Positions 1-64,000 of a stretch of DNA of 64,000 nucleotides are shown here, one piece after another (the first letter of the stretch is position 1; every line of letters begins with the position of its first letter). Source of the DNA: Pandoraea capi (GTDB lineage: Bacteria; Pseudomonadota; Gammaproteobacteria; Burkholderiales; Burkholderiaceae); contig NZ_CABPRV010000002.1 of the NCBI RefSeq assembly GCF_902459735.1, positions 731,610-795,609 on the forward strand, given 5' to 3'. The position numbers and the translations under genes are program-made. The notes under the pieces are model-generated. The model was given only the letters and a program-made list of their open reading frames with translations. It had not been told where the DNA came from and made no database searches.

Positions 1-137
1 TCCAGCCACTTCACGCGGCGCGGCGAATTCGGACCACAGCCCGCCACGACCTTGAAGCCATCTTTGTACAGCCGCTGGCAAATGGACGTACCGATACCGC
101 CCATCCCGCCTGTCACATATGCAATGCGTTGAGTCAT
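1..137 (-). CDS. phaB: Acetoacetyl-CoA reductase PhaB, N-terminal fragment cut by window edge
   Basis: Only the first 45 codons are inside the window; the rest lies to the left. The translation starts MTQRIAYVTGGMGGIGTSIC, which has the TGGxxGIG dinucleotide-binding motif of short-chain dehydrogenases right at the N-terminus. It continues with a GPNSPRRVKWL stretch typical of NADPH-dependent acetoacetyl-CoA reductases. The enzyme reduces acetoacetyl-CoA to (R)-3-hydroxybutyryl-CoA in the cytoplasm, the second step of polyhydroxybutyrate synthesis. A purine-rich GGGGGAAG precedes the ATG. It follows phaC and phaA on the same strand, giving the usual phaCAB order, which supports the assignment more strongly than the fragment alone. 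Confidence 0.9.
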   Translation of the reverse strand, partial: MTQRIAYVTGGMGGIGTSICQRLYKDGFKVVAGCGPNSPRRVKWL

Positions 138-330
138 GGAACGCTTCCCCCAAAATAACGGCTGATTGCCGCCTGTTGCGACTGCCAATTGACCGACGCG
201 CAGGCCGCGCGTTCCCACGCGAGCCTTTCGTCTCCTGACGACTTCCTCAGTGCGAGCCCGTGCGCGTTGCACACACGGGCGGCACTGCTTCTTCTGCGGT
301 TCTGATGCCCCACGCGAAAAGCGGGTGGGC

Positions 331-1512
331 TCAGACGCGTTCCACCGCCAGCGCCACGCCCATACCGCCGCCGATACACAGCGACGCCAGACCGCGACGC
401 GCGTCACGACGCGCCATTTCGTGCAGCAGCGTGACGAGAATACGGCAACCGGACGCCCCGATCGGGTGACCAATGGCGATAGCGCCGCCGTTCACGTTGA
501 TCTTCGAGGTGTCCCAGCCCATTTGCTTGTTCACCGCCAATGCCTGCGCCGCGAACGCTTCGTTGATTTCCATCAGATCCAGATCGCTCGCCTTCCAGCC
601 CGCACGGGAGAGGCAGCGTTGCGATGCCGGGACCGGACCGATGCCCATCACCGACGGATCGACGCCGGCGTTCGCGTACGCCACGATGCGCGCGAGCGGC
701 GTGAGGCCCAGTTGCTCGGCGCGCTTGGCCGACATCACGACCACGGCCGCGGCACCGTCGTTGATGCCCGAAGCGTTGGCGGCAGTCACGGTGCCGTCCT
801 TCGAGAAGGCCGGCTTGAGGCCGGAGAGCGACTCGGCCGTCACGCCATGACGCACGAACTCGTCGGTCTTGAAGACCACCGGATCACCCTTGCGCTGCGG
901 GATAGACACCGGCACGATTTCCTGATCGAAGCGTCCGGCCTTCTGTGCTGCTTCAGCCTTGTTCTGCGACGCGGCGGCAAATTCGTCCTGCATCTCGCGC
1001 GTAATGCCGTACTCCTTGGCGACGTTCTCCGCCGTGATACCCATGTGGTACTGGTTGTACACGTCCCACAGGCCGTCGACGATCATCGTATCGATGAGCT
1101 TGGCGTCGCCCATGCGGAAGCCGTCGCGCGAGCCCGGCAGCACGTGCGGTGCAGCGCTCATGTTCTCCTGACCGCCGGCCACGACGATGTCGGCTTCACC
1201 GGAGGTAATCGCATTGGCGGCGAGCATCACGGCCTTCAGGCCCGAGCCGCACACCTTGTTGATCGTCATCGCAGGCACCATCGCAGGCAGCCCGGCCTTG
1301 ATCGAGGCCTGACGCGCCACGTTCTGACCCGAGCCGGCCGTCAGCACCTGCCCCATGATGACTTCGCTGATGTCTTCGCCCTTGAGCTTCGCGCGCTTGA
1401 GGACTTCGTCGATCACGATCGCCCCCAGATCCGGCGCCGCCACCTTGGCCAGCGAGCCGCCAAACTTACCGACTGCCGTACGGGCAGCCGACACAATCAC
1501 GATATCCGTCAT
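331..1512 (-). CDS. phaA: Acetyl-CoA acetyltransferase (beta-ketothiolase) PhaA
   Basis: Condenses two acetyl-CoA to acetoacetyl-CoA, the first step of PHB synthesis. The 393-residue length is normal for biosynthetic thiolases. The acylated nucleophile is Cys88 in [10 protein letters not shown]. His349 is in [14 protein letters not shown] and the second catalytic Cys379 is in LCIGGGMG near the C-terminus. The ATG is preceded by AGAGGAATGAGAC, a good ribosome binding site. It sits 96 bases after phaC and about 190 bases before phaB, consistent with a phaCAB operon. The wider thiolase family includes degradative enzymes; the phaC and phaB neighbours argue for the biosynthetic role. Confidence 0.97.
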
Positions 1513-1608
1513 GTCTCATTCCTCTTTTTTCAATGGGTTCGAACCAGGGGGGATGCCCGCCGCGCAAACCATCGTTCGCGCGGCCACACACAACTGGGCG
1601 CCCTATGC

Positions 1609-3468
1609 TCAGGCCTTCGCCTTCACATAGCGGCCGGGCGCTGGTTCGATGGGTGCATAAGCAACATTACCATACGCATTTTGCGCCTTAACGCGTTTTC
1701 CGGCGTAGCCTGCGAGCCATTCGCTCCAGTCGCTCCACCAGCTTCCCGGGTACTCCGTCGCACCCGCCAGCCAATCGCTCGCCTCGACGCCAACGTCGTC
1801 GTTGCGCCAATAGCTGCGCTTTTTCTTCACGGGCGGATTGACGACCCCCGCAATGTGACCGGACGCACCGAGCACGAAACGGCGCTCGCCGCTCAACAAC
1901 GGCAGCGACCGGAACGCCGACGTCCACGGCACGATGTGGTCTTCGCGTGAACCGAACACATAGGCCGGCGCATCGATCGCGCTCAGATCCACCGGCACGC
2001 CGCACGTCTGGATCGTCCCCGGCTGCTTCAGTTCGTTCTGCAAATAAAGATGGCGCAGATACCAGCAGAACATCGGTCCAGGCAGGTTCGTGCCGTCACC
2101 GTTCCAGTAAAGCAGGTCGAACGGCTGCGGCGCGTTGCCCTTCAGATAGCTGTCGACCACGTAGTTCCAGACCAGATCGTTCGGACGCAGGAACGAGAAC
2201 GTGTTCGCCAGCTCGACGCCGCGCATCAACCCCGGCGGTTGGCCGAGACCGCCGCCGATCGTCTGCTCGCGGAATTGCACATGGGGCTCGTCGACAAACA
2301 CGTCGAGCACGCCGGTATCGGAGAAATCCAGCAGCGTCGTGAGCAATGTCACGCTCGCGACCGGCGACTTGCGCCCCGTCTGCCCCTTCCCGGCCAATAC
2401 CGCCAGCGCGGCGGCGAGCAACGTGCCGCCCACGCAGAAGCCGAGCGCATTGATCTGCGACTGACCGCTGATGTCGCGCACGACATCGATGGCGGCAATC
2501 GGCCCCTCACCCACGTAGTCGTCCCACGTCTTGTGCGCGAGCGACATGTCGGGGTTGCGCCACGACACGACGAACACGGTATGCCCCTGCTCCACGGCGT
2601 AGCGGATCAGCGAGTTTTCCGGTTGAAGATCGAGGATGTAGTACTTGTTGATGCACGGCGGCACCACGAGCAACGGACGCTGATGCACCGTCGGCGTAAG
2701 CGCCTTGTACTGGATGAGCTGGATCAGTTCGTTCTCGAAGACCACGGCGCCTTCGGTCGTCGCGACGTTACGTCCGACTTCGAACGCGGCTTCATCGGTC
2801 TGCGAGACCTTGCCCTTGCCCATGTCGACCAGCAGATGCTGCATGCCGGCGAGCAGGCTGTCGCCGTGCGTCTGCACGAGACGTTGCTGCGCGTCCGGAT
2901 TGGTCGCGATGAAGTTCGCGGGCGAACTCGCGGCCACCCACTGCTCGACGGCAAAGCGAATGCGCTCGCGCGTTTTCGCATCGGCATCGACCAGTTCGGC
3001 CATGCGCATCAGAAAACGGCCGTTGAGCAGATAAAGCGCAGCGGGCAATGCGTAGAACGGATTGCGCCAGCCGTCTCCCGAGAAACGACGGTCGCCCAAC
3101 GGGGGCGCATTATCGAGGCCGGGTTGATTGAAGCTGGCGACGAGTTCGGAAAACTCTCGGGCGTAATCCGACTGAAGCTCGTTCAGTCGCGCGGGATCGA
3201 CGTGCAACGACGTCGGCTGCGGCAACGCGCCCGGCTTACCGAAAAGATCGAACTGCTGAAAAAGCCCCGCGAACGGATTCGCGGCAGCCGCTGCACCATT
3301 CGCAGCAAAGGGTGACGGGCCGGCAGCCCCCGGCAAAGCGCCGAACATCTGTTGGGCGGCCTTGAACCACTGCGACATGTCCTGAGCGGAGAGCGAAGCG
3401 GAGGGAAACTGCTGGGCAAACGAGGCGGCAAACGAGGCCGGATCGAAGTTGGCACTGGCGCGATTCAT
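1609..3468 (-). CDS. phaC: Class I poly(3-hydroxyalkanoate) synthase PhaC
   Basis: Polymerises (R)-3-hydroxyacyl-CoA (mainly 3-hydroxybutyryl-CoA) into polyester at the granule surface. The 619-residue length fits class I synthases. The lipase-like box is GFCVGG, with the catalytic cysteine at residue 345. Asp510 (SREDHI) and His538 (GASGHIAG) complete the triad with spacing close to the Cupriavidus enzyme. The N-terminal ~85 residues are rich in Ala, Phe and Gly, the variable region of the family. It is the first gene of phaCAB. No phasin or phaR gene is visible in the window. I see no convincing promoter in the gap upstream. Confidence 0.97.
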   Translation of the reverse strand: MNRASANFDPASFAASFAQQFPSASLSAQDMSQWFKAAQQMFGALPGAAGPSPFAANGAAAAANPFAGLFQQFDLFGKPGALPQPTSLHVDPARLNELQSDYAREFSELVASFNQPGLDNAPPLGDRRFSGDGWRNPFYALPAALYLLNGRFLMRMAELVDADAKTRERIRFAVEQWVAASSPANFIATNPDAQQRLVQTHGDSLLAGMQHLLVDMGKGKVSQTDEAAFEVGRNVATTEGAVVFENELIQLIQYKALTPTVHQRPLLVVPPCINKYYILDLQPENSLIRYAVEQGHTVFVVSWRNPDMSLAHKTWDDYVGEGPIAAIDVVRDISGQSQINALGFCVGGTLLAAALAVLAGKGQTGRKSPVASVTLLTTLLDFSDTGVLDVFVDEPHVQFREQTIGGGLGQPPGLMRGVELANTFSFLRPNDLVWNYVVDSYLKGNAPQPFDLLYWNGDGTNLPGPMFCWYLRHLYLQNELKQPGTIQTCGVPVDLSAIDAPAYVFGSREDHIVPWTSAFRSLPLLSGERRFVLGASGHIAGVVNPPVKKKRSYWRNDDVGVEASDWLAGATEYPGSWWSDWSEWLAGYAGKRVKAQNAYGNVAYAPIEPAPGRYVKAKA

Positions 3469-3682
3469 GGTAGCCTGAGTGTCACGTCCGTTGCGTTCAG
3501 GGCCGGCGCCCGAAACGCGGCGGCGTGCTTCGCTTTATGAGCGATGCGCTCCGCCTGTGAAGCATTCTTGCGTGCGCGCGCAGGCGTGTCAATCTTTGCA
3601 GCGTACGTCACAGGCGAGGGACTTCTCTCTGACTTCGCATTGTCTCGGTACTGCCCCTATTTTTGAATGCGCGTTTGTCCCG

Positions 3683-3865
3683 ATGCTCATCATTCTTCTC
3701 GGCTGGCTTTACGTCATTGGCATGGTCGCCATCACCGCGCCGTCGGCCTGGCTGGGCATCGCGATCTTCCTCTTCGGGGGCATCGGTCCTGCCCTGCTTG
3801 TTCTCTATCTGTCGGGAAGCCGCGCGCGGCGTGCACGCGCGCTGCGACGCGATGACGCACAATGA
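3683..3865 (+). CDS. Small two-helix membrane protein of unknown function
   Basis: A 60-residue product that is almost entirely hydrophobic: one predicted helix covers residues about 1-20 (LIILLGWLYVIGMVAI) and another about 24-46 (WLGIAIFLFGGIGPALLVLY). A positively charged tail (SRARRARALRR) follows, which should stay in the cytoplasm. A longer reading frame is open upstream to 3479, but its extra 68 residues look like non-coding sequence, so the Met directly before the first helix is the likelier start. The ribosome binding site is weak. It is transcribed divergently from phaC and convergently to pgeF. I do not recognise a named family. Confidence 0.6.
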   Translation: MLIILLGWLYVIGMVAITAPSAWLGIAIFLFGGIGPALLVLYLSGSRARRARALRRDDAQ

Positions 3866-3962
3866 ACGCTCCGGATGCACAGGTTCGGCGGTGACCCGCG
3901 CCGGACAACGGGTCGCCGCATGATCGACATGACGCAGGACAGCGTCGACAAATCCTCAATGA

Positions 3963-3998
3963 TCCGGACGAATTCCGACTGATTCCGGACGAATTCCG
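3963..3998. repeat. 15-bp direct repeat TCCGGACGAATTCCG, two copies
   Basis: Two exact copies of TCCGGACGAATTCCG, 21 bases apart, in the gap between the small membrane protein gene and the end of pgeF. No function is evident. Confidence 0.6.
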
Positions 3999-4002
3999 GC
4001 GA

Positions 4003-4824
4003 TCAGGCCTCACGCCACACAAGCGCCGCCATCCGCCCTGTCGTCCGGTCACGACGATAGGAATAGAAGCGCGCCGGATCGCTGACCGTACACCACTGCC
4101 CACCCGAGACGCTCGTCACGCCTTCACGCGCCAGCCGCAACCGGGCCAGCGCACACAGATCCGCCAGCGATTTGCCAACGGCGGGGTCGCCATGCGGGAC
4201 AAACGCGGCTTGCGTGGCTTCGTGCTCCTGCGGCGTGGCGGCATCGAGGAAAGCCTGCCGCACCTCCGGCCCCACTTCGAATGCCGTCGGCCCGATGCAG
4301 GGGCCGAGCCATGCGATCACCGATGCTTGCGCACCGGATTCGGGCAGCCGCGCACGCAATGCCTGTACCGTCTGTTCGATGACACCCGCACACAGCCCAC
4401 GCCAGCCCGCGTGGGCAGCCGCCACCGCTTGTCCCTGCGCGTCGCACAGCAATACCGGCAGGCAGTCCGCCACCATGACGGTGCTTGCGAGACCTACGGC
4501 GTTCGTGGCACTGGCGTCCGCTTGCAGCGGGTCGCCCGATTGCGCGGCGTCCAGTGCCGCTTGCGCGTCGACCACGCGCGGGCCGTGCACCTGCGCCACC
4601 CATGCCGACGCCACGCCCGTTCGCGTCGCCAGCAACGCACGGTTGGTCCGGACGGCCTCGGGATCGTCGTCGGCTTTGAAACCGAGATTGAAGGTCGCCT
4701 GCGGTCCCTCGCTCACACCCCCGGCACGCGTGGTGAACACCGCGCGCACCTGCTTCGGCGCGGGCCAGTCGGGAACGATCCAGTCCGCAGGTATCGTGTC
4801 TTGCTCAGGCAGGGAAGAAGTCAT
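4003..4824 (-). CDS. pgeF: Peptidoglycan editing factor PgeF / multicopper polyphenol oxidase family (YfiH, DUF152)
   Basis: Cytoplasmic zinc- or copper-binding protein of the YfiH/LACC1 family. In E. coli this family acts as a purine nucleoside-handling and peptidoglycan precursor-editing factor. The 273 residues show the family metal ligands: His80 (AQVHGPRV), Cys121 ([11 protein letters not shown]) and His138 (AAHAGWRG). A conserved [14 protein letters not shown] motif lies around residues 172-185. The start codon lies 20 bases inside the end of rluD, so the two genes are translationally coupled; rluD-pgeF is a widespread bacterial pair. Older annotations call it a laccase-domain protein. 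Confidence 0.93.
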
Positions 4825-5944
4825 CGAGCGAATCGGGGAGCGTTGTAAAGTCGAATTCGAGACCGAGCGCGGTCATGAGTTCACGCATATCGTCCGGCAA
4901 GGGGGCTTGCCAGTGCATGGCGCTGTCGTCCTCAGGATGAATCAGGCCAAGCCGCCAGGCATGCAATGCCTGACGCGCAAACCCGCCCGGCAACGACGGG
5001 CGCTTGTGACGGGGCTTATATAGCGGATCGCCCAGCAATGAGTGCCCAAGATGGGAAAGATGGACGCGAATCTGGTGCGTGCGGCCGGTATCCAGCGAGC
5101 AAAGCACCAACGAAACCGGGGAATTCTCCCATTCTGCGCTGGCGACCGTCACCACGCGGGTGCGCGCGGGCTTGCCGCCCTGCCCTTGCACCACGGCCAT
5201 GCGGGTGCGCTCACGCGGGTCACGACCGATGGGCGCGTCGACGACCGTACGCAGTGGCGGACGTCCCCAGACAAGTGCCGCGTAATGGCGTTTCACGGAG
5301 CGCGCCTGCAACTGGCGCACCAGATCGGTCTGCGCCACCAGCGTACGCGCCACGACCATCAGGCCGGACGTCTCCTTGTCCAGCCGGTGGACGATGCCCG
5401 CGCGCGGCAGATCGGCGGCCGCTTGCCCATACCGATGCAGCAGCCCATTGAGCAACGTGCCGGACCAGTTGCCCGCCGCCGGATGGACGACGAGGCCCGC
5501 AGGCTTGTTGAAGACGGCAAGCGCGGCGTCTTCGTACACGACGTCGAGCGGCAACGGTTCCGGAGCGAACGCGAGTTGCTCCGGCAATGCCGCCGGCGTG
5601 ATGAGGACTGTCTCGCCGCCGGCCACTTTCTGGCGCACCTTGGCGGGTTCGCCGTCGAGCGTGACGCGGCCGTCTTCGACCCAGGCTTGCAGACGGCTAC
5701 GGGAATATTCGGGAAAACAGGACGCCAGCGCCTTGTCCAGCCGCTCGCCGGCGAGCGAATCGGGCAGTATGGCGGTCAGCGGCGTTGCGGTAGATACGGC
5801 AGAAGTCGCCCCTGCGGGGGCGTGATCGGCGCGGCTTGGGAAAGCCTCCGGAAGCGATTCGAGGTCGTCGTCCGACGAATCCTCCGCATTTTCCGTGGCA
5901 AATGAGGCGGTTACGCTATAATCCGGCACTATTGAACGGGTCAT
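4805..5944 (-). CDS. rluD: 23S rRNA pseudouridine synthase RluD
   Basis: Converts uridines in helix 69 of 23S rRNA (1911/1915/1917 in E. coli) to pseudouridine. After a ~60-residue acidic, Ser/Ala-rich N-terminal extension, an S4 RNA-binding domain begins at [20 protein letters not shown]. The catalytic domain follows with the signature HRLDKETSG; the aspartate nucleophile is residue 189 from this start. The open frame reaches 5992, but that ATG would place 16 more codons over the 5' end of the divergent bamD. The ATG at 5944 leaves a short gap between the two starts and is preferred. Neither start has a clear ribosome binding site. It overlaps pgeF by 20 bases. Confidence 0.93.
5918..5923 (+). 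promoter_or_regulatory. Probable -10 element (TATAAT) of the bamD promoter
   Basis: A perfect TATAAT lies 43 bases before the bamD ATG at 5966, within the first codons of the divergent rluD. The -35 region is not clear. Transcription would begin around 5930. Confidence 0.55.
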
Positions 5945-5965
5945 CGAGAAGTGAAGCCAACGAGC

Positions 5966-6793
5966 ATGCAAGCCCTGAAACTTGTCAAACATCTGACGCT
6001 GGCCGCCATCGTGGTCGGCAGCATGGCCGCCTGCGGCATTCTGCCGGAGAAGGTCGACGAAACGGCCAGCTGGTCGACGAACAAATTATACTCGGAAGCG
6101 AAGGACAGCTTCGACAGCGGCGACTACACCAAGGCCGCCAAATACTACGAGTTGCTCGAAGGTCGCGACCCGTTCGGCCCGCACGCCCAACAAGCCCAGA
6201 TCAACACGGCCTACTCCTATTACAAGGACAATGAGCCGGCGCAGGCCCTCACGGCCGTCGAGCGCTTCATCCGTCTGCATCCGGACAGCCCGTCGATCGA
6301 TTACGCCTATTACCTCAAGGGCCTGATCAACTTCAACGACGACCTCGGTCTGTTCGGCCGCTTCTCCGGTCAGGATCTCAGCGAACGCGATCCGAAGGCT
6401 TTGCGTGCGGCCTATGACAGCTTCAAGTACCTCGTCGAGCATTATCCGAACAGCAAGTACGCGAACGACGCCGCCCTGCGCATGCGCTACGCCGTGAACG
6501 CGATGGCCGCGCACGAAGTGCACGCCGCCGAGTACTACTATCGCCGTGGCGCCTACCTCGCTGCCGTGAACCGTGCACAGAGCGCCTTGCAGGATTACGA
6601 TCAGGCACCGGCACTCGAAGACGCGCTTGGCATCATGATCAAGTCGTACGACAAACTCGGCATGACCGAACTGCGTGACGATGCGCGTCGTGTGATGGAA
6701 AAGACCTACCCGAACAGCGGCTACCTCACGGTCGGCCGCCGCATCGACAACAACCCGAGCGACAAGAAGTCGTGGTGGCAGATCTGGCGTTAA
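5966..6793 (+). CDS. bamD: Outer membrane protein assembly factor BamD (ComL lipoprotein)
   Basis: Essential lipoprotein of the BAM complex that inserts beta-barrel proteins into the outer membrane. The signal peptide ends in a lipobox (GSMAAC, Cys23). The mature part is a TPR-type superhelix with the family segment [21 protein letters not shown], then repeated Pro-Asn-Ser tetratricopeptide turns ([19 protein letters not shown]). The 275-residue length is normal. The frame is open to a GTG at 5951. The ATG at 5966 has a GTGAAG ribosome binding site at proper spacing and a better-formed signal peptide, so I chose it. A hairpin terminator follows. Confidence 0.95.
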
Positions 6794-6823
6794 GCCGTCT
6801 CGGTTGTCGATTGGCATTCGTCG

Positions 6824-6858
6824 AAAAGCCCTCGCGCAAGCGGGGGCTTTTTGTTTTT
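6824..6858 (+). terminator. Rho-independent terminator after bamD
   Basis: Stem AAAAGCCCTCGC / GCGGGGGCTTTT with a GCAA loop (one G-T pair), followed by TTGTTTTT. Confidence 0.85.
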
Positions 6859-6914
6859 GCATGTCCACATGACGGCCGGATGGCCGCGCTTCTCAGGCAT
6901 CAGGAGTTGGTTTC

Positions 6915-7634
6915 GTGAATCCCTCGTCCACCACCGGCAAGACGCTGCTGGCCCTGCGTCACGTCCACTTTGAAGACCTCGGCACGTTGGCGCCGTATTT
7001 CACACAACGCGGTTACGCCATCGAGTATGTCGACGCGCCGCTCGCCGACCTGCGCACCGTCGACGCGCGCTCACCGGACTTGCTCGTCGTGCTCGGCGGT
7101 CCTATCGGCGCCTTCGACGACCCGCTGCATCCGTTCATCGCGGACGAACTCGCGCTGGTCAAGGCGCGCCTCGCCGCCGGCAAGCCCATCCTCGGCATCT
7201 GCCTCGGCGCGCAATTGATGGCGCGAGCGTTGGACGCAAAGGTGTACCCGCTGGGCGTGAAGGAAATCGGCTACGCCCCGCTGACGCTGACGGACGCGGG
7301 CCTGTCGTCGCCCCTGGCGGCACTGGGCGACGCGAGCGTACTCCACTGGCATGGCGACCAGTTCGACATTCCGCCGGGGGCGGTGCATCTGGCACGTACG
7401 GCCGTTGGCGAAAATCAGGCCTTCGCGCTGGGCACGCACGCGCTGGGACTGCAATTTCATCTGGAAGCCGACGCCGCACGTATCGAATCGTGGCTCGTCG
7501 GGCATGCGTGCGAGCTCGGCGCTGCGAAGATCGATCCTGTGGGCCTGCGCAACGATGCCCGGGCGCATCACGCCCGGTTGTCCGAAGTTGCTCCGGCCGT
7601 CATCGGTCGCTGGCTGGACGCCATGCCCGGTTGA
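6915..7634 (+). CDS. Class I glutamine amidotransferase (GMP synthase-like)
   Basis: A 239-residue free-standing glutaminase domain. The nucleophile is Cys96 in GICLGAQLMA and the other two members of the triad are His182 and Glu184 in LQFHLEADA. Such proteins hydrolyse glutamine and either pass ammonia to a partner or act on gamma-glutamyl compounds; several are loosely annotated as GMP synthase-like. No synthetase partner is adjacent, so the acceptor substrate cannot be told. The GTG start at 6915 has AGGAG nine bases upstream. The gene stands alone between two terminators. Confidence 0.88.
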   Translation: MNPSSTTGKTLLALRHVHFEDLGTLAPYFTQRGYAIEYVDAPLADLRTVDARSPDLLVVLGGPIGAFDDPLHPFIADELALVKARLAAGKPILGICLGAQLMARALDAKVYPLGVKEIGYAPLTLTDAGLSSPLAALGDASVLHWHGDQFDIPPGAVHLARTAVGENQAFALGTHALGLQFHLEADAARIESWLVGHACELGAAKIDPVGLRNDARAHHARLSEVAPAVIGRWLDAMPG

Positions 7635-7675
7635 TAGCCGACGGATGCCCAACAGACATCGCAGCGCAAGGCAAC

Positions 7676-7709
7676 GAAAAAGCCAGACGTTTCACCGCCT
7701 GGCTTTTTC
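7676..7709. terminator. Bidirectional hairpin terminator between the amidotransferase gene and dinG
   Basis: Perfect 11-bp stem GAAAAAGCCAG / CTGGCTTTTTC with a 12-base loop. A-rich and T-rich flanks serve both convergent genes. Confidence 0.85.
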
Positions 7710-7739
7710 ATTCCGCGCCGAGTGTAGGAATCGTGAAGC

Positions 7740-9962
7740 TCAATCGCCCGCCTCGGCCGCGATCTCGTCGAAGAATCCGCGCACGATCGGCAATTCCCGC
7801 GTACGTTTGAATGGCGGGAGGCTCTGCCAGATTCGCCGCCCATAGGGCTTGTCGACGAGACGCGGATCGCAAATCATCAGCACCCCGCGATCGGCTTCCG
7901 AACGAATCAGGCGCCCCGCCCCCTGCTTCAACGTGATTACCGCCTGCGGCAACTGGTGCACGGCGAACGGACTCAACCCCTTCTTCGTCAGCGCATCGAG
8001 ACGCGCGGCAAGCACCGGATCGTCAGGCGGCGCGAACGGCAATTTGTCGATGATGACGAGCGAAAGCGCTTCACCCCGCACGTCCACCCCTTCCCAGAAA
8101 CTCTGGCTACCGATGAGGACGGCATTGCCCAGCGCGCGGAATCGGTCGAGCAACTCCGTGCGGCTCGCTTCGCCCTGCACCAGCAGCGGATACGGCCAGC
8201 CACGCCGCTCGAACTCTTCGCGCAGGCGCTCCGCGGCACGATTGACCGCGCGCAACGTCGTACACAACACGAAGGCCCGGCCACCGCTGACTTCGAGCAC
8301 CGGCAACGCGGCATCGAGCACAGCGTCCGTAAAGTTCGGTGCCGACGGCTGCGGCAATCCGCGCGGCACGTACAACAAGCTTTGGTTCTGATAGTCGAAC
8401 GGACTGGCCAGCGTCAGCGACTTGCCTGCATCGAGTCCCAATTGCGCGGCGTAGTGCATGAAATTGCCCTTCACGGACAACGTAGCCGACGTGAAAATCC
8501 ACGCGCGCGGCGCCCCGGCCCGCTGCTTCGCGAAGATCGGCGCAATCGAGAGCGGCGTCTGATGCAACTGCACCGCCTGCGAGAACACTTCGATCCAGCG
8601 GACCGTCTCCGCCGGCGTGTAGGTCTTTTCCGATTTACCTTCGCCGTCCGCGCCTTCCCCCGCCTTCGCTTCCGCCGTCAGACGCGCCGCTTCCGCCTCG
8701 CGCGCCTTCACCGCCTTTTCGCGTTTGCCGTCGGTCACACGCGGCGCGTCGGGGTCCAGCAGCGGCAGTGGCTGCTCGCCCGGCGACGGCGGCGTCACGC
8801 CCAACTGCCAACGCTCCAGTTGCTCATGCAATTCCAATGCGCGACGCAGACAGGCACCGAGCGCTTCGGCGCGCTCTGCCTGATGCTGAAGCGTCTCGAT
8901 CACATCCTGCAACGCGATGTCGACGCTCTCGAGCGCCCCGAACAACTCGTGATCGTCCGGCAGTTGCGTCACGGACATCCGCGCGTTGTCCTGACCGAAC
9001 GTCAAACGCACATCGCGCGCGGCCCGCTCCAGATTCGCGCCGAGCTTGACCCAGTCGGCGGCATCGCGCGCGTGAATCAGGCCTTCCGCGACGCAATCAC
9101 GCGCCAGTTCAAGCAGTTGCGTGGTCGAGACCGTCTCGCCGAAGAACAGCGTGGCGGTTTCCGGCAACTGATGCGCTTCGTCGAAAATGACGGTATTGGC
9201 GCTCGGCAGCAATTCCGCCATACCGGTATCGCGCAGCATCACATCCGCAAAGAACAGGTGGTGATTGACGACCACGAGATCGGCCTGCTGCGCTTCCTTG
9301 CGCGCGAGCATCACGAAACAGTCCTTGTAACGCGGGCAATCCTGGCCGAGACAGTTATCGCGCGTAGACGTTACCTGCGCCCAGATCGGCGCGTTCTCCG
9401 GCACGGATGCCAGTTCCGCCTTGTCGCCGCTATGCGTGATCTGCGCAAACGTCGTGATCTCGCGCAACTGGGCAGCCTCATGGCGCGACGCAAAGCGCCC
9501 TTCCTGCTGCGCACGCTCCAGATAGTAGTGACACAGATAATTCGAGCGGCCCTTGAGCATGGCCACCGTGACCGGCACGGCAAGCGCCTTGCGCACGGTC
9601 GGAATGTCACGCGCAAAGATCTGGTCCTGCAAGTGTTTGGTGCCGGTCGAGATGATCGTCTTGCCGCCCCACAGCATGGCGGGCACGAGATACGCGTAGG
9701 TCTTGCCCGTGCCCGTGCCGGCCTCGGCGATCAGCGAGTCGTGCGTATCCATCGCAGCGGCCACGGCACGCGCCATCTCGGTTTGTGGTTCACGCGAGCG
9801 ATAGCCGTCGATCGCGCGCGCCAGCATGCCGCCATCGCCGAAGATTTCCTCCAGCTCGCGCTCTCGCTTGGGGTCGAGCGGCTTGAGTCCATGGAACGTT
9901 GGCGTGTCAGCGCTTGGGGAGAGATCGGTGGAATCGCTGGATGCGGCGGCGGAATCGGTCAA
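7740..9962 (-). CDS. dinG: ATP-dependent DNA helicase DinG/YoaA family (XPD-like, iron-sulfur)
   Basis: Superfamily 2 5'-to-3' DNA helicase involved in resolving R-loops and repair intermediates. Walker A is AGTGTGKT with Lys87, and the DEAH box is at residues 261-264 (VIFDEAHQL). Four cysteines (144, 204, 209, 215) between them match the iron-sulfur ligands of the XPD family. A lysine/alanine-rich insert near residues 400-450 interrupts the middle of the protein. The C-terminal helicase half carries SQSFWEGVDVRGE and QGAGRLIRSEADRG. The only in-frame start before the conserved region is TTG at 9962, without an obvious ribosome binding site, so the true start may be slightly downstream. Confidence 0.93.
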   Translation of the reverse strand: MTDSAAASSDSTDLSPSADTPTFHGLKPLDPKRERELEEIFGDGGMLARAIDGYRSREPQTEMARAVAAAMDTHDSLIAEAGTGTGKTYAYLVPAMLWGGKTIISTGTKHLQDQIFARDIPTVRKALAVPVTVAMLKGRSNYLCHYYLERAQQEGRFASRHEAAQLREITTFAQITHSGDKAELASVPENAPIWAQVTSTRDNCLGQDCPRYKDCFVMLARKEAQQADLVVVNHHLFFADVMLRDTGMAELLPSANTVIFDEAHQLPETATLFFGETVSTTQLLELARDCVAEGLIHARDAADWVKLGANLERAARDVRLTFGQDNARMSVTQLPDDHELFGALESVDIALQDVIETLQHQAERAEALGACLRRALELHEQLERWQLGVTPPSPGEQPLPLLDPDAPRVTDGKREKAVKAREAEAARLTAEAKAGEGADGEGKSEKTYTPAETVRWIEVFSQAVQLHQTPLSIAPIFAKQRAGAPRAWIFTSATLSVKGNFMHYAAQLGLDAGKSLTLASPFDYQNQSLLYVPRGLPQPSAPNFTDAVLDAALPVLEVSGGRAFVLCTTLRAVNRAAERLREEFERRGWPYPLLVQGEASRTELLDRFRALGNAVLIGSQSFWEGVDVRGEALSLVIIDKLPFAPPDDPVLAARLDALTKKGLSPFAVHQLPQAVITLKQGAGRLIRSEADRGVLMICDPRLVDKPYGRRIWQSLPPFKRTRELPIVRGFFDEIAAEAGD

Positions 9963-10102
9963 AACGGCTCTGAAAACTCGAAGGCGCCGCGCATCGCCTC
10001 ATGGGGATACGCAGCGCCGCAATGAAAAAAGTTACCGCGCGAAGCTCAGGACGAATGTCGCAGATATCGCGCGAATTTCCGGTGCATTGTCGGGGCGCTC
10101 GC

Positions 10103-10306
10103 TCAGGCGGGCAGGTCCGGCGTTTGCTGCACTTGCAGCAGGGTGATCGTGTCCTTGATCTTCAGACGGCGCTTCTTGAGCCGGGTGACCTGAAGCTCGT
10201 CATACGCCGGTTCCGTCAGCAACTTATCGATCAGATAGTCCAGATCGCGGTGTTCGATCTGCAATTCGATGATGCGACGTCCAACGGAGTGAAGATCGTG
10301 CTGCAT
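10103..10306 (-). CDS. YdcH-like DUF465 protein
   Basis: A 67-residue, highly charged, almost all-helical protein of the DUF465/YdcH family. Residues 8-45 (GRRIIELQIEHRDLDYLID) form the typical first helix. A KKRRLKIKDTI segment is the conserved basic second helix. Family members are cytoplasmic and of unknown function; single-copy YdcH genes are common across proteobacteria. It is followed on the same strand by dinG but separated by about 140 bases. Confidence 0.85.
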   Translation of the reverse strand: MQHDLHSVGRRIIELQIEHRDLDYLIDKLLTEPAYDELQVTRLKKRRLKIKDTITLLQVQQTPDLPA

Positions 10307-10398
10307 CGTGACAACTCTCCTGCGACTCTCAAGTGATTCCGGTTCGGCGCCAACCCGCGTTGTGCGTCGCGTTCCGCCCGCCTCCAGCCTGCGCGGGC

Positions 10399-11340
10399 TT
10401 ACTGCCCTTCCAAGGCCTTCTGCGCCGGCGAACTCCCCGACTGCGACTCGTTACGCCGCGCGTCCGACTTCTGCTGACGCTCGATGGCTTCCTGCTGCTT
10501 CTGGTTGTACTTGCGCACGTTCTCTTCGCGCTCGGCAGCCTTTTGCGCCGCAGACGCTTTCGCCTCGTCGAGCTTCTGCTGCTGCCCCGCCTGCTTGGCG
10601 TTGTACGACTCGGTATTCGCCGCACGTTGCGGTGCCTGTCCCGTACGTTCAGTGACGCGCTGCTGATATTCGGCCTGCTTGGCCTCGTAATCCGAGACGT
10701 TCTGAGCCCGCTCGGCGGCACGCTGCGGTGCTTCCGCAGCCGTTTGCGCGCGCTTGGCTGCGAGGCGTTCGTCACGCTCCTGCGCGCGCACCTTGCGCTC
10801 CTGATCTTCGAGCACCAGCCGCTGGCTACGAATCGCCTTGAGCGCTTCGCGCTGCTCGTCGCGCGCGTTATCGATGCAGTAATTCACGAAGAACTTCGAG
10901 GCACACTCGTACTTCGCCTCTTCGAAACGGTAGTCGACCCACGCGCGCTGACGATCGAGCACCGCCCGGCGGCCGCCAAAATCGTCATCGGCAGGATGCA
11001 TGTCGAGCTGGTCGTCATAGGCGACGGGCTTGTCGTCCTCGGCTGCGGCAGCCGCAGCGCTGGCCTTGCTGGCAGACGACGGCGTGCGGTCGGCGGTGGC
11101 ATCGAACGGCACCTGGGGCACACGCAGTTGTTCGGTCGTGCGTCCGGCCGCCTCGACGGCCGACAGCCCCTGAGCGAACGACGTCCCCGGCACAACGGCA
11201 GCCGTCACGAAACCGAACACGACACCCGCGGCGACGCGCGTGAGGGCCGGACGGTTCGGAAGCTGTCGCAGATTCAGTCGCGAAAACAATTTTTCGAAGG
11301 AAATCATGAGGTTGAGCAGAGTGATGCCAAATTTTAGCAT
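10399..11340 (-). CDS. Exported Ala/Gln/Arg-rich coiled-coil protein of unknown function
   Basis: The N-terminus carries a hydrophobic signal (AAGVVFGFVTAAVVPGTSFA) with a likely cleavage after SFA, so the protein should be periplasmic. Residues about 120-170 form a more ordered segment with two cysteines (ECASKFFVNYCIDNARDEQ). From about residue 180 onward it is a long charged helix rich in Glu, Gln, Arg and Ala, with repeated NxxxYxxKQAxxQQ patterns (NVSDYEAKQAEYQQ, NTESYNAKQAGQQQ, NVRKYNQKQQ). An internal Met at 11307 is a possible alternative start; GGCAGG before 11340 favours the longer form. I do not recognise a named family. Confidence 0.75.
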   Translation of the reverse strand: MLKFGITLLNLMISFEKLFSRLNLRQLPNRPALTRVAAGVVFGFVTAAVVPGTSFAQGLSAVEAAGRTTEQLRVPQVPFDATADRTPSSASKASAAAAAAEDDKPVAYDDQLDMHPADDDFGGRRAVLDRQRAWVDYRFEEAKYECASKFFVNYCIDNARDEQREALKAIRSQRLVLEDQERKVRAQERDERLAAKRAQTAAEAPQRAAERAQNVSDYEAKQAEYQQRVTERTGQAPQRAANTESYNAKQAGQQQKLDEAKASAAQKAAEREENVRKYNQKQQEAIERQQKSDARRNESQSGSSPAQKALEGQ

Positions 11341-11412
11341 TGCCTGCCCGGACGCGCCCGCGGTTTATGGCAAAATGCCCCGCTCCTGGCACTTGGGTAA
11401 CTCGCAACACTC

Positions 11413-13770
11413 ATGACGCAAAACGTAGCCCTTCAGATCGTTCAACGCATCGCCGACGAACTCAGCGTGCAGCCGCGTCAGGTCGCCGCCGCCGTGCAAC
11501 TGCTGGACGAAGGCGCCACCGTGCCCTTCATCGCGCGCTACCGCAAGGAAGTGACCGATAACCTCGATGACACGCAACTGCGTACGCTCGAAGAGCGTCT
11601 GCTGTATCTGCGCGAACTGGAAGATCGCCGTGCGGCGATTCTTGCGAGCATCGAGGAACAAGGCAAGCTGACGGACGAACTGCGCACCGCCATCGTCGCG
11701 GCAGACACGAAGCAGACGCTCGAAGACCTTTACCTCCCGTACAAGCCGAAGCGCCGCACCCGCGCGCAGATCGCCCGCGAAGCCGGTCTCGAACCGCTCG
11801 CGCAGGCGCTGCTCGCCGATCCGACGCTCGACCCGCAGGTTGAAGCCGCCAAGTTCGTCGACGCCGAGAAAGGCGTTGCCGACGTCAAGGCGGCCCTCGA
11901 CGGCGCCCGCGACATCCTTTCCGAACAATTCGGCGAGACGGCCGAGCTGCTCGGCAAGCTGCGCGACTACCTCTGGACCCAGGGCGTCGTGTCGTCGAAG
12001 GTCGTGGAAGGCAAGGAAAGCGAGGAAGGCGAGAAATTCCGCGATTATTACGACTACGCCGAGCCGATCGCGGCCGTGCCGTCGCACCGCGCGCTCGCCC
12101 TCTTCCGTGGCCGCAACCTCGGCATTCTGATGGTCAAGCTGGGCCTTGGCGAAGAACTCGACGCCCAGATCCCGCATCCGTGCGAAGGCGTGATCGCCGG
12201 TCACTTCGGCATTCGCCAGCAGAACCGCGCGGCTGACAAGTGGCTGGCGGACGTCTGCCGCTGGTGCTGGCGCGTGAAGGTGCAGCCGCACCTCGAATCG
12301 GAACTGCTCACGCAGATTCGCGAGAGCGCCGAGAGCGAAGCCATTCGCGTGTTCGCCCGCAACCTCAAGGCATTGCTGCTCGCCGCACCGGCCGGCCCGA
12401 AGGGCGTGATCGGTCTGGACCCGGGCCTGCGCACCGGCGTGAAGGTCGCAGTGGTCGACGCGACGGGCAAGCTGCTCGGCACCGACACCATTTACCCGCA
12501 TGAGCCGCGTCGCGACTGGGACGGCTCGCTCTCCCGACTGTCGAAGATCGCGGCCGCGACGGGCGCTCAACTGGTGAGTATCGGTAACGGCACGGCGTCG
12601 CGTGAGACGGACAAGCTGGCGCTGGAACTCATCAAGCGCCATCCGGAACTGAAGCTCCAGAAGATCGTGGTCTCGGAAGCCGGCGCCTCGGTGTACTCGG
12701 CGTCGGAGTTCGCAGCGAAGGAATTCCCTGAACTCGACGTCTCGCTGCGTGGCGCCGTCTCGATTGCGCGACGTCTGCAAGATCCGCTGGCCGAACTCGT
12801 CAAGATCGAGCCGAAGGCCATCGGCGTGGGGCAGTATCAGCACGACGTGAACCAGCGTGAACTGGCGCGCATGCTCGACGCCGTCGTCGAGGATTGCGTG
12901 AACGCGGTCGGCGTGGACGTCAATACCGCCTCGGCGCCGCTGCTCGCGCGCGTGTCGGGCCTGAACAGCACGCTGGCGAAGAACATCGTGGACTTCCGCG
13001 ACAGCAACGGTCCGTTCGCCAATCGCGAGGCGCTCAGGAAGGTGCCGCGTCTGGGCGACAAGACGTTCGAGCAGGCGGCCGGCTTCCTGCGTGTGAACGG
13101 CGGCGACAATCCGCTGGATCGCTCGTCGGTGCACCCGGAAGCCTACCCCGTCGTCGAGCGCATTCTCGCCAAAATCAAGAAGTCGATTGGCGATGTGATG
13201 GGCAACGGTTCGGTCGTGCGCAGCGTGTCGCCCACGGAGTTCGTCGACGAGCGCTTTGGCCTGCCGACGGTGAAGGACATCCTGACCGAACTCGAGAAGC
13301 CGGGCCGAGATCCGCGTCCCGAGTTCAAGACGGCAACGTTCCAGGAAGGTGTCGAGAAGCTGACCGACCTGAAGCCGGGCATGCAGCTCGAAGGCGTGGT
13401 GACGAACGTTGCCGCTTTCGGTGCGTTCATCGATATCGGCGTGCATCAGGACGGTCTCGTCCACGTCTCGGCCATGTCGACGAAGTTCATCAAGGACCCG
13501 CACGAAGTCGTGAAGGCTGGCGATATCGTGAAGGTCAAGGTGCTCGAAGTCGATCCGCGCCGCCAGCGTATCTCGCTCACCATGCGTCTGAACGACGACC
13601 TGCCGGTGGCGGGCAGCAGCGACCGCCCGGGTAGTCACGGCGGCGGTGCGCCGCGAGGCGGGCACGGCGGTCAGGGCAGCGGTGGCCGAGGCGGCAACGG
13701 CGGCGGACGCTCGCGCGAACCGGAAACGGTCAACGCCATGGCAGCGGCCTTCGCCAAGCTCAAGCGCTGA
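11413..13770 (+). CDS. tex: Tex-family RNA-binding transcription accessory protein
   Basis: Conserved nucleic-acid-binding protein linked to transcription and toxin expression. Domains in order: Tex N-terminal helical region; YqgF/RNase H-like domain from about residue 333 ([16 protein letters not shown]); helix-hairpin-helix pair about 505-560 ([20 protein letters not shown]); and an S1 RNA-binding domain about 650-725 ([20 protein letters not shown]). The length of 785 is usual. The final ~45 residues are an unusual Gly/Arg/His-rich tail ([17 protein letters not shown]), probably disordered and RNA-binding. It is convergent with kup. Confidence 0.96.
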
Positions 13771-13847
13771 GCCCAAGGCACACGGCGGCGGTGACATGCG
13801 GGGGGCATCCTTCGCGACGCACCGCCACCGTTGAGCGCATCCCAATT

Positions 13848-13877
13848 AAAAAGCCCGCTCGTTTGAGCGGGCTTTTT
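13848..13877. terminator. Bidirectional terminator between tex and kup
   Basis: Perfect 13-bp stem AAAAAGCCCGCTC / GAGCGGGCTTTTT with a GTTT loop; T-run on both strands. Confidence 0.92.
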
Positions 13878-13911
13878 ACGTCTTGCTTTCGCCGCGTCGC
13901 AATACGCTGCG

Positions 13912-15804
13912 TCAGATCTCGATCTTCGTCCCCAGCTCAACCACGCGGTTCGCGGGAATGCTGAAGAAGTCGGTCGGTTTGGCAGCGTTCTGGTGCATCC
14001 ACGCGAACAGGCGTTCACGCCAGATGGACATGCCCGGCAGCTTGGTCGGCACGACCGTCTCGCGCGCGAGGAAGAACGACGTATCCATCAACTCGAAGTG
14101 CATATCCGTCTTCTCTTCGAGCAGATGCAGCACTTCCTTCACGTCCGGCGTCTCGTTGAAACCGAACGTCGCGACCACGCTGTACAGCCCGCCCGTGTGG
14201 TCCTTGACCTCGATGCGGCTGGCATCTTCGGCATAAGGCACATCCAGCGTGCGGAACGTCAGGAAGATCGTGCGCTCATGCAGGATACGGTTGTGCTTGA
14301 GGTTGTGCAGCAGGCTCACCGGCACCAGCGTATTGCCGCCCGTCAGGTAGATGGCCGTGCCCGCCACGCGATGCGGCGGGTGCGCCAGCAGACCTTGCAG
14401 GAACGGCCCGAGCGGAATGCCGTCGGCGGCGGTGCGCTCGCGCAGCAACTGCCGGCCCTTGTGCCACGTCATCAGCATGAAGAACAGGAACGCGCCCAAG
14501 GCGAGCGGCAACCAGCCGCCCTCTTCCACCTTGATCAGGTTCGCGCCGAAGAACGCGAAGTCGACCACGAGGAAGCCCGTGATGATGAGCGCGACGAGGA
14601 ACTTGTTCCAGTTCCAGACCTTGACCATGACCACGCACGCGAGAATGGTCGTGATGACCATCGTCGTCGTCACGGCAATGCCGTAAGCGGCCGCCAGATT
14701 GCTCGACGACTTGAACGCCAGCACGATCCAGATGATGACCAGCAGCAGCGACCAGTTGATGACCGGCATATAGATCTGACCGATCTCGCGATCCGACGTA
14801 TGCAGAATCTTCATGCGTGGCACATAGCCGAGCTGAATCGCCTGACTGGTCAGCGAGAACGCCCCGGAAATCACGGCTTGCGACGCGATCACGGTGGCCG
14901 CCGTCGCCACGATCACCAGCGGCAACAGCGCCCAGTCCGGCGCGAGCAGGAAGAACGGATTTTCGATGGCCTTCGGGTTCGACAGCAGCAATGCCCCCTG
15001 ACCGAAGTAGTTCAGCGCCAGCGCCGGAAACACCAGCACCGACCAGGCGAAGCGAATCGGACGGATACCGAAGTGCCCCATGTCCGCGTACAGCGCTTCT
15101 GCGCCGGTCAGCACGAGGAACACCGAGCCGAGCACGATGTAGGCCTGCAACGCGTGAGTGCGGATGAAATGGATGCCGTAGTACGGGTTGATGGCCTTCA
15201 CGATCTCCGGCGCGAGCACCATGTTGTACACGCCCAGCACGCCGAGAATCACGAACCAGAGCACCATGACCGGGCCGAACAGACGCCCGACCTTGGCGGT
15301 CCCCGACTTCTGCATCGAGAAGAGCACGATCAGAATGACGATCGTGATCGGCAGCACGAAACGTGACAGCGAAGGCGCGGCGATCTCCAGCCCCTCGACC
15401 GCCGACATCACGGAGATGGCCGGGGTAATCACGGCGTCGCCATAGAACATGCAGGCGCCGAACATCCCCAGCATCATCAGGACGGATGCCCATCGACTGC
15501 CCGCCCTCACGCTGCGCAAGCTGAGCGCCATGAGCGCGAGCACCCCGCCTTCACCGCGGTTGTCCGCTCGCATCACGAACAAGACGTACTTCAGGGAAAC
15601 CACGATCACCAGCGCCCAGAACAGCAGCGAGATGATGCCGAACACCGCCTGTTGATCAAACGGAATGCCGTGCTGCGGATCGAAACATTCCTTGAGCGCA
15701 TAGAGCGGGCTGGTGCCGATATCGCCGAAGACCACGCCGATAGCCGCCACCATGAGCGCGGGCATGGCCTGGGGGCGCTGCCCGTGTCGAATGTTTTGCG
15801 TCAT
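13912..15804 (-). CDS. kup: Low-affinity potassium uptake protein Kup
   Basis: Inner-membrane K+/H+ symporter of the KUP/HAK/KT family. The 630 residues begin with the family motif [17 protein letters not shown] in the first membrane helix. About twelve hydrophobic helices follow up to residue ~450. A cytoplasmic C-terminal domain closes the protein ([20 protein letters not shown], then [17 protein letters not shown]). The length is normal. It stands alone, convergent with tex. The upstream gap does not show a recognisable KdpE or riboswitch element. Confidence 0.96.
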
Positions 15805-16167
15805 AAGGTTTGGGTAATCGCTTTATTGCGCTGCACAAAATGGGCGCTATTCTAACTGGGCGCCGGTTCCCTCGCCAGCCCGGGCAGTTCCTGATCGCCG
15901 GGCTTGTTACATGACATGCCCCGCTAGGATATGACGAGCCGGACGCCGTGACCAGTCCCGCGCCACAAGGGTTTTGCCCATCCCTTGCCGCCGTTGGGCC
16001 ACGCACGCGGCGCCGCTATTCGAGTTGCAAATGCGCGACATATGCCGGACATGCGCGATTCGTGAGTCGACAGTCCCCGCAATTGGGTGTACCGATATGC
16101 ACGCCATCCCATGAAAAAAGCCGCCCGAAGGCGGCTTTCTCACATGCTGGGACGTCTGAGACGCGGC
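15805..16167. other. Intergenic region between kup and the DUF2968 gene
   Basis: Contains the kup promoter region, which I cannot place exactly, and near its right end the terminator of the DUF2968 gene. I see no supportable gene; the short reading frames on both strands lack homology-like features. Confidence 0.5.
16114..16140 (-). terminator. Rho-independent terminator of the DUF2968 gene
   Basis: Stem AAAGCCGCC / GGCGGCTTT with a CGAA loop; on the minus strand it is followed by a run of six T. Confidence 0.85.
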
Positions 16168-16893
16168 TTAACGGCGACGCGTCGTCTTCTTCGACGAACC
16201 CTTGACCGAACGCACGAGATCCGAATCCACACTGTTCTGCTGGGCTTCCAGCGAGCGGATCTGGCCCTGCACGTCGCTCAGGCGGATGCGTGCAGCACTA
16301 CGCTCGGTCTCGAGGGCAGCGGCCTGCTCACGCACGGCTTGCTGGTTCTGCGCCAGCGCCTGTTCCTGCTGACGCTGGATAGTGAGGTCGTTCTGCACGG
16401 CATTGAGGCGCGTTTCGCTCTCGGCCAACTGACGCTCGATCATGGCCTTCTGGGCTTCGAGCTTGATGCGGTTGATCTCGACGTCGGCGAGCACCTGCGT
16501 CTGATGGACGAAGTCGGCATACAGCGCTTCGGCCTTCTTCTCGTTGCTCACCTTGACCACGCGCCAGAACTGGCCTTCGTGGAACAGCGCCACGTAGTAG
16601 CCCAGCGTCTGCGGATAGAACAGCAGGCTTGCGCCGTAACGACCGTTGTAGGTCGTGCGCAATTCGGTGACTTCCTTGTTCTGAATGCGATCGCGCAGTT
16701 CCTGGATCGTGCCCGATGCGGCCACCGGCGCGTTGGCCGATTGTGCAGGCACTGCCGGAGCTGCAAGTTGCGCGGGCGTCGCACCAGTCACATCACGGAC
16801 CGGGTCGGCAGCCATTGCTGACGTCCCCCAGGCGGCCAGGCATGCCACCCCCACGCCCAACCACAACCGCCCCCGGCAATCACTGATTTTCAT
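16168..16893 (-). CDS. DUF2968 exported protein
   Basis: 241 residues. A signal peptide (GVACLAAWGTSAMA, cleavage before ADPV) is followed by a Pro/Ala-rich linker. A conserved globular part spans about residues 60-115 (LRTTYNGRYGASLLFYPQTL, ALFHEGQFWRVVKV). A long helix to about residue 230 is rich in Gln, Glu, Arg and Ala. This is the layout of DUF2968, a family found mainly in Burkholderiales and of unknown function. The C-terminal KGSSKKTTRRR is strongly basic. Monocistronic, with its own terminator. Confidence 0.88.
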   Translation of the reverse strand: MKISDCRGRLWLGVGVACLAAWGTSAMAADPVRDVTGATPAQLAAPAVPAQSANAPVAASGTIQELRDRIQNKEVTELRTTYNGRYGASLLFYPQTLGYYVALFHEGQFWRVVKVSNEKKAEALYADFVHQTQVLADVEINRIKLEAQKAMIERQLAESETRLNAVQNDLTIQRQQEQALAQNQQAVREQAAALETERSAARIRLSDVQGQIRSLEAQQNSVDSDLVRSVKGSSKKTTRRR

Positions 16894-17236
16894 CTGATCT
16901 GTTTTCCTGTTATCGACCGGATCGTTTCACGATCCTTATTCGTCGCATTCATTCGCCACCCCGGACTCCGTCCCGAGGATCTGATACCTGCGTATTTGTG
17001 GAATGATAACCGCATGCCCGCAATAGCCGACAATTCTATCCATTGAGGCCCGGTCTTCCAAGCAGGGAATGCGTTATTCTGCCGCCGCAATTTCATCTGT
17101 TGATACGGCGCAACTGAGGGTCGTCGGGACTTCCGGAAGACGGAAGCTGCTTGTCAGAAAAATCCCGTCATAAAACGCCACGCCAAGACTTCATCAACGC
17201 AGAGCGCGTTGTCCTCGGCGTTGGACGGCGCCAGGC
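16894..17236. other. Intergenic region upstream of DUF2968
   Basis: Contains a small GATCG-TTTCA-CGATC hairpin near 16918. No gene or convincing promoter is visible; small open frames are not coding-like. Confidence 0.45.
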
Positions 17237-18643
17237 TCAGCCCTCAAACTCGCTCGCCAACTCCGAGTCGTTGCCGAGAATCTGGTATTTGCGCATCTTT
17301 TCCCACAGCACCTTGCGGCTGATGCCCAGCGCGTTGGCGGTGTCCTGACGTCGCCAGCCATTGGCGTCGAGCGCCGCCACAATACGGGCCCGCTCGGTGG
17401 CGTCCCAGCGCGCACGTTCGCGCTCGCCCACCGCTGCGCCGCCGCGCGACGCGTCGTCCGCGCGTGCCACCGTGCCCATCGACAGCGCGTCGAAGATCGG
17501 TCGAATGCGCCGCTCGTCCCAGCCGCCCAGTTGCCGGTAGATGATGCCGACGCGCTCGGCGATATTGCGCATCTCGCGCACGTTGCCCGGAAACAGACCG
17601 CCCTCGACCAGTTCGCGCAGCCATGCCGGCACCTGCGCCCCGATCTCGCTATCGCCCACGACCTTGCCGAGATAGGCGGTGAAGACGGCCAGCTTGTCGA
17701 CCGGCCCGCGCTCCTCCAGGCTCGGGATGTGCAACTCGATCACGGCAAGACGGTAGAACAGGTCGGCGCGGAACAACTCGTCGCGCACCATCGACTTCAG
17801 ATGCTTGTTGGTCGCCGCGACCAGCCGGAAGTCGAGCTTCACGGGCTGCGCCGAGCCAAGGCGCGTCACGGCGCTATCCTCCAGCACCCGTAGCAACTTG
17901 ACCTGCTGATACAGCGGCAGGTCGCCGATTTCGTCGAGAAAGAGCGTGCCGTCGTTGGCCTGCTCGAAATACCCCTTGTGCGAGTACAGCGCGCCGGTGA
18001 ACGCGCCTTTGGCGTGACCGAAGAAGTGCGATTCGAAGAGACCGTCGGGAATCGCACCGCAGTTCACGGCAACGAACGGCCCCCGTCCGTAATGACTCTG
18101 CTTGTCGTGGAGCAGGCGGGCGATACGCTCCTTGCCCACGCCGGTCTCGCCGTGGATCAGCACGTTCGAATCGCAATCGGCGAAAGCATCGACTTCGGCG
18201 AGCAGGCCGAGCATGGCGCTCGACTGCGCGACGAGCGGGTCAGTGGGCACCGGCGCCTGATCGGCCTCTGCGATAGCCCCGGACAGCTTGAAGATCAGTG
18301 TGCGCAGCTCCGCACCGGAGAAGTCGAGGGTGAGGATGTTGCTGTACTCGGGCGGGAACACCCGTCCGTCGTTCTCGCGCGGCGTCGTCGCGACCCAGAT
18401 CACCGGCATGCCGTGGCCGAGCTGCCATTCGTTCGCATTGGTCGACGCGCCCTCGATCACCGACACGCTCACCACCGCGATGGACGGACGCGCGCGCGTG
18501 CGCTCGCGCGACAGATCGACGCCGTCCGCCCGAATGACTTCCATGTCGAAGCTCGCGAGACAGTGGGACACCCGGTCTGCGATATCCGACTTGCCCTCCC
18601 ACACATACACATCGAGATCTTCACGTACTGGCTTGCTTTTCAT
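17237..18643 (-). CDS. Sigma-54-dependent transcriptional activator with degenerate receiver domain
   Basis: 468 residues from the ATG at 18643 (the frame is open to 18727, but that extension is not protein-like). An N-terminal receiver-like fold (residues ~8-120) is followed by a full AAA+ domain: Walker A GETGVGKE (165-172), the sigma-54 contact loop GAFTGA (213-218), and Walker [10 protein letters not shown] (~233-241). A Fis-type helix-turn-helix closes the protein ([20 protein letters not shown]). At the end of strand three, where a phosphorylated Asp is expected, the sequence reads [11 protein letters not shown], so control by phosphorylation is doubtful. It lies at the 3' end of the Tad locus on the same strand, 226 bases after tadG, and is probably the regulator of that locus and perhaps of the sigma-54 promoter at 33021. 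Confidence 0.88.
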
Positions 18644-18869
18644 GCTTGTCCGCTCGTTGGCGAACGCCCCCCGGCGTTCGTCATGGTGAAGTTCAGTGCG
18701 CCGGCCCGGCTCCATTTCGGGCATCACTGATCGTTTTGTTCGTGATTCTCTGCGTCATCTTTGCCTTGCACCGCGCCATCTACTGCGCCTTGAACCCTAC
18801 CACGCACACAACGCCCGACATCCAGTCGAGCACCGTTGCTCCAGCGATCTCACCCGCGTTCGATCGCCG

Positions 18870-21005
18870 CTAATACACTAGCTGCACCAGACCGTTCTGG
18901 CAGTTGATGCTGTCCACCGTGACCGTCGTCATGCCCAGCGTGATGCCCAGCGACGACAGCAGCGTATTGAGCACGTTGCTCAGCGGCGTGAGCAGCGGAT
19001 TGAGCAAGGTGTAGAGCACGCTGCCGAGCACCGGTGAGATATCCGACGTGCCGATCGATCCCGATACGGCATTGATACGGCACTGATTGGCGTTACCCGA
19101 CAGATTGCAGAGCAGGTCCGTGACACCGCCCAGTAACCCGGAGACGATGCCGCCCAGCGTGTTGACCAATCCCGTCACCAGCCCGCCCACGCCGCCCAAC
19201 ACCTGCGGCAGATTGAGCGTCAGCACACCGCCGAGCGTCGTGCCGAGCGCATTGGTCGTCTGCTTCAATCCGGCGGCGGCCGTGCTCAGGAAGCTGTTCA
19301 CTGTCGAGATCGACGACCCCGCGAGTGCCGACGGCACATTGTTCACCAGCCCCGTGCCGATGGTCCCGGACGTCGATGTCCCGCCAGCACTCACGTCGAG
19401 CGAGAGCCCGGTCAGCAACGCCTTGACGATCTGACTCAGATCCACGCTCGACCCGATAGGCCCGACCTTTTGCGGGAACGGCCCGGTAAACGTGATCGGC
19501 GCGGGCGAATTCGTCACAAGCGACAAGTTCACGTTAGCCCCCACGTTGATCAGGCCGAGCAACGTCGCAATGTTCGTGCGTTGCGTCATGAGCGTTGTGC
19601 AACTGCGCGGATCGGTCTGCACATTCACCCCGGATGCCGCAGCGCCCACGCACACGTTCACCAGTCCCGAGTTGACCTGCAAGGTGGTCGAGGGCGTCGC
19701 GCCACACTGCAATGCCGTGACCGTCGCCGTCGACTGCGCCACTTCAAGCACCAGCGGAAGATTCAGTTGCGTGCCCACGGCGCTCAAAATCCCGGCAAGC
19801 GGACCGGCGGACGACGCCGCCGAGTTGACCGTCAGGAACAGCCGCACCTGCGCGTTCGTTGCCGTGGCGCCCACGCCTCCGACGCCGATTTGCGGTGGCG
19901 AAATCACCCGCGCCACGACCGACACGGTCCCGCCGAGAATCGAGAGCGACGGCACGGCCACGGCGTTGTTGCCGTTCGCGCCGATGATAGCGGCCGTAAT
20001 CAGATCGGAGATGCCGACGTTCGCACTCAGCGCGTTCGCGGCGCTCACCCCGGCAGCGTCGATGTTCGCGATGATGCCAGGCGACGTCGCGGTCCCCAGC
20101 AGGTTGATCGGCAAATTCAGGACCGGACTGTTCGCGAACACGTTGATGAGGTTGTTCATCGCCGTGACCGAGGCAGACAACGCCCCGTTCTGCGTGGCGA
20201 GCGCCGTATTCGTCGCACTCAGCAGCGTGCCCACGGTGAGGTTCTTCACAGCCGCCACGCCCGAGAGCGACGCCACGCTCACATCCCCCGTCACCGGCAC
20301 ACCGAGCGCCTGCAACAGCCCTTTCGGGGTAATGTTCACACCCACGAGTTGCTGCGCGGCGCCGACATACAGCGACGGCGTGATCCCGACCGCGTTGAGC
20401 AGCGGCGCGAGCACCGAGTTGTTGGCATTGAGCGCCAGGAGGCCCGAATCCACGGTAAACGTCACGACCGCCGGGGCTTTTCGCGCGATGGCATTGGCGG
20501 CAATCGTGCGCGTGCCCGCCAGTTGGAAGAACGACGGCACGCCCAGCGTCAGCGTGACGGACACCGCGTTGCCGTTGGCCGCATTCGCCGACGTCGCCGC
20601 CACGAACGTGCCGGGCGTGCTGGACGACGCCGCAGGCGAGGTCCAGATGCCACAGGACGTCGCGATGGTCAGCCCGGTCACGTTGCTACCGAGGTTCGAG
20701 GTGACGTTCGCTCGCGCGACCGTGTCGTACGACGTGGCGTTGGCGCACCCTGGCAGCGTCTGCGCCCCCGCGAGCGCCGCCATGTCCGCCGCAAGTTGCA
20801 GGTCGCGTCGCTTCATGAACGCGTAGCCGGCATCGATCGCAAACGCCAGAATCAGCACCACGATCAGGAAGATGAAGGCGAGGATCGGCACCGAGCCGCG
20901 CTGACGCGCCGGCAGCCACCCTGAGCGCCGCTCACATCCGGTCGACGGCGCTACCGTCGTGGTCGTCGAGGGCTTCGTGGGGCGCACACGCGCACGCGCT
21001 TTCAT
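18870..21005 (-). CDS. tadG: TadG-like Flp pilus assembly protein
   Basis: A 711-residue protein with one N-terminal membrane segment (LAFIFLIVVLILAFAIDAGYA) immediately after a basic stretch. The QRGSVPILAF start of this helix resembles the TadE/TadG prepilin-like N-terminus, but it lacks Glu at +5. The DLQLAADMAALAGAQ that follows is the hallmark of TadG-like/DUF2134 proteins. The rest is a long periplasmic, Ala/Val/Thr/Asn-rich region of low complexity with few cysteines. Start: a GTG at 21008 precedes this ATG, just after the DUF3613 stop. Inferred role: envelope-anchored minor component of the Tad machine. Confidence 0.82.
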   Translation of the reverse strand: MKARARVRPTKPSTTTTVAPSTGCERRSGWLPARQRGSVPILAFIFLIVVLILAFAIDAGYAFMKRRDLQLAADMAALAGAQTLPGCANATSYDTVARANVTSNLGSNVTGLTIATSCGIWTSPAASSSTPGTFVAATSANAANGNAVSVTLTLGVPSFFQLAGTRTIAANAIARKAPAVVTFTVDSGLLALNANNSVLAPLLNAVGITPSLYVGAAQQLVGVNITPKGLLQALGVPVTGDVSVASLSGVAAVKNLTVGTLLSATNTALATQNGALSASVTAMNNLINVFANSPVLNLPINLLGTATSPGIIANIDAAGVSAANALSANVGISDLITAAIIGANGNNAVAVPSLSILGGTVSVVARVISPPQIGVGGVGATATNAQVRLFLTVNSAASSAGPLAGILSAVGTQLNLPLVLEVAQSTATVTALQCGATPSTTLQVNSGLVNVCVGAAASGVNVQTDPRSCTTLMTQRTNIATLLGLINVGANVNLSLVTNSPAPITFTGPFPQKVGPIGSSVDLSQIVKALLTGLSLDVSAGGTSTSGTIGTGLVNNVPSALAGSSISTVNSFLSTAAAGLKQTTNALGTTLGGVLTLNLPQVLGGVGGLVTGLVNTLGGIVSGLLGGVTDLLCNLSGNANQCRINAVSGSIGTSDISPVLGSVLYTLLNPLLTPLSNVLNTLLSSLGITLGMTTVTVDSINCQNGLVQLVY

Positions 21006-21011
21006 CACGCA

Positions 21012-21602
21012 TCACTGGCTCGCGCCAGCCCCCGCCGAGCTTCCGCTGGTGCCGACGTTGCCGCCCCCACCGCCACCGCCTCCACCGCCGCCTCCGCTAT
21101 CGCTTTGCACCATCGTCGTAAAGAACGCCGGGATCGCGTAATTGAAGCTTTCCAGATAGCGACGATAAGCGCGCGAAGCGGTTGCGCCGAGCATCGGCAA
21201 CCCGGGTCCGGCGGCAAGATTGTTGCCCTGCACGGCGAGCAACGCTTCCGTCTCGTCGCCCAGCATGCCATCGCGCGCGTGTTCGCCGACGCGCGGCGGC
21301 GTAGTACGGCGCACGACATTGGTCGGCGTGCGGGCCGCCTGAACGGGCGCCGGCGCTGCCGCTTGCGCGGCGGGCGCCTGCTGCGCCGTATCGGCTGCGG
21401 GCGACGCCTGTGCGACCTGTACGGCCCGAGCCGTGGAAGGCGACGCCACGGCGCGTGCGTCGGCGCCCCCCATCGATCCGGTGAGCGGCGTGTTGCCCTG
21501 CGCGGTGGCGGCCCCGGCCCACAGCGTGAACACGGCCAATCCGACCTGCATGGCCGTCACCGTGCGCATACCCGGATGTCGCTGAAGTTTCTGGACTGCC
21601 AT
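21012..21602 (-). CDS. DUF3613 exported protein of the Tad locus, with poly-glycine tail
   Basis: 196 residues. Signal peptide near residues 15-35 (GLAVFTLWAGAATA). Then an Ala/Pro/Gln-rich linker and the conserved DUF3613 block (LGDETEALLAVQGNN, then LPMLGATASRAYRRYLESF) at about residues 114-155. DUF3613 genes occur in betaproteobacterial tad clusters; the function is not known. The tail contains an uninterrupted run of 12 glycines (codons GGC/GGT/GGA mixed). The ribosome binding site GGGAGAGG precedes the ATG. It lies between tadD and tadG with a three-base gap to the downstream GTG. Confidence 0.82.
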   Translation of the reverse strand: MAVQKLQRHPGMRTVTAMQVGLAVFTLWAGAATAQGNTPLTGSMGGADARAVASPSTARAVQVAQASPAADTAQQAPAAQAAAPAPVQAARTPTNVVRRTTPPRVGEHARDGMLGDETEALLAVQGNNLAAGPGLPMLGATASRAYRRYLESFNYAIPAFFTTMVQSDSGGGGGGGGGGGGNVGTSGSSAGAGASQ

Positions 21603-21688
21603 GATTCCCTCTCCCTAAGGTTGCGTGATTCGCAACACATGGACTGCTCTTGTCACCGCTGTCGCCCGGTCAACCCGGTCCGAGCGCC

Positions 21689-22774
21689 TTACTGCGAGTG
21701 CGCAAAACGATCGAGCATCGACGTCGGCATGTCGCTGCGCGCGGACTCGCCTGCGCGCGCGAGCTTCGCGTCGGACGTCGCCGCCTTCACGGGCGCCTGC
21801 TGCGGCTGCGTCTGCAGCGTCGTCGCGTTCTGTACCGCATCGGCCGCACCCGGCGTCAGACGCACCACCACGGGCCCACCGGCATCGGCACGCGAGGCCG
21901 TCGCCCCAGCCGACGCAACCGGCGCCGCCTGCGGAACGAGCGACGCCGCCGCCTGCGCCGCCGCACGCGCGGCTGCGGCGTCCGCTGCCTGCTTGCGCGC
22001 CCGGGTGTTCGCCCGGATGTCCGCCGCGAGCTTGTTGATCGCGTCGCGCGTGGTCTGCGGCATCTTGGCGCTCGTCATCATGTCGTCGGCGCGCGAGCGG
22101 TCACCCATCACGACGAGATACACCGCGAGATTGCTCAGCACCTTGCGGCTGTCGGGCCTGAGTTCGGCCGCCTGCGCGAGCGGCACGCGTGCACCCGCCG
22201 TGTCGCCGTTGTTCAGCAGCGCAAAGCCGAGATCGCTCAGATAGAACGCCTCGGTCGGCGCGCGGCTCACGGCCTCACGCAGCGCCTGAGCGGCACCTGC
22301 GTAATCCTTGCGCTGCGCCGCCACGAGTCCGATGCCGTGCCATGCGGCGGCGGCCTCACTGCTCCCCAACAACGCACGATAGGCCTGCTCGGCCTGCTCC
22401 GGTTGTCCGGTCTCGCGCAGCGCATCGGCCCGCAGAATGTCGACGTCAGGTGCGGAACCGTACTGAATCCGGAACTGCTCGATGTGCGCGAGCGAGGCGA
22501 AGTACGACCCCTGCTCCTGCGACTGACGAATCATCGACAGGTACAACTCGCGCGTATCGGGTTTCGCGGCCCTTGCCCGCTCCTCGTCGTTCTGTTGCGC
22601 CTGCATGAGCGCAGCGGCCGACGGCGCGCCGTAACCGCCCAGCGTCGGCCCGCTACTGCATCCGGCGAGCAGCGCCGCGCTCAGTCCGAGGCACAGCGCA
22701 GCGCGCAGCGACGAAGCCTTCCGACTCACGCGGCCCGACGGCTCGCGCGTGAGGTGTTGCGTCTGGATCGGCAT
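21689..22774 (-). CDS. tadD: TadD tetratricopeptide lipoprotein
   Basis: 361 residues. Signal peptide with lipobox (ALLAGCSSG). TPR motifs lie at about residues 115-250 (RADALRETGQPEQAEQAYRA, HGIGLVAAQRKDYAGAAQAL, YLSDLGFALLNNGDTAGARV). A long Ala-rich C-terminal tail follows. In Tad systems TadD is an outer-membrane-associated TPR protein that helps secretin or pilus assembly. The frame stays open to 23503 inside tadC, but the ATG at 22774, two bases after the tadC stop, gives the signal peptide and is the real start. Confidence 0.9.
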   Translation of the reverse strand: MPIQTQHLTREPSGRVSRKASSLRAALCLGLSAALLAGCSSGPTLGGYGAPSAAALMQAQQNDEERARAAKPDTRELYLSMIRQSQEQGSYFASLAHIEQFRIQYGSAPDVDILRADALRETGQPEQAEQAYRALLGSSEAAAAWHGIGLVAAQRKDYAGAAQALREAVSRAPTEAFYLSDLGFALLNNGDTAGARVPLAQAAELRPDSRKVLSNLAVYLVVMGDRSRADDMMTSAKMPQTTRDAINKLAADIRANTRARKQAADAAAARAAAQAAASLVPQAAPVASAGATASRADAGGPVVVRLTPGAADAVQNATTLQTQPQQAPVKAATSDAKLARAGESARSDMPTSMLDRFAHSQ

Positions 22775-22776
22775 GG

Positions 22777-23808
22777 TCAATTCATGGCCTCCATGGATTT
22801 GGTCAGCGACAGAATCGCCGGCCCCGCCACCACGAGCATCAACGCAGGCAGCAGCGTGAGCATCATGGCCAGCGTCATCTTTACGGTCAGCTTGCCGATG
22901 CGCTCCTTCATCGTCTGACGACGTTGCTCGCGCAAGCGGTCGCTGAACTGTTGCAACGGTTCCTGCACCGCGCCGCCGTGCTGCTCGACCTGCACGATGA
23001 GCCGCACCAGCGCGCGCAGATCGTCGTTGTCGTAGACCTCGCGCAAGCGCCCCATCGACGCCTCGCGGCCGCGTCCCGATGCGTACTGACGATTGGCCGC
23101 TTCGAACTCCTTCGACAGGATCGGCAGCACTTCGCGGAAGTCGGAGACCACCACGTACAGACTCTGGTCCATCGACAACCCCACACCCTGCAACAGACGC
23201 AGCAAGTCGATAAGCAGCGGTAATTCGTCGACCAGATCGCGACGACGTTGTGCCGCCTTGCGCTGGATGTAGAACTTCGGCGTGAGCAATCCCGCGCCGG
23301 CCGCGCCAATCAGACGCAGTATCGTGCCGATGCCGCCGCCCCCCGGGAACCACAACCACACGAGCAACGGCAGCACCGCCGCCAACGCCACCCGCGAGAA
23401 GATGAACAACGACTTGGCGCGCACGCTGTCGTAGCCGCATTGCGCGAGCAGCAGACGGTCTTCCGCCGCGATCAGATTCTGGCCGAGGCGCGTTTCCGAC
23501 CATTGCTTGCCGAGCGCTGCCGCCCGGTCCAGGAGCGAGCGCCAGCCACGCTGCCCGCTCTCGAGCGACTCGTCCGTCTCATCATCCGATCGCGCACGCG
23601 CGCCCACCGGCGCCGACGCCGCACGAAGCGCCGCGAGCGCCTGCTGTTGACGATTCGCGAGCACCTGATCGATCACCCGTTCGTTGCGTCCCTGGCGCAC
23701 CGCGCGCAGCAAAATGGCCGACGCCGCCAGCAGCAGACCTGCCGCGACCATCAGCAGGCCGAGCATCATCCACGTTTGCGAATCGGCCGACAGGGACGAA
23801 AGGTTCAT
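22777..23808 (-). CDS. tadC: TadC inner-membrane platform protein
   Basis: 343 residues, type II secretion F-domain protein. N-terminal helix at residues ~12-32 (MLGLLMVAAGLLLAASAILL). A pair of helices about 125-170 precedes the cytoplasmic F domain (DELPLLIDLLRLLQGVGLSM). Two hydrophobic helices near the C-terminus complete the usual topology. With TadB it forms the platform on which the TadA ATPase works. Start chosen at the ATG at 23808 because the upstream open frame overlaps tadB and is not protein-like. Confidence 0.92.
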   Translation of the reverse strand: MNLSSLSADSQTWMMLGLLMVAAGLLLAASAILLRAVRQGRNERVIDQVLANRQQQALAALRAASAPVGARARSDDETDESLESGQRGWRSLLDRAAALGKQWSETRLGQNLIAAEDRLLLAQCGYDSVRAKSLFIFSRVALAAVLPLLVWLWFPGGGGIGTILRLIGAAGAGLLTPKFYIQRKAAQRRRDLVDELPLLIDLLRLLQGVGLSMDQSLYVVVSDFREVLPILSKEFEAANRQYASGRGREASMGRLREVYDNDDLRALVRLIVQVEQHGGAVQEPLQQFSDRLREQRRQTMKERIGKLTVKMTLAMMLTLLPALMLVVAGPAILSLTKSMEAMN

Positions 23809-23855
23809 ATGCGAGATCCTTGCGCTTGGCGAGGGTGAGCGGCGCAGCGCGCCGC

Positions 23856-24782
23856 TCACAACGATTTGGCCAGCCGGTACAACACGAATCCACCGAGGAC
23901 TTCCAGCCCGAGACCGATGGCCAGCAGCTTCTGCCCGGCGCCTTCCTGAAACATCGGCTCGAAGAACTTCGGGTTGAGCAACATCAGCAACGCACTGACG
24001 ACAATCGGCAGCGCCGCGAGCACCCATGCCGACATGCGTGTCTCCGACGACAGCGCGAACAGCTCTGCCTGCGCCTGCTCGCGGTCGCGCATGAAGCCCG
24101 ACATGCGCGCGAGAATCTGGTCGGCACGGCCGCCGAAGCGCGTCGAGAGATCCACCACCGATGCAAACAGATAGATTTCGTCCACCTGATAAACGCGGGC
24201 GATCTGCTTGAGCGCCACGTCCAGCTCCACCCCGGCCTGCACCTGACGCACCGCACGCTCCAGCAATTCTCGCAACGGCAAATCGGCATTGGTCGCGGCT
24301 GACTGGAACGCGGCCGGCAGGCTGTTACCCACCGTGAGCATGCGGACCATGCCGTCGAGGAACACCGGCAACTGACGCACGATGTCGCGATGCCGCCGCG
24401 CCGCCTTGAGCCAATAGCGCATCACCACGCCCACGGCATAGACGATCAGGATCACGATGGCCGAGAGCGGCCCCTGCCAGATCCAGAACCCGAGGGTGAG
24501 CAACACGCCGGGCACGATCAGCATGACGTAGAACGTCGAATCGGTCTGCACACCCGCCCGCTCGAAGAAGAACTCCCACGGCAGGGACTTGCGACGAGGC
24601 GCACGCACCTCGCCGGCGGTATCGCCGCCGGCAAACCTCGGCGCGTTCTGCGCGAGTTGACGCTCAAGGAACGCGCTCGTCGCCTGCTCGCGCACGCGCT
24701 GATTTGTGCGACGCCAAAGCTCCAGCCCCGCCGCGACCAGCAACAGTGCAATACAGGCGGCCCACAGCACGAAGGGATTCAT
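23856..24782 (-). CDS. tadB: TadB inner-membrane platform protein
   Basis: 308 residues with the T2SSF (GspF) domain (RQLPVFLDGMVRMLTVGNSL) between two pairs of membrane helices. The first helix starts at residue 4 (VLWAACIALLLVAAGLEL) and the last ends at the C-terminus. The ATG overlaps the tadA stop by four bases (ATGA), showing translational coupling. It pairs with TadC to form the membrane core of the Flp pilus machine. Confidence 0.93.
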   Translation of the reverse strand: MNPFVLWAACIALLLVAAGLELWRRTNQRVREQATSAFLERQLAQNAPRFAGGDTAGEVRAPRRKSLPWEFFFERAGVQTDSTFYVMLIVPGVLLTLGFWIWQGPLSAIVILIVYAVGVVMRYWLKAARRHRDIVRQLPVFLDGMVRMLTVGNSLPAAFQSAATNADLPLRELLERAVRQVQAGVELDVALKQIARVYQVDEIYLFASVVDLSTRFGGRADQILARMSGFMRDREQAQAELFALSSETRMSAWVLAALPIVVSALLMLLNPKFFEPMFQEGAGQKLLAIGLGLEVLGGFVLYRLAKSL

Positions 24783-26149
24783 CGACGGCGTCCGAAGAAA
24801 CCGCCGCCGCCCGAATCCGGCGGCACGTTGCCTTGCTGCGCCTGCGCGGCGGCCGCAGCATTGCGCGTCTGCTCCTTGAAGCGTTGCAGCTTGGGCGAAT
24901 GCGGCTGAAGCCCCAGCGACACCCACTTGTCCTTCTCCTCGCCGTCCGGGCCGATGACCGATTCGTGGCGGAACAATTCCTGCGTGGAGATCACCGTATC
25001 GGACACGCCGGTGACTTCGGTAATGGACAGAATGCGCCGCCGCCCGTTGGACAGACGGCCGATCTGCACGATGAAATCGAGCGCGCTCGTGATCTGACGG
25101 CGCAGGCTGCTCTCGCTGCCCTGGAAGCCGGCGAAGCCCGCCAGCATCTCCAGACGATAGAGACATTCGCGCGGCGAGTTGGCGTGAATCGTCGCCATCG
25201 AGCCTTCGTGCCCGGTGTTCATCGCCTGCATCATTTCCAGCACCTCCGAGCCGCGCACTTCGCCCACGATGATCCGGTCGGGACGCATCCGCAAGCTGTT
25301 GCGGATCAGGTCGCGAATCGTCACCTCGCCGGAACCGTCGAAGCCGCCCTGGCGGGACTCCAGCCGCACCACGTGCGGGTGATTGAGCGAGAGTTCGGCC
25401 GTGTCCTCGACCGTCACCACACGCTCGGTCGCCGGGATGAAACTCGCCAGCGCGTTGAGCAGCGACGTCTTGCCCGAGCTCGTACCGCCGGACACCAGAA
25501 TGTTGCAGCGCGAGCGCACCGCCGCCTCAAGCAGCGTGTAGATCTCCTCGTTGAAGCTGCCCAGCGCGAGCAGATCGGACGGCTTGAGCGGATCCTTGCG
25601 GAACTTACGGATGGAGACGACCGGCCCGTCGACCGCCAGCGGCTCGATCACGACGTTCAGACGCCCGCCGTCAGGCAAGCGCGCGTCGACCATCGGGTTC
25701 GATTCATCCAGCCGCCGCCCGATCGGCGCGAGAATGCGCCGCACGATACGCAGCAGATGCTGGTTGTCCGAGAAGCGCAGCGCTTCGCGCGCGAGCACCC
25801 CGCGACGTGAGACGTACACGTCGTTGTAGCCGTTGATCAGAATATCTTCGACGGCCGCATCGGCCAGCAAGTCCTCGATAGGACCGAAGCCGGCCAGTTC
25901 CTTCGTCAGCGCGTCGGAAATCTGACGAAGCTCCGCCTCGTTGATCGGAATACGACGCAAGCGTACGAAACCGTCCATTTCCAGATCGACGAACTGCTGA
26001 ATCGCGCTGCGGCTCCAGCGTCCGAATTCTGCGCCGAGTTCCTCAATGCGCGCGAGCAGATGTTCATGCGCTGCGGTCTTGATGTCCTGGAACTGCTGTG
26101 AATTGGCAAACGCGCGCTTGTCGTCGGCGAATTCGATGGAGTCGGTCAT
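24779..26149 (-). CDS. tadA: TadA/CpaF secretion ATPase
   Basis: 456-residue hexameric ATPase that powers Flp pilus assembly. Walker A is [15 protein letters not shown], followed by the Asp box ([11 protein letters not shown]), Walker B-like [20 protein letters not shown] and the His box [12 protein letters not shown]. The N-terminal half shows the CpaF features INGYNDVYV and [11 protein letters not shown] Gly-rich tail ends the protein. The start lies one base after tadZ ends, and the stop overlaps tadB, so tadZ-tadA-tadB are tightly coupled. Confidence 0.96.
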
Positions 26150-26150
26150 A

Positions 26151-27503
26151 TCAGTGCTTTCCCATGAATCGGCCTAGCCAGCCCGACGACTGGCGTTGTG
26201 CTGCGGTGCCTGCGTGTTGTGCGGAAAGCAGGCGCTCCACCAACGGTTGCAGCGCGCGGACATAGGGGTCGCCGCGCGCCGTGTCGATAATCAGCTTGCC
26301 CTGGTTGGTAGCGGAGAGCATGGCGAGCGGACGATCCGGCAGCGTGGCGAGCAGCGGCACGTCGAACCGCTTGGCGATCTGGTCAGCGGCCATGCCGTAA
26401 CGCGGGTCATAGCGGTTGAGCACGAGATGCAGATGACTGCGCTCGACGCCCTTTTCCTCAAGATCGCGCAGCATCGACGCGAGCGAGACGATGGCCCCGA
26501 CGCTCTGATCCACCACGAGCCACACCTCGTCGGCTGCCCGCACGAGGCTCGCGACGAACGCCGGATTCGAGAAGCCGCCCAGATCGGCCACGATCAGATC
26601 GAAGAACGCGCGCAGACGGTCGGTGAGCGCCAGCGCATCGGCCGCCGCAACGCTGCGCATATCGCCCAGATCGAGCGGCAGCGGCAGCACGGCCAGCCCG
26701 CTCGGCGCATGCGAGACGGCGGTATGCACGAGGGTTTCGTCGAAGCGTCGCAGGTTCTGCACGGCTTCGGCGAAGCTGAACTGGCTTTGCGTGTTGAGAT
26801 AGAGCAGCCCGTCGCCGGACGGCAGGCCGAGATCGAGCAGTGCGACGTGGCCGAGCAGCGAGCCGTCGAACTTGTCGTCCTTGTTGCCGGCGGCCTTCGC
26901 AGCCTTGGCGGCGCGTTCCGCACGCTCAGAATTCGACCCTACCGAGGCCTCCTGTCCGAGCTGCGACAGATGGGCGGCGAGCGTGCTGCATCCCACCCCG
27001 ATGCGCGCGCCGAGCAGCACGATGAAGCGGCCATGCCGTTGCGGTGCTGCGGCATTCGTCACGGTCGGGGTGTGATCGATCACGCGACGCACGACTTCGA
27101 GGGCTTCCTCGTGCGTCGAATGCATGTCGATGAAGTCGTGCACACCGGCACGTATGGCAGCTTTCATGCCATCGGCCCGCACCATCGAACCGACGGCCAC
27201 CAGCGGCAGCTTGGGCGCCACGCGCTTGAGCATCTGGGCAAGCTCCGAGGCCTGTGCGATGCCCCCATCGGGCGGTTCGTCGGCATGACCGGTCGGCTCA
27301 CCCGAGAAGTCGAGCAACACGACTTGCGGATCGAGATCGCCGATGCGCTGCTGCAATTGCGCCGGGCGTCCGGCCTCTTGCAGCACGACGCCCTCTTCGC
27401 GCAAAGCGGCCGAGAGCCACTGTCCGTGGCCGGCATGTGCGCTGCAAAAAAGAAAGCGATGCAACTCAGTCATGGTGTCCAGTATTCGCGTCGGTGCGTT
27501 CAT
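26151..27503 (-). CDS. tadZ: TadZ/CpaE pilus localisation protein with atypical MinD-like ATPase domain
   Basis: 450 residues. An N-terminal receiver-like domain (DPQVVLLDFSGEPTG) is followed by a ParA/MinD fold. The P-loop reads GARIGVGCSTLAAHL instead of the usual KGGVGKT, so both signature lysines are missing. This is typical of TadZ and predicts weak or no ATPase activity. A long Lys/Ala insert (about 165-190) precedes the LDLGLPSGDGL region. TadZ is thought to place the Tad machine at the cell pole. The start has AAGGAG eight bases upstream. A further Met at 27473 is possible. Confidence 0.9.
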   Translation of the reverse strand: MNAPTRILDTMTELHRFLFCSAHAGHGQWLSAALREEGVVLQEAGRPAQLQQRIGDLDPQVVLLDFSGEPTGHADEPPDGGIAQASELAQMLKRVAPKLPLVAVGSMVRADGMKAAIRAGVHDFIDMHSTHEEALEVVRRVIDHTPTVTNAAAPQRHGRFIVLLGARIGVGCSTLAAHLSQLGQEASVGSNSERAERAAKAAKAAGNKDDKFDGSLLGHVALLDLGLPSGDGLLYLNTQSQFSFAEAVQNLRRFDETLVHTAVSHAPSGLAVLPLPLDLGDMRSVAAADALALTDRLRAFFDLIVADLGGFSNPAFVASLVRAADEVWLVVDQSVGAIVSLASMLRDLEEKGVERSHLHLVLNRYDPRYGMAADQIAKRFDVPLLATLPDRPLAMLSATNQGKLIIDTARGDPYVRALQPLVERLLSAQHAGTAAQRQSSGWLGRFMGKH

Positions 27504-27615
27504 TTGTGCACTCCTTACTACCCCATCCCGGCCCTCGCCAGTGCCTCGTCCGATGTTGCCGTTGCGTCGTCCAACTGCATCGCTTGCGCCCTGTGCAGTC
27601 GATCCGACGTCAGCA

Positions 27616-28998
27616 TCACTTTGAGAAACCCGGCAGTTCGCTGTCGCTTGCTACGCCCATCAGATACGCGCCCCACACTTGCCCCGGCCGCTTCTCGCGC
27701 GTGTCGCCCGGCAGCGGCAAGGCGACGTCGCGGGCCACCGGTTTGACGAGGCGCGGCGTCACGATGATGACCAGTTCCTTTTCAGTGCTGTTGTACTTCA
27801 GATTCCGGAAAAACGCGCCGATGAGCGGCAGATCGCCGAGCAGCGGCACTTTGTCGACGGCGGCGGTCGTGGTGCGCGAGATCAGCCCGCCGATGATGAA
27901 GCTTTCGCCGTCGCCGAGTTCGACCGTCGTATCGGCACGGCGGGTGGTGATCGCCGGAATCTGCGTCGACGCGATGACCACGGCGTTCGTGTAGTCGAGG
28001 TCCGACGCCTCCGGCGCGACCTTCAGTGCAATGCGATTCGGCGACAGGATCGTCGGCGTGACCGTCAGCCCGACACCGAACGACTTGTAGACGATCGTCG
28101 TTGTCCCCAGCCCGCCGGACTGCGGCACGGGCAACTCGCCGCCGGCGAGGAAGCTCGCGCTCTGTCCCGAGAGCGCCACCAGCGTCGGCGCAGCGAGCAC
28201 GCGGCCCAGGCCGTTCGTCTGCAACAGATCGATCTCCGCCGAGAGGTTGAATGCACCCCGCGTAATCGAGCCGAAGAACGAACCGAAGTTCGAGACCGAC
28301 GTGCCGCCGCTGCCGAAGGCCGACGCCAACTGCGAGTTCACCCCGAAGCTGCCCGAGCCCGATTTCCTCGACGCGCTGAAGCTCGCCCCCAGTTGATTCA
28401 GAATGTTGCGATTCACTTCCACGATCTTGACGTCGACCTGCACGACGCCGGTGTCGCCGACGGTAGAGCGGTCGACGACGACACCGCCTTTGCCCGTGGC
28501 ATCGACGGCCGCCGCTTGCAGGCCGCTGTGTTCCATCAGCGAGCCGGCGTGGCCCTTGATGATCGCGGCGCTACCGCGCGGGTCCACACTGGCGCCGCCC
28601 GTGTCACCGAGCGCGCTTTGCAGGCTGCCCTGCACATGGATTTCCCAGCGTGTCGGTTCGCCACCGCGCGGCCACGTCGACACCTGCGTCGTGCCCGCTT
28701 TCTTGCCGACGACCAGCACTGAGCCGCGCCGCCCGCCCGAGCCCTTGAGCACCACGATGTCCGCGATATCCGGGTCCGCGACGGCCACGCGCTCCAGCGT
28801 GCCGCTCACCTGCAATTCACGTTGCTCATGCACCCCCAGCGTAAGCGACCTCGCCCCGGCGCCTGATGCGTTATCGGCCGCATCGGCCATGCGCACTGCG
28901 ACGGTCCCGCCGCAGGCGAGCAACGCCGTAAAACACAACAACATTCCCATGACACGTCTGGCATCTCGTCTGGCAGTGCGAACCTGGCTTCTGATCAT
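27616..28998 (-). CDS. rcpA: RcpA/CpaC outer-membrane secretin
   Basis: 460 residues. Signal peptide (MGMLLCFTALLACGG); N-terminal pilus assembly domain with VADPDIADIVVL and a BON-like part; then the secretin domain with GLGRVLAAPTLVALSGQSAS and ELGDGESFIIGGLISR. It forms the gated pore for the Flp pilus in the outer membrane. The open frame extends to a TTG at 29133, but the first 45 residues are not signal-like; the ATG at 28998 is used. Lies between tadZ and cpaB. Confidence 0.92.
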   Translation of the reverse strand: MIRSQVRTARRDARRVMGMLLCFTALLACGGTVAVRMADAADNASGAGARSLTLGVHEQRELQVSGTLERVAVADPDIADIVVLKGSGGRRGSVLVVGKKAGTTQVSTWPRGGEPTRWEIHVQGSLQSALGDTGGASVDPRGSAAIIKGHAGSLMEHSGLQAAAVDATGKGGVVVDRSTVGDTGVVQVDVKIVEVNRNILNQLGASFSASRKSGSGSFGVNSQLASAFGSGGTSVSNFGSFFGSITRGAFNLSAEIDLLQTNGLGRVLAAPTLVALSGQSASFLAGGELPVPQSGGLGTTTIVYKSFGVGLTVTPTILSPNRIALKVAPEASDLDYTNAVVIASTQIPAITTRRADTTVELGDGESFIIGGLISRTTTAAVDKVPLLGDLPLIGAFFRNLKYNSTEKELVIIVTPRLVKPVARDVALPLPGDTREKRPGQVWGAYLMGVASDSELPGFSK

Positions 28999-29170
28999 GG
29001 CGTGGCTGTATCGGTCACTGTGTCGGTGGAGCGACGTGGCCCGGATCGGCGTCGTGCCATGCCGGGGCGTCACTGGATCTGCGTGTCGATGCTTTCCGTT
29101 CGTTCGGTAAGAATTCGGTAAAACTCGGTTCAATCACTCGGTCCAATTCGTCAGTTCAGGTCAGTTCAGA

Positions 29171-30205
29171 TCAGTAAGCCGCCGTGGAGCGTTCCGCGCC
29201 GCGCACGATCTCGATCGTGCCGCCGCTGCTGCTGCCGCCGCCACCGGGTGCTCGCGGCGCTGCGGCCGCTGCGGGGCGGCGCGTCGGCTCGCCTGCCAGG
29301 CCCGTTGTGGCGATCCCGGCGTAAGCACGGTTTTCAGGGGTATCAAGGGCGGCCTTGGTATCCGCCGTCAGGCCTGACTTGCTCGCGAGCACGGGCGGCG
29401 GCGGCGGGAACAGCGAAGTATCGGGATGGGTGTCGTCGGCCGGATTGCGCAACGCCAGTGTGATCTTCCCCTGCTGCGCCCCGAGCACGAGACGGTTGAC
29501 GTCTTCGACCGGCACGGCCACGACGGCCGAGGTGGCGGGCATCGGTGGTAGTGCGGCTGGCGCAGGTTGCTGAGGCTGCGGCGCGCTGGCGGTCGCGGCG
29601 GCAACCGTCGAGGCGACACTCGGCGCGGCCGGCTGCGGCGTCACGTCGTCCAGCGACGCATTGCCGTAGGTCAGCACGCGCACCCGCGACGCGAGCAGGC
29701 GGGCCTGCGTGTCGTCGACGATGCCGACGGTCGGACTACCCGCCGGCTGGTTCGTCTTCATCGTGAAGAAGACGTCGACGAAATCGCCCGGACGAATGCG
29801 GTTGCTCACGCCGACGGTTTCCGTCACGGGAAGCGCCACGGCGCGCTCGCCCGGTGCGAGTTGCATGGCGAGTCCGCGGGCAAGCACGTTCTGCGTGACG
29901 GGAACACCCGCGGCGAGGGCCACGAGCGGCACACGTCCCACGACGTCGGCCGGGATGTTGAAACCCGCCGGCGTGGGGCTATCGAATTGCGCGATCTTGA
30001 CGTCGTCCGCCGTAATGGGCTTGCCGGGCGAAAGCGCCCTGGCCGCCACCACGGCCGGGAAACGCTGAGTGAGCGTCTGGGTCACTGCCGAAGGTGTGGT
30101 TTGCGGCGCGGGGGCATTCGTCGTCCCCAAGCGCAACGCGAAGAGCGCCAGCACCACTCCGGCAACAACTAGCACAGCAGCGAGAATCTTGGTGGCTTTG
30201 TTCAT
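29171..30205 (-). CDS. cpaB: CpaB/RcpC pilus assembly protein (SAF domain)
   Basis: 344 residues. One N-terminal membrane helix (ILAAVLVVAGVVLALFAL), then an SAF domain (ARALSPGKPITADDVKIAQF) and the RcpC/CpaB block (GERAVALPVTETVGVSNRIR, GDFVDVFFT). The C-terminal third is Pro/Ala/Gly-rich with long low-complexity stretches. CpaB is a periplasmic partner of the secretin, thought to stabilise it or to bind peptidoglycan. Start is ATG. Confidence 0.92.
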   Translation of the reverse strand: MNKATKILAAVLVVAGVVLALFALRLGTTNAPAPQTTPSAVTQTLTQRFPAVVAARALSPGKPITADDVKIAQFDSPTPAGFNIPADVVGRVPLVALAAGVPVTQNVLARGLAMQLAPGERAVALPVTETVGVSNRIRPGDFVDVFFTMKTNQPAGSPTVGIVDDTQARLLASRVRVLTYGNASLDDVTPQPAAPSVASTVAAATASAPQPQQPAPAALPPMPATSAVVAVPVEDVNRLVLGAQQGKITLALRNPADDTHPDTSLFPPPPPVLASKSGLTADTKAALDTPENRAYAGIATTGLAGEPTRRPAAAAAPRAPGGGGSSSGGTIEIVRGAERSTAAY

Positions 30206-30369
30206 GGCTTGGGGCCTGTCGGCCGTTCAGTCACAACTTGCGGGACGCCGGCAAACCGGCGGCATGTCAACCTTCTTGCTATGTCGCTACTTCTGCACTT
30301 CGCTACTTCCAGACGCCACAGGCTGTCGCACATGCCGTCGTTCACCCGCCTTGCGCGGCAACCCATCTG

Positions 30370-30846
30370 TCAGCTACCGCCCAGCGTCGAGGTGTCGAGC
30401 GTCACGGCTGCCGTACCCGTCACGGTCGTCGGCACCAGCGCGCCCAGCCCCGGCCAGTTCACCGTCATCGGCTGATTGAGCGTGAGCGTGACATGGACGA
30501 TGCATTGCGATACGGCGCCTGCACCCGACGCCGGGCATGGATACGTGGCATCGGCCGGAAACGTCGCCGTTACCGCCGAGGCCGACGGCCACGTCAGCGT
30601 TGTGTTGATCGCGGTCGTGGCGTAGGCCTGACGCTGCGTCATCGTGCCGGCGCGCAACATCGCACGGCCTGCTTCGGAGGCGGCCTGCGTGAGCATCTGT
30701 CGGGCAAGAATATTGAGAGAGAAGGCGACGGCGACGTAGAAAGCAGGCAGCAGGATCATGAGAATGAGCATGAATTCCAGTGCCGCGACGCCGCGCATGT
30801 TCGCGCATCGCAACCCTGTCCTTGCCTGTGCCCCAGACCGCTTCAT
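30370..30846 (-). CDS. tadE: TadE-like pseudopilin
   Basis: 158 residues from the ATG at 30846. It carries a prepilin-like cleavage site: basic leader, then Gly19 before VAALEFMLILMILLPAFYVA, with Glu at +5, as in TadE-family pseudopilins processed by TadV. The periplasmic part has one disulfide candidate pair (YPCPASGAGAVSQCIV). The open frame extends to 31047, but the 67 added residues are not protein-like. Confidence 0.88.
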   Translation of the reverse strand: MKRSGAQARTGLRCANMRGVAALEFMLILMILLPAFYVAVAFSLNILARQMLTQAASEAGRAMLRAGTMTQRQAYATTAINTTLTWPSASAVTATFPADATYPCPASGAGAVSQCIVHVTLTLNQPMTVNWPGLGALVPTTVTGTAAVTLDTSTLGGS

Positions 30847-31047
30847 GAAGATACCCCCCGTCGCGCACGGCACTCTTCGTCCGTGTCTGGCGACGCATGA
30901 ACCTGCAATTTGCGCGGCGTCGCCCGCGCCTCCCATTATTACGGCGCTGCCTCCGGCAGCACTCGTTACTCCTGTCGCGTGTGAAACCTGAAACGACTTG
31001 CGAGGCTTCCGACACCGGCGAAGGGCGCCCTCACGCCCACGTCGCAC

Positions 31048-31536
31048 CTACCTCACTACGAGCGCCGCCGCAGCCAGATATGCCCCGTAAGGCAACCCGA
31101 CGCGTCCCGCCCGCCACTGCAAAATTCGTCGCCATGCTTGCGAGGCAGTCACACGGTCGCGCCAACGCGTCAACGCTTTTGACCGCTTCGAGCGTCCCGC
31201 CAGCAGCAGGAGCGCATGAACCCCCGCTGCCACGCTGGCCAGACACCAGACCGGCAACAGCGCCGGATAGCCAGCGACCAGTCCGATCACCGCAAACAAC
31301 TTGACGTCGCCGGCGGCCATGACACCGCGCCACCAGAAAGGCAGCAGTACGATCAATCCAAGCACCGCGCCAAGCCCGTGAACCCACACCACGTGCGCGC
31401 TGGAATGCCACGCCTGCCAGCCGATCCCCCCCAGCGCCGGTACACCGATACACAGCAGCCAGAGGTTCGGGATACGTCGCGCAATCAGATCAGTCAATAC
31501 GATCGGCACGCACAACAGCCACAGCAATGTCAGCAC
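31048..31536 (-). CDS. tadV: TadV/CpaA prepilin peptidase
   Basis: 162-residue aspartic protease of the inner membrane (A24 family, short TadV type) that trims Flp, TadE and TadG-type prepilins. The two catalytic aspartates are Asp16 (VLTDLIARRIPN) and Asp77 in the GDVK motif (MAAGDVKLFAV). At least four hydrophobic helices. The GTG start is six bases after the Flp stop codon, so translation is probably coupled to the pilin gene. Confidence 0.92.
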   Translation of the reverse strand: MLTLLWLLCVPIVLTDLIARRIPNLWLLCIGVPALGGIGWQAWHSSAHVVWVHGLGAVLGLIVLLPFWWRGVMAAGDVKLFAVIGLVAGYPALLPVWCLASVAAGVHALLLLAGRSKRSKALTRWRDRVTASQAWRRILQWRAGRVGLPYGAYLAAAALVVR

Positions 31537-31542
31537 AGCGTG

Positions 31543-31743
31543 TCAATGCGACGACGCCGACGTTGCTGCCGAAGTCACCGTACTGAAGGCGCTCGAAAGT
31601 ACGCTACTCATATTCGTGTACACCGTACCGCCGATGATCACCGCCACGATTGCGGCGAGGATGCCGTACTCCAGTGCGGTGACACCCTTTTGCCGGGACA
31701 GTCGAAGCTGCCGTCCGGTCTTGCTTGCGCGATTTGCCTGCAT
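31543..31743 (-). CDS. flp1: Flp-type pilin 1
   Basis: 66-residue class IVb pilin. Basic leader of 20 residues ending in Gly20, then VTALEYGILAAIVAVIIGGT with Glu at +5 and Tyr at +6, the Flp signature. The mature pilin is about 46 residues, ending in a Ser/Ala/Thr-rich tail with a terminal His. It is the second of two Flp genes and is directly followed by tadV. Confidence 0.95.
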   Translation of the reverse strand: MQANRASKTGRQLRLSRQKGVTALEYGILAAIVAVIIGGTVYTNMSSVLSSAFSTVTSAATSASSH

Positions 31744-31921
31744 GATTCGCTTCCTCGCGAATACAGCATCCCACTACCCCGAATGGCATCCCGTACAACA
31801 GATGCCTTTCCCCAATCCGTCAGCACGATCCCTCGCTACAGCACGCAGACGCGAGGTACACATGCCGACTTGTCTTTCGGCGCGCTTCGGCGCCTTCCCG
31901 CCACGCCAATGCGTTAATGCG

Positions 31922-32107
31922 TTAGGCGCCAGCCGCCGTGACCGCCGACTGAATCTTCGAGAACACCGACGAGAACGCCGTGCCCAGGTTGGTATAAACG
32001 GTGCCGCCAATGATCACCGCCACGATAGCGGCGAGGATGCCGTACTCCAGTGCCGTTACACCACGCTCGTCGCGCGCAAACAGTCGAAAACGATTACCGA
32101 GCTTCAT
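31922..32107 (-). CDS. flp2: Flp-type pilin 2 (first gene of the Tad operon)
   Basis: 61 residues from the ATG at 32107, with the strong ribosome binding site GGGAGGGTGAT just before it. The leader ends at Gly16 and the mature part begins VTALEYGILAAIVAVIIGGT, identical to Flp1 over the first 23 mature residues; the tails differ (NLGTAFSSVFSKIQSAV here). As the promoter-proximal gene with the best ribosome binding site it is likely the major pilin; that is an inference. Confidence 0.93.
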   Translation of the reverse strand: MKLGNRFRLFARDERGVTALEYGILAAIVAVIIGGTVYTNLGTAFSSVFSKIQSAVTAAGA

Positions 32108-32605
32108 ATCACCCTCCCTCAAAAAGACGCATCAGCGCCTGTTGGCACACAGCGGAACATCACAGCGGCCCGATGGGCTGACGTGCAGTCCTGCCATATC
32201 GCTTATCAACTCTTGACTTCGGCCTCGGGCTCGTTGCGCTATAAGGCTCGCGAACCTCTTTTACGTTGTACGCCAATATTTGCCGGGCTATTGGTACAGC
32301 CTTTGCGGCGGCGTACTATTATTTTTCGATGCTAATTTAAACTAAATCACAAAAACTAGAGTCTTGCTTCCAATCACTCCGGCGATTGTAAAAATACGTT
32401 ACACCGGTTGATCAAACAATACTCCAAAACTAAGCAAATCAGCGCTCGCGAGGGAAAACCATGATTGGTGCGGCGCCACACACCGCATCGAAATCGCCGC
32501 GGCCAACTCCAGTGCGTATTTAAATAACTATTCATCCATCTGGCACGCAGCACCCTGCGCTGCCAGCCCCAGTGTGCAAGTACACACCAGCGCTATCGCT
32601 ACTTA

Positions 32606-32622
32606 GTTATCCCTTGGATAAC
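32606..32622. promoter_or_regulatory. Perfect inverted repeat GTTATCC-CTT-GGATAAC
   Basis: A 7-bp dyad with a 3-base spacer in the middle of the regulatory gap. It could be an operator for a dimeric regulator such as the MarR protein at 36620, but there is no direct evidence. Confidence 0.4.
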
Positions 32623-32775
32623 CGATTCGCAAAGACGTTTCACGCCTTTACATAAAAGTACGGCTTCCTCAGCATCGCCTTCGATCCGGCATTACCCGAA
32701 TGTCGTGCGCTCCTTCTATTAGTTGCGCAATGCCGACCCGCATTTACCGGCTTGTTTTTCATTTGCCTTTCGTTC

Positions 32776-32836
32776 CGTTACATCCCGATCACATCCCAAT
32801 CGTTACGTAACGTTACCCGTAACGCCCCCCGTAACG
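32776..32836. promoter_or_regulatory. Array of six CGTTAC/GTAACG boxes, probable enhancer for the sigma-54 promoter
   Basis: CGTTAC lies at 32776, 32801 and 32811, and its inverse GTAACG at 32807, 32819 and 32831. Two perfect palindromes result: CGTTACGTAACG (32801-32812) and CGTTAC-CC-GTAACG (32811-32824). The array centre is about 210 bases upstream of the -24 element at 33021, the usual distance for an upstream activating sequence bound by a sigma-54 activator. Confidence 0.6.
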
Positions 32837-33020
32837 GGAACGCCAATTCCTCTGTTTTTCGCCATTTCCCGATGGCGTTAACCCTGACTCTCCTCATCCC
32901 CTTCGCCATCCCGATCTCTCGATTCGAAAGATTCTTGTTTTCCGAAACGCAAATAAATACAGGCTTTTCAGCCGATTCGAGAAAAAACTAGAAGAGTTAT
33001 TCAAACCGTGAATCTTCGGT

Positions 33021-33036
33021 TGGCACACCTCTTGCA
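33021..33036 (+). promoter_or_regulatory. Sigma-54 (RpoN) promoter, -24/-12 elements
   Basis: The sequence TGGCACACCTCTTGCA matches the consensus TGGCAC-N5-TTGCA at every conserved position. Transcription should start near 33048, about 30 bases before the ATG of the small gene at 33078. Confidence 0.88.
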
Positions 33037-33077
33037 GATATCCCTGCATCGCAACGCTAAAGATCACGAGGGACACC

Positions 33078-33395
33078 ATGATCGTTGGCAATACCAAACA
33101 AACGATGCACGGCGCCGCGGCCATCTCGGCAGAGCGTCAACGCATCTCGGCAAAACAGCAAAGCGCTGCGGCCGACACCGATCGTAGAGGCGCAAGCCCA
33201 GGGAGGGGCGGTGAAGAAGGCGGTGGCGTACGCGCCACCGCCACACCGGCCGAAGTGGCAAACGCTCGCAGCAGCAACACGCATTCGGCCCATGCGATGA
33301 CGGGCCCCGATAGCGCAGTCGTCAACGCGCTCCTGTTCGCACTCATCGCACAACGCATGAACAACCGATTGGCTGCACAAGACGTGCTCGCCTGA
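33078..33395 (+). CDS. Small protein of unknown function, first gene after the sigma-54 promoter
   Basis: 105 residues with no signal peptide. Charged N-terminal half with Gln/Arg/Ala-rich stretches (SAERQRISAKQQSAAAD), a Gly/Glu-rich middle and a C-terminal helix with aliphatic residues (SAVVNALLFALIAQRMNNRL). The ribosome binding site GAGGG lies 6-7 bases before the ATG. It stands 27 bases before the first glycine-rich lipoprotein gene and very likely shares its mRNA. Not recognised. Confidence 0.65.
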   Translation: MIVGNTKQTMHGAAAISAERQRISAKQQSAAADTDRRGASPGRGGEEGGGVRATATPAEVANARSSNTHSAHAMTGPDSAVVNALLFALIAQRMNNRLAAQDVLA

Positions 33396-33422
33396 TTACG
33401 ACAAAGACCAGAGGACTCCATC

Positions 33423-35018
33423 ATGAAAAACATCCAACGCACCCTTCTCGCTTCCGCCGTTATCCTCGCCGTCGTCACGATGACCGGCTGCGCAAGCTCC
33501 GGCTCCGGCGGCACCAGTGGCTCGCTCGGCGATGGTGGCGGCAGCGGCACCACGGCTGGCACCGGTAGCGGCGGCGGTTCGGGCGCAGGCACCGTGCCCG
33601 ACGGCTCGGGCAGCGGCAATGGCGACGGTAGCGGTAACGGCAATGGCAATGGCAATGGCAATGGCAATGGAAACGGCAACGGTGGCACTGGCGCCTCGGC
33701 CAACCCCATCGGTACCGTGGCAGCCACGGCCAGCACGGGTGTCGTAACGCAGGTCGGCAAGACGGTCAGCGATCTCGGCACGGTCGTAGGCAGCACGAAC
33801 CTGCCGCTGGTCAGCTCGCAAACGCAAAGCGGCCTGGCAGGCGCCACGACCAAAACTGGCGACGCCGTGCAATCGATCGGCAACGGCCTGACGAACGGCC
33901 TGGGCAAACTGGGTTCCGGCAACGACGTGCTCAACCCGACGCTCACCGGTGTGACGGGCGCCGTGACCAACCTCGGTCAGGCCGGTCAGCAACTCGGTAA
34001 CGCTGTAGCTGGTCTCGGCCAGACCACGGGCCTCGACAAGATCGCGCCGGTAGGCAGCGTGACCACGCTGCTCGGCGGTGTCGTGAGCGCGGTCGGTGGT
34101 GCAGGCGCCGCCCTCGGCACGGGGCTGACGGACACCGTCAACAGCACGCCGGTGCAGCAACTGACCTCGGGGCTGTCGAAAACCATCACGCCGATCACCA
34201 CGGTCGTGACCAACACCACGCAAACCGTGGGCAACGCAACGGGCCTCGGCACGCCGGTGGCCGGTCTGCTGGCCCAAGTCGGCGGCGGTCTGGCCGGCGT
34301 GGGTACCAAGATCGGTGGTCAGATCAACAACCCGATCGCGAAGGATCTCGGTGGCGTCGTCACCGGTGTCGGCAACACGGTGGCCAGCCTTGGCGGTCTC
34401 GTGCACGGCACGCCGACCAGCACCAACCCGCTCGCACCGCTCACCTCGGCCCTCGGCGGCCTGTCGGGTGTCGTGGGTGGCGGCACGGGCACGGGTAGCG
34501 GCCCGCTCGCCCCGGTCACGAATCTCGTCTCCGGTCTGACGGGCGCCCTCGGCGGTGCCGCAGGCGGCGCCTCGGGCAACAACCCGCTCGCCCCGGTCAC
34601 GAACCTCGTCTCCGGTCTGACGGGTGCCCTCGGCGGCGCCACGGGCGGTGCCTCGGGCAGCAACCCGCTCGCTCCGGTCACGAACCTCGTCTCCGGCCTG
34701 ACGGGCGCCCTCGGCGGTGCCACGGGCGGTGCCTCGGGTAGCAACCCGCTCGCCCCGGTGACGAACCTCGTCTCCGGTCTGACGGGTGCCCTCGGCGGCG
34801 TGACGGGCGGCGCAGGCGCCTCGGCAGGCTCGGGTGGTGCGTCGGCCGGCGGCAGCGCCTCGGCTTCGGGCAACGTCCTGGCCCCGGTGACCACGCTGCT
34901 CGGCTCGGTGACGGGTGCAGTCGGCGGTGCAACGTCGGGGAGCGGCAGCAACAGCGGCGGCCCGCTCGCTCCGGTGACCGGCTTGCTCGGCGGCCTGCTC
35001 GGCGGCGGCAAGAAGTAA
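33423..35018 (+). CDS. Glycine-rich repeat lipoprotein 1 (paralogue A)
   Basis: 531 residues. Signal peptide with lipobox TMTGC (Cys23), then a Gly/Ser/Asn-rich linker that includes an (Asn-Gly)n run. A conserved ~230-residue region follows, of repeated Thr/Val/Leu-Gly units (QVGKTVSDLGTVVGSTNLPL, QTVGNATGLGTPVAGLL). The C-terminal part carries four tandem 27-residue repeats of the form NPLAPVTNLVSGLTGALGG plus a Gly/Ala/Ser spacer. It ends LAPVTGLLGGLLGGGKK. Similar Burkholderia proteins are often called collagen-like, but no Gly-X-Y register is visible. Predicted to be lipid-anchored and envelope- or surface-exposed. AGAGGACTCC precedes the ATG. Confidence 0.85.
   Translation: MKNIQRTLLASAVILAVVTMTGCASSGSGGTSGSLGDGGGSGTTAGTGSGGGSGAGTVPDGSGSGNGDGSGNGNGNGNGNGNGNGNGGTGASANPIGTVAATASTGVVTQVGKTVSDLGTVVGSTNLPLVSSQTQSGLAGATTKTGDAVQSIGNGLTNGLGKLGSGNDVLNPTLTGVTGAVTNLGQAGQQLGNAVAGLGQTTGLDKIAPVGSVTTLLGGVVSAVGGAGAALGTGLTDTVNSTPVQQLTSGLSKTITPITTVVTNTTQTVGNATGLGTPVAGLLAQVGGGLAGVGTKIGGQINNPIAKDLGGVVTGVGNTVASLGGLVHGTPTSTNPLAPLTSALGGLSGVVGGGTGTGSGPLAPVTNLVSGLTGALGGAAGGASGNNPLAPVTNLVSGLTGALGGATGGASGSNPLAPVTNLVSGLTGALGGATGGASGSNPLAPVTNLVSGLTGALGGVTGGAGASAGSGGASAGGSASASGNVLAPVTTLLGSVTGAVGGATSGSGSNSGGPLAPVTGLLGGLLGGGKK
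33633..33680 (+). repeat. Hexanucleotide tandem repeat (GGCAAT)n encoding Gly-Asn
   Basis: Five perfect GGCAAT units (33639-33668) flanked by imperfect copies (GGTAAC, GGAAAC, GGCAAC) inside lipoprotein 1. Copy number could vary by slippage without breaking the frame. Confidence 0.85.
34502..34825 (+). repeat. Four tandem 81-bp repeats inside lipoprotein 1
   Basis: Units begin at 34502, 34583, 34664 and 34745, exactly 81 bases apart, and differ at few positions, mostly third codon bases. Each encodes 27 residues containing PLAPVTNLVSGLTGALGG. Near identity at DNA level points to recent duplication or gene conversion. Confidence 0.9.
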
Positions 35019-35321
35019 TCCGGCGCACTGAATCCACCACGCCAGCACAGACGAACAGGCCACCGATCATGACCCGCGCGATTCCACCGCCAGCCTGCGA
35101 CCGCCGCGATCCGGCCCTCGCTCCGATGCCCACGCATCGGACCGGGCTGGCCCGGATCCGGCTCACCCAACACGCCGCGCGCCTCCAACGGCATCACAGC
35201 GAGCGGCCCCGGTTCCTCAAATGGAAATAGCGGTACCTGACGGTAAGCCTCACAACGAAACGGCATCAATGCGCGGTCCCCCGCCAGCCAACATTCAGAA
35301 CGACTCAGGGAGATAGACATC
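35019..35321 (+). other. Spacer between lipoproteins 1 and 2
   Basis: No gene is supportable. Contains a hairpin CCGATGC-CCAC-GCATCGG (35123-35140) within a GC-rich region, without a T-run, so it may be an attenuator or RNA-stability element rather than a terminator. No sigma-54 or sigma-70 promoter was found. Confidence 0.45.
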
Positions 35322-36548
35322 ATGAGCAACGCACTTCAACGCACCCTTCTGGCTTCGGCCGCCATCGCAGCCATCGCCCTCACCGGATGCTCCAGCGGCG
35401 GCGGCGGCAGCGGCGCCAGCTCGGCCGGCACGACCGGCACCCCGAACGCCGTGGGCACGACCGCTACCGGCGCAGGCGGTGTCGTGAGCTCCGCCGGCAA
35501 CGTTGTGAGCGCACTCGGCGATCAAGTGGCCAGCACGCAACTGCCGCTGGTCTCGCAGCAAACCTCGCAAGGCATGGGCGGTGCACTCAAGAGCACCGGC
35601 AACGCTGTCACCGACCTGGGCAATGGCGTGAGCGCCGGCCTCGGCCAGACCGGTACGTCGGCAGATACGGTCGGCATCACGCTCGCCAGCACGGGTCCCG
35701 CGCTGACGGATCTGGGCAAGGCCGGCGTGTCGCTCGGCAGCGGCGTCGCAGGCATTACCAAGGGCAACCCGCTCGAAGGCACGCCGGTCGACACGCTGGT
35801 CGGTGCAGTCGGTAACGTCGTAAGCACCGTGGGTCAGGCCGGTATCGCCGGCGGCGCCATCGCCGGCCAGGCCTTCTCGGGCGGTCCGGTGACGCAGGTC
35901 ACCAGGACGCTCTCGTCGGCCGTCACTCCGATCACCAACGTGGTCTCCGACACGACCCGCACCGTGGGCAACGCGACCGGTCTCGGCTCGCCGCTGAATG
36001 GCCTGCTGGGTACGGTCGGCGGCACGGTGGCATCGCTGGGTACGCAGATCGGCGGCACCTCGTCGAATGGCGTCGTGAAATCGCTCGGCAATACCGTCAC
36101 CGCGACCGGCAACACCGTGTCGACGCTCGGCGGATTCGTCAACGGCTCGACGTCGACCGGTTCCTCGAACCCATTCGGCTCGCTGCTCGGCGGTCTGGGT
36201 AACACCGCAGCCGGTGGTGGCAGCAGCAGCGCCAACCCGCTCGGCTCGCTGACCGGCCTGCTCGGCGGATTAGGCGGCTCCAGCGGCGGCCCGCTCGCCC
36301 CGGTCACGGGTCTGCTCGGCAGCCTCGGTGGCGCCACGGGCGGCAGCAACCCGCTCGCGCCGGTGACCGGCCTGCTCGGTGCCACGTCTGGCGGCAGCGG
36401 CAGCAGCAGCCCCCTCGCCCCCGTCACGAGCCTGCTCTCGGGCGTGACGAACAGCGCGGGCGGCAGCACTGGTGGCGCCAACGGTCTGCTCGTCATCATC
36501 CAGCCGGTGACGAACCTGCTCGGCAGCGTGGCGAGCGTCGGCAAGTAA
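35322..36548 (+). CDS. Glycine-rich repeat lipoprotein 2 (paralogue B)
   Basis: 408 residues. Signal peptide with lipobox IALTGC (Cys23, the same position as in paralogues A and C), then a Gly/Ser linker. The conserved region follows (GVVSSAGNVVSALGDQVAST, then TRTVGNATGLGSPLNGLLG). A C-terminal half made of imperfect LAPVTGLLGxLGG units is less regular than in paralogue A. It ends with IQPVTNLLGSVASVGK. GACTCAGGGAG precedes the ATG. Likely part of the sigma-54-driven transcript. Confidence 0.85.
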   Translation: MSNALQRTLLASAAIAAIALTGCSSGGGGSGASSAGTTGTPNAVGTTATGAGGVVSSAGNVVSALGDQVASTQLPLVSQQTSQGMGGALKSTGNAVTDLGNGVSAGLGQTGTSADTVGITLASTGPALTDLGKAGVSLGSGVAGITKGNPLEGTPVDTLVGAVGNVVSTVGQAGIAGGAIAGQAFSGGPVTQVTRTLSSAVTPITNVVSDTTRTVGNATGLGSPLNGLLGTVGGTVASLGTQIGGTSSNGVVKSLGNTVTATGNTVSTLGGFVNGSTSTGSSNPFGSLLGGLGNTAAGGGSSSANPLGSLTGLLGGLGGSSGGPLAPVTGLLGSLGGATGGSNPLAPVTGLLGATSGGSGSSSPLAPVTSLLSGVTNSAGGSTGGANGLLVIIQPVTNLLGSVASVGK

Positions 36549-36619
36549 CTGATGCAGTACGTGGCCCGGCGCACCTTCGCGCCGGCCACACAACCCACAA
36601 CAATCGATAAGGAGATGCC

Positions 36620-37396
36620 ATGGCCCGCTTCATATCCGACACCGGCGTTCTGATGCGCGGTCATGGCGACGCCGCCCCGCAAGTCTCCGAACCCTCGGCA
36701 ATGCGCGACGCCAGCAATGGTTACGCCGGCAGCCAAAGTCATAACACGTACGGTGCCGACACCGGCACCGCTTCCGGAGCCGCCCCGGCATCTGCCCCCA
36801 CGCATTCGGCAAATGGCGCGAACGGGATGCATGGGACGAATGGCACGAATGGAACGCACGGCACCATGAGCGACCGACACACGAACCGTAACGATCTCGT
36901 CGCCGGTATCGTCCGCTCGCTCGGACGCCGGCTCGCCGTGTACACCGCGCTCTATCATGCGGCGCTGGCCGAACAGCTCGGTCTGAACGTCACCGATCTG
37001 AACGCGCTCGACCTGATTCTCGAACTCGAATCGATTACCGCCGGACAACTCGCCGAACTCATGGGTGTGAGCTCCGGCGGCATCACCACCGTCATCGACC
37101 GGCTGGAGCGTGCCGGCTTCGTCGAGCGCGAGAAGAACCCGCACGACCGCCGCATGGTGATGATTCACCCGATTCAGGAACGCTGCGCGCAGATCGAGCA
37201 ATTCCTGTCGTCGGTGTCGCGCGAACTCACGGCGGTGAGCGCTGCGTACGATCAAAGCGAACTGGCCGCCATTCATGATTTTCTGGTGCAGAGCATTCGC
37301 ACACTCAAGAGCGAGACGTTCCGCCTGCGCTTCGAAGCCGATCAGGACATTGCCGGTCTGGTCTCGAACACACGCAACACGTCGTCCAAGACCTGA
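36620..37396 (+). CDS. MarR-family transcriptional regulator with low-complexity N-terminal extension
   Basis: 258 residues, compared with about 150 for a normal MarR protein. Residues 1-~88 are predicted disordered, rich in Gly, Asn, Thr, Ser and His (GANGMHGTNGTNGTHGTM). The winged-helix domain follows: LNVTDLNALDLILELESITA, then the recognition helix GVSSGGITTVIDRLERAGFV and wing REKNPHDRRMVMI. The start is supported by AAGGAG seven bases upstream; a Met at residue 83 has no ribosome binding site. Its place between lipoproteins 2 and 3 suggests it controls the cluster, probably as a repressor answering a small ligand. Confidence 0.88.
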   Translation: MARFISDTGVLMRGHGDAAPQVSEPSAMRDASNGYAGSQSHNTYGADTGTASGAAPASAPTHSANGANGMHGTNGTNGTHGTMSDRHTNRNDLVAGIVRSLGRRLAVYTALYHAALAEQLGLNVTDLNALDLILELESITAGQLAELMGVSSGGITTVIDRLERAGFVEREKNPHDRRMVMIHPIQERCAQIEQFLSSVSRELTAVSAAYDQSELAAIHDFLVQSIRTLKSETFRLRFEADQDIAGLVSNTRNTSSKT

Positions 37397-37513
37397 GCCG
37401 GATCGACTCGTGCCGGACATCGGTCCGGCAAACGCGCGCTGCACGAGCGATAACCGCTATGACCGCTGTGACCGCATGACGGCCCGCCGTCTGCCCCACC
37501 GAGGAGAGATGTC

Positions 37514-38824
37514 ATGACGAACTTTCTGCGTCCCACGTTGCTCACTGCGTTGATTGTCGGCGTGATGGGCGTCACCGGTTGCTCCAGCTCGGGCGGTGGC
37601 AGCGGCGCGACCGGCGACACGCCGACGAATCCGAACAACCCCAACAATCCCGATACGCCAACGAACCCGACCAATCCGACGAACCCATCCACGAGCAGCA
37701 ACGGTGTGGTCAGCTCGGTGGGCTCGGTCGTGAGCGCCGTCGGCAATCAGGTCTCCGGCACGACGATTCCGGGGGTATCGCCGCAAGTCACCCAAGGCGT
37801 TGGTGGCGCGGTCGTGCAAACCGGCAACGCCGTCACCGATCTCGGCAAGGGCATCGGCGACGGCCTCGGTCAGCTCGGCAAGACCGGCGCGAACCCCGTC
37901 GGCACCACGCTTGCCAGCACCGGCGGTGTCGTCTCGGATCTCGGTAACGCGGCAAAGTCGCTCGGTAGCGGCGTCGCAGGTATCGGCAACAGCGGCCCGC
38001 TCGCGAATACGCCGGTGAGCACGCTCACGAATGCGCTCGGTCAGGTCGTCGTCACCGTCGGTCAGGGCGGCGTGACGGGCGGTCAGGCGCTCACGCAGGC
38101 ATTGACCAGCCCGCAGGTCGTGCAAGCCACCGCAGCGCTATCGTCGGCCATCACGCCGATCACGAGCACGCTGGTCACGACAACGCAGACGGTCGGCAAC
38201 ACGACCGGCCTCGGCGCGCCGGTCGCCGGTCTGCTCGGCACCCTCGGCGGCGCATTGAACGCCACCGGCGCGCAAGTGAAGGCGAGCGCCCCGAACGCCG
38301 TCGTCGCCAGTCTCGCCAATCCGTTGACGGCGCTCGGCAATACCGTGACCAGCGCCGGCGGACTGCTCACGGGCAGCACCGGTACGACGTCACCCAATGC
38401 GCTGGGCAACATTCTGGCGAACGTCGGCAACACCACCGTAACGCCCACGACGGCCACCGGGAACAATCCGCTCCGCGCCCTCACCGGACTGCTGGGCGGC
38501 CTGGGTGGATCGACCGGAGCATCGGGCAATCCGCTGGGGACAGTGACGGGATTGCTCGGCGGCGTGACGAATGGCTCGGGATCGTCAGGCAGCAATCCGT
38601 TGGGGGCCGTCACCGGTCTGCTCAGCGGTGTGACGAGCGCCGCGGGCGGTGCAGGAAGTACGGGAGGTACGGGCACGAGTAACCCGCTCGCACCTGTCAC
38701 CAGCTTGTTGAGCACTGTCACGACACCGCTGACGTCGATTGCGAGCACGGGCTCAGGCGGGACCAGCGGCGCGGGGGGATTGCTTGCCCCGGTGACCGGA
38801 TTGCTCGGAGGATTGGGCAAGTAA
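37514..38824 (+). CDS. Glycine-rich repeat lipoprotein 3 (paralogue C)
   Basis: 436 residues. Lipobox MGVTGC (Cys23). A short Pro/Asn/Thr linker (PTNPNNPNNPDTPTNPTNP) replaces the Gly-rich linker of paralogue A. The conserved region follows (GVVSSVGSVVSAVGNQVSGT, QTVGNTTGLGAPVAGLLG), then imperfect NPLxxVTGLLGGxxxGSG repeats ending LLAPVTGLLGGLGK. The ribosome binding site is GAGGAGAG before the ATG. Last gene of the cluster, followed by a strong terminator. Confidence 0.85.
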   Translation: MTNFLRPTLLTALIVGVMGVTGCSSSGGGSGATGDTPTNPNNPNNPDTPTNPTNPTNPSTSSNGVVSSVGSVVSAVGNQVSGTTIPGVSPQVTQGVGGAVVQTGNAVTDLGKGIGDGLGQLGKTGANPVGTTLASTGGVVSDLGNAAKSLGSGVAGIGNSGPLANTPVSTLTNALGQVVVTVGQGGVTGGQALTQALTSPQVVQATAALSSAITPITSTLVTTTQTVGNTTGLGAPVAGLLGTLGGALNATGAQVKASAPNAVVASLANPLTALGNTVTSAGGLLTGSTGTTSPNALGNILANVGNTTVTPTTATGNNPLRALTGLLGGLGGSTGASGNPLGTVTGLLGGVTNGSGSSGSNPLGAVTGLLSGVTSAAGGAGSTGGTGTSNPLAPVTSLLSTVTTPLTSIASTGSGGTSGAGGLLAPVTGLLGGLGK

Positions 38825-38907
38825 TATCGATCGCGCACCGATCACGCAAGTCGAAGGATCGCGAGGGGGAACCGCTATCGGCGTGCAGGCGTCGAGTGCG
38901 GCGTAAG

Positions 38908-38970
38908 ACGGCAACGCCCGGACAGTGAAGCGACACTGTCCGGGCGTTGCCGTTTTCGATCGTTTTTTTA
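38908..38970 (+). terminator. Strong Rho-independent terminator closing the lipoprotein cluster
   Basis: Perfect 20-bp stem (38908-38927 with 38934-38953; ACGGCAACGCCCGGACAGTG and its complement), loop AAGCGA, followed by TTTCGATCG and seven T. Confidence 0.93.
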
Positions 38971-39110
38971 CGTCGCATTCGATCCGCTTTCGTACCGTCT
39001 TCGCGCCATGAGCGCTCACTTCCCGCGCGCGTGCAAACCGTGGCGAATGAGCCATATTTGATTTCCGCTGGCAAACACGTCGATCAGAATCGATCGCCCT
39101 CTCCACCACG

Positions 39111-40595
39111 ATGCTTCGCGCTCCGGCCACAAGCCGGGGGCGTGACACGTGGTGGTTTTTCACCATCGCATCGATGACTCCCATGCAGATTTCGACTGGC
39201 GCCCTCAGACCGACGATTTACGCTTCCCTGCTCACTGCCCGCGCCGCAAACGAACCGCACGCGCCGGCAGCCCCCACTTTCAACACACCACGAAAAGCGT
39301 CTGAAACGCTCGCCCACACGACCGACAGCGCCGAACCATGGGCCGGTCATACTCGCCAGATTAGCGAGCGTCGCCTCGCAGACGATCAATGGCGACGCAC
39401 GCTACAGAACATGGGCGCGCTCCCGCTCCCGGACAGCGCCCCGTTGTCGGATCGCCCTCACCCGCTGAACGATCGCCTGCACAAGCTGACGCAAGTGTGG
39501 CTGGATGCGTTGAAAAATTCGTCGTTCAGATCCGGCGACAGAGTTCGCACTGAATTCGATTCGTTATCCGAATCAATTCGCCGACAACAGGCGGACGTCT
39601 ACAGGAACGTCGTCGCACAGATGACGCCGCTCGTCGGCCCGGACGCCGCACATGACTCGGCGCAAGAGACGTCGAAACTCGTTGCCATCGCACGCCGAGT
39701 CGATGAAATCGACGCGTGGATCGCGTCGCGAGAGGGACGGCGGACACCGTCGGATTTGCTCGAACAACGTAATGTAATGGCAGCGGCTCTGGTGAATCAT
39801 GATGTCTATTTCGACGAAGCCGTGCCCCACATCCTTCCTGCACGGGTGCAGCGTCTGCGCAATTACGACAGGAACGGGCCAGGGCAATCGGGCTATTTCG
39901 GTGCCGTCTATACCGATTCACTCGGCGACAAAATCATCGTGGCGAATCGCGGCACGGAAATGGGGATTTCGGGACGTTCCGGCATCGACTGGCAGCAGAA
40001 CATCCGCCAGGCATTCGGATTCTCGTCAGCACAGTACGACGAAGCCATGAACATGGCGAAATCTCTGGCTCGGGAACACTCGCCGTCGAAATTGATATTC
40101 ACAGGGCATTCGTTAGGGGGAGGTCTTGCCTCGGCACAAACATCGGTCGTTCCCGGCGCTAATGGCCTGACATTCGACACCGCAGGCCTTCACAACCGCA
40201 CGGTGGCCCGGCATTCAGCCATGCCTGCATCGACACGAGTCAAGGCTTACCACGTCAATGGCGAGGCCTTGTCGGTGGTGCAGGAAGCGATCCAAGGCGC
40301 CGAGTCTCTGGCCCGACGCACGCCACTCCTCGGCAGGGCCATGACGTGGGCCGGGCGCATGGCCCTGCCCCGCCCCGTGGGTGAGCGTATCGGCGTCCCC
40401 CCCGCCTCGCGACAACCGTCCAATGCCGGACCTGCCGCAGAACCTTATTCGGGAGACAACGTTGCGCCGCCGGCCGGCGTCCGCGGCGCCATTCAGAAGC
40501 ACTCGATGGCGCAGATGATTCACTCGCTGTTCGATCAGTTGCCGAAAAAGCGCTTATCCCGCGAGGACCTGGCCTTGCCCGGTTTCACAACGTAA
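39111..40595 (+). CDS. Lipase-like alpha/beta-hydrolase, possible secreted effector
   Basis: 494 residues from the first ATG; starts at 39174 or 39183 are equally possible since none has a clear ribosome binding site. The nucleophile elbow is GHSLGGG with Ser334 (LIFTGHSLGGGLAS). Before it is a class-3-lipase-like segment (DKIIVANRGTEMGISG, DWQQNIRQAFG). After it come TFDTAGLHNRTV and a KAYHVNGEALS motif. There is no signal peptide. Residues 85-210 are a charged helical region (RQQADVYRNVVAQ). The absence of an export signal and the long N-terminal region resemble phospholipase effectors of type III or VI systems, but no secretion gene is adjacent; this is an inference. Confidence 0.75.
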   Translation: MLRAPATSRGRDTWWFFTIASMTPMQISTGALRPTIYASLLTARAANEPHAPAAPTFNTPRKASETLAHTTDSAEPWAGHTRQISERRLADDQWRRTLQNMGALPLPDSAPLSDRPHPLNDRLHKLTQVWLDALKNSSFRSGDRVRTEFDSLSESIRRQQADVYRNVVAQMTPLVGPDAAHDSAQETSKLVAIARRVDEIDAWIASREGRRTPSDLLEQRNVMAAALVNHDVYFDEAVPHILPARVQRLRNYDRNGPGQSGYFGAVYTDSLGDKIIVANRGTEMGISGRSGIDWQQNIRQAFGFSSAQYDEAMNMAKSLAREHSPSKLIFTGHSLGGGLASAQTSVVPGANGLTFDTAGLHNRTVARHSAMPASTRVKAYHVNGEALSVVQEAIQGAESLARRTPLLGRAMTWAGRMALPRPVGERIGVPPASRQPSNAGPAAEPYSGDNVAPPAGVRGAIQKHSMAQMIHSLFDQLPKKRLSREDLALPGFTT

Positions 40596-40612
40596 CCCGG
40601 CACCTGAGACGT

Positions 40613-40647
40613 CAAAGCCCCGGACGACGACCCCGTCCGGGGCTTTG
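40613..40647. terminator. Bidirectional terminator between the lipase-like gene and DUF2147 gene
   Basis: Perfect 13-bp stem CAAAGCCCCGGAC / GTCCGGGGCTTTG with a nine-base loop. Confidence 0.8.
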
Positions 40648-40667
40648 CTGTGACGACCGGAAAAGTC

Positions 40668-41150
40668 TTATTGCTCGCGAATCCAGGTCTGCGTGCGACC
40701 AATCAGCGAGATGCCGATGAAGCCGCGCACATCGAGCTTCTTGCCGCCATCGATCACGGTCAGCTTGCACTTGTAATCCTTGCCGTTCTCGGGATCGAGA
40801 ATGTAGCCGCCGGAATACTCGTCGCCGTCTTTCTTGATGCCGCGAATGATCTGCATGCCGAGCATCTTCTGCCCCTTGCGGGCATCCGTGCATTTATCGC
40901 AAATCCGCTCGGGATCATCGTTGGCGCCGAGGCCCTTGGTGATCACGCCGACGTACTCGCCGTCTTTCTCCGAGATCGTAACGAGGGCTTTCGGCTTGCC
41001 CGTGCTGTCGTCGATGGTCTTCCACACGCCGACCGGCGAGTTCTCGTCGGCCGCCAGTGCAGCCTTCGCCACACCACCCAGCAACGCCACCGCGACGAGC
41101 GCGTGAGCGCCCAGACGTCGCCACGACGTCGCGTTCGAAATCTGCATCAT
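40668..41150 (-). CDS. DUF2147 periplasmic protein (copy 1)
   Basis: 160 residues. Signal peptide (AHALVAVALLGGVAKAALA), then the DUF2147 domain beginning SPVGVWKTIDDSTGKPKALV. It has a CDKC metal- or disulfide-type pair, the GMQIIRGIKK turn and the closing GISLIGRTQTW. DUF2147 proteins are small beta-barrel-like periplasmic proteins of unknown function. Start: GGGAGG is nine bases before the ATG at 41150; the ATG at 41159 abuts it and cannot be used. It has a paralogue 200 bases away. Confidence 0.88.
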   Translation of the reverse strand: MMQISNATSWRRLGAHALVAVALLGGVAKAALAADENSPVGVWKTIDDSTGKPKALVTISEKDGEYVGVITKGLGANDDPERICDKCTDARKGQKMLGMQIIRGIKKDGDEYSGGYILDPENGKDYKCKLTVIDGGKKLDVRGFIGISLIGRTQTWIREQ

Positions 41151-41368
41151 GATTGTCATCCTCCCAGATACGGAATTGATTGTCGTAGGACTCACCCTGC
41201 GCGCAGCATCGGCGTCACAACGGCTGAAACGCCGGGTTTTCGCGCGTGAGTCGCTTTGAAGATTACGCCAAAGGCGTGACGCCGTGCTGAGGAAGTCCTC
41301 TAGCTTGTGCGGGCCGGTTCGGGTGCCCGTACCGGTTTCGGCGTCACACGATCCGTGGGGAGAAGAGA

Positions 41369-41872
41369 TTACTGCTCGCGAATCCAGGTCTGGGTGCGAC
41401 CTAGCAGGGAGATGCCGAAATAGCCTCGAACTTCGAGCTTCTTGCCACCGTCGACGACCCGCATCTTGCAGCCGTATTCGCTGCCGCTGTCCGGATCAAG
41501 AATTTTCCCACCGACGTATTCGTCGCTGTCGGCATCCCTGTGCAATCCGCGAATGATTTGCAGCCCCTGAAGCTTCTTGCCGCGACGCCAGTCGGTGCAT
41601 TCGGTGCAACGGCGCTCCAGTCCGTCGGGCCGTCCAAGACTACGGGTCAGCGCACCGACGATTTCGCCGTCTTTCTCGGAGATAGTGATGAGCGCCTTCG
41701 GATCGCCGGTCTCATCGACGATCCGCCAGACGCCCACTGGCGACGGCATGTCCGTGGACGCCATGGCGACGAGCGCATGGCCCGTCAGCATGGCTGCTAC
41801 ACACAGGCGTCGCCAGGACACCACATTCAGAATCGCATTCAAGATTGCTACCGGATACGAGGGATGACGCAA
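41369..41872 (-). CDS. DUF2147 periplasmic protein (copy 2)
   Basis: 167 residues if it starts at the TTG at 41872. Paralogue of the neighbouring gene, with the same order of motifs: SPVGVWRIVDETGDPKALIT, CTEC, GLQIIRGLHRD, GISLLGRTQTWIREQ. The last 15 residues are almost identical. The signal peptide is weakly formed (CVAAMLTGHALVAMAST). There is no ATG before the mature domain and no clear ribosome binding site; a TTG or GTG between 41842 and 41872 is likely used. It lies 19 bases after the DUF2939 gene, so the two may be cotranscribed. Confidence 0.82.
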   Translation of the reverse strand: MRHPSYPVAILNAILNVVSWRRLCVAAMLTGHALVAMASTDMPSPVGVWRIVDETGDPKALITISEKDGEIVGALTRSLGRPDGLERRCTECTDWRRGKKLQGLQIIRGLHRDADSDEYVGGKILDPDSGSEYGCKMRVVDGGKKLEVRGYFGISLLGRTQTWIREQ

Positions 41873-41891
41873 AGGCCGACAGAGACGGAAA

Positions 41892-42515
41892 TTACAGCGG
41901 TGGCAATGCGATCGCCGTGAGACGCCACTGCACGAGGTTACGGCGTGTGAGCGTGAACGTCACCACCCGCTCGGGACGATCGCTGCGCGAAACGTGCACG
42001 AGGAAGTGGTTGAAGTCTTGGAACTCGGTACGCGTTGTCGTGCGCGCAGTATTGGGCGCCGGCTGGCGCTCGGGCGATGTCGCCGCGCCGCTGTTCGTCT
42101 GCGGTGCCGGCGCGGCCGGCGGTGCGCTCGCCTCGGCCTGTGGCGGTATCACGTCGCGCGGTTCGGGGGCGCCCGGTGCGGGTGGCAGTCCCGTGCTGTC
42201 ACCTCGCAGCATGGCAGCGACCGCCTCCGGCGTGAGCAGCGCCTCCACCACACGATCCGACACCCAGCCGCCGAGGGCCAGTGCCAGCGCGCCGAAAGCG
42301 TTACCGCGTTGTTTGTCCATCTGACGCGAAAGCTCGTCGTGCAAGCTCGTTTTCAGGCTTTCACGCACGGCCGGGTAATCTACATACGAAGAAAGCGCGG
42401 TCGCGTCACGCGCATTGGCCGCGTCGCGGGCCCGCCACAAGGTGTAATACGGCGTACCGAAGAGCAGGCCGAGTACCACGACCAGCGCCAGCACAGCCAC
42501 TGAAAGCTTACGCAT
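41892..42515 (-). CDS. DUF2939 membrane-anchored protein
   Basis: 207 residues. One N-terminal helix (VAVLALVVVLGLLFGTPYYT) followed by the DUF2939 core (LWRARDAANARDATALSSYV, DYPAVRESLKTSLHDEL). Then come a Pro/Ala-rich linker and a C-terminal strand-rich part (RPERVVTFTLTRRNLVQWRL). Family members are of unknown function, usually in proteobacteria. Upstream of and on the same strand as DUF2147 copy 2. Confidence 0.85.
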   Translation of the reverse strand: MRKLSVAVLALVVVLGLLFGTPYYTLWRARDAANARDATALSSYVDYPAVRESLKTSLHDELSRQMDKQRGNAFGALALALGGWVSDRVVEALLTPEAVAAMLRGDSTGLPPAPGAPEPRDVIPPQAEASAPPAAPAPQTNSGAATSPERQPAPNTARTTTRTEFQDFNHFLVHVSRSDRPERVVTFTLTRRNLVQWRLTAIALPPL

Positions 42516-42755
42516 TGCAAGACTCCGTCAATCAAAACTGCGCATGGTAGGCGACGTACGACTACACGCCCCATCGGCTTACATTGCTTTACAAATCTTT
42601 ACAGTACACAAGCCGACGCCCTTTTAATCTCGAAGCGTAGCCGCAATCGTGCGTGATTGTCATGACAGACCCAAGTCCCTCGCCTACCCGGCAGGTGCGA
42701 CTTGCGCGCGACGGGCGGCAATTCAGGGCAGTTCTACCGACAAGGAGGTGGCACC

Positions 42756-43085
42756 ATGCGTCACACCCGACTTGTCCGGATGCTATGTGTCGTCATGCTG
42801 GCCGGTGCGTCTCTGGGCGCCACGGCCCAATCGTCGTCGAACAGCCGTTTTTTCCAGGGCTGGTTCGCGCAAGGTGCCGAACGTCCTAACGGGCGCGGCG
42901 ATAACCATGGCGGCGCACGGTCTGGACCGTCTCGGCCGCAACCCCAGGAAGTGAGGCCTCAAGGCGATCTGCGCGGCGATATTTATAACCACATCCGCGA
43001 ACAGCGGCAGCCGCCCCCCCCGCCGCCGCCCGCATCGGATTCGCGTCAGCGAGGACGAGGGGACCGTGGGGACCGCGGGCGCTAG
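42756..43085 (+). CDS. Small secreted Arg/Gly/Pro-rich protein
   Basis: 109 residues. Signal peptide (MLCVVMLAGASLGATA, cleavage before QSSS). A short region SRFFQGWFAQGAERPNGRGD is followed by a run of seven prolines and an Arg/Gly/Asp-rich tail (RQRGRGDRGDRGR). AAGGAGGT, a perfect ribosome binding site, sits at 42742-42749 before the ATG. Function unknown; the basic tail suggests binding to an acidic partner. Confidence 0.78.
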   Translation: MRHTRLVRMLCVVMLAGASLGATAQSSSNSRFFQGWFAQGAERPNGRGDNHGGARSGPSRPQPQEVRPQGDLRGDIYNHIREQRQPPPPPPPASDSRQRGRGDRGDRGR

Positions 43086-43136
43086 CGGTCGCTGGAGAGG
43101 TTGCAGGCCACCCCAAGGGTCAAACGAGAATCACCC

Positions 43137-43168
43137 GAGGGCCAACCCGAGGTGTCCGGGTTGCCCTC
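43137..43168. terminator. Hairpin between the small secreted protein gene and zapE
   Basis: GAGGGC-C-AACCCG pairs with CGGGTT-GCCCTC around an AGGTGTC loop. There is no T-run, so a terminator role is only probable for the convergent genes. Confidence 0.4.
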
Positions 43169-43184
43169 AGCGCCACTCACCTCG

Positions 43185-44282
43185 TCAGGTCAGCGACGTA
43201 TCCACCACACGCCGGGGCGCTTCGAGATATTCCAGCGACTGCATCTCGACGAGACGCGATACGGTGCGCGTGAATTCATTGGCAAGCGTGCCTTCCGTGT
43301 ACAACTCCTCGGCGGGCACTTCGGCCGACATCAGCAACTTGACCTTGTGGTCGTAGAACACGTCGACGAGCCACGTGAAACGACGCGCTTCCGACGCCAT
43401 GCGCGGCGTCATCTTCGGCACGTCGGAGAGCACCACCGTGTGGAAGCGGTTCGCCAGTTCCAGATAATCGTTCTGTGAGCGCGGCCCGCCGCACAGCGTG
43501 TGGAAGTCGAACCACACGACACCGCCCGCACGGCGCAGCGCCTTCAACTTACGCTGCTCGATGTGCAGCAGCGGGTTTTCGTCCGGCACGCCGGCAATCT
43601 CGCTGAACGCTGCACGCAACGCACGGTTCGCGTCATTACCCAGCGGGTAGTGATAGACCTGCACTTGCGCCAGCGTACGACGGCGGTAGTCGATACCCGC
43701 GTCGACGTTGAGCACGTCGAGCTTCTCTTCGAGCAAACGGATGGCGGGCAACACGCGGTCGCGGTGCAGGCCATCGGGGTACAGCGTGTCGGGACGGTAA
43801 TTCGACGTCATCACGAACTGCACACCGTTCTTGAATAGCTCGGCGAGCAGGCGGTGCAGGATCATGGCGTCAGCCACGTCGGACACGTGAAATTCGTCGA
43901 AACAGATCAGGCGATAGCGTTTCGCAATGCGCCTGGCCAGTTCGTCCAGCGGATCGGGCAATCCCTTGAGCGCCTGCAACTGATGGTGCACTTCGCGCAT
44001 GAACTCGTGGAAGTGCAGACGCGTCTTGCGCTGCAACGGCACCACCGAGTAGAAGCTGTCCATCAGGAAGCTCTTGCCGCGACCCACTCCGCCCCACAGA
44101 TACACGCCCTTGGGCAGATCGGGATGAACGAGCCACTTCTTGAGCGCGTTCGAGCGCCTCGACTTGTAAGCCGCCCACTCGTCGTAGCATTGCTGCAGAC
44201 GCTCGACGGCGCGCTCCTGTGCCTCGTCGGACTGATAGCCGCGTGTGGCCAATTCTTGTTGGTAGTATTCGCGAACGTTCAT
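43185..44282 (-). CDS. zapE: Cell division protein ZapE (AFG1-like ATPase)
   Basis: 365-residue ATPase of the AFG1/ZapE family, which in E. coli acts on the Z-ring late in division and under low oxygen. Walker A GGVGRGKS (64-71), Walker B LICFDEFHVSD, sensor VMTSNYRPDTLYPDGLHRD. The frame is open to 44315, but the ATG at 44282 begins the conserved MNVREYYQQEL. It follows the odhA-odhB-odhL operon on the same strand after a terminator. Confidence 0.94.
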   Translation of the reverse strand: MNVREYYQQELATRGYQSDEAQERAVERLQQCYDEWAAYKSRRSNALKKWLVHPDLPKGVYLWGGVGRGKSFLMDSFYSVVPLQRKTRLHFHEFMREVHHQLQALKGLPDPLDELARRIAKRYRLICFDEFHVSDVADAMILHRLLAELFKNGVQFVMTSNYRPDTLYPDGLHRDRVLPAIRLLEEKLDVLNVDAGIDYRRRTLAQVQVYHYPLGNDANRALRAAFSEIAGVPDENPLLHIEQRKLKALRRAGGVVWFDFHTLCGGPRSQNDYLELANRFHTVVLSDVPKMTPRMASEARRFTWLVDVFYDHKVKLLMSAEVPAEELYTEGTLANEFTRTVSRLVEMQSLEYLEAPRRVVDTSLT

Positions 44283-44326
44283 GCAGTGCGGCGACGAACC
44301 CGCGCCGGGGGGCATAGGAAATCAGG

Positions 44327-44357
44327 AAAAAACAAAGGCGAGTTGCCTCGCCTTTGT
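44327..44357 (-). terminator. Rho-independent terminator of the odh operon
   Basis: Stem ACAAAGGCGAG / CTCGCCTTTGT with a TTGC loop; on the minus strand followed by six T. Confidence 0.9.
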
Positions 44358-44381
44358 TCGTACAGGTAAGCGAAAAGCGGC

Positions 44382-45824
44382 TTACTTGTTCAGTGCACGC
44401 TTCTCGACATCGAGGGCGGCTTCACGCATCACTTCCGACAGCGACGGGTGCGGATGGCAGATACGGCCGATGTCTTCCGACGCCGCCTTGAACTCCATCG
44501 CCACGACAGCTTCGGCGATCAGATCCGACGCGTTCAGGCCGATCACGTGCACGCCGAGGATTTCGTCGGTCTTGGCGTCTGCCAGCACCTTCACGAAACC
44601 GTCCGACGAGCCCATGCCCAGCGCACGGCCGTTGGCCGCGAACGGGAACTGACCCGGCTTGAACTCACGGCCTTCGGCCTTCAGTTGCTGCTCGGTCTTG
44701 CCGACCCATGCGATTTCCGGCGAGGTGTAGATCACCCACGGAATGCAGTTGTAGTCGATGTGCGGCTTCTGACCGGCGATGACTTCGGCCACCAGCACGC
44801 CTTCGTCTTCGGCCTTGTGCGCGAGCATCGGGCCACGCACCACGTCACCGATCGCGTACACGTTCGGCAGCTTGGTACGGCAGTGGTCGTCCACGGGAAT
44901 GAAGCCGCGCTCGTCGGTCGCCAGACCGATGTTGCCGAGACCCAGATTGTCCGTGTTCGGCACGCGACCGACCGACACGATCAGGCGATCGACTTCGAGC
45001 GTGTGCTCCTTGCCGTCCTTGTCCGTGTAGTTGATCGTGACGTTGTTCTTGCCGGCCTTCACTTCGCCGACCTTCACGCCGACGTTGATGTCCAGACCTT
45101 GCTTCTTGAACTGCTTCTGCGCTTCCTTGGCAACGCCCGCATCGGCGGCAGCCAGGAATTCCGGCATGGCTTCGAGCACCGTGACTTCAGCACCCAGACG
45201 ACGCCACACCGAACCCAGTTCCAGACCGATCACGCCAGCGCCGATCACGCCCAGCTTCTTCGGCACGGTGTCGAACGAGAGCGCACCCTCGTTATCCGAG
45301 ATGAGCTTGTTGTCGACCGGCATGCCCGGCAGGTGACGCGCCTTCGAACCCGTGGCGATGATCACGTTCTTGGCGGTGACCACTTCCTTCGGATCTTCCG
45401 GCTTCGGCGGCGTCACTTCGATCTGGTAGCCACCATCGCTCTTGGCCTTGAGCTCACCATGGCCCTTGAGCCACGTGATCTTGTTCTTCTTGAACAGGAA
45501 CTCGATACCGCCCGTCATCTTGTCGACGATGCGTTGCTTGCGCGTGAGCATCTTCGCGATGTCGATCTTGACATCCGACGTGGTGATACCGTGATCGGCC
45601 AGGTGATGACCGACCTTTTCGAACTCTTCCGACGACGCGAGCAATGCCTTCGACGGAATGCAACCGACGTTCAGGCATGTACCACCCAGCACCATCTTGC
45701 CGGCCGGGTTGGTCCACTTTTCGACGCAAGCGACGCTGAAACCGAGTTGAGCAGCGCGGATAGCGGCGATATAACCGCCGGGGCCTGCGCCGATAACGAC
45801 GACATCAAATTCTTTATTTGCCAT
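44382..45824 (-). CDS. lpdA: Dihydrolipoyl dehydrogenase (E3)
   Basis: 480-residue flavoprotein that reoxidises the lipoyl arm of the 2-oxoglutarate dehydrogenase complex, producing NADH. FAD motif GAGPGG (12-17), redox disulfide Cys50-Cys55 ([13 protein letters not shown]), NAD site [13 protein letters not shown], and the catalytic HPSLSE pair (His459, Glu464) near the C-terminus. Last gene of the odhA-odhB-lpdA operon, so it is dedicated to this complex (often called odhL). It is 94 bases after odhB. Confidence 0.97.
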
Positions 45825-45918
45825 TTTGAGACTCAGTGAGGGTTGACGGCAGGGGGAGGCGCGGCGCGCCGGTCACATCGAGCATGACCGGACGACACCG
45901 CGCAGTGCGCGCTAACGC

Positions 45919-47187
45919 TTACAGGTCGAGCAGCAGGCGGGCCGGATCTTCCAGCGCTTCCTTCATCGCGACGAGGCTCAGCACGGCTTCGCGACCGTCG
46001 ATGATACGGTGGTCGTAGCTCATGGCGAGGTAGTTCATCGGACGGATGACGATCTCGCCGTTTTCCACGACGGCGCGGTCCTTCGTGGCGTGCACGCCCA
46101 GAATGGCCGACTGCGGCGGGTTGATGATCGGGGTCGACAGCATCGAACCGAACACACCACCGTTCGAGATCGAGAACGTACCGCCGGTCATTTCTTCGAT
46201 CGACAGCTTGCCGTCGGCAGCCTTCTTGCCGTACTCGGCGATCTTCTTCTCGATGTCGGCCAGGCTCATCTGGTCGGCGTTGCGCAGGATCGGCACCACC
46301 AGACCACGCGGCGAACCGACAGCGATACCGATGTCGAAGTAGCCGTGATAGACGATGTCGTTACCGTCGATCGAGGCGTTCACGGCCGGGTACTTCTTGA
46401 GTGCGTGCACAGCGGCCTTGACGAAGAACGACATGAAACCCAGCTTCACGCCGTGTTCCTTCTCGAACTTGTCCTTGTACTTGTTGCGCAGATCCATCAC
46501 CGGCTTCATGTTGACCTCGTTGAACGTGGTCAGAATGGCGTTGGTCTGTTGCGATTGCAGCAGGCGCTCGGCGATACGGGCGCGCAGACGCGACATCGGC
46601 ACGCGCTGTTCCGGACGGCCTTCCAGCGACTGGTCACGGCCAGCCGGGGCGGAGACCGACGGCAATGCGGCACGTTGTGCCGGCGCCGGGATCGACGAAG
46701 CGGCAGCAGCGGCGGGCTTGGCGCCAGCGGCCAGGGCGTCGCCCTTGGTCACGCGGCCGTCACGGCCCGAACCGGCGACATCACCGGCCGACAGGTTCTT
46801 CTCGGCCAGCACCTTGGCAGCGGCCGGGCTGGCGATGTTGCCCGAAGCACCACCGGCTGCGGGGGCAGCGGCCGGGGCAGCAGCGGCAGCCGGCGCAGCG
46901 GCTTCAGCCGGCTTGGCGGCGACCGGCGCAGCAGCGCCTGCCTTGGCTTCGGTGTCGATCTTGGCAATGATTTGTTCCGACGTCACGGTGTCGCCGGCAT
47001 TAGCCGTCACTTCGACGAGCACGCCAGCCGCCGGGGCCGGCACTTCGAGCACGACCTTGTCGGTCTCGACTTCAATGATGGTTTCGTCCTGAGCGAATGC
47101 TTCGCCGACTTTCTTCTTCCAGTCGAGCAGCGTGCCTTCGGAAACCGACTCGGAAAACTGGGGGACTTTAACTTCTACGATGGCCAT
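45919..47187 (-). CDS. odhB: Dihydrolipoyllysine succinyltransferase (E2 of 2-oxoglutarate dehydrogenase)
   Basis: 422 residues. One lipoyl domain with Lys44 ([10 protein letters not shown]), an Ala/Pro-rich swivelling linker, and an E3/E1-binding domain ([20 protein letters not shown]). A trimer-forming catalytic domain ends in [13 protein letters not shown], with catalytic His393 and Asp397. It transfers succinyl groups to CoA in the TCA cycle. The open frame begins at 47217, but [10 protein letters not shown] at 47187 is the family N-terminus. Confidence 0.97.
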
Positions 47188-47276
47188 TTCTGGATCCTGG
47201 ATTCGATAAACGTTCAATTCGGAAATACGGCAGCGGCCGTCCCTGGGGGAGGACGACCGCTGTAAGACCTAACCGG

Positions 47277-50141
47277 TTACTGCACCACAGTCGCGCCCTT
47301 CACGCTGCGACCGAAAGCGGTATCGAGCAGCGACTTGAGCTGTTCGTAGTGCTTGGCGTAGTAGCCCACCGCAGGCGAGGCCGATGCCGGGCGACCGGCG
47401 TATGCCAGTTTCTGACCGGCGCTCATGGCTTCGAGCAGGTGGTGTTCGATGTAGAACCACGGACCTTGGTTTTGCGGTTCGTCCTGGGCCCACACCACTT
47501 CGGTGAGGTTGTCGTACTTCTTCAGCTCGGCCTGGAACGCCTTGTGCGGGAACGGATAGATTTGTTCCACACGGACGATTGCGATGTCGTTCGACTTCTC
47601 TTCACGACGGCGAGCAATCAGGTCGTAGTACAGGCGGCCCGAGCAAGCGATGACACGCTTGACCTTGTTGGCATCGATCGTAGCGTCGGTTTCGCCGATG
47701 ACGGTCTGGAAACCGCCCTTGACGAGTTCCGACAGATCGCTCACAGCTTCCTTGTGACGCAGCAGCGACTTCGGCGTGAACACGATCAGCGGCTTGCGCT
47801 GCTGGCGGATCATCTGACGACGCAGCACGTGGAAAATCTGTGCCGGCGTGGTCGGCTGAACCACTTCCATGTTCGTATCGGCGCACAGTTGCAGGTAGCG
47901 TTCCATGCGCGCCGACGAGTGCTCCGGACCCTGGCCTTCGTAGCCGTGCGGCAGCAACATCGTCAGGCCCGAGACACGGCCCCACTTCACTTCACCGCTC
48001 GAGATGAACTGGTCGATCACGACCTGAGCACCGTTGGCGAAGTCGCCGAACTGGCCTTCCCACAGCACCATCGTGTTCGGCTCGGCGGTCGAGTAACCGT
48101 ATTCGAAGCCCAGCACAGCCTCTTCGGACAGCACCGAGTCGATGACCGTGAAGTTGGCCTGACCGTCTGCCACGTGTTGCAGCGGGGTGTACGTACCGTC
48201 GTTCCAGCGCTCACGATTCTGATCGTGCAGCACGGCGTGGCGGTGCGTGAACGTGCCACGGCCGGCATCCTGACCGGTCAGGCGTACGGCGAAGCCCGAA
48301 GCCACGAGCGAAGCGTAGGCGAGGTGTTCGCCCATACCCCAGTCGAGCGGCTGCTCGCCCTTGCCCATCTTGCGACGGTCGTTGATGACCTTCTCAACGA
48401 GCGGGTGAACCTTGAAGTTCTCCGGGATCGTTGTAATACGATCGGCCAGTCGCTGGATTTCGGGAAGCGGCACGGCCGTATCGGCCTTGTCGACATACTT
48501 CTTGTTCAGGAACGGCACCCAGTCCACGGCGTACTTGCTCTTGTAGTTCGAGAGCACCGGGTCGATCGTGTGGTGACCGTCGTCCATAGCCGAACGGTAG
48601 GCCTTCACGAAGCCATCGCCTTCTTCGGCGGTGATCACGCCTTGCGTGACCAGCTTCTCGACGTACAGCGCGCGCGTGCCCGGGTGTTGGGCAATCTTCT
48701 TGTACATCAGCGGCTGCGTGACCGCCGGGGTGTCCTGCTCGTTGTGACCCAGCTTGCGGAAGCAAACGATGTCGACGACGGCATCCTTCTTGAATTCCTG
48801 ACGGAATTCGAGGGCCAGTTGCATGGCCAGCACCACGGCTTCCGGGTCGTCGCCGTTCACGTGCAGCACCGGCGCTTCGATCATCTTGACCACGTCCGAG
48901 CAGTACGTCGTCGAACGGGCGTCACGCGGATCCGACGTGGTGAAACCGATCTGGTTGTTGATGACGATGTGCACCGTGCCGTGCGTGCCGTAACCACGCG
49001 TTTGCGCGAGGTTCAGCGTTTCCATCACGACGCCCTGACCTGCGAAGGCGGCATCGCCGTGCACTTGCACAGCCAGCACGCTGGCCGCGTCGGCTTCGCC
49101 GCGACGGTCCATACGGGCCTTGGCCGAACCTTCGACCACCGGGTTCACGATTTCCAGGTGCGACGGGTTGAACGCCAGCGACAGGTGGACCGGACCGCCG
49201 GTCGTCGAGACGTCGCTCGAGAAGCCCTTGTGGTACTTCACGTCACCGGCCGGCAGGTCGTCGACGTGCTTGCCTTCGAATTCGGCAAACAGGTCCGACG
49301 GCATCTTGCCGAGGGTGTTGACCAGCACGTTCAGACGGCCGCGGTGGGCCATGCCGATCACGATTTCCTGCACGCCCTTGCCACCGGCGTGGTGGACGAG
49401 CTCGTCCATCGCCACGATGAACGATTCGCCGCCTTCGAGCGAGAAGCGCTTCTGGCCGACGAACTTGGTGTGCAGATAACGCTCGAGGCCTTCAGCAGCC
49501 GTCAGGCGTTCGAGGATGTGCTTCTTCTTTTCAGCGGTGAAGTTGGGCGTGGCACGCACCTTCTCCAGACGCTCTTGCCACCAGCGCTTTTGCACCGGAT
49601 CGCTGATGTACATGTATTCGGCGCCGATCGAGCCGCAGTACGTGTCGCGCAGCGCCTTGAGCAGATCGCGCAGGCTGGCTTGTTCGAAACCGAAGTACGT
49701 GTTCTCGGCCGAGTACACGCTGTCCATGTCGGCTTCGGTCAGGTCGTAGAACGCGGGTTCCAGTTCCGGAATGGCCGGACGTTCCTGACGCTTGAGCGGG
49801 TCCAGATTGGCCCAGCGTGCGCCGAGGAAGCGGTAGGCAGCGACGAGCGACTGCACGTGCACCTGCTTGCGGGCAACGGCCAGGTCGGACGCGCCGGCAT
49901 GCGACACGAAGGCATTGGCCTTGGCGCGCTGGGCGAACGACTCCACGATCGGGGCGTGAGCCACGTCGTTGGCGTTGGAACCATCAACAGCGGGAACGTT
50001 TTGCAGCGCGTCGAAATACTGGCGCCAGTTGTCCGGCACGGAAGCCGGATTATCAAGATACGATTCGTACAGTTCTTCGACGTAGGGGGCATTGCCGCCG
50101 AAGAGGTACGAGTTCGCTTGGAATTGTTCCATCAAACTCAT
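47277..50141 (-). CDS. odhA: 2-oxoglutarate dehydrogenase E1 component
   Basis: 954-residue thiamine-diphosphate enzyme that decarboxylates 2-oxoglutarate. The N-terminal E2-interaction segment (NAPYVEELYESYLDNPASVP) is present. The ThDP-binding region shows GMAHRGRLNVLVNTLGK and HGDAAFAGQGVVMETLNL. The transketolase-like C-terminal half shows WEGQFGDFANGAQVVIDQF. The length is normal for homodimeric E1o. First gene of the operon; ATG start. Confidence 0.97.
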   Translation of the reverse strand: MSLMEQFQANSYLFGGNAPYVEELYESYLDNPASVPDNWRQYFDALQNVPAVDGSNANDVAHAPIVESFAQRAKANAFVSHAGASDLAVARKQVHVQSLVAAYRFLGARWANLDPLKRQERPAIPELEPAFYDLTEADMDSVYSAENTYFGFEQASLRDLLKALRDTYCGSIGAEYMYISDPVQKRWWQERLEKVRATPNFTAEKKKHILERLTAAEGLERYLHTKFVGQKRFSLEGGESFIVAMDELVHHAGGKGVQEIVIGMAHRGRLNVLVNTLGKMPSDLFAEFEGKHVDDLPAGDVKYHKGFSSDVSTTGGPVHLSLAFNPSHLEIVNPVVEGSAKARMDRRGEADAASVLAVQVHGDAAFAGQGVVMETLNLAQTRGYGTHGTVHIVINNQIGFTTSDPRDARSTTYCSDVVKMIEAPVLHVNGDDPEAVVLAMQLALEFRQEFKKDAVVDIVCFRKLGHNEQDTPAVTQPLMYKKIAQHPGTRALYVEKLVTQGVITAEEGDGFVKAYRSAMDDGHHTIDPVLSNYKSKYAVDWVPFLNKKYVDKADTAVPLPEIQRLADRITTIPENFKVHPLVEKVINDRRKMGKGEQPLDWGMGEHLAYASLVASGFAVRLTGQDAGRGTFTHRHAVLHDQNRERWNDGTYTPLQHVADGQANFTVIDSVLSEEAVLGFEYGYSTAEPNTMVLWEGQFGDFANGAQVVIDQFISSGEVKWGRVSGLTMLLPHGYEGQGPEHSSARMERYLQLCADTNMEVVQPTTPAQIFHVLRRQMIRQQRKPLIVFTPKSLLRHKEAVSDLSELVKGGFQTVIGETDATIDANKVKRVIACSGRLYYDLIARRREEKSNDIAIVRVEQIYPFPHKAFQAELKKYDNLTEVVWAQDEPQNQGPWFYIEHHLLEAMSAGQKLAYAGRPASASPAVGYYAKHYEQLKSLLDTAFGRSVKGATVVQ

Positions 50142-50722
50142 TTTGCGCTCACCTTTTCTACGAGTGTCTCGAGAAATAGCGGGTTACGAAACCTTCCGCG
50201 ACACGGCCTGACCGATTAGCGGATTGCGAGAATCAAGTGGTGCTTGGAAGGACCTGATCAATCACGGCGAGGAGCATAGCACGTTTTCCCAGCAGTCACC
50301 GACCTGGAAAGCCGTCACACGGGGACTTGCGGGGTGTCCGCCGCATGGGTCGCATTCCTGCGCCGCCGACCGCCAAAAACGCCGCACACCTCGCTGCGAT
50401 CATGCGCGCATCCGACCCCGATTTCACCTCACCTGCCCCCGATTGGCCCGCGAACACGCCGTCATCGCGCGAGCTTCCCGCGTATTTCTGTTACGCCTCA
50501 GAGCGCACTTTTTCCAGGATCAGTCATGCTCATATGGAAAATCAATATATGAATCTTGAATGTCATTATTTTTATTTCTAAAGACAAATCACTATGCGGC
50601 GAGCCTGTCATCGACGACGGTGACGGGCATGCCGCAGAAACGACGAAGCCCCGGCACAACCATGCCGGGGCTTCTCATTCTTTCAGATGGCGAACGTTCG
50701 CCGGGGATTACCAAAACGACGA
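50142..50722. other. Intergenic region upstream of odhA
   Basis: Holds the odhA promoter region, with an AT-rich block around 50530-50590 on which no -35/-10 pair is clear. It also has a 12-bp perfect hairpin (GAAGCCCCGGCA / TGCCGGGGCTTC, 50645-50674) without a T-run, just after the small lipoprotein gene. Several open frames on the plus strand lack coding character. Confidence 0.5.
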
Positions 50723-51139
50723 TCAGTCGTTACTTCCTGAGTAAGGCACAAGGCAGCGCTTGACCGTCTTCTCATAGTCGCGCGAGAGGTTGCTGCCGGG
50801 CGTTTCGAAATACTGGATACGTGCGCCGAAGCCGCCCTGCGCGATGTCGACATACGGGTTGTACGTGGCCTGCCCGGCTTTGTCGGGACCGGCATATACG
50901 CGCACGCGATCCCAGCCGTCACGCGCATACGACGTCGAGTCGACGTTCGGCGACAACTCGCTCCAGCCGTGATAGATGCAGTTGAGCACCATGAAACGGT
51001 CTGCACTGGTGCCTTGGTCGAGCAGTCGCCCCGTTGCCGGGTCGGGCCGGCTCATCTGATTGATCGGGCCGCAACCGGCCAAACCAGCCATTACGCCGGT
51101 CAGCACTGCCATCGTCGCCATCAGCGCCACTCGCTTCAT
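50723..51139 (-). CDS. Small lipoprotein of unknown function
   Basis: 138 residues. Signal peptide with lipobox GLAGC (Cys23). The mature part begins GPINQMSRPDPATGRLLDQG and contains a Tyr/Asp-rich region (HGWSELSPNVDSTSYARDGW) and two further cysteines (LNCIYHG and KRCLVPY). Not recognised; conserved-looking but with no named domain that I can assign. Monocistronic. Confidence 0.72.
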   Translation of the reverse strand: MKRVALMATMAVLTGVMAGLAGCGPINQMSRPDPATGRLLDQGTSADRFMVLNCIYHGWSELSPNVDSTSYARDGWDRVRVYAGPDKAGQATYNPYVDIAQGGFGARIQYFETPGSNLSRDYEKTVKRCLVPYSGSND

Positions 51140-51308
51140 ACTTCGACATCCTCAACTGAGCAAAAGATGGGCAATGTTACCCGGTTCGGCGCGCCACCGC
51201 CATGAACACGCCCATCCGATGCCTTCCCGGGGATACCATCGCAATGCGCTTTGCCAACAACGCAGGCCATCCCGAAGGTGCGCTTCCAGCGTCTCACTGC
51301 GAGACGAC

Positions 51309-52931
51309 TCAGGCAGCCAGCGACAATGTCGTGCCAACCACCGAGTGCAAGGACGGACGGCGCGCGCCGCCCGCCACCGTGCCCTCGTCTCCCAGCCGGA
51401 AACGCGCCATTTCCTCGCGAAGGGCATTCGTCTGATCCTCCAGCGACGCCGCGGCCGCCGCGGCCTGCTCCACCAGTGCCGCGTTCTGCTGCGTGACGGT
51501 GTCCATCTGCGTGACGGCCTGATTCACCTGCTCGATCCCGCCGCTCTGCTCGTCGGACGCCGCCGAAATCTCGCCCATGATGTCGGTCACGCGCTGCACC
51601 GCCTGAAGAATCTCGTCCATCGTGCGGCCCGCTTCCGTGACCAGCGACGAGCCGTCGGCCACCTTCTGCGCCGACGCCTCGATCAGCCCCTTGATTTCCC
51701 GCGCGGCCGTCGCGCTGCGCTGCGCCAGCGTGCGCACCTCGCCTGCCACCACGGCGAAGCCGCGTCCCTGCTCGCCGGCGCGGGCCGCTTCCACGGCCGC
51801 GTTGAGCGCCAGGATGTTGGTCTGGAACGCAATGCCGTCGATGACCGCAATGATGTCCACCACCTGCGACGAACTCGCCGAAATGCCCTGCATCGTGTCG
51901 ACCACGCGCGCCACGACCTGACCGCCGCGCGCGGCGATGTCCGACGCGTTCACGGCCAACTGGCTGGCCTGCCGCGCGTTGTCCGCATTCTGCTTGACGG
52001 TGGCCGTCAACTGCTCCATCGACGACGCCGTCTCCTCCAGCGACGCTGCCTGCTGTTCGGTACGCGCCGACAAGTCGGTATTGCCCGCCGAAATTTCTGC
52101 GGTGGCTGTCGCCATCGCGTCGCAGCTATGACGCACGCCGCGAATCGTGCCGGCCAACCGGGATTGCATCGTCTCCAGCCCGCGCATGAGCATCGACATC
52201 TCGTCCTTGCCGCGCACTTGCACCGGGTTGTCGAGCTGGCCGGCGGAGATGTGCTCGAAATGCGTCAGCGCTTCGTTCAGCGGACGCATGATCGCGCCGC
52301 GCAACGAGAAATAGCAGGCGATGGCCATGAGCACGCCCAATACCGTCGCCCCGATGCTCAGCCAGCGAAACGCCATGAGCTCGGTCATCGACGCCTCATA
52401 GGTGTCGTGCCCCAGCTTCATTTTGTACGCGGCCAGCGCGTCGCTCGCGCTCGTGAGCGTGGCGTACTGTTTAGGCAGGACGTTCATGGTGAGCTCGTCC
52501 ATCGCGGTGCGGTCGCGGGCGTCGATGGCGGCGAGCATCGGATCCATGCCCTGATCGAAGAACGCGGCGCGGCGCGTGGCAACCTCGTCTGCCAGACGCT
52601 GTTCCTCGGCACCATGCGGCAGGGCCTGATACGCCACCCATGCCGCATTCGCCTCCTTGATCATGCTGCGCGCACGCGCGGCGACCTTGTCGGCATCCGG
52701 CGATTCGGGATGGAGGACCACCCGATCAAGAATGGCGCGAGTGCGTGCGAGCGTGGCGTTGTCCTTGCCGAGCGCCACCGTGGCGGCCAGATGATTGGCG
52801 TACGTCTCGCGCAGCGCATCGCCGGTGCGTGTCATGCCGGCAATGCCCAATACGCCCAGCAGAATCAATAAAACAGCCAACAGCGCCATGGTGATGCCAA
52901 GGCGCGCCTTGATCGAAAAGCTTCGAAACAT
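51309..52931 (-). CDS. Methyl-accepting chemotaxis protein
   Basis: 540 residues. Two membrane helices (about 9-31 and 190-212) flank a periplasmic four-helix ligand domain (~35-185, with PHGAEEQRLADEV). A HAMP domain follows (residues ~213-265, ending QLDNPVQVRGKDEMSML). The cytoplasmic signalling domain has the hairpin tip IAVIDGIAFQTNILALNAAV followed by ARAGEQGRGFAVVAGEVR. There is no C-terminal NWETF-type pentapeptide, so methylation depends on other receptors or direct binding. No che genes are nearby, as is common for orphan receptors. Confidence 0.93.
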   Translation of the reverse strand: MFRSFSIKARLGITMALLAVLLILLGVLGIAGMTRTGDALRETYANHLAATVALGKDNATLARTRAILDRVVLHPESPDADKVAARARSMIKEANAAWVAYQALPHGAEEQRLADEVATRRAAFFDQGMDPMLAAIDARDRTAMDELTMNVLPKQYATLTSASDALAAYKMKLGHDTYEASMTELMAFRWLSIGATVLGVLMAIACYFSLRGAIMRPLNEALTHFEHISAGQLDNPVQVRGKDEMSMLMRGLETMQSRLAGTIRGVRHSCDAMATATAEISAGNTDLSARTEQQAASLEETASSMEQLTATVKQNADNARQASQLAVNASDIAARGGQVVARVVDTMQGISASSSQVVDIIAVIDGIAFQTNILALNAAVEAARAGEQGRGFAVVAGEVRTLAQRSATAAREIKGLIEASAQKVADGSSLVTEAGRTMDEILQAVQRVTDIMGEISAASDEQSGGIEQVNQAVTQMDTVTQQNAALVEQAAAAAASLEDQTNALREEMARFRLGDEGTVAGGARRPSLHSVVGTTLSLAA

Positions 52932-53264
52932 GCTGTCGTCTCCGTCTTACGTAATGGGTATCTCACCCCTGTCCGGCCTCTGACGGGCCGGTCATACTTG
53001 TCACATCGGCGTTTCGCACGCCAGACTTGAGCATCCTGCGGGTTTACGTGCCTTCAGGCCAAGATGTCGGTGCGCGCTGGATTGATTGATATCAACAGAT
53101 TCGCCTCCGGGATGTACGGATGGCGACGTGTTGCGGACCGAAACGAAAGTCCCGGGGTGCGCCGAAAAATCGGCACTGAAGGACCGCGCAATGCTGCGGG
53201 TGACTTGGGGGAGCCTGCGAGATCTTATTACGTTTTTTATATATATATTCAATATATTAAAATC
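52932..53264. other. Intergenic region before the TPR gene
   Basis: No supportable gene: an upstream open frame beginning at 53064 is not protein-like. The right end (about 53225-53264) is a tract of T and A (repeated TAT/ATA) just before the TPR ATG, likely promoter DNA. Confidence 0.5.
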
Positions 53265-53567
53265 ATGATCGAAGGACTTGAGAAACTGTTGGCCGCCGGC
53301 AAAGACAATGCGCTGCTGCGTTTTGGTTTGGGCAAGGCGTATCTCGACGCGCAAGACTATGCGATCGCCGCTGAGCATCTGACGCAGTGCGTGGCGTTCG
53401 ATCCCACCTATACCGCGGCGTGGAAGTTGCTCGGCAAGGCGCGTCAGGGTGCCGGCGATATCGAAGGCGCGCGCGATGCGTGGACCCAAGGCATTACCGC
53501 AGCACAGGCCCACGGCGACCGGCAAGCCGAGAAGGAGATGACGGTTTTTCTCAAACGGCTGGGCTGA
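53265..53567 (+). CDS. Small tetratricopeptide-repeat protein
   Basis: 100 residues with no signal peptide, composed of three TPR-like helix pairs (FGLGKAYLDAQDYAIAAEHL, AAWKLLGKARQGAGDIEGAR, and a final helix). Tetratricopeptide folds bind partner proteins; the partner is unknown. No Shine-Dalgarno sequence is visible before the ATG, which follows an AT tract, so initiation may rely on a leaderless or A/T-rich start. Alternative upstream starts are not protein-like. Confidence 0.75.
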   Translation: MIEGLEKLLAAGKDNALLRFGLGKAYLDAQDYAIAAEHLTQCVAFDPTYTAAWKLLGKARQGAGDIEGARDAWTQGITAAQAHGDRQAEKEMTVFLKRLG

Positions 53568-53686
53568 ATTCGCACGCTGTGACAGCTCGGTCTCACTGAA
53601 CCGGCGAGTCCGCAGTCAGCGTGGTATCTTGCAGCCTGCCCTTAACAAGAGACTCGAACGCATCGAGCGTTCGGGACGCCACTCCA

Positions 53687-54319
53687 ATGCCTGATATCTC
53701 CACCTGGCTGGCCTTCGCCCTGGTCGCCATCGGCATGGCCCTGACGCCGGGACCGAACATGATGTATCTCATCTCGCGCTCGCTATGCCAGGGCCCCGCG
53801 GCCGGTCTGGTTTCGCTGGGGGGCGTAGCGCTCGGTTTCGTCTTCTACATGTTGTGCGCGGCGTTCGGTATCACGGCCCTGCTCTTTGCCATACCGTTTG
53901 CTTATGACGCACTGCGTATCGGCGGTGCGCTCTACCTGCTCTGGCTGTCGTGGCAGGCGCTCAAGCCGGGCGGCCGCTCGCCGTTCGAGGTCCGTACGCT
54001 GCCCAAAGACAGCAATCGCCGCCTTTTCACGATGGGCCTGCTGACGTCTGTGCTCAATCCGAAAATTGCGATGCTCTATCTCGCGCTGCTGCCCCAGTTC
54101 GTGCACCCCGAGCATGGCAGTGTGCTTACGCAATCGCTGGCGCTCGGCGTCACGCAGATCGTGGCGAGCGTGGCGGTGAACGCTTCGATCGCGCTGTCTG
54201 CCGGCGCCATCTCCCGATTCCTCGGTCTACGCCCCGCGTGGCTGCGCATCCAGCGCTATCTCATGGGGGGCGTGCTCGGCGCACTGGCGCTGCGCATGGC
54301 GACCGAAGCTCGTCGCTGA
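53687..54319 (+). CDS. LysE/RhtB-family amino-acid exporter
   Basis: 210 residues with the family N-terminus ALTPGPNMMYLISRSLCQG. Six hydrophobic helices, including GFVFYMLCAAFGITALLFAI and SVAVNASIALSAGAI. The SVLNPKIAMLYLALLPQFV motif is typical of the LysE translocator family. It probably exports an amino acid or amino-acid-like compound; the substrate is not deducible. Start at the ATG at 53687; the upstream open frame lacks a transmembrane start. Confidence 0.9.
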   Translation: MPDISTWLAFALVAIGMALTPGPNMMYLISRSLCQGPAAGLVSLGGVALGFVFYMLCAAFGITALLFAIPFAYDALRIGGALYLLWLSWQALKPGGRSPFEVRTLPKDSNRRLFTMGLLTSVLNPKIAMLYLALLPQFVHPEHGSVLTQSLALGVTQIVASVAVNASIALSAGAISRFLGLRPAWLRIQRYLMGGVLGALALRMATEARR

Positions 54320-54569
54320 ACGTTCGCGACACCGTTACGCTGTCATCGATGGGTATTGCGTACGCGATCACCGGGGGTTCTGCGAACGCCGGACGCTCGC
54401 GTCGCTCTAACCCGTCGCGGTTCGCCGCCCTCGTTGCGACCTCGCCCCTCCCATTTTTTTGGAGGGTGATGCCCCGGGCGTGGCATACTGCACCGATTTC
54501 GCCGCGCGGCGGGGATCCACGCAGCGCTAGGCCGGCCGGCCTGTTCCCATCCTGCATTTTTCGTTGGGT

Positions 54570-57080
54570 ATGTCCTTGAAGCATTGTTTGCCGCCTCGTG
54601 CGCCGCATCACGCGCACCGTAAGTCCCCCGTCACCAAGCAGCAGGCGCCGTCGCCGCACGCCGCCACGCCTTCCCTCCACGGTCTGCGACGCCAGCGCGG
54701 ATTCGGCACGATTGCCGTCATCCTCGCCACGCTGGCCGGGCTGGCCGTCGTTGCGGCCCTGATCGTCGGCTATGCGCTGATCGTCATGCGACCGAATCTG
54801 CCGCCGCTCGATGTGATCACCGACTATCGCCCCAAGGTGCCGTTGCGCGTCTACACCGCCGACAACGTGTTGATCGGCGAATTCGGTGAAGAACGCCGCA
54901 GTCTGGTGACCATCGACCAGATTCCCGACGTGATGAAAAAGGCGGTCCTCGCCATCGAGGATTACCGTTTCTACGATCACGGCGGCGTGGATTTTATCGG
55001 TATTCTGCGCGCCGGCGTATCCGACGTATTGCACGGCGGCGCCGCGCAGGGCGCCAGCACCATCACGATGCAGGTTGCGCGCAACTTCTTCCTCTCGCGT
55101 GAGAAGACGGCCACCCGCAAGATTTACGAAATGCTGCTCGCGTACAAGATCGAGTCCGCGCTGTCGAAGGACAAGATTCTCGAGCTGTACATGAACCAGA
55201 TCTATCTGGGGCAACGTGCCTACGGTTTTGCCAGCGCAGCGCGCATCTATTTCGGCAAGGACCTCAAGGACATCTCGCTGGGCGAAGCTGCGATGCTCGC
55301 GGGTCTGCCCAAGGCGCCGTCCGCCTACAACCCGATCGTCAACCCCAAGCGCGCGAAGATTCGTCAGGAATACATTCTCAAGCGCATGCTCGATCTGGGC
55401 TACATCTCCCGCAATCAGTACGAAGACGCCCTGCATGAGCCGATTCGCACGCGCACGTCCGGCAACGAGTACAACGTGCATGCGGAGTACGTGGCCGAGA
55501 TGGTGCGTCAGGCGGTGTACGACGAGTACAAGGACGACGCCTACACGCGCGGTCTGACCGTCATCACGACGCTCGACTCGAAGAAGCAGCAGGCGGCCTA
55601 TGAAGCGGTACGCGCGGGCGTGCTCGATTACGAGCGCCGCCATGCCTATCGAGGCCCGGAGGGTTTCGTCGAACTGCCGGCAGCAATGCCCGATCGTCAG
55701 CAACTGATCGAAGACACGCTGCTCGAACACCCCGACAACGGCGATCTGGTCGCGGCCGTGGTCGTGGCGGCGAGCACGTCGCAAGTCACCGCCGTGCCGC
55801 TGTCGGGCGACGCCGCCGTGATCAACGGCGATGGCATCGGCTTCGCCGCCCCGGCACTGTCGCCCAAGGCCAGCGATAAGGTTCGCATCCGTCCGGGCTC
55901 GATCATTCGCGTGATGAAGGATGCGCGCGGCAAGTGGCGTATCTCGCAGTTGCCGGAAGTGCAAGGCTCCCTCGTCTCGCTGGCACCGGACGACGGCGCG
56001 ATCCGCGCGCTGATCGGCGGCTTCGACTTCAACCAGAGCAAGTTCAACCGGGCGACGCAGGCATGGCGTCAGCCGGGGTCGACCTTCAAGCCGGTGGTCT
56101 ACTCGGCGGCGATCGAAAAGGGTGTGAGCCCGGCCACGATGGTGATGGACGGCCCGCTGAACCTGCCTCCGGCACAAACGGGCGGTCAGGCGTGGGATCC
56201 GCATGACGACGATGCTTTCAGCGGCCCGATGACCGTGCGCGAAGGTCTGCAACGCTCGAAGAACCTGGTGGCGATTCGTTTGCTGCAATTCGCCGGCACG
56301 CAGTACACCCAGGACTACGCCACGCGCTTCGGCTTCGACGCCGACAAGTTGCCGCCGTACCTGCCGATGGCGCTGGGCGCTGGCCAGACCACGCCGCTGC
56401 AACTGGCGGGCGCGTATGCCGTGTTCGCGAACGGCGGCTACCGCGTAGCGCCGTACCTCATCAGCGAGATTCGCGATGCGCGCGGCAACGTGCTGAACAA
56501 GGCGACGCCGGTCGTCGCCGGCGTCAACGCCGCCCGCGCGATCTCCGCGCCGAACGCGTACATCATGAACAGCCTGCTGCAAACGGTGGCGCAACGCGGC
56601 ACCGGCTCGGGCACGAACGTGCTCAAGCGCACCGACATCGGCGGCAAGACGGGGACGACCAACGACGCCGTGGACGGCTGGTTCGCCGGCTATCAGCGAT
56701 CGCTCGTCGCCGTCGCATGGCTGGGCTTCGATCAGCCGAAGACGCTGGGCAGCCGCGAGTTCGGTGCGCAACTGGCGCTGCCGGTGTGGATCAAGTACAT
56801 GGGCGTGGCACTCAACGGCGTGCCGCAGCAGCAAATGCCGATGCCTGAAGGCGTCAGCGTAGTGAACGGCGAGCTGTACGAGTCGGACAAGCTGCCCGGC
56901 AACGGTTTCGTCGCCAGCATCGGCATCGACGACAACAGCGGCGGCTTCTCGTTGCCGTTCTTCGGCAGCAACGCGCCGTCGCCGGCCGCCCCGCCGCCCG
57001 CTGCGGCGCAACCGCCCTCACCCGGCGGTACCGACGCCAGCGAAAAGGCGCGTATCCTCGATATGTTCAAGCATCCTTGA
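54570..57080 (+). CDS. mrcA: Penicillin-binding protein 1A (class A, bifunctional)
   Basis: 836 residues. Cytoplasmic tail, one membrane helix (~46-70), then the glycosyltransferase GT51 domain with the catalytic Glu in LAIEDYRFYDHGGVDF. A transpeptidase domain follows with SxxK Ser504-Lys507 (QPGSTFKPV), the SxN motif SKN (RSKNLVAI) and KTG at 693-695 (GGKTGTTND). It polymerises and cross-links peptidoglycan. The C-terminus is Pro/Ala-rich. A TTG at 54564 is in frame, but the ATG at 54570 is preferred. Confidence 0.95.
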   Translation: MSLKHCLPPRAPHHAHRKSPVTKQQAPSPHAATPSLHGLRRQRGFGTIAVILATLAGLAVVAALIVGYALIVMRPNLPPLDVITDYRPKVPLRVYTADNVLIGEFGEERRSLVTIDQIPDVMKKAVLAIEDYRFYDHGGVDFIGILRAGVSDVLHGGAAQGASTITMQVARNFFLSREKTATRKIYEMLLAYKIESALSKDKILELYMNQIYLGQRAYGFASAARIYFGKDLKDISLGEAAMLAGLPKAPSAYNPIVNPKRAKIRQEYILKRMLDLGYISRNQYEDALHEPIRTRTSGNEYNVHAEYVAEMVRQAVYDEYKDDAYTRGLTVITTLDSKKQQAAYEAVRAGVLDYERRHAYRGPEGFVELPAAMPDRQQLIEDTLLEHPDNGDLVAAVVVAASTSQVTAVPLSGDAAVINGDGIGFAAPALSPKASDKVRIRPGSIIRVMKDARGKWRISQLPEVQGSLVSLAPDDGAIRALIGGFDFNQSKFNRATQAWRQPGSTFKPVVYSAAIEKGVSPATMVMDGPLNLPPAQTGGQAWDPHDDDAFSGPMTVREGLQRSKNLVAIRLLQFAGTQYTQDYATRFGFDADKLPPYLPMALGAGQTTPLQLAGAYAVFANGGYRVAPYLISEIRDARGNVLNKATPVVAGVNAARAISAPNAYIMNSLLQTVAQRGTGSGTNVLKRTDIGGKTGTTNDAVDGWFAGYQRSLVAVAWLGFDQPKTLGSREFGAQLALPVWIKYMGVALNGVPQQQMPMPEGVSVVNGELYESDKLPGNGFVASIGIDDNSGGFSLPFFGSNAPSPAAPPPAAAQPPSPGGTDASEKARILDMFKHP

Positions 57081-57144
57081 GCTACCGACGAGACGCCCGT
57101 CCATCGCGACGCAGCGCCTCGTCAACACCGGGATTTTCGTGAAG

Positions 57145-57169
57145 CGGCCACCTGTGAGGTGGCCGTTTT
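57145..57169 (+). terminator. Rho-independent terminator after PBP1a
   Basis: Stem CGGCCACC / GGTGGCCG with a TGTGA loop followed by TTTT. Confidence 0.75.
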
Positions 57170-57320
57170 GCATTCCCCTCCCTCATACAGCACCGAGCGC
57201 AAGAACGTACAAGCCTGCCCCGCACGTTACCGCTATGCTCGGGGTGCGACATGCAATTCGCCAGGATTTTGCTCAGATTCGCGCCAATCCACTCAAGCCC
57301 AAACCCAGGAACGTCTCACC

Positions 57321-58133
57321 ATGCCGGTTCTGTCCCGCACGGCAAGCTTTGCCGCAGGCGCCCGCGACACCTTGCCGATGATCGTCGGCGCGGCCCCGTT
57401 CGGCCTGATCTTCGGGGCGCTCGTCGCCACCACACCACTCGCGCTGTGGCATGGCCAACTGATGTCGCTTTCCGTATTCGCCGGCTCCAGCCAGTTCATC
57501 GCTGCCGGTCTCTTTGCGACGGGCGTCGGCTACGCCGTGCTCTGGGCAACGACGCTGATCGTCAATCTGCGTCACATGCTGTACGCCGCCAATCTGCTGC
57601 CTCACGTCAAGCATCTGAGTCTGCGCTGGCGTGCACTGATGGGCTTCTTGCTGACGGACGAGACCTTTGCCGTCACCAGCAGCCACTTCCATCGCCACCC
57701 CGATGACCCGATGGGACACTGGTACTTCCTCGGTTCCGGCCTTTCGATGTACGTGAACTGGCAGTTGTGGACGCTCGTCGGCCTGCTGTTTGGCGCCGCC
57801 TTCCCTCGCCTGCAAACGCTGGGACTGGATTTCGCGATGGTGGCCACGTTCATTGCGATCATCGTGCCGCAGATGGCGCGTATGCCGTGGGCCGTCGCAA
57901 CCGTCGTCGCGGGCACGGCAGCGTATATGTGTCAGGGACTGCCCTACAAGCTGGGCCTGCTGGTCGCAGTCACGCTGGGCATCGCCGCGGGCATGCTGGC
58001 GCTGCATGCCAGACGCCGTGACGGTGCGCGCCCGACGTCCGGCCCGAAGACGAGCGAACCGGTTGAGCGCAACGCGTCGGACGACCATTCCGGCATACGC
58101 GCAGAGGAAGTTTCCGCAGGAGCCACGCAATGA
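57321..58133 (+). CDS. azlC: AzlC branched-chain amino-acid permease subunit
   Basis: 270 residues, hydrophobic, with the AzlC motif APFGLIFGALVATTPLALWH near the N-terminus, then FAGSSQFIAAGL and NLRHMLYAANLLPH. It exports branched-chain amino acids or azaleucine-like compounds together with AzlD. The open frame begins at 57159, but MPVLSRTASF at 57321 has AGGA upstream and begins the family sequence. Its stop overlaps the azlD start by four bases. Confidence 0.9.
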   Translation: MPVLSRTASFAAGARDTLPMIVGAAPFGLIFGALVATTPLALWHGQLMSLSVFAGSSQFIAAGLFATGVGYAVLWATTLIVNLRHMLYAANLLPHVKHLSLRWRALMGFLLTDETFAVTSSHFHRHPDDPMGHWYFLGSGLSMYVNWQLWTLVGLLFGAAFPRLQTLGLDFAMVATFIAIIVPQMARMPWAVATVVAGTAAYMCQGLPYKLGLLVAVTLGIAAGMLALHARRRDGARPTSGPKTSEPVERNASDDHSGIRAEEVSAGATQ

Positions 58134-58453
58134 ACTACGTGCTGGCAATTCTCGGGATGGCAGCCGTGACGTTCGCGGTCAAAGCCAGCATCTTCGTGCT
58201 TGGCGATCGCGTGCGATTTCCGGAATGGCTGCGTGAGGCGTTGTCGTTCGTCCCCGTCACCGTACTGACCGCGATCATCGTGCCGATGACGCTCGCGCCG
58301 CATGGCAACGGTCTCGAACTGACGTGGCGCAATCCGCAACTCGTGGCGGCACTCGTGGCGATTGCCGTGTGCACGGCCACGCGGCATCAACTGCTCACCA
58401 TCGGCGCGGGACTGGCTGTGTTTTTCGGCTGGCAGTTAGGCGTTCTCGGATAA
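58130..58453 (+). CDS. azlD: AzlD branched-chain amino-acid exporter subunit
   Basis: 107 residues with four hydrophobic helices (LAILGMAAVTFAVKASIFVL, and a last one ending LTIGAGLAVFFGWQLGVLG). The small AzlD partner of AzlC. The ATGA overlap with azlC gives translational coupling, and the pair is followed directly by a terminator. Confidence 0.9.
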   Translation: MNYVLAILGMAAVTFAVKASIFVLGDRVRFPEWLREALSFVPVTVLTAIIVPMTLAPHGNGLELTWRNPQLVAALVAIAVCTATRHQLLTIGAGLAVFFGWQLGVLG

Positions 58454-58456
58454 GAA

Positions 58457-58480
58457 AAAAGCGCCTCGCAAGGCGCTTTT
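58457..58480. terminator. Bidirectional terminator between azlD and gshA
   Basis: Perfect 10-bp stem AAAAGCGCCT / AGGCGCTTTT with a CGCA loop; A and T flanks serve both strands. Confidence 0.9.
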
Positions 58481-58526
58481 CTCAGGTTTCGCCGGGCGCA
58501 TCCGCCCGGCGTAATCGTCAGCCAGT

Positions 58527-60236
58527 TCAGACAGTCACCGTGCCCAGCGTGCCTGCCCGGTAGGCCGCCACGAAGGCATCGAAGTCACCGACCTGCGTGC
58601 GTTCGAGTTCGGCCTGTGCGTCGAGCGACTTGCGCGCGAGCGTCTCGAAGTGATCGACCACGGCCGGATCGAGGGGCATGCCCCGCAGCGTTTGTGCGTG
58701 ACGCTTGCTCTGCGCCAGCGAGAACGCCTGAAACGCACCGCCCTGCGTCCCTCGCAGCGGTTCGAGCGCCGCCATCACACGGGCAGATGGCGTGAGCGAT
58801 ACATCCTGCACCTTGGCACGTTGCAGCGCCATCGAGTGTGCGTAGTGCGCGCCGCCACGTTGTGCGTCGAACGCTGCTGCCGTGCGATCGATACGATCGA
58901 GCAGTTCCTCGGCCCAGTCGAACAGCGTGATCGCTTCGCCGCCGCGATGCAGCACCAGCCCCGGCTTGCGACCTTCTTTCACGACATGCGCGAAGTTGTC
59001 GCGGTTTTCCATGTTCTCGGCGTTCGAGCACGACGGGCTGTTTTCCAGCGCGCAGAACAGCAGGAAGGCGTCGATGAATCGCGCCGTGTCGACGTCGATA
59101 CCCACCGGCTGGAACGGATCGATGTCGATGCAGCGCACTTCGACGTACTGAACACCGCGACGCGCCAGCGCCTGCACCGGACGCTCGCCGCTGTACGTCA
59201 CGCGCTTCGGGCGGATCGTCGCATAGAACTCGTTTTCGATTTGCAGCAGGTTCGTCGAGAGTTGAATCCACTCGCCGTCGCGCTTCGTCCCGAGTGCCTC
59301 GTAAGCCGGATGCGGCTGGCTGACCGCTTGCGTGAGCGCATCGATATAGCTCGGCAGGCAGTCATAGCAAGGCGAGACTTCCGATTGCGCGCTGTTCTGG
59401 TAGCCCAGATCGCTCATGCGCAGACTCGTAGCGTACGGCAGGCCGAGCGTGCCCTCGTCATAGGCATCGAGGCCATGATTACGTCCGCGCAGGAACTCGG
59501 CGTGCAGCACCGGCGAGGCCCCGAACAGATACATCAGCAGCCAGCTATAACGGCGGAAATTGCGGATCAGCGCGACGTAACGCGCCGACTGATAGTCGCG
59601 TGCGGACGCCTTCGCCCCTTCCGCTTCGCGCAGCAACTCCCACACCGGCTCGGCGAGCGAGAAGTTGTAGTGAATGCCGGCGATGCATTGCATCGGTTTG
59701 CCATAGCGCAGCGCCAGTCCCCGGCGATAGACATGCTTGAGCATGCCGATATGCGACGTGCCGTAATCGGCAATGGGAATGACCGCTTCGGGCGGCAGCG
59801 CGGGCGGCATCGAATCGCTCCACAGCAGTTCTGCGCCGAGTTTGCGATAGGCGAACTGATGGATTTCGTCGAGACGGGCGATGACATCGGCGGCGTCGCG
59901 TTGCGGCGGCGTAATGAATTCGAGCAGCGCTTCCGAGTAATCGGTCGTGATTTCTTCGTTGGTCAGGGCGGAGCCCAGCGCACGCGGATGCGGCGTCAGA
60001 GCGAGTGCGCCGTTGTCTTCGACGCGCAGCGTTTCCCGTTCGATGCCCGACAGGCCCTGACCGAGCAGGTCGCGATGCGCCGGTTGCATGAGAAGCGCGA
60101 GGCGCTGATCGAGCAACGCGTGAGCGTCAGATTGGCCGGCGTGAGCGGTGTGTTCGTTTTGACGATTCTGGTTTTCCAACTTCCATCCCTCTGGACAAGC
60201 GCAGTGCTTTGGCATGGCGGTCGCCGGCGAGACCAT
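58527..60236 (-). CDS. gshA: Glutamate-cysteine ligase GshA
   Basis: Catalyses ATP-dependent joining of glutamate and cysteine, the first step of glutathione synthesis. Class I GshA motifs visible: [24 protein letters not shown], then [13 protein letters not shown], and [20 protein letters not shown]. The length of 569 includes a long N-terminal part whose start is uncertain: ATG at 60236, ATG at 60215, or a TTG at 60179 preceded by a GGAAG ribosome binding site. The conserved region begins about residue 40. Confidence 0.93.
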
Positions 60237-60637
60237 CGTGACGAGTGATGAGAGTCACGATCGGTGTGGGCGTCGGCGACGAGCGGCATACGGAGGTCTA
60301 CGGGGTGCCGACGGCAGCGGCACGCCCCCCGGAATGTGGACTCCGGAGGACGCGCACGATGCGCGGCACGGCGCGAATTTGGCCTGAGCATAACTGAAAA
60401 CGCCAAACCGCGTCGGACGCCACCTCGGGTCCGCTTTTCGGGACGTCCGGACCATGCCGACATCGGTGACGGGTTGACGATCCGTCCCGATATTGGCTTC
60501 AACCTCGGCCTCAACAAAGCGCAACGTCGAGTCCCCGGAAGGCCCTTGAGGGCTGACGTCGAGCCTCAGTATCTGCCTGAGTCCGCCTGCGTGAATGCCG
60601 CATTGGCGGCGCACCGGCGCGCCTCGATACTGGCGTC
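60237..60637. other. Intergenic region between gshA and the TSUP permease
   Basis: A 400-base divergent promoter region; no clear promoter elements or gene are visible. Some short open frames are shadows of composition. Confidence 0.45.
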
Positions 60638-61411
60638 ATGATGAATACTCAATACCTCACCGATCTCCTGCCCCTGCTCGCCCTGGGCGTCGTAACCTTC
60701 CTGCTTGCCGGATTCGTCAAAGGTGTCATCGGGCTGGGCTTGCCGACGGTGGCCGTCGGTCTGCTCGGTCTCGCGATGCCGACCGCCGAGGCGGCTGCCC
60801 TGCTCATCGTGCCGTCGCTGGTCACCAACGTCTGGCAACTGTTGGCGGGCCCCCGCTTTGCCGCACTGGCGAAACGCCTGTGGCCGATGCTGGTCGGCAT
60901 CTGCATCGGTACATGGGCGGGCGGTGGCTGGCTCGCCAACGGCGGCAATCTGGCGGGCATGGCGTTGGGCGTCGCGTTGCTGGCTTATGCAGCGCTCGGG
61001 CTGGCGGCGGTGCGTCTGCAAGTCCCGAAAGCGTGGTCCGGTTCGCGCGTGAGTGCGCTCGGCGGCGGTATTGGCGTGGTCACCGGATTGGTGACGGCGG
61101 CGACCGGCGTGTTCGTGATCCCGGCCGTGCCGTTCCTTCAGGCGCTCGATCTCGACAAGGACGATCTCGTACAGGCGCTGGGGCTGTCCTTCACCGTCTC
61201 GACCATCGCGCTGGCGGCCGGGCTGGCGCGCGACGGCATCTTCCATGGTCATGCCATCGGGGTATCGCTGCTGGCGCTGGCCCCGGCACTTGGCGGCATG
61301 TTTTTCGGGCAGTGGGTGCGAAACCGCGTAAGCGCACCGGTGTTCCGTCGATGCTTCTTCGTCGGCCTCGCCATGCTCGGTGCTGAACTGGTGATTCAGC
61401 ACATGCGTTGA
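60638..61411 (+). CDS. TSUP-family (TauE/SafE) membrane permease
   Basis: 257 residues with about eight hydrophobic helices and the TauE/SafE fold: two homologous halves, each with a GxxKGxxGLGLPTVAV-type motif (VKGVIGLGLPTVAVGLLGLA), then GGGIGVVTGLVTAATGVFVI in the second half. These proteins move sulfonates, sulfite or similar anions across the inner membrane; no sulfur genes are adjacent, so the substrate is open. Confidence 0.88.
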   Translation: MMNTQYLTDLLPLLALGVVTFLLAGFVKGVIGLGLPTVAVGLLGLAMPTAEAAALLIVPSLVTNVWQLLAGPRFAALAKRLWPMLVGICIGTWAGGGWLANGGNLAGMALGVALLAYAALGLAAVRLQVPKAWSGSRVSALGGGIGVVTGLVTAATGVFVIPAVPFLQALDLDKDDLVQALGLSFTVSTIALAAGLARDGIFHGHAIGVSLLALAPALGGMFFGQWVRNRVSAPVFRRCFFVGLAMLGAELVIQHMR

Positions 61412-61590
61412 GCATCTTCGGCGACCTCGCTGACGGGGGCAGCAATCCGGAGCGATGTGTGATGCGCCCATGCGGATGCCTTCATGTGGCCGCGTTCATG
61501 CACTTTCGCCCGTACGACCATATGCCCTTTCGCGCCGCAAGGTCTTACGGCGAGCCCAATCCCTGAACAGGCGAATCGCGTCGCCGCAGC

Positions 61591-63279
61591 TCACTTCAAG
61601 TCGGCGAAATCGACGTCCCAGAACTCCATATCGCGGCGCAGTTCGAGACTGCGCCCCTCCTCCGTGCGACGCAACTCCACGCGCCGGATCTTGCCGGAGA
61701 TCGTCTTCGGCAAATCGCAGAATTCGATGCGGCGAATGCGCTTGTACGGCGCGAGTTGATCGCGGCAGAAACGGAGAATGTCGAGCGCGAGTTTATCGTC
61801 CGCCTGAAACCCGGAGCGCAGTGTCACGAAGGCCTTCGGCACGGCCAGCCGGACGGGGTCCGGGCTTGGTACCACACCGGCTTCGGCCACAGCCGGATGT
61901 TTGATGATTTCGCTCTCCAGCTCGAACGGACTAATGCGGTAGTCGGACGCTTTGAAGACATCGTCCGCGCGACCGACGTAGGTGAAATACCCCCGGTCAT
62001 CGCGCATGGCGACGTCGCCGGTGTGGTAATAGCCGTCTCGCATGGCGTCGGCGGTCTTCTCGGGGTCATCTTCGTAGCCTTGCATCAGGCCAGTTGGACG
62101 CGGTGAGAGCACCAGCGCGACCTCGCCTTCGTCGGCCTCATTGCCATCCGGATCGAGCAGCACTACGCGATACCCGGGCATGGGTCGTCCCATCGCACCG
62201 GCCTTGACGACCTGCCCCGGCGAATTGCCGATCTGACAGCACGTTTCCGTTTGCCCGTAGCCGTCACGAATGGTGATGTTCCACGCGCGCCTTACCTGAT
62301 CGATCACTTCGGGATTGAGCGGTTCGCCTGCGCCGATCAACTCGCGGAATTTCACCGGGTGACGGGTCAGATCCTCCTGAATCATCATGCGCCAGACGGT
62401 AGGCGGCGCACACAGCGTGGTCACGCCGCAGCGGGCGGCGGTCTCGAGGGCGGCACGCGCGTCGAAGCGGGAAAAGTTGTAGATGAAGATGGTGGCGCCG
62501 GCATTCCATGGCGCAAAGAAGCAGCTCCATGCGTGTTTCGCCCAGCCAGGCGAGCTGATGTTCCAGTGGACGTCGCCCGGCTGGAGTCCGATCCAGTACA
62601 TGGTGGCGAGGTGACCGACGGGATAGCTCTGATGCGTATGGAGCACGAGCTTGGGACGCGAGGTCGTGCCGGACGTGAAGTACAGCAGCAGCGGATCGGT
62701 CGCGAGCGTGATGCCTTCGGGCGAGAAGTGTTCCGGGGCGTCGTAGGCGGGGGCGAGCGACGTCCAGCCGTCGGGCGGGTGATCGCCGACGGCGATACGT
62801 TGATAGTCGCCGGGCAGATTCGCGAACTTGATAGCATCTCGCGACGTGGTGACGACATGGCGCACGCGGCCCCGTTCGAGCCGATCCGTGAGGTCGTTGG
62901 CGGCGAGCAGGGTTGTCGCGGGAATCATGACGGCGCCGAGCTTCATGCAGGCGAGCATGAGGTCCCACAGTTCGACCTGATTGGGCAGCATGAGCAGCAC
63001 GCGATCGCCGCGGGCAACACCGTGATCGCGCAGGAAGTTGGCGACGCGATTGGAGCGAGCCGACATGTCGGCGAAGGAGAGACGCGTTTCGCGTCCGTCT
63101 TCCTCGACGACCCAGAGTGCCGGGGTGTCGTTGCCTTCTGCCTGGGGATCGAAGAAATCGAGTGCCCAGTTGAAGTGAGTGAGGACTGGCCAGCGAAAAT
63201 CACGGTACGCCACATCGTAATGGGCGCGCTGCGCGAGCAGCAGGTCACGTGCGTCGCCGAATCCCTGGGTGTGCGGCAT
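61591..63279 (-). CDS. Acyl-CoA synthetase (AMP-forming, medium-chain/acyl-type)
   Basis: 562 residues. ATP motif YFTSGTTSRPK (200-210), DGYGQTETCCQIG, YHTGDVAMRDDRGYFTYVGR and the closing PKTISGKIRR with catalytic Lys530. It activates a carboxylic acid (a medium-chain fatty or aromatic acid is likely, given similarity to ACSM-type enzymes) to its CoA thioester. Start at the ATG at 63279 with GGAG eight bases upstream; the extended frame to 63411 is not protein-like. The gene stands alone with no beta-oxidation genes adjacent. Confidence 0.9.
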   Translation of the reverse strand: MPHTQGFGDARDLLLAQRAHYDVAYRDFRWPVLTHFNWALDFFDPQAEGNDTPALWVVEEDGRETRLSFADMSARSNRVANFLRDHGVARGDRVLLMLPNQVELWDLMLACMKLGAVMIPATTLLAANDLTDRLERGRVRHVVTTSRDAIKFANLPGDYQRIAVGDHPPDGWTSLAPAYDAPEHFSPEGITLATDPLLLYFTSGTTSRPKLVLHTHQSYPVGHLATMYWIGLQPGDVHWNISSPGWAKHAWSCFFAPWNAGATIFIYNFSRFDARAALETAARCGVTTLCAPPTVWRMMIQEDLTRHPVKFRELIGAGEPLNPEVIDQVRRAWNITIRDGYGQTETCCQIGNSPGQVVKAGAMGRPMPGYRVVLLDPDGNEADEGEVALVLSPRPTGLMQGYEDDPEKTADAMRDGYYHTGDVAMRDDRGYFTYVGRADDVFKASDYRISPFELESEIIKHPAVAEAGVVPSPDPVRLAVPKAFVTLRSGFQADDKLALDILRFCRDQLAPYKRIRRIEFCDLPKTISGKIRRVELRRTEEGRSLELRRDMEFWDVDFADLK

Positions 63280-63580
63280 CGCTTGTCTCCGAGCCTCATG
63301 GGCAATGGATATAGGCAGATTTCCATTATCGTGAGGCCTTCCGAATCCGACATTCGGGATAACCATCATGGGGAAGTCGAGCAGTCGAGCGGCGACCAGC
63401 GGAAGAAACACAGGACGTTACGAAACGCGAAAAAAGGAAGCGATTCAATGAGTTGATGCGTGCGAGCGAAGCGCAGGCAAAAAAAGATGCGTCCAACGCG
63501 CACGCCCCCTATCTTTCCCGCAAAAAGCTCTGCTATAATCGCGTTCTTTCGAGCGATGCATCTCAACGGCGCATCTCTCA
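63280..63580. other. Gap between the acyl-CoA synthetase and tRNA-Pro
   Basis: Contains the tRNA promoter. Open frames here are low-complexity; a minus-strand frame crossing the tRNA is rejected. No gene is supported. Confidence 0.5.
63534..63539 (+). promoter_or_regulatory. Probable -10 element of the tRNA-Pro promoter
   Basis: TATAAT placed 41 bases before the tRNA 5' end. The -35 region is poorly conserved. A GC-rich discriminator follows, as in stable-RNA promoters. Confidence 0.55.
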
Positions 63581-63657
<77 letters not shown>

Positions 63658-63665
63658 GAACAGAA

Positions 63666-63696
63666 CCCGCACAGTCATTGGCTGTGCGGGTTTTTT
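63666..63696 (+). terminator. Rho-independent terminator after tRNA-Pro
   Basis: Stem CCCGCACAG / CTGTGCGGG with a TCATTGG loop followed by six T. Confidence 0.92.
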
Positions 63697-63721
63697 CGTT
63701 TGAGTCAATCTGTTGATTCGT

Positions 63722-63757
63722 ACAGCGTAATATTAGGCGATTGCCTAATATTGCTGT
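63722..63757. promoter_or_regulatory. Long palindrome, possible operator or recombination site
   Basis: AATATTAGGC (63729-63738) and GCCTAATATT (63743-63752) are exact inverse complements around GATT. The stem extends with ACAGC (63722-63726) and GCTGT (63753-63757) after a two-base bulge. It lies 65 bases downstream of the tRNA. Confidence 0.6.
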
Positions 63758-63961
63758 CACGACTGACTGTGCTGTCGCAGCCAAAGACCCCTCCGGGAAC
63801 GACCACGCCTCGGGATACGCTTATGACCTCCTGTTGGATTCTCACTGCTCTTTCACAAAATGCAGCGGCCATTGGCGCTCTTAAAGACATCGCTTTAGGT
63901 GGTAGCGCGGTTGCTACTGCAGGCGACGTCTCCCCCGATTTGAGTAGCGCGGCGATTTAGA

Positions 63962-63989
63962 GTCCAATCACGTCGTCAGGAGATTGGAC
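63962..63989 (+). promoter_or_regulatory. Hairpin enclosing the ribosome binding site of the right-edge gene
   Basis: GTCCAATC and GATTGGAC pair perfectly; most of the AGGAG Shine-Dalgarno (63978-63982) lies in the 12-base loop and the start codon follows immediately. Such structures can limit transposase translation. Confidence 0.45.
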
Positions 63990-64000
63990 ATGAAGAAGCG
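63990..64000 (+). CDS. First codons of a gene at the window edge (possibly IS3-family transposase OrfA)
   Basis: Only ATG AAG AAG CG is inside the window. The AGGAG ribosome binding site lies seven bases upstream. The start Met-Lys-Lys-Arg is common in IS3-family OrfA proteins of Burkholderiales, but four residues prove nothing; the function is essentially open. Confidence 0.3.

Follow-up and report, generated by a model that had tools for sequence, protein, structure and literature searches.

The collagen-like lipoproteins (CLPs) of the Bcc-CLP family, which are proposed Burkholderia adhesins, have already been described, and the accessible part of that description places two of them, BCAL1523 and BCAL1524, beside the flp operon of Burkholderia cenocepacia (PMC10224339). 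Deletion of BCAL1524 lowered both autoaggregation and virulence in Galleria, according to the available text of PMC10303873. BCAL1524-1520 and BCAL1525-1537 are presented as two putative operons, and several of their genes had lower levels in a cepR mutant (available sections of PMC2753556); contact with host-derived vesicles induced the flp genes together with BCAL1520, BCAL1523 and BCAL1524 (accessible portion of PMC7970998). GtrR (BCAL1536), encoded in the same Tad/flp locus, appears in the available excerpts of PMC12838280 and PMC9684580 as a quorum-sensing global regulator that acts together with c-di-GMP and with RpfR, the receptor for BDSF, and the former also describes cepI as being under RpfR-GtrR regulation.

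The window, i.e., the whole 64,000-nucleotide stretch of Pandoraea capi DNA that was analyzed, carries a comparable arrangement, whose features are collected in Table 1. The initial annotation had listed five plus-strand open reading frames (ORFs) between 33078 and 38824, encoding a small protein, three lipoproteins and a MarR regulator, and an ORF check found all five as described; its statement that the lipoproteins were undescribed had to be dropped, since they are PF15984 proteins of the Bcc-CLP family. All three match PF15984 (Collagen_mid) above the curated cut-off and, as judged by eye, carry a lipobox at the N terminus (MTGC, LTGC and VTGC in CLP1, CLP2 and CLP3, respectively). A structure prediction of the CLP2 domain, made from the three window sequences, was helical with a mean pLDDT of 48 and was set aside. 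The search of Pfam and NCBIfam gave no match for the 105-aa small protein. As for the divergent Tad locus, its Cpa-like genes bear names that we presume to apply.

Table 1. Features of the CLP and Tad region of the window (positions are those of the window)
Feature	Position	Strand	Description
Sigma-54 enhancer-binding protein, 468 aa	17237..18643	-	AAA+ domain, GAFTGA, Fis-type HTH
Flp/Tad pilus locus	18870..32122	-	Two Flp pilins, TadE-, TadG- and Cpa-like genes; divergent from the CLP cluster
Putative enhancer	32800..32844	.	GTTAC/GTAAC boxes at 32802, 32807, 32812, 32819 and 32831; identity 0.91
Conserved block with GCGTTAACCCTGA	32871..32890	.	Identity 0.92
Conserved block between enhancer and promoter	32926..32972	.	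Identity 0.95, equal to that of the promoter
Sigma-54 -24/-12 element TGGCACACCTCTTGCA	33021..33036	+	TGGCAC-N5-TTGCA, zero mismatches
Predicted transcription start	~33046	+	Inferred from the position of the -24/-12 element
Small protein, 105 aa	33078..33395	+	Match in 28/32 same-genus genomes
CLP1, collagen-like lipoprotein, 531 aa	33423..35018	+	PF15984, E 9.6e-49
CLP2, collagen-like lipoprotein, 408 aa	35322..36548	+	PF15984, E 1.4e-44
MarR-family regulator, 258 aa	36620..37396	+	N-terminal extension; profile match
CLP3, collagen-like lipoprotein, 436 aa	37514..38824	+	PF15984, E 3.3e-47
Strong intrinsic terminator	38905..38970	+	23-bp stem at ~38905-38956, then T-run; folding z -8.5

The strong terminator that had been placed after the cluster was borne out by its long stem, its T-run and its folding score, and it is plausible that 33078-38824 is read as a single transcript. 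Within 33078-38824, a scan picked up neither a terminator on the plus strand nor a sigma-70-like promoter; this negative result is weak because the same scan missed the terminator at 38905-38970. An attenuator in the gap at 35019-35321 was rejected on its fold (z of -0.78). Directly after the terminator of the cluster lies an ORF with a Lipase_3 match (39111-40595).

The cluster was initially annotated as preceded by a perfect sigma-54 consensus (TGGCAC-N5-TTGCA), and inspection of the sequence confirmed this element at 33021-33036 on the plus strand, with 41 bases between TGGCACACCTCTTGCA and the ATG at 33078. No other site in the window comes within one mismatch of the consensus, and matches with up to two mismatches (14) are fewer there than expected by chance (20). 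The 5.85-Mb genome contains one RpoN gene (PF04552 match, E value of 7.8e-67) and four perfect copies of the motif versus three of the reversed pattern, so that a perfect motif alone proves little; sites of the looser form TGGCAY-N5-TTGC are in excess (49 versus 19 for the reversed pattern). Another of the perfect sites in this genome (G000:C9:67797) has TGTTAC at -106 and GTAACG at -100. We judged the motif at 33021-33036 to be real because it is conserved in place across the genus, not because it is perfect. In an alignment of same-genus promoters anchored on the start codon of the small protein, with one row per genome and one duplicate locus (L029) dropped, TGGCA[CT]-N5-TTGC was kept at the same position in all 26 promoters that could be aligned out of the 28 genomes with a small-protein match, and the mean column identity of the element was 0.95 versus 0.43 for 32670-32790. 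The two genomes outside the alignment, G023 and G030, whose small-protein matches are short, have TGGCAT-N5-TTGC with five boxes upstream.

Three further stretches upstream of the element are conserved in the same alignment, namely the putative enhancer and the two blocks that follow it (Table 1). An integration host factor (IHF) site between the enhancer and the promoter was set aside, as the best match to the IHF consensus there has two mismatches and none has fewer. A second plus-strand sigma-54-like site about 770 to 820 bp upstream was likewise set aside, being present in only 7 of the 26 genus genomes; in the window it corresponds to a degenerate site at 32292-32307, the seven genomes having TGGCAC-N5-TTGC thereabouts. 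On the flp side of the intergenic region, a sigma-54 promoter was rejected, as the window's intergenic region has no sigma-54-like site in that sense even when two mismatches are allowed, and none was seen at the flp promoter in the genus alignment. Weak candidates in the flp sense, with two mismatches and with boxes, occur in L202 and L250. The flp-side promoter itself is strongly conserved in the genus around 32380-32410 and contains a TGTAACG..TTACA palindrome, at which a second regulator may bind.

Upstream of the promoter lies an array of GTTAC/GTAAC boxes. Besides the five listed in Table 1, a sixth box stands at 32777, outside 32800-32844, and the conserved boxes lie at -244 to -190; CGTTACNCGTAACG occurs only once in the genome. 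When the 320 bp upstream of the 49 loose sigma-54-like sites of the same genome were compared, this promoter, with six boxes, was the only one with more than three, two sites having three and the rest at most two. We then compared 29 sigma-54-like sites upstream of Tad-linked CLP genes (11 perfect, 13 with one mismatch and 5 with two), taken from 25 loci, of which the window and 17 loci from other genomes represent eight genus groups with the window's own (g1, g3, g10, g11, g16, g20, g24 and g25) and seven come from named species. At least two boxes were present at -280 to -110 in 29 of these 29 chosen sites, and their total was 129 boxes versus 13.9 expected from dinucleotide shuffles, which would leave 2.3 of the 29 sites with at least two; these counts are not independent draws, because the best site was picked in each intergenic region and because the two sites of four divergent pairs have their boxes in common. 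Four additional loci agree, one of them in g5 (L250), two in g15 (L251 and L252, two mismatches each) and one in g10 (L248, two mismatches). In Paraburkholderia xenovorans LB400, the site at the locus (L204) has one mismatch and is preceded by four boxes. As read from the DNA, a -24/-12 element with boxes upstream corresponds to the way in which activator-dependent sigma-54 promoters are built. The earlier proposal of an RpoN-type, activator-dependent promoter before the cluster is thus upheld by the conserved element, by the boxes arrayed upstream of it and by the presence in the window of a gene for a candidate activator.

PF15984 was found in 109 of 200 sampled family genomes and in 10 of 25 genera. 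The CLP genes adjoin flp/tad genes in fetched loci of g3, g5, g10, g11, g15, g16, g20, g24 and g25, as well as in B. cenocepacia, B. dolosa, B. multivorans, P. xenovorans, P. fungorum, Caballeronia sordidicola and Trinickia soli; in four loci of g3 and g24 (L063, L064, L066 and L075) the tad genes lie downstream of the CLP gene on the same strand. CLP genes also occur away from Tad loci. Of 20 CLP genes that are distant from the Tad locus or lie on a different contig (the distance being uncertain for L240, whose genome is fragmented), 14 are preceded by a site with no more than two mismatches together with one or more boxes at -130 to -165, and the arrangement is absent from the other six (L233, L238, L239, L240, L241 and L245). 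With at most one mismatch allowed, sites were present at 7 of the 20 genes, versus none of 20 for the reversed pattern. Three further CLP loci lack adjoining Tad genes, two of them having the site and boxes (L060 and L070) and one having no site (L067).

The gene for the candidate activator occupies the distal end of the Tad locus, adjoining a TadG-like gene. Sigma-54 activators gave 16 matches across the genome, 11 of them strong and 5 weak, and this is the only one that lies within the window (17240-18643, minus strand). The activator was matched at an E value of 1e-60 or better in 31 of 32 genus genomes and, with up to eight activator candidates scored per genome, at 1e-90 or better in at least 108 of the 200 family genomes and at least 11 of the 25 genera. 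Comparing the tables of CLP and activator matches by hand, we found both in 106 of the 200 genomes, a CLP only in 3 (G182, G190 and G192), the activator only in 2 (G013 and G037) and neither in 89, a co-occurrence that is not an independent test because it follows genera. In G192, a 30-kb contig ends near the place where the activator would be expected. The G013 locus (L074, 4018-5866), from a same-genus genome without CLP genes, has a MarR match adjoining the activator, whose own match is in two pieces, and no tad or CLP match occurs in the 20 kb fetched around it. In G037, which has a Tad locus and the activator and gave no CLP match, three boxes stand upstream of a pilin-like ORF (L249:3136-3173).

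Most g11 and g20 matches are 60-63% identical to the window activator over nearly its full length. The Tad-linked ortholog of B. cenocepacia NCTC13227 has 463 codons, and both gtrR primers (PMC8174753) match it exactly, which identifies it as GtrR (BCAL1536). Among solved structures, the chain nearest to the window activator is 7vbs/7vbw, aligned over residues 1-461 of 468, and the HTH region hardly varies among 15 aligned activator proteins. The gene linkage and the co-occurrence with CLP genes suggest that the Tad-encoded GtrR ortholog is likely the activator of the CLP promoter. The bclACB and cepI reporters originate from the GtrR paper (Yang 2017), in which GtrR reportedly binds the bclACB promoter. 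A 506-bp bclACB promoter fragment contained no box and no sigma-54-like site. As a positive control, bclACB thus failed to confirm the boxes, which speaks against the GtrR step, so that either GtrR acts otherwise at bclACB or another activator reads the boxes.

That the boxes of a genuine sigma-54 promoter are read by an enhancer-binding protein of the genome other than the Tad-encoded GtrR ortholog is an alternative that we consider unlikely. It would fit the lack of boxes in the bclACB fragment, the ten strong activator matches that the genome holds besides the GtrR ortholog and the 3 of 109 CLP genomes without a GtrR-type match, one of which is the genome with the truncated contig. It is opposed by the gene linkage, by the co-occurrence of CLP genes and activator in 106 of 200 genomes and by the near invariance of the HTH in the 15 aligned proteins, which parallels that of the boxes across their genera. 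It is less probable still, and in our opinion doubtful, that the cluster is driven mainly by another promoter, such as a sigma-70 promoter within 32926-32972 or a CepR-like quorum-sensing route, with sigma-54 playing a minor role. The block at 32926-32972 is indeed as conserved as the sigma-54 element, and a cepR mutant of B. cenocepacia shows lowered BCAL1520 and several flp genes (available sections of PMC2753556). However, the scan detected no sigma-70-like site in 32000-39200, and such a promoter would not explain why the same genes in different genera repeatedly carry the boxes and the -24/-12 element. This recurrence also bears on the reading to which we give hardly any credence, a chance match of the motif to the sigma-54 consensus. 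The near parity of perfect and reversed motifs in the genome would allow it, yet the motif is kept in place in all 26 aligned same-genus genomes and other genera have the site at the same genes with the same boxes; we rejected a chance match on the conservation of the -24/-12 element.

Collectively, the best explanation of these data, and one that we hold to be reasonably probable, is a sigma-54 promoter of an operon for the small protein, the three CLPs and the MarR regulator that is opened by the Tad-encoded GtrR-type activator acting on the boxes. RpoN-polymerase would wait as a closed complex at 33021-33036, and the activator, whose gene lies at the distal end of the adjoining Tad locus, would occupy the GTTAC/GTAAC boxes of 32800-32844, contact the promoter through looping of the DNA and open the complex with ATP. 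Transcription would then start at about 33046 and run as one unit to the terminator, near 38970, and the surface lipoproteins would be made under the control of the pilus locus's own regulator. The inducing signal may be BDSF and c-di-GMP acting through RpfR, as in B. cenocepacia. Against this mechanism stand the bclACB fragment, the six CLP genes away from Tad loci and L067 that lack the arrangement, the window's flp promoter with its lack of a sigma-54-like site at up to two mismatches, and the ten other strong activators. Opinion is evenly balanced on the broader proposition that GtrR is the ancestral local sigma-54 activator of the family's Tad loci, which reads GTTAC/GTAAC arrays and switches on CLP genes there and elsewhere. 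If it were true, BDSF/c-di-GMP signalling would be tied to a family-wide adhesin regulon. RpoN-type control of CLPs, one of which (BCAL1524) affects aggregation and virulence, becomes directly testable with a defined promoter, a defined enhancer and a candidate activator that has a name; it would also provide GtrR with targets and with a sequence that it recognizes in DNA.

The literature that we could consult, mostly papers free of subscription and in part only excerpts, yielded no statement on RpoN or GtrR control of CLP genes, and by title none of the publications retrieved on collagen-like proteins and RpoN concerned Burkholderia. The accessible part of PMC10224339 reports no sigma-54 control of Bcc-CLPs, and term searches showed neither a CLP nor an flp pilus gene in the main text of the papers on the NtrC regulon (PMC5491218), the P. 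phymatum rpoN gene (PMC5979394), BerB (PMC5552954) or the BDSF stimulon (PMC3502180). Sigma-54 has been put forward as a controller of the bacterial exterior in a general proposal on surface and exported components (available text of PMC3162934). A specific parallel is the BerB-RpoN-berA system for the Bep exopolysaccharide in B. cenocepacia, which, as far as the accessible parts of PMC5552954 and PMC9684580 go, likewise links an RpoN activator tied to c-di-GMP and RpfR with a surface component of biofilms; both its activator and its target differ from those of the window system. The closest counterpart is the Bcc-CLP locus of B. cenocepacia, where, according to the available text of PMC10224339, the PF15984 lipoproteins BCAL1524/1523 are likewise divergent from the flp operon. 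The CLP promoter of strain NCTC13227 also has a perfect sigma-54 site, with four boxes upstream. The window cluster adds to this arrangement the small protein, a third CLP and the MarR gene, and no MarR or small-protein match was found in the seven loci of named species. GtrR, the ortholog of the window activator, likewise sits in the Tad/flp locus of B. cenocepacia and differs in being described there as a quorum-sensing global regulator working with RpfR and c-di-GMP (accessible portions of PMC12838280 and PMC9684580). None of the components (CLPs, GtrR, RpoN promoters and Tad loci) is new by itself, and the new part is apparently the predicted sigma-54/GtrR/lipoprotein regulon.
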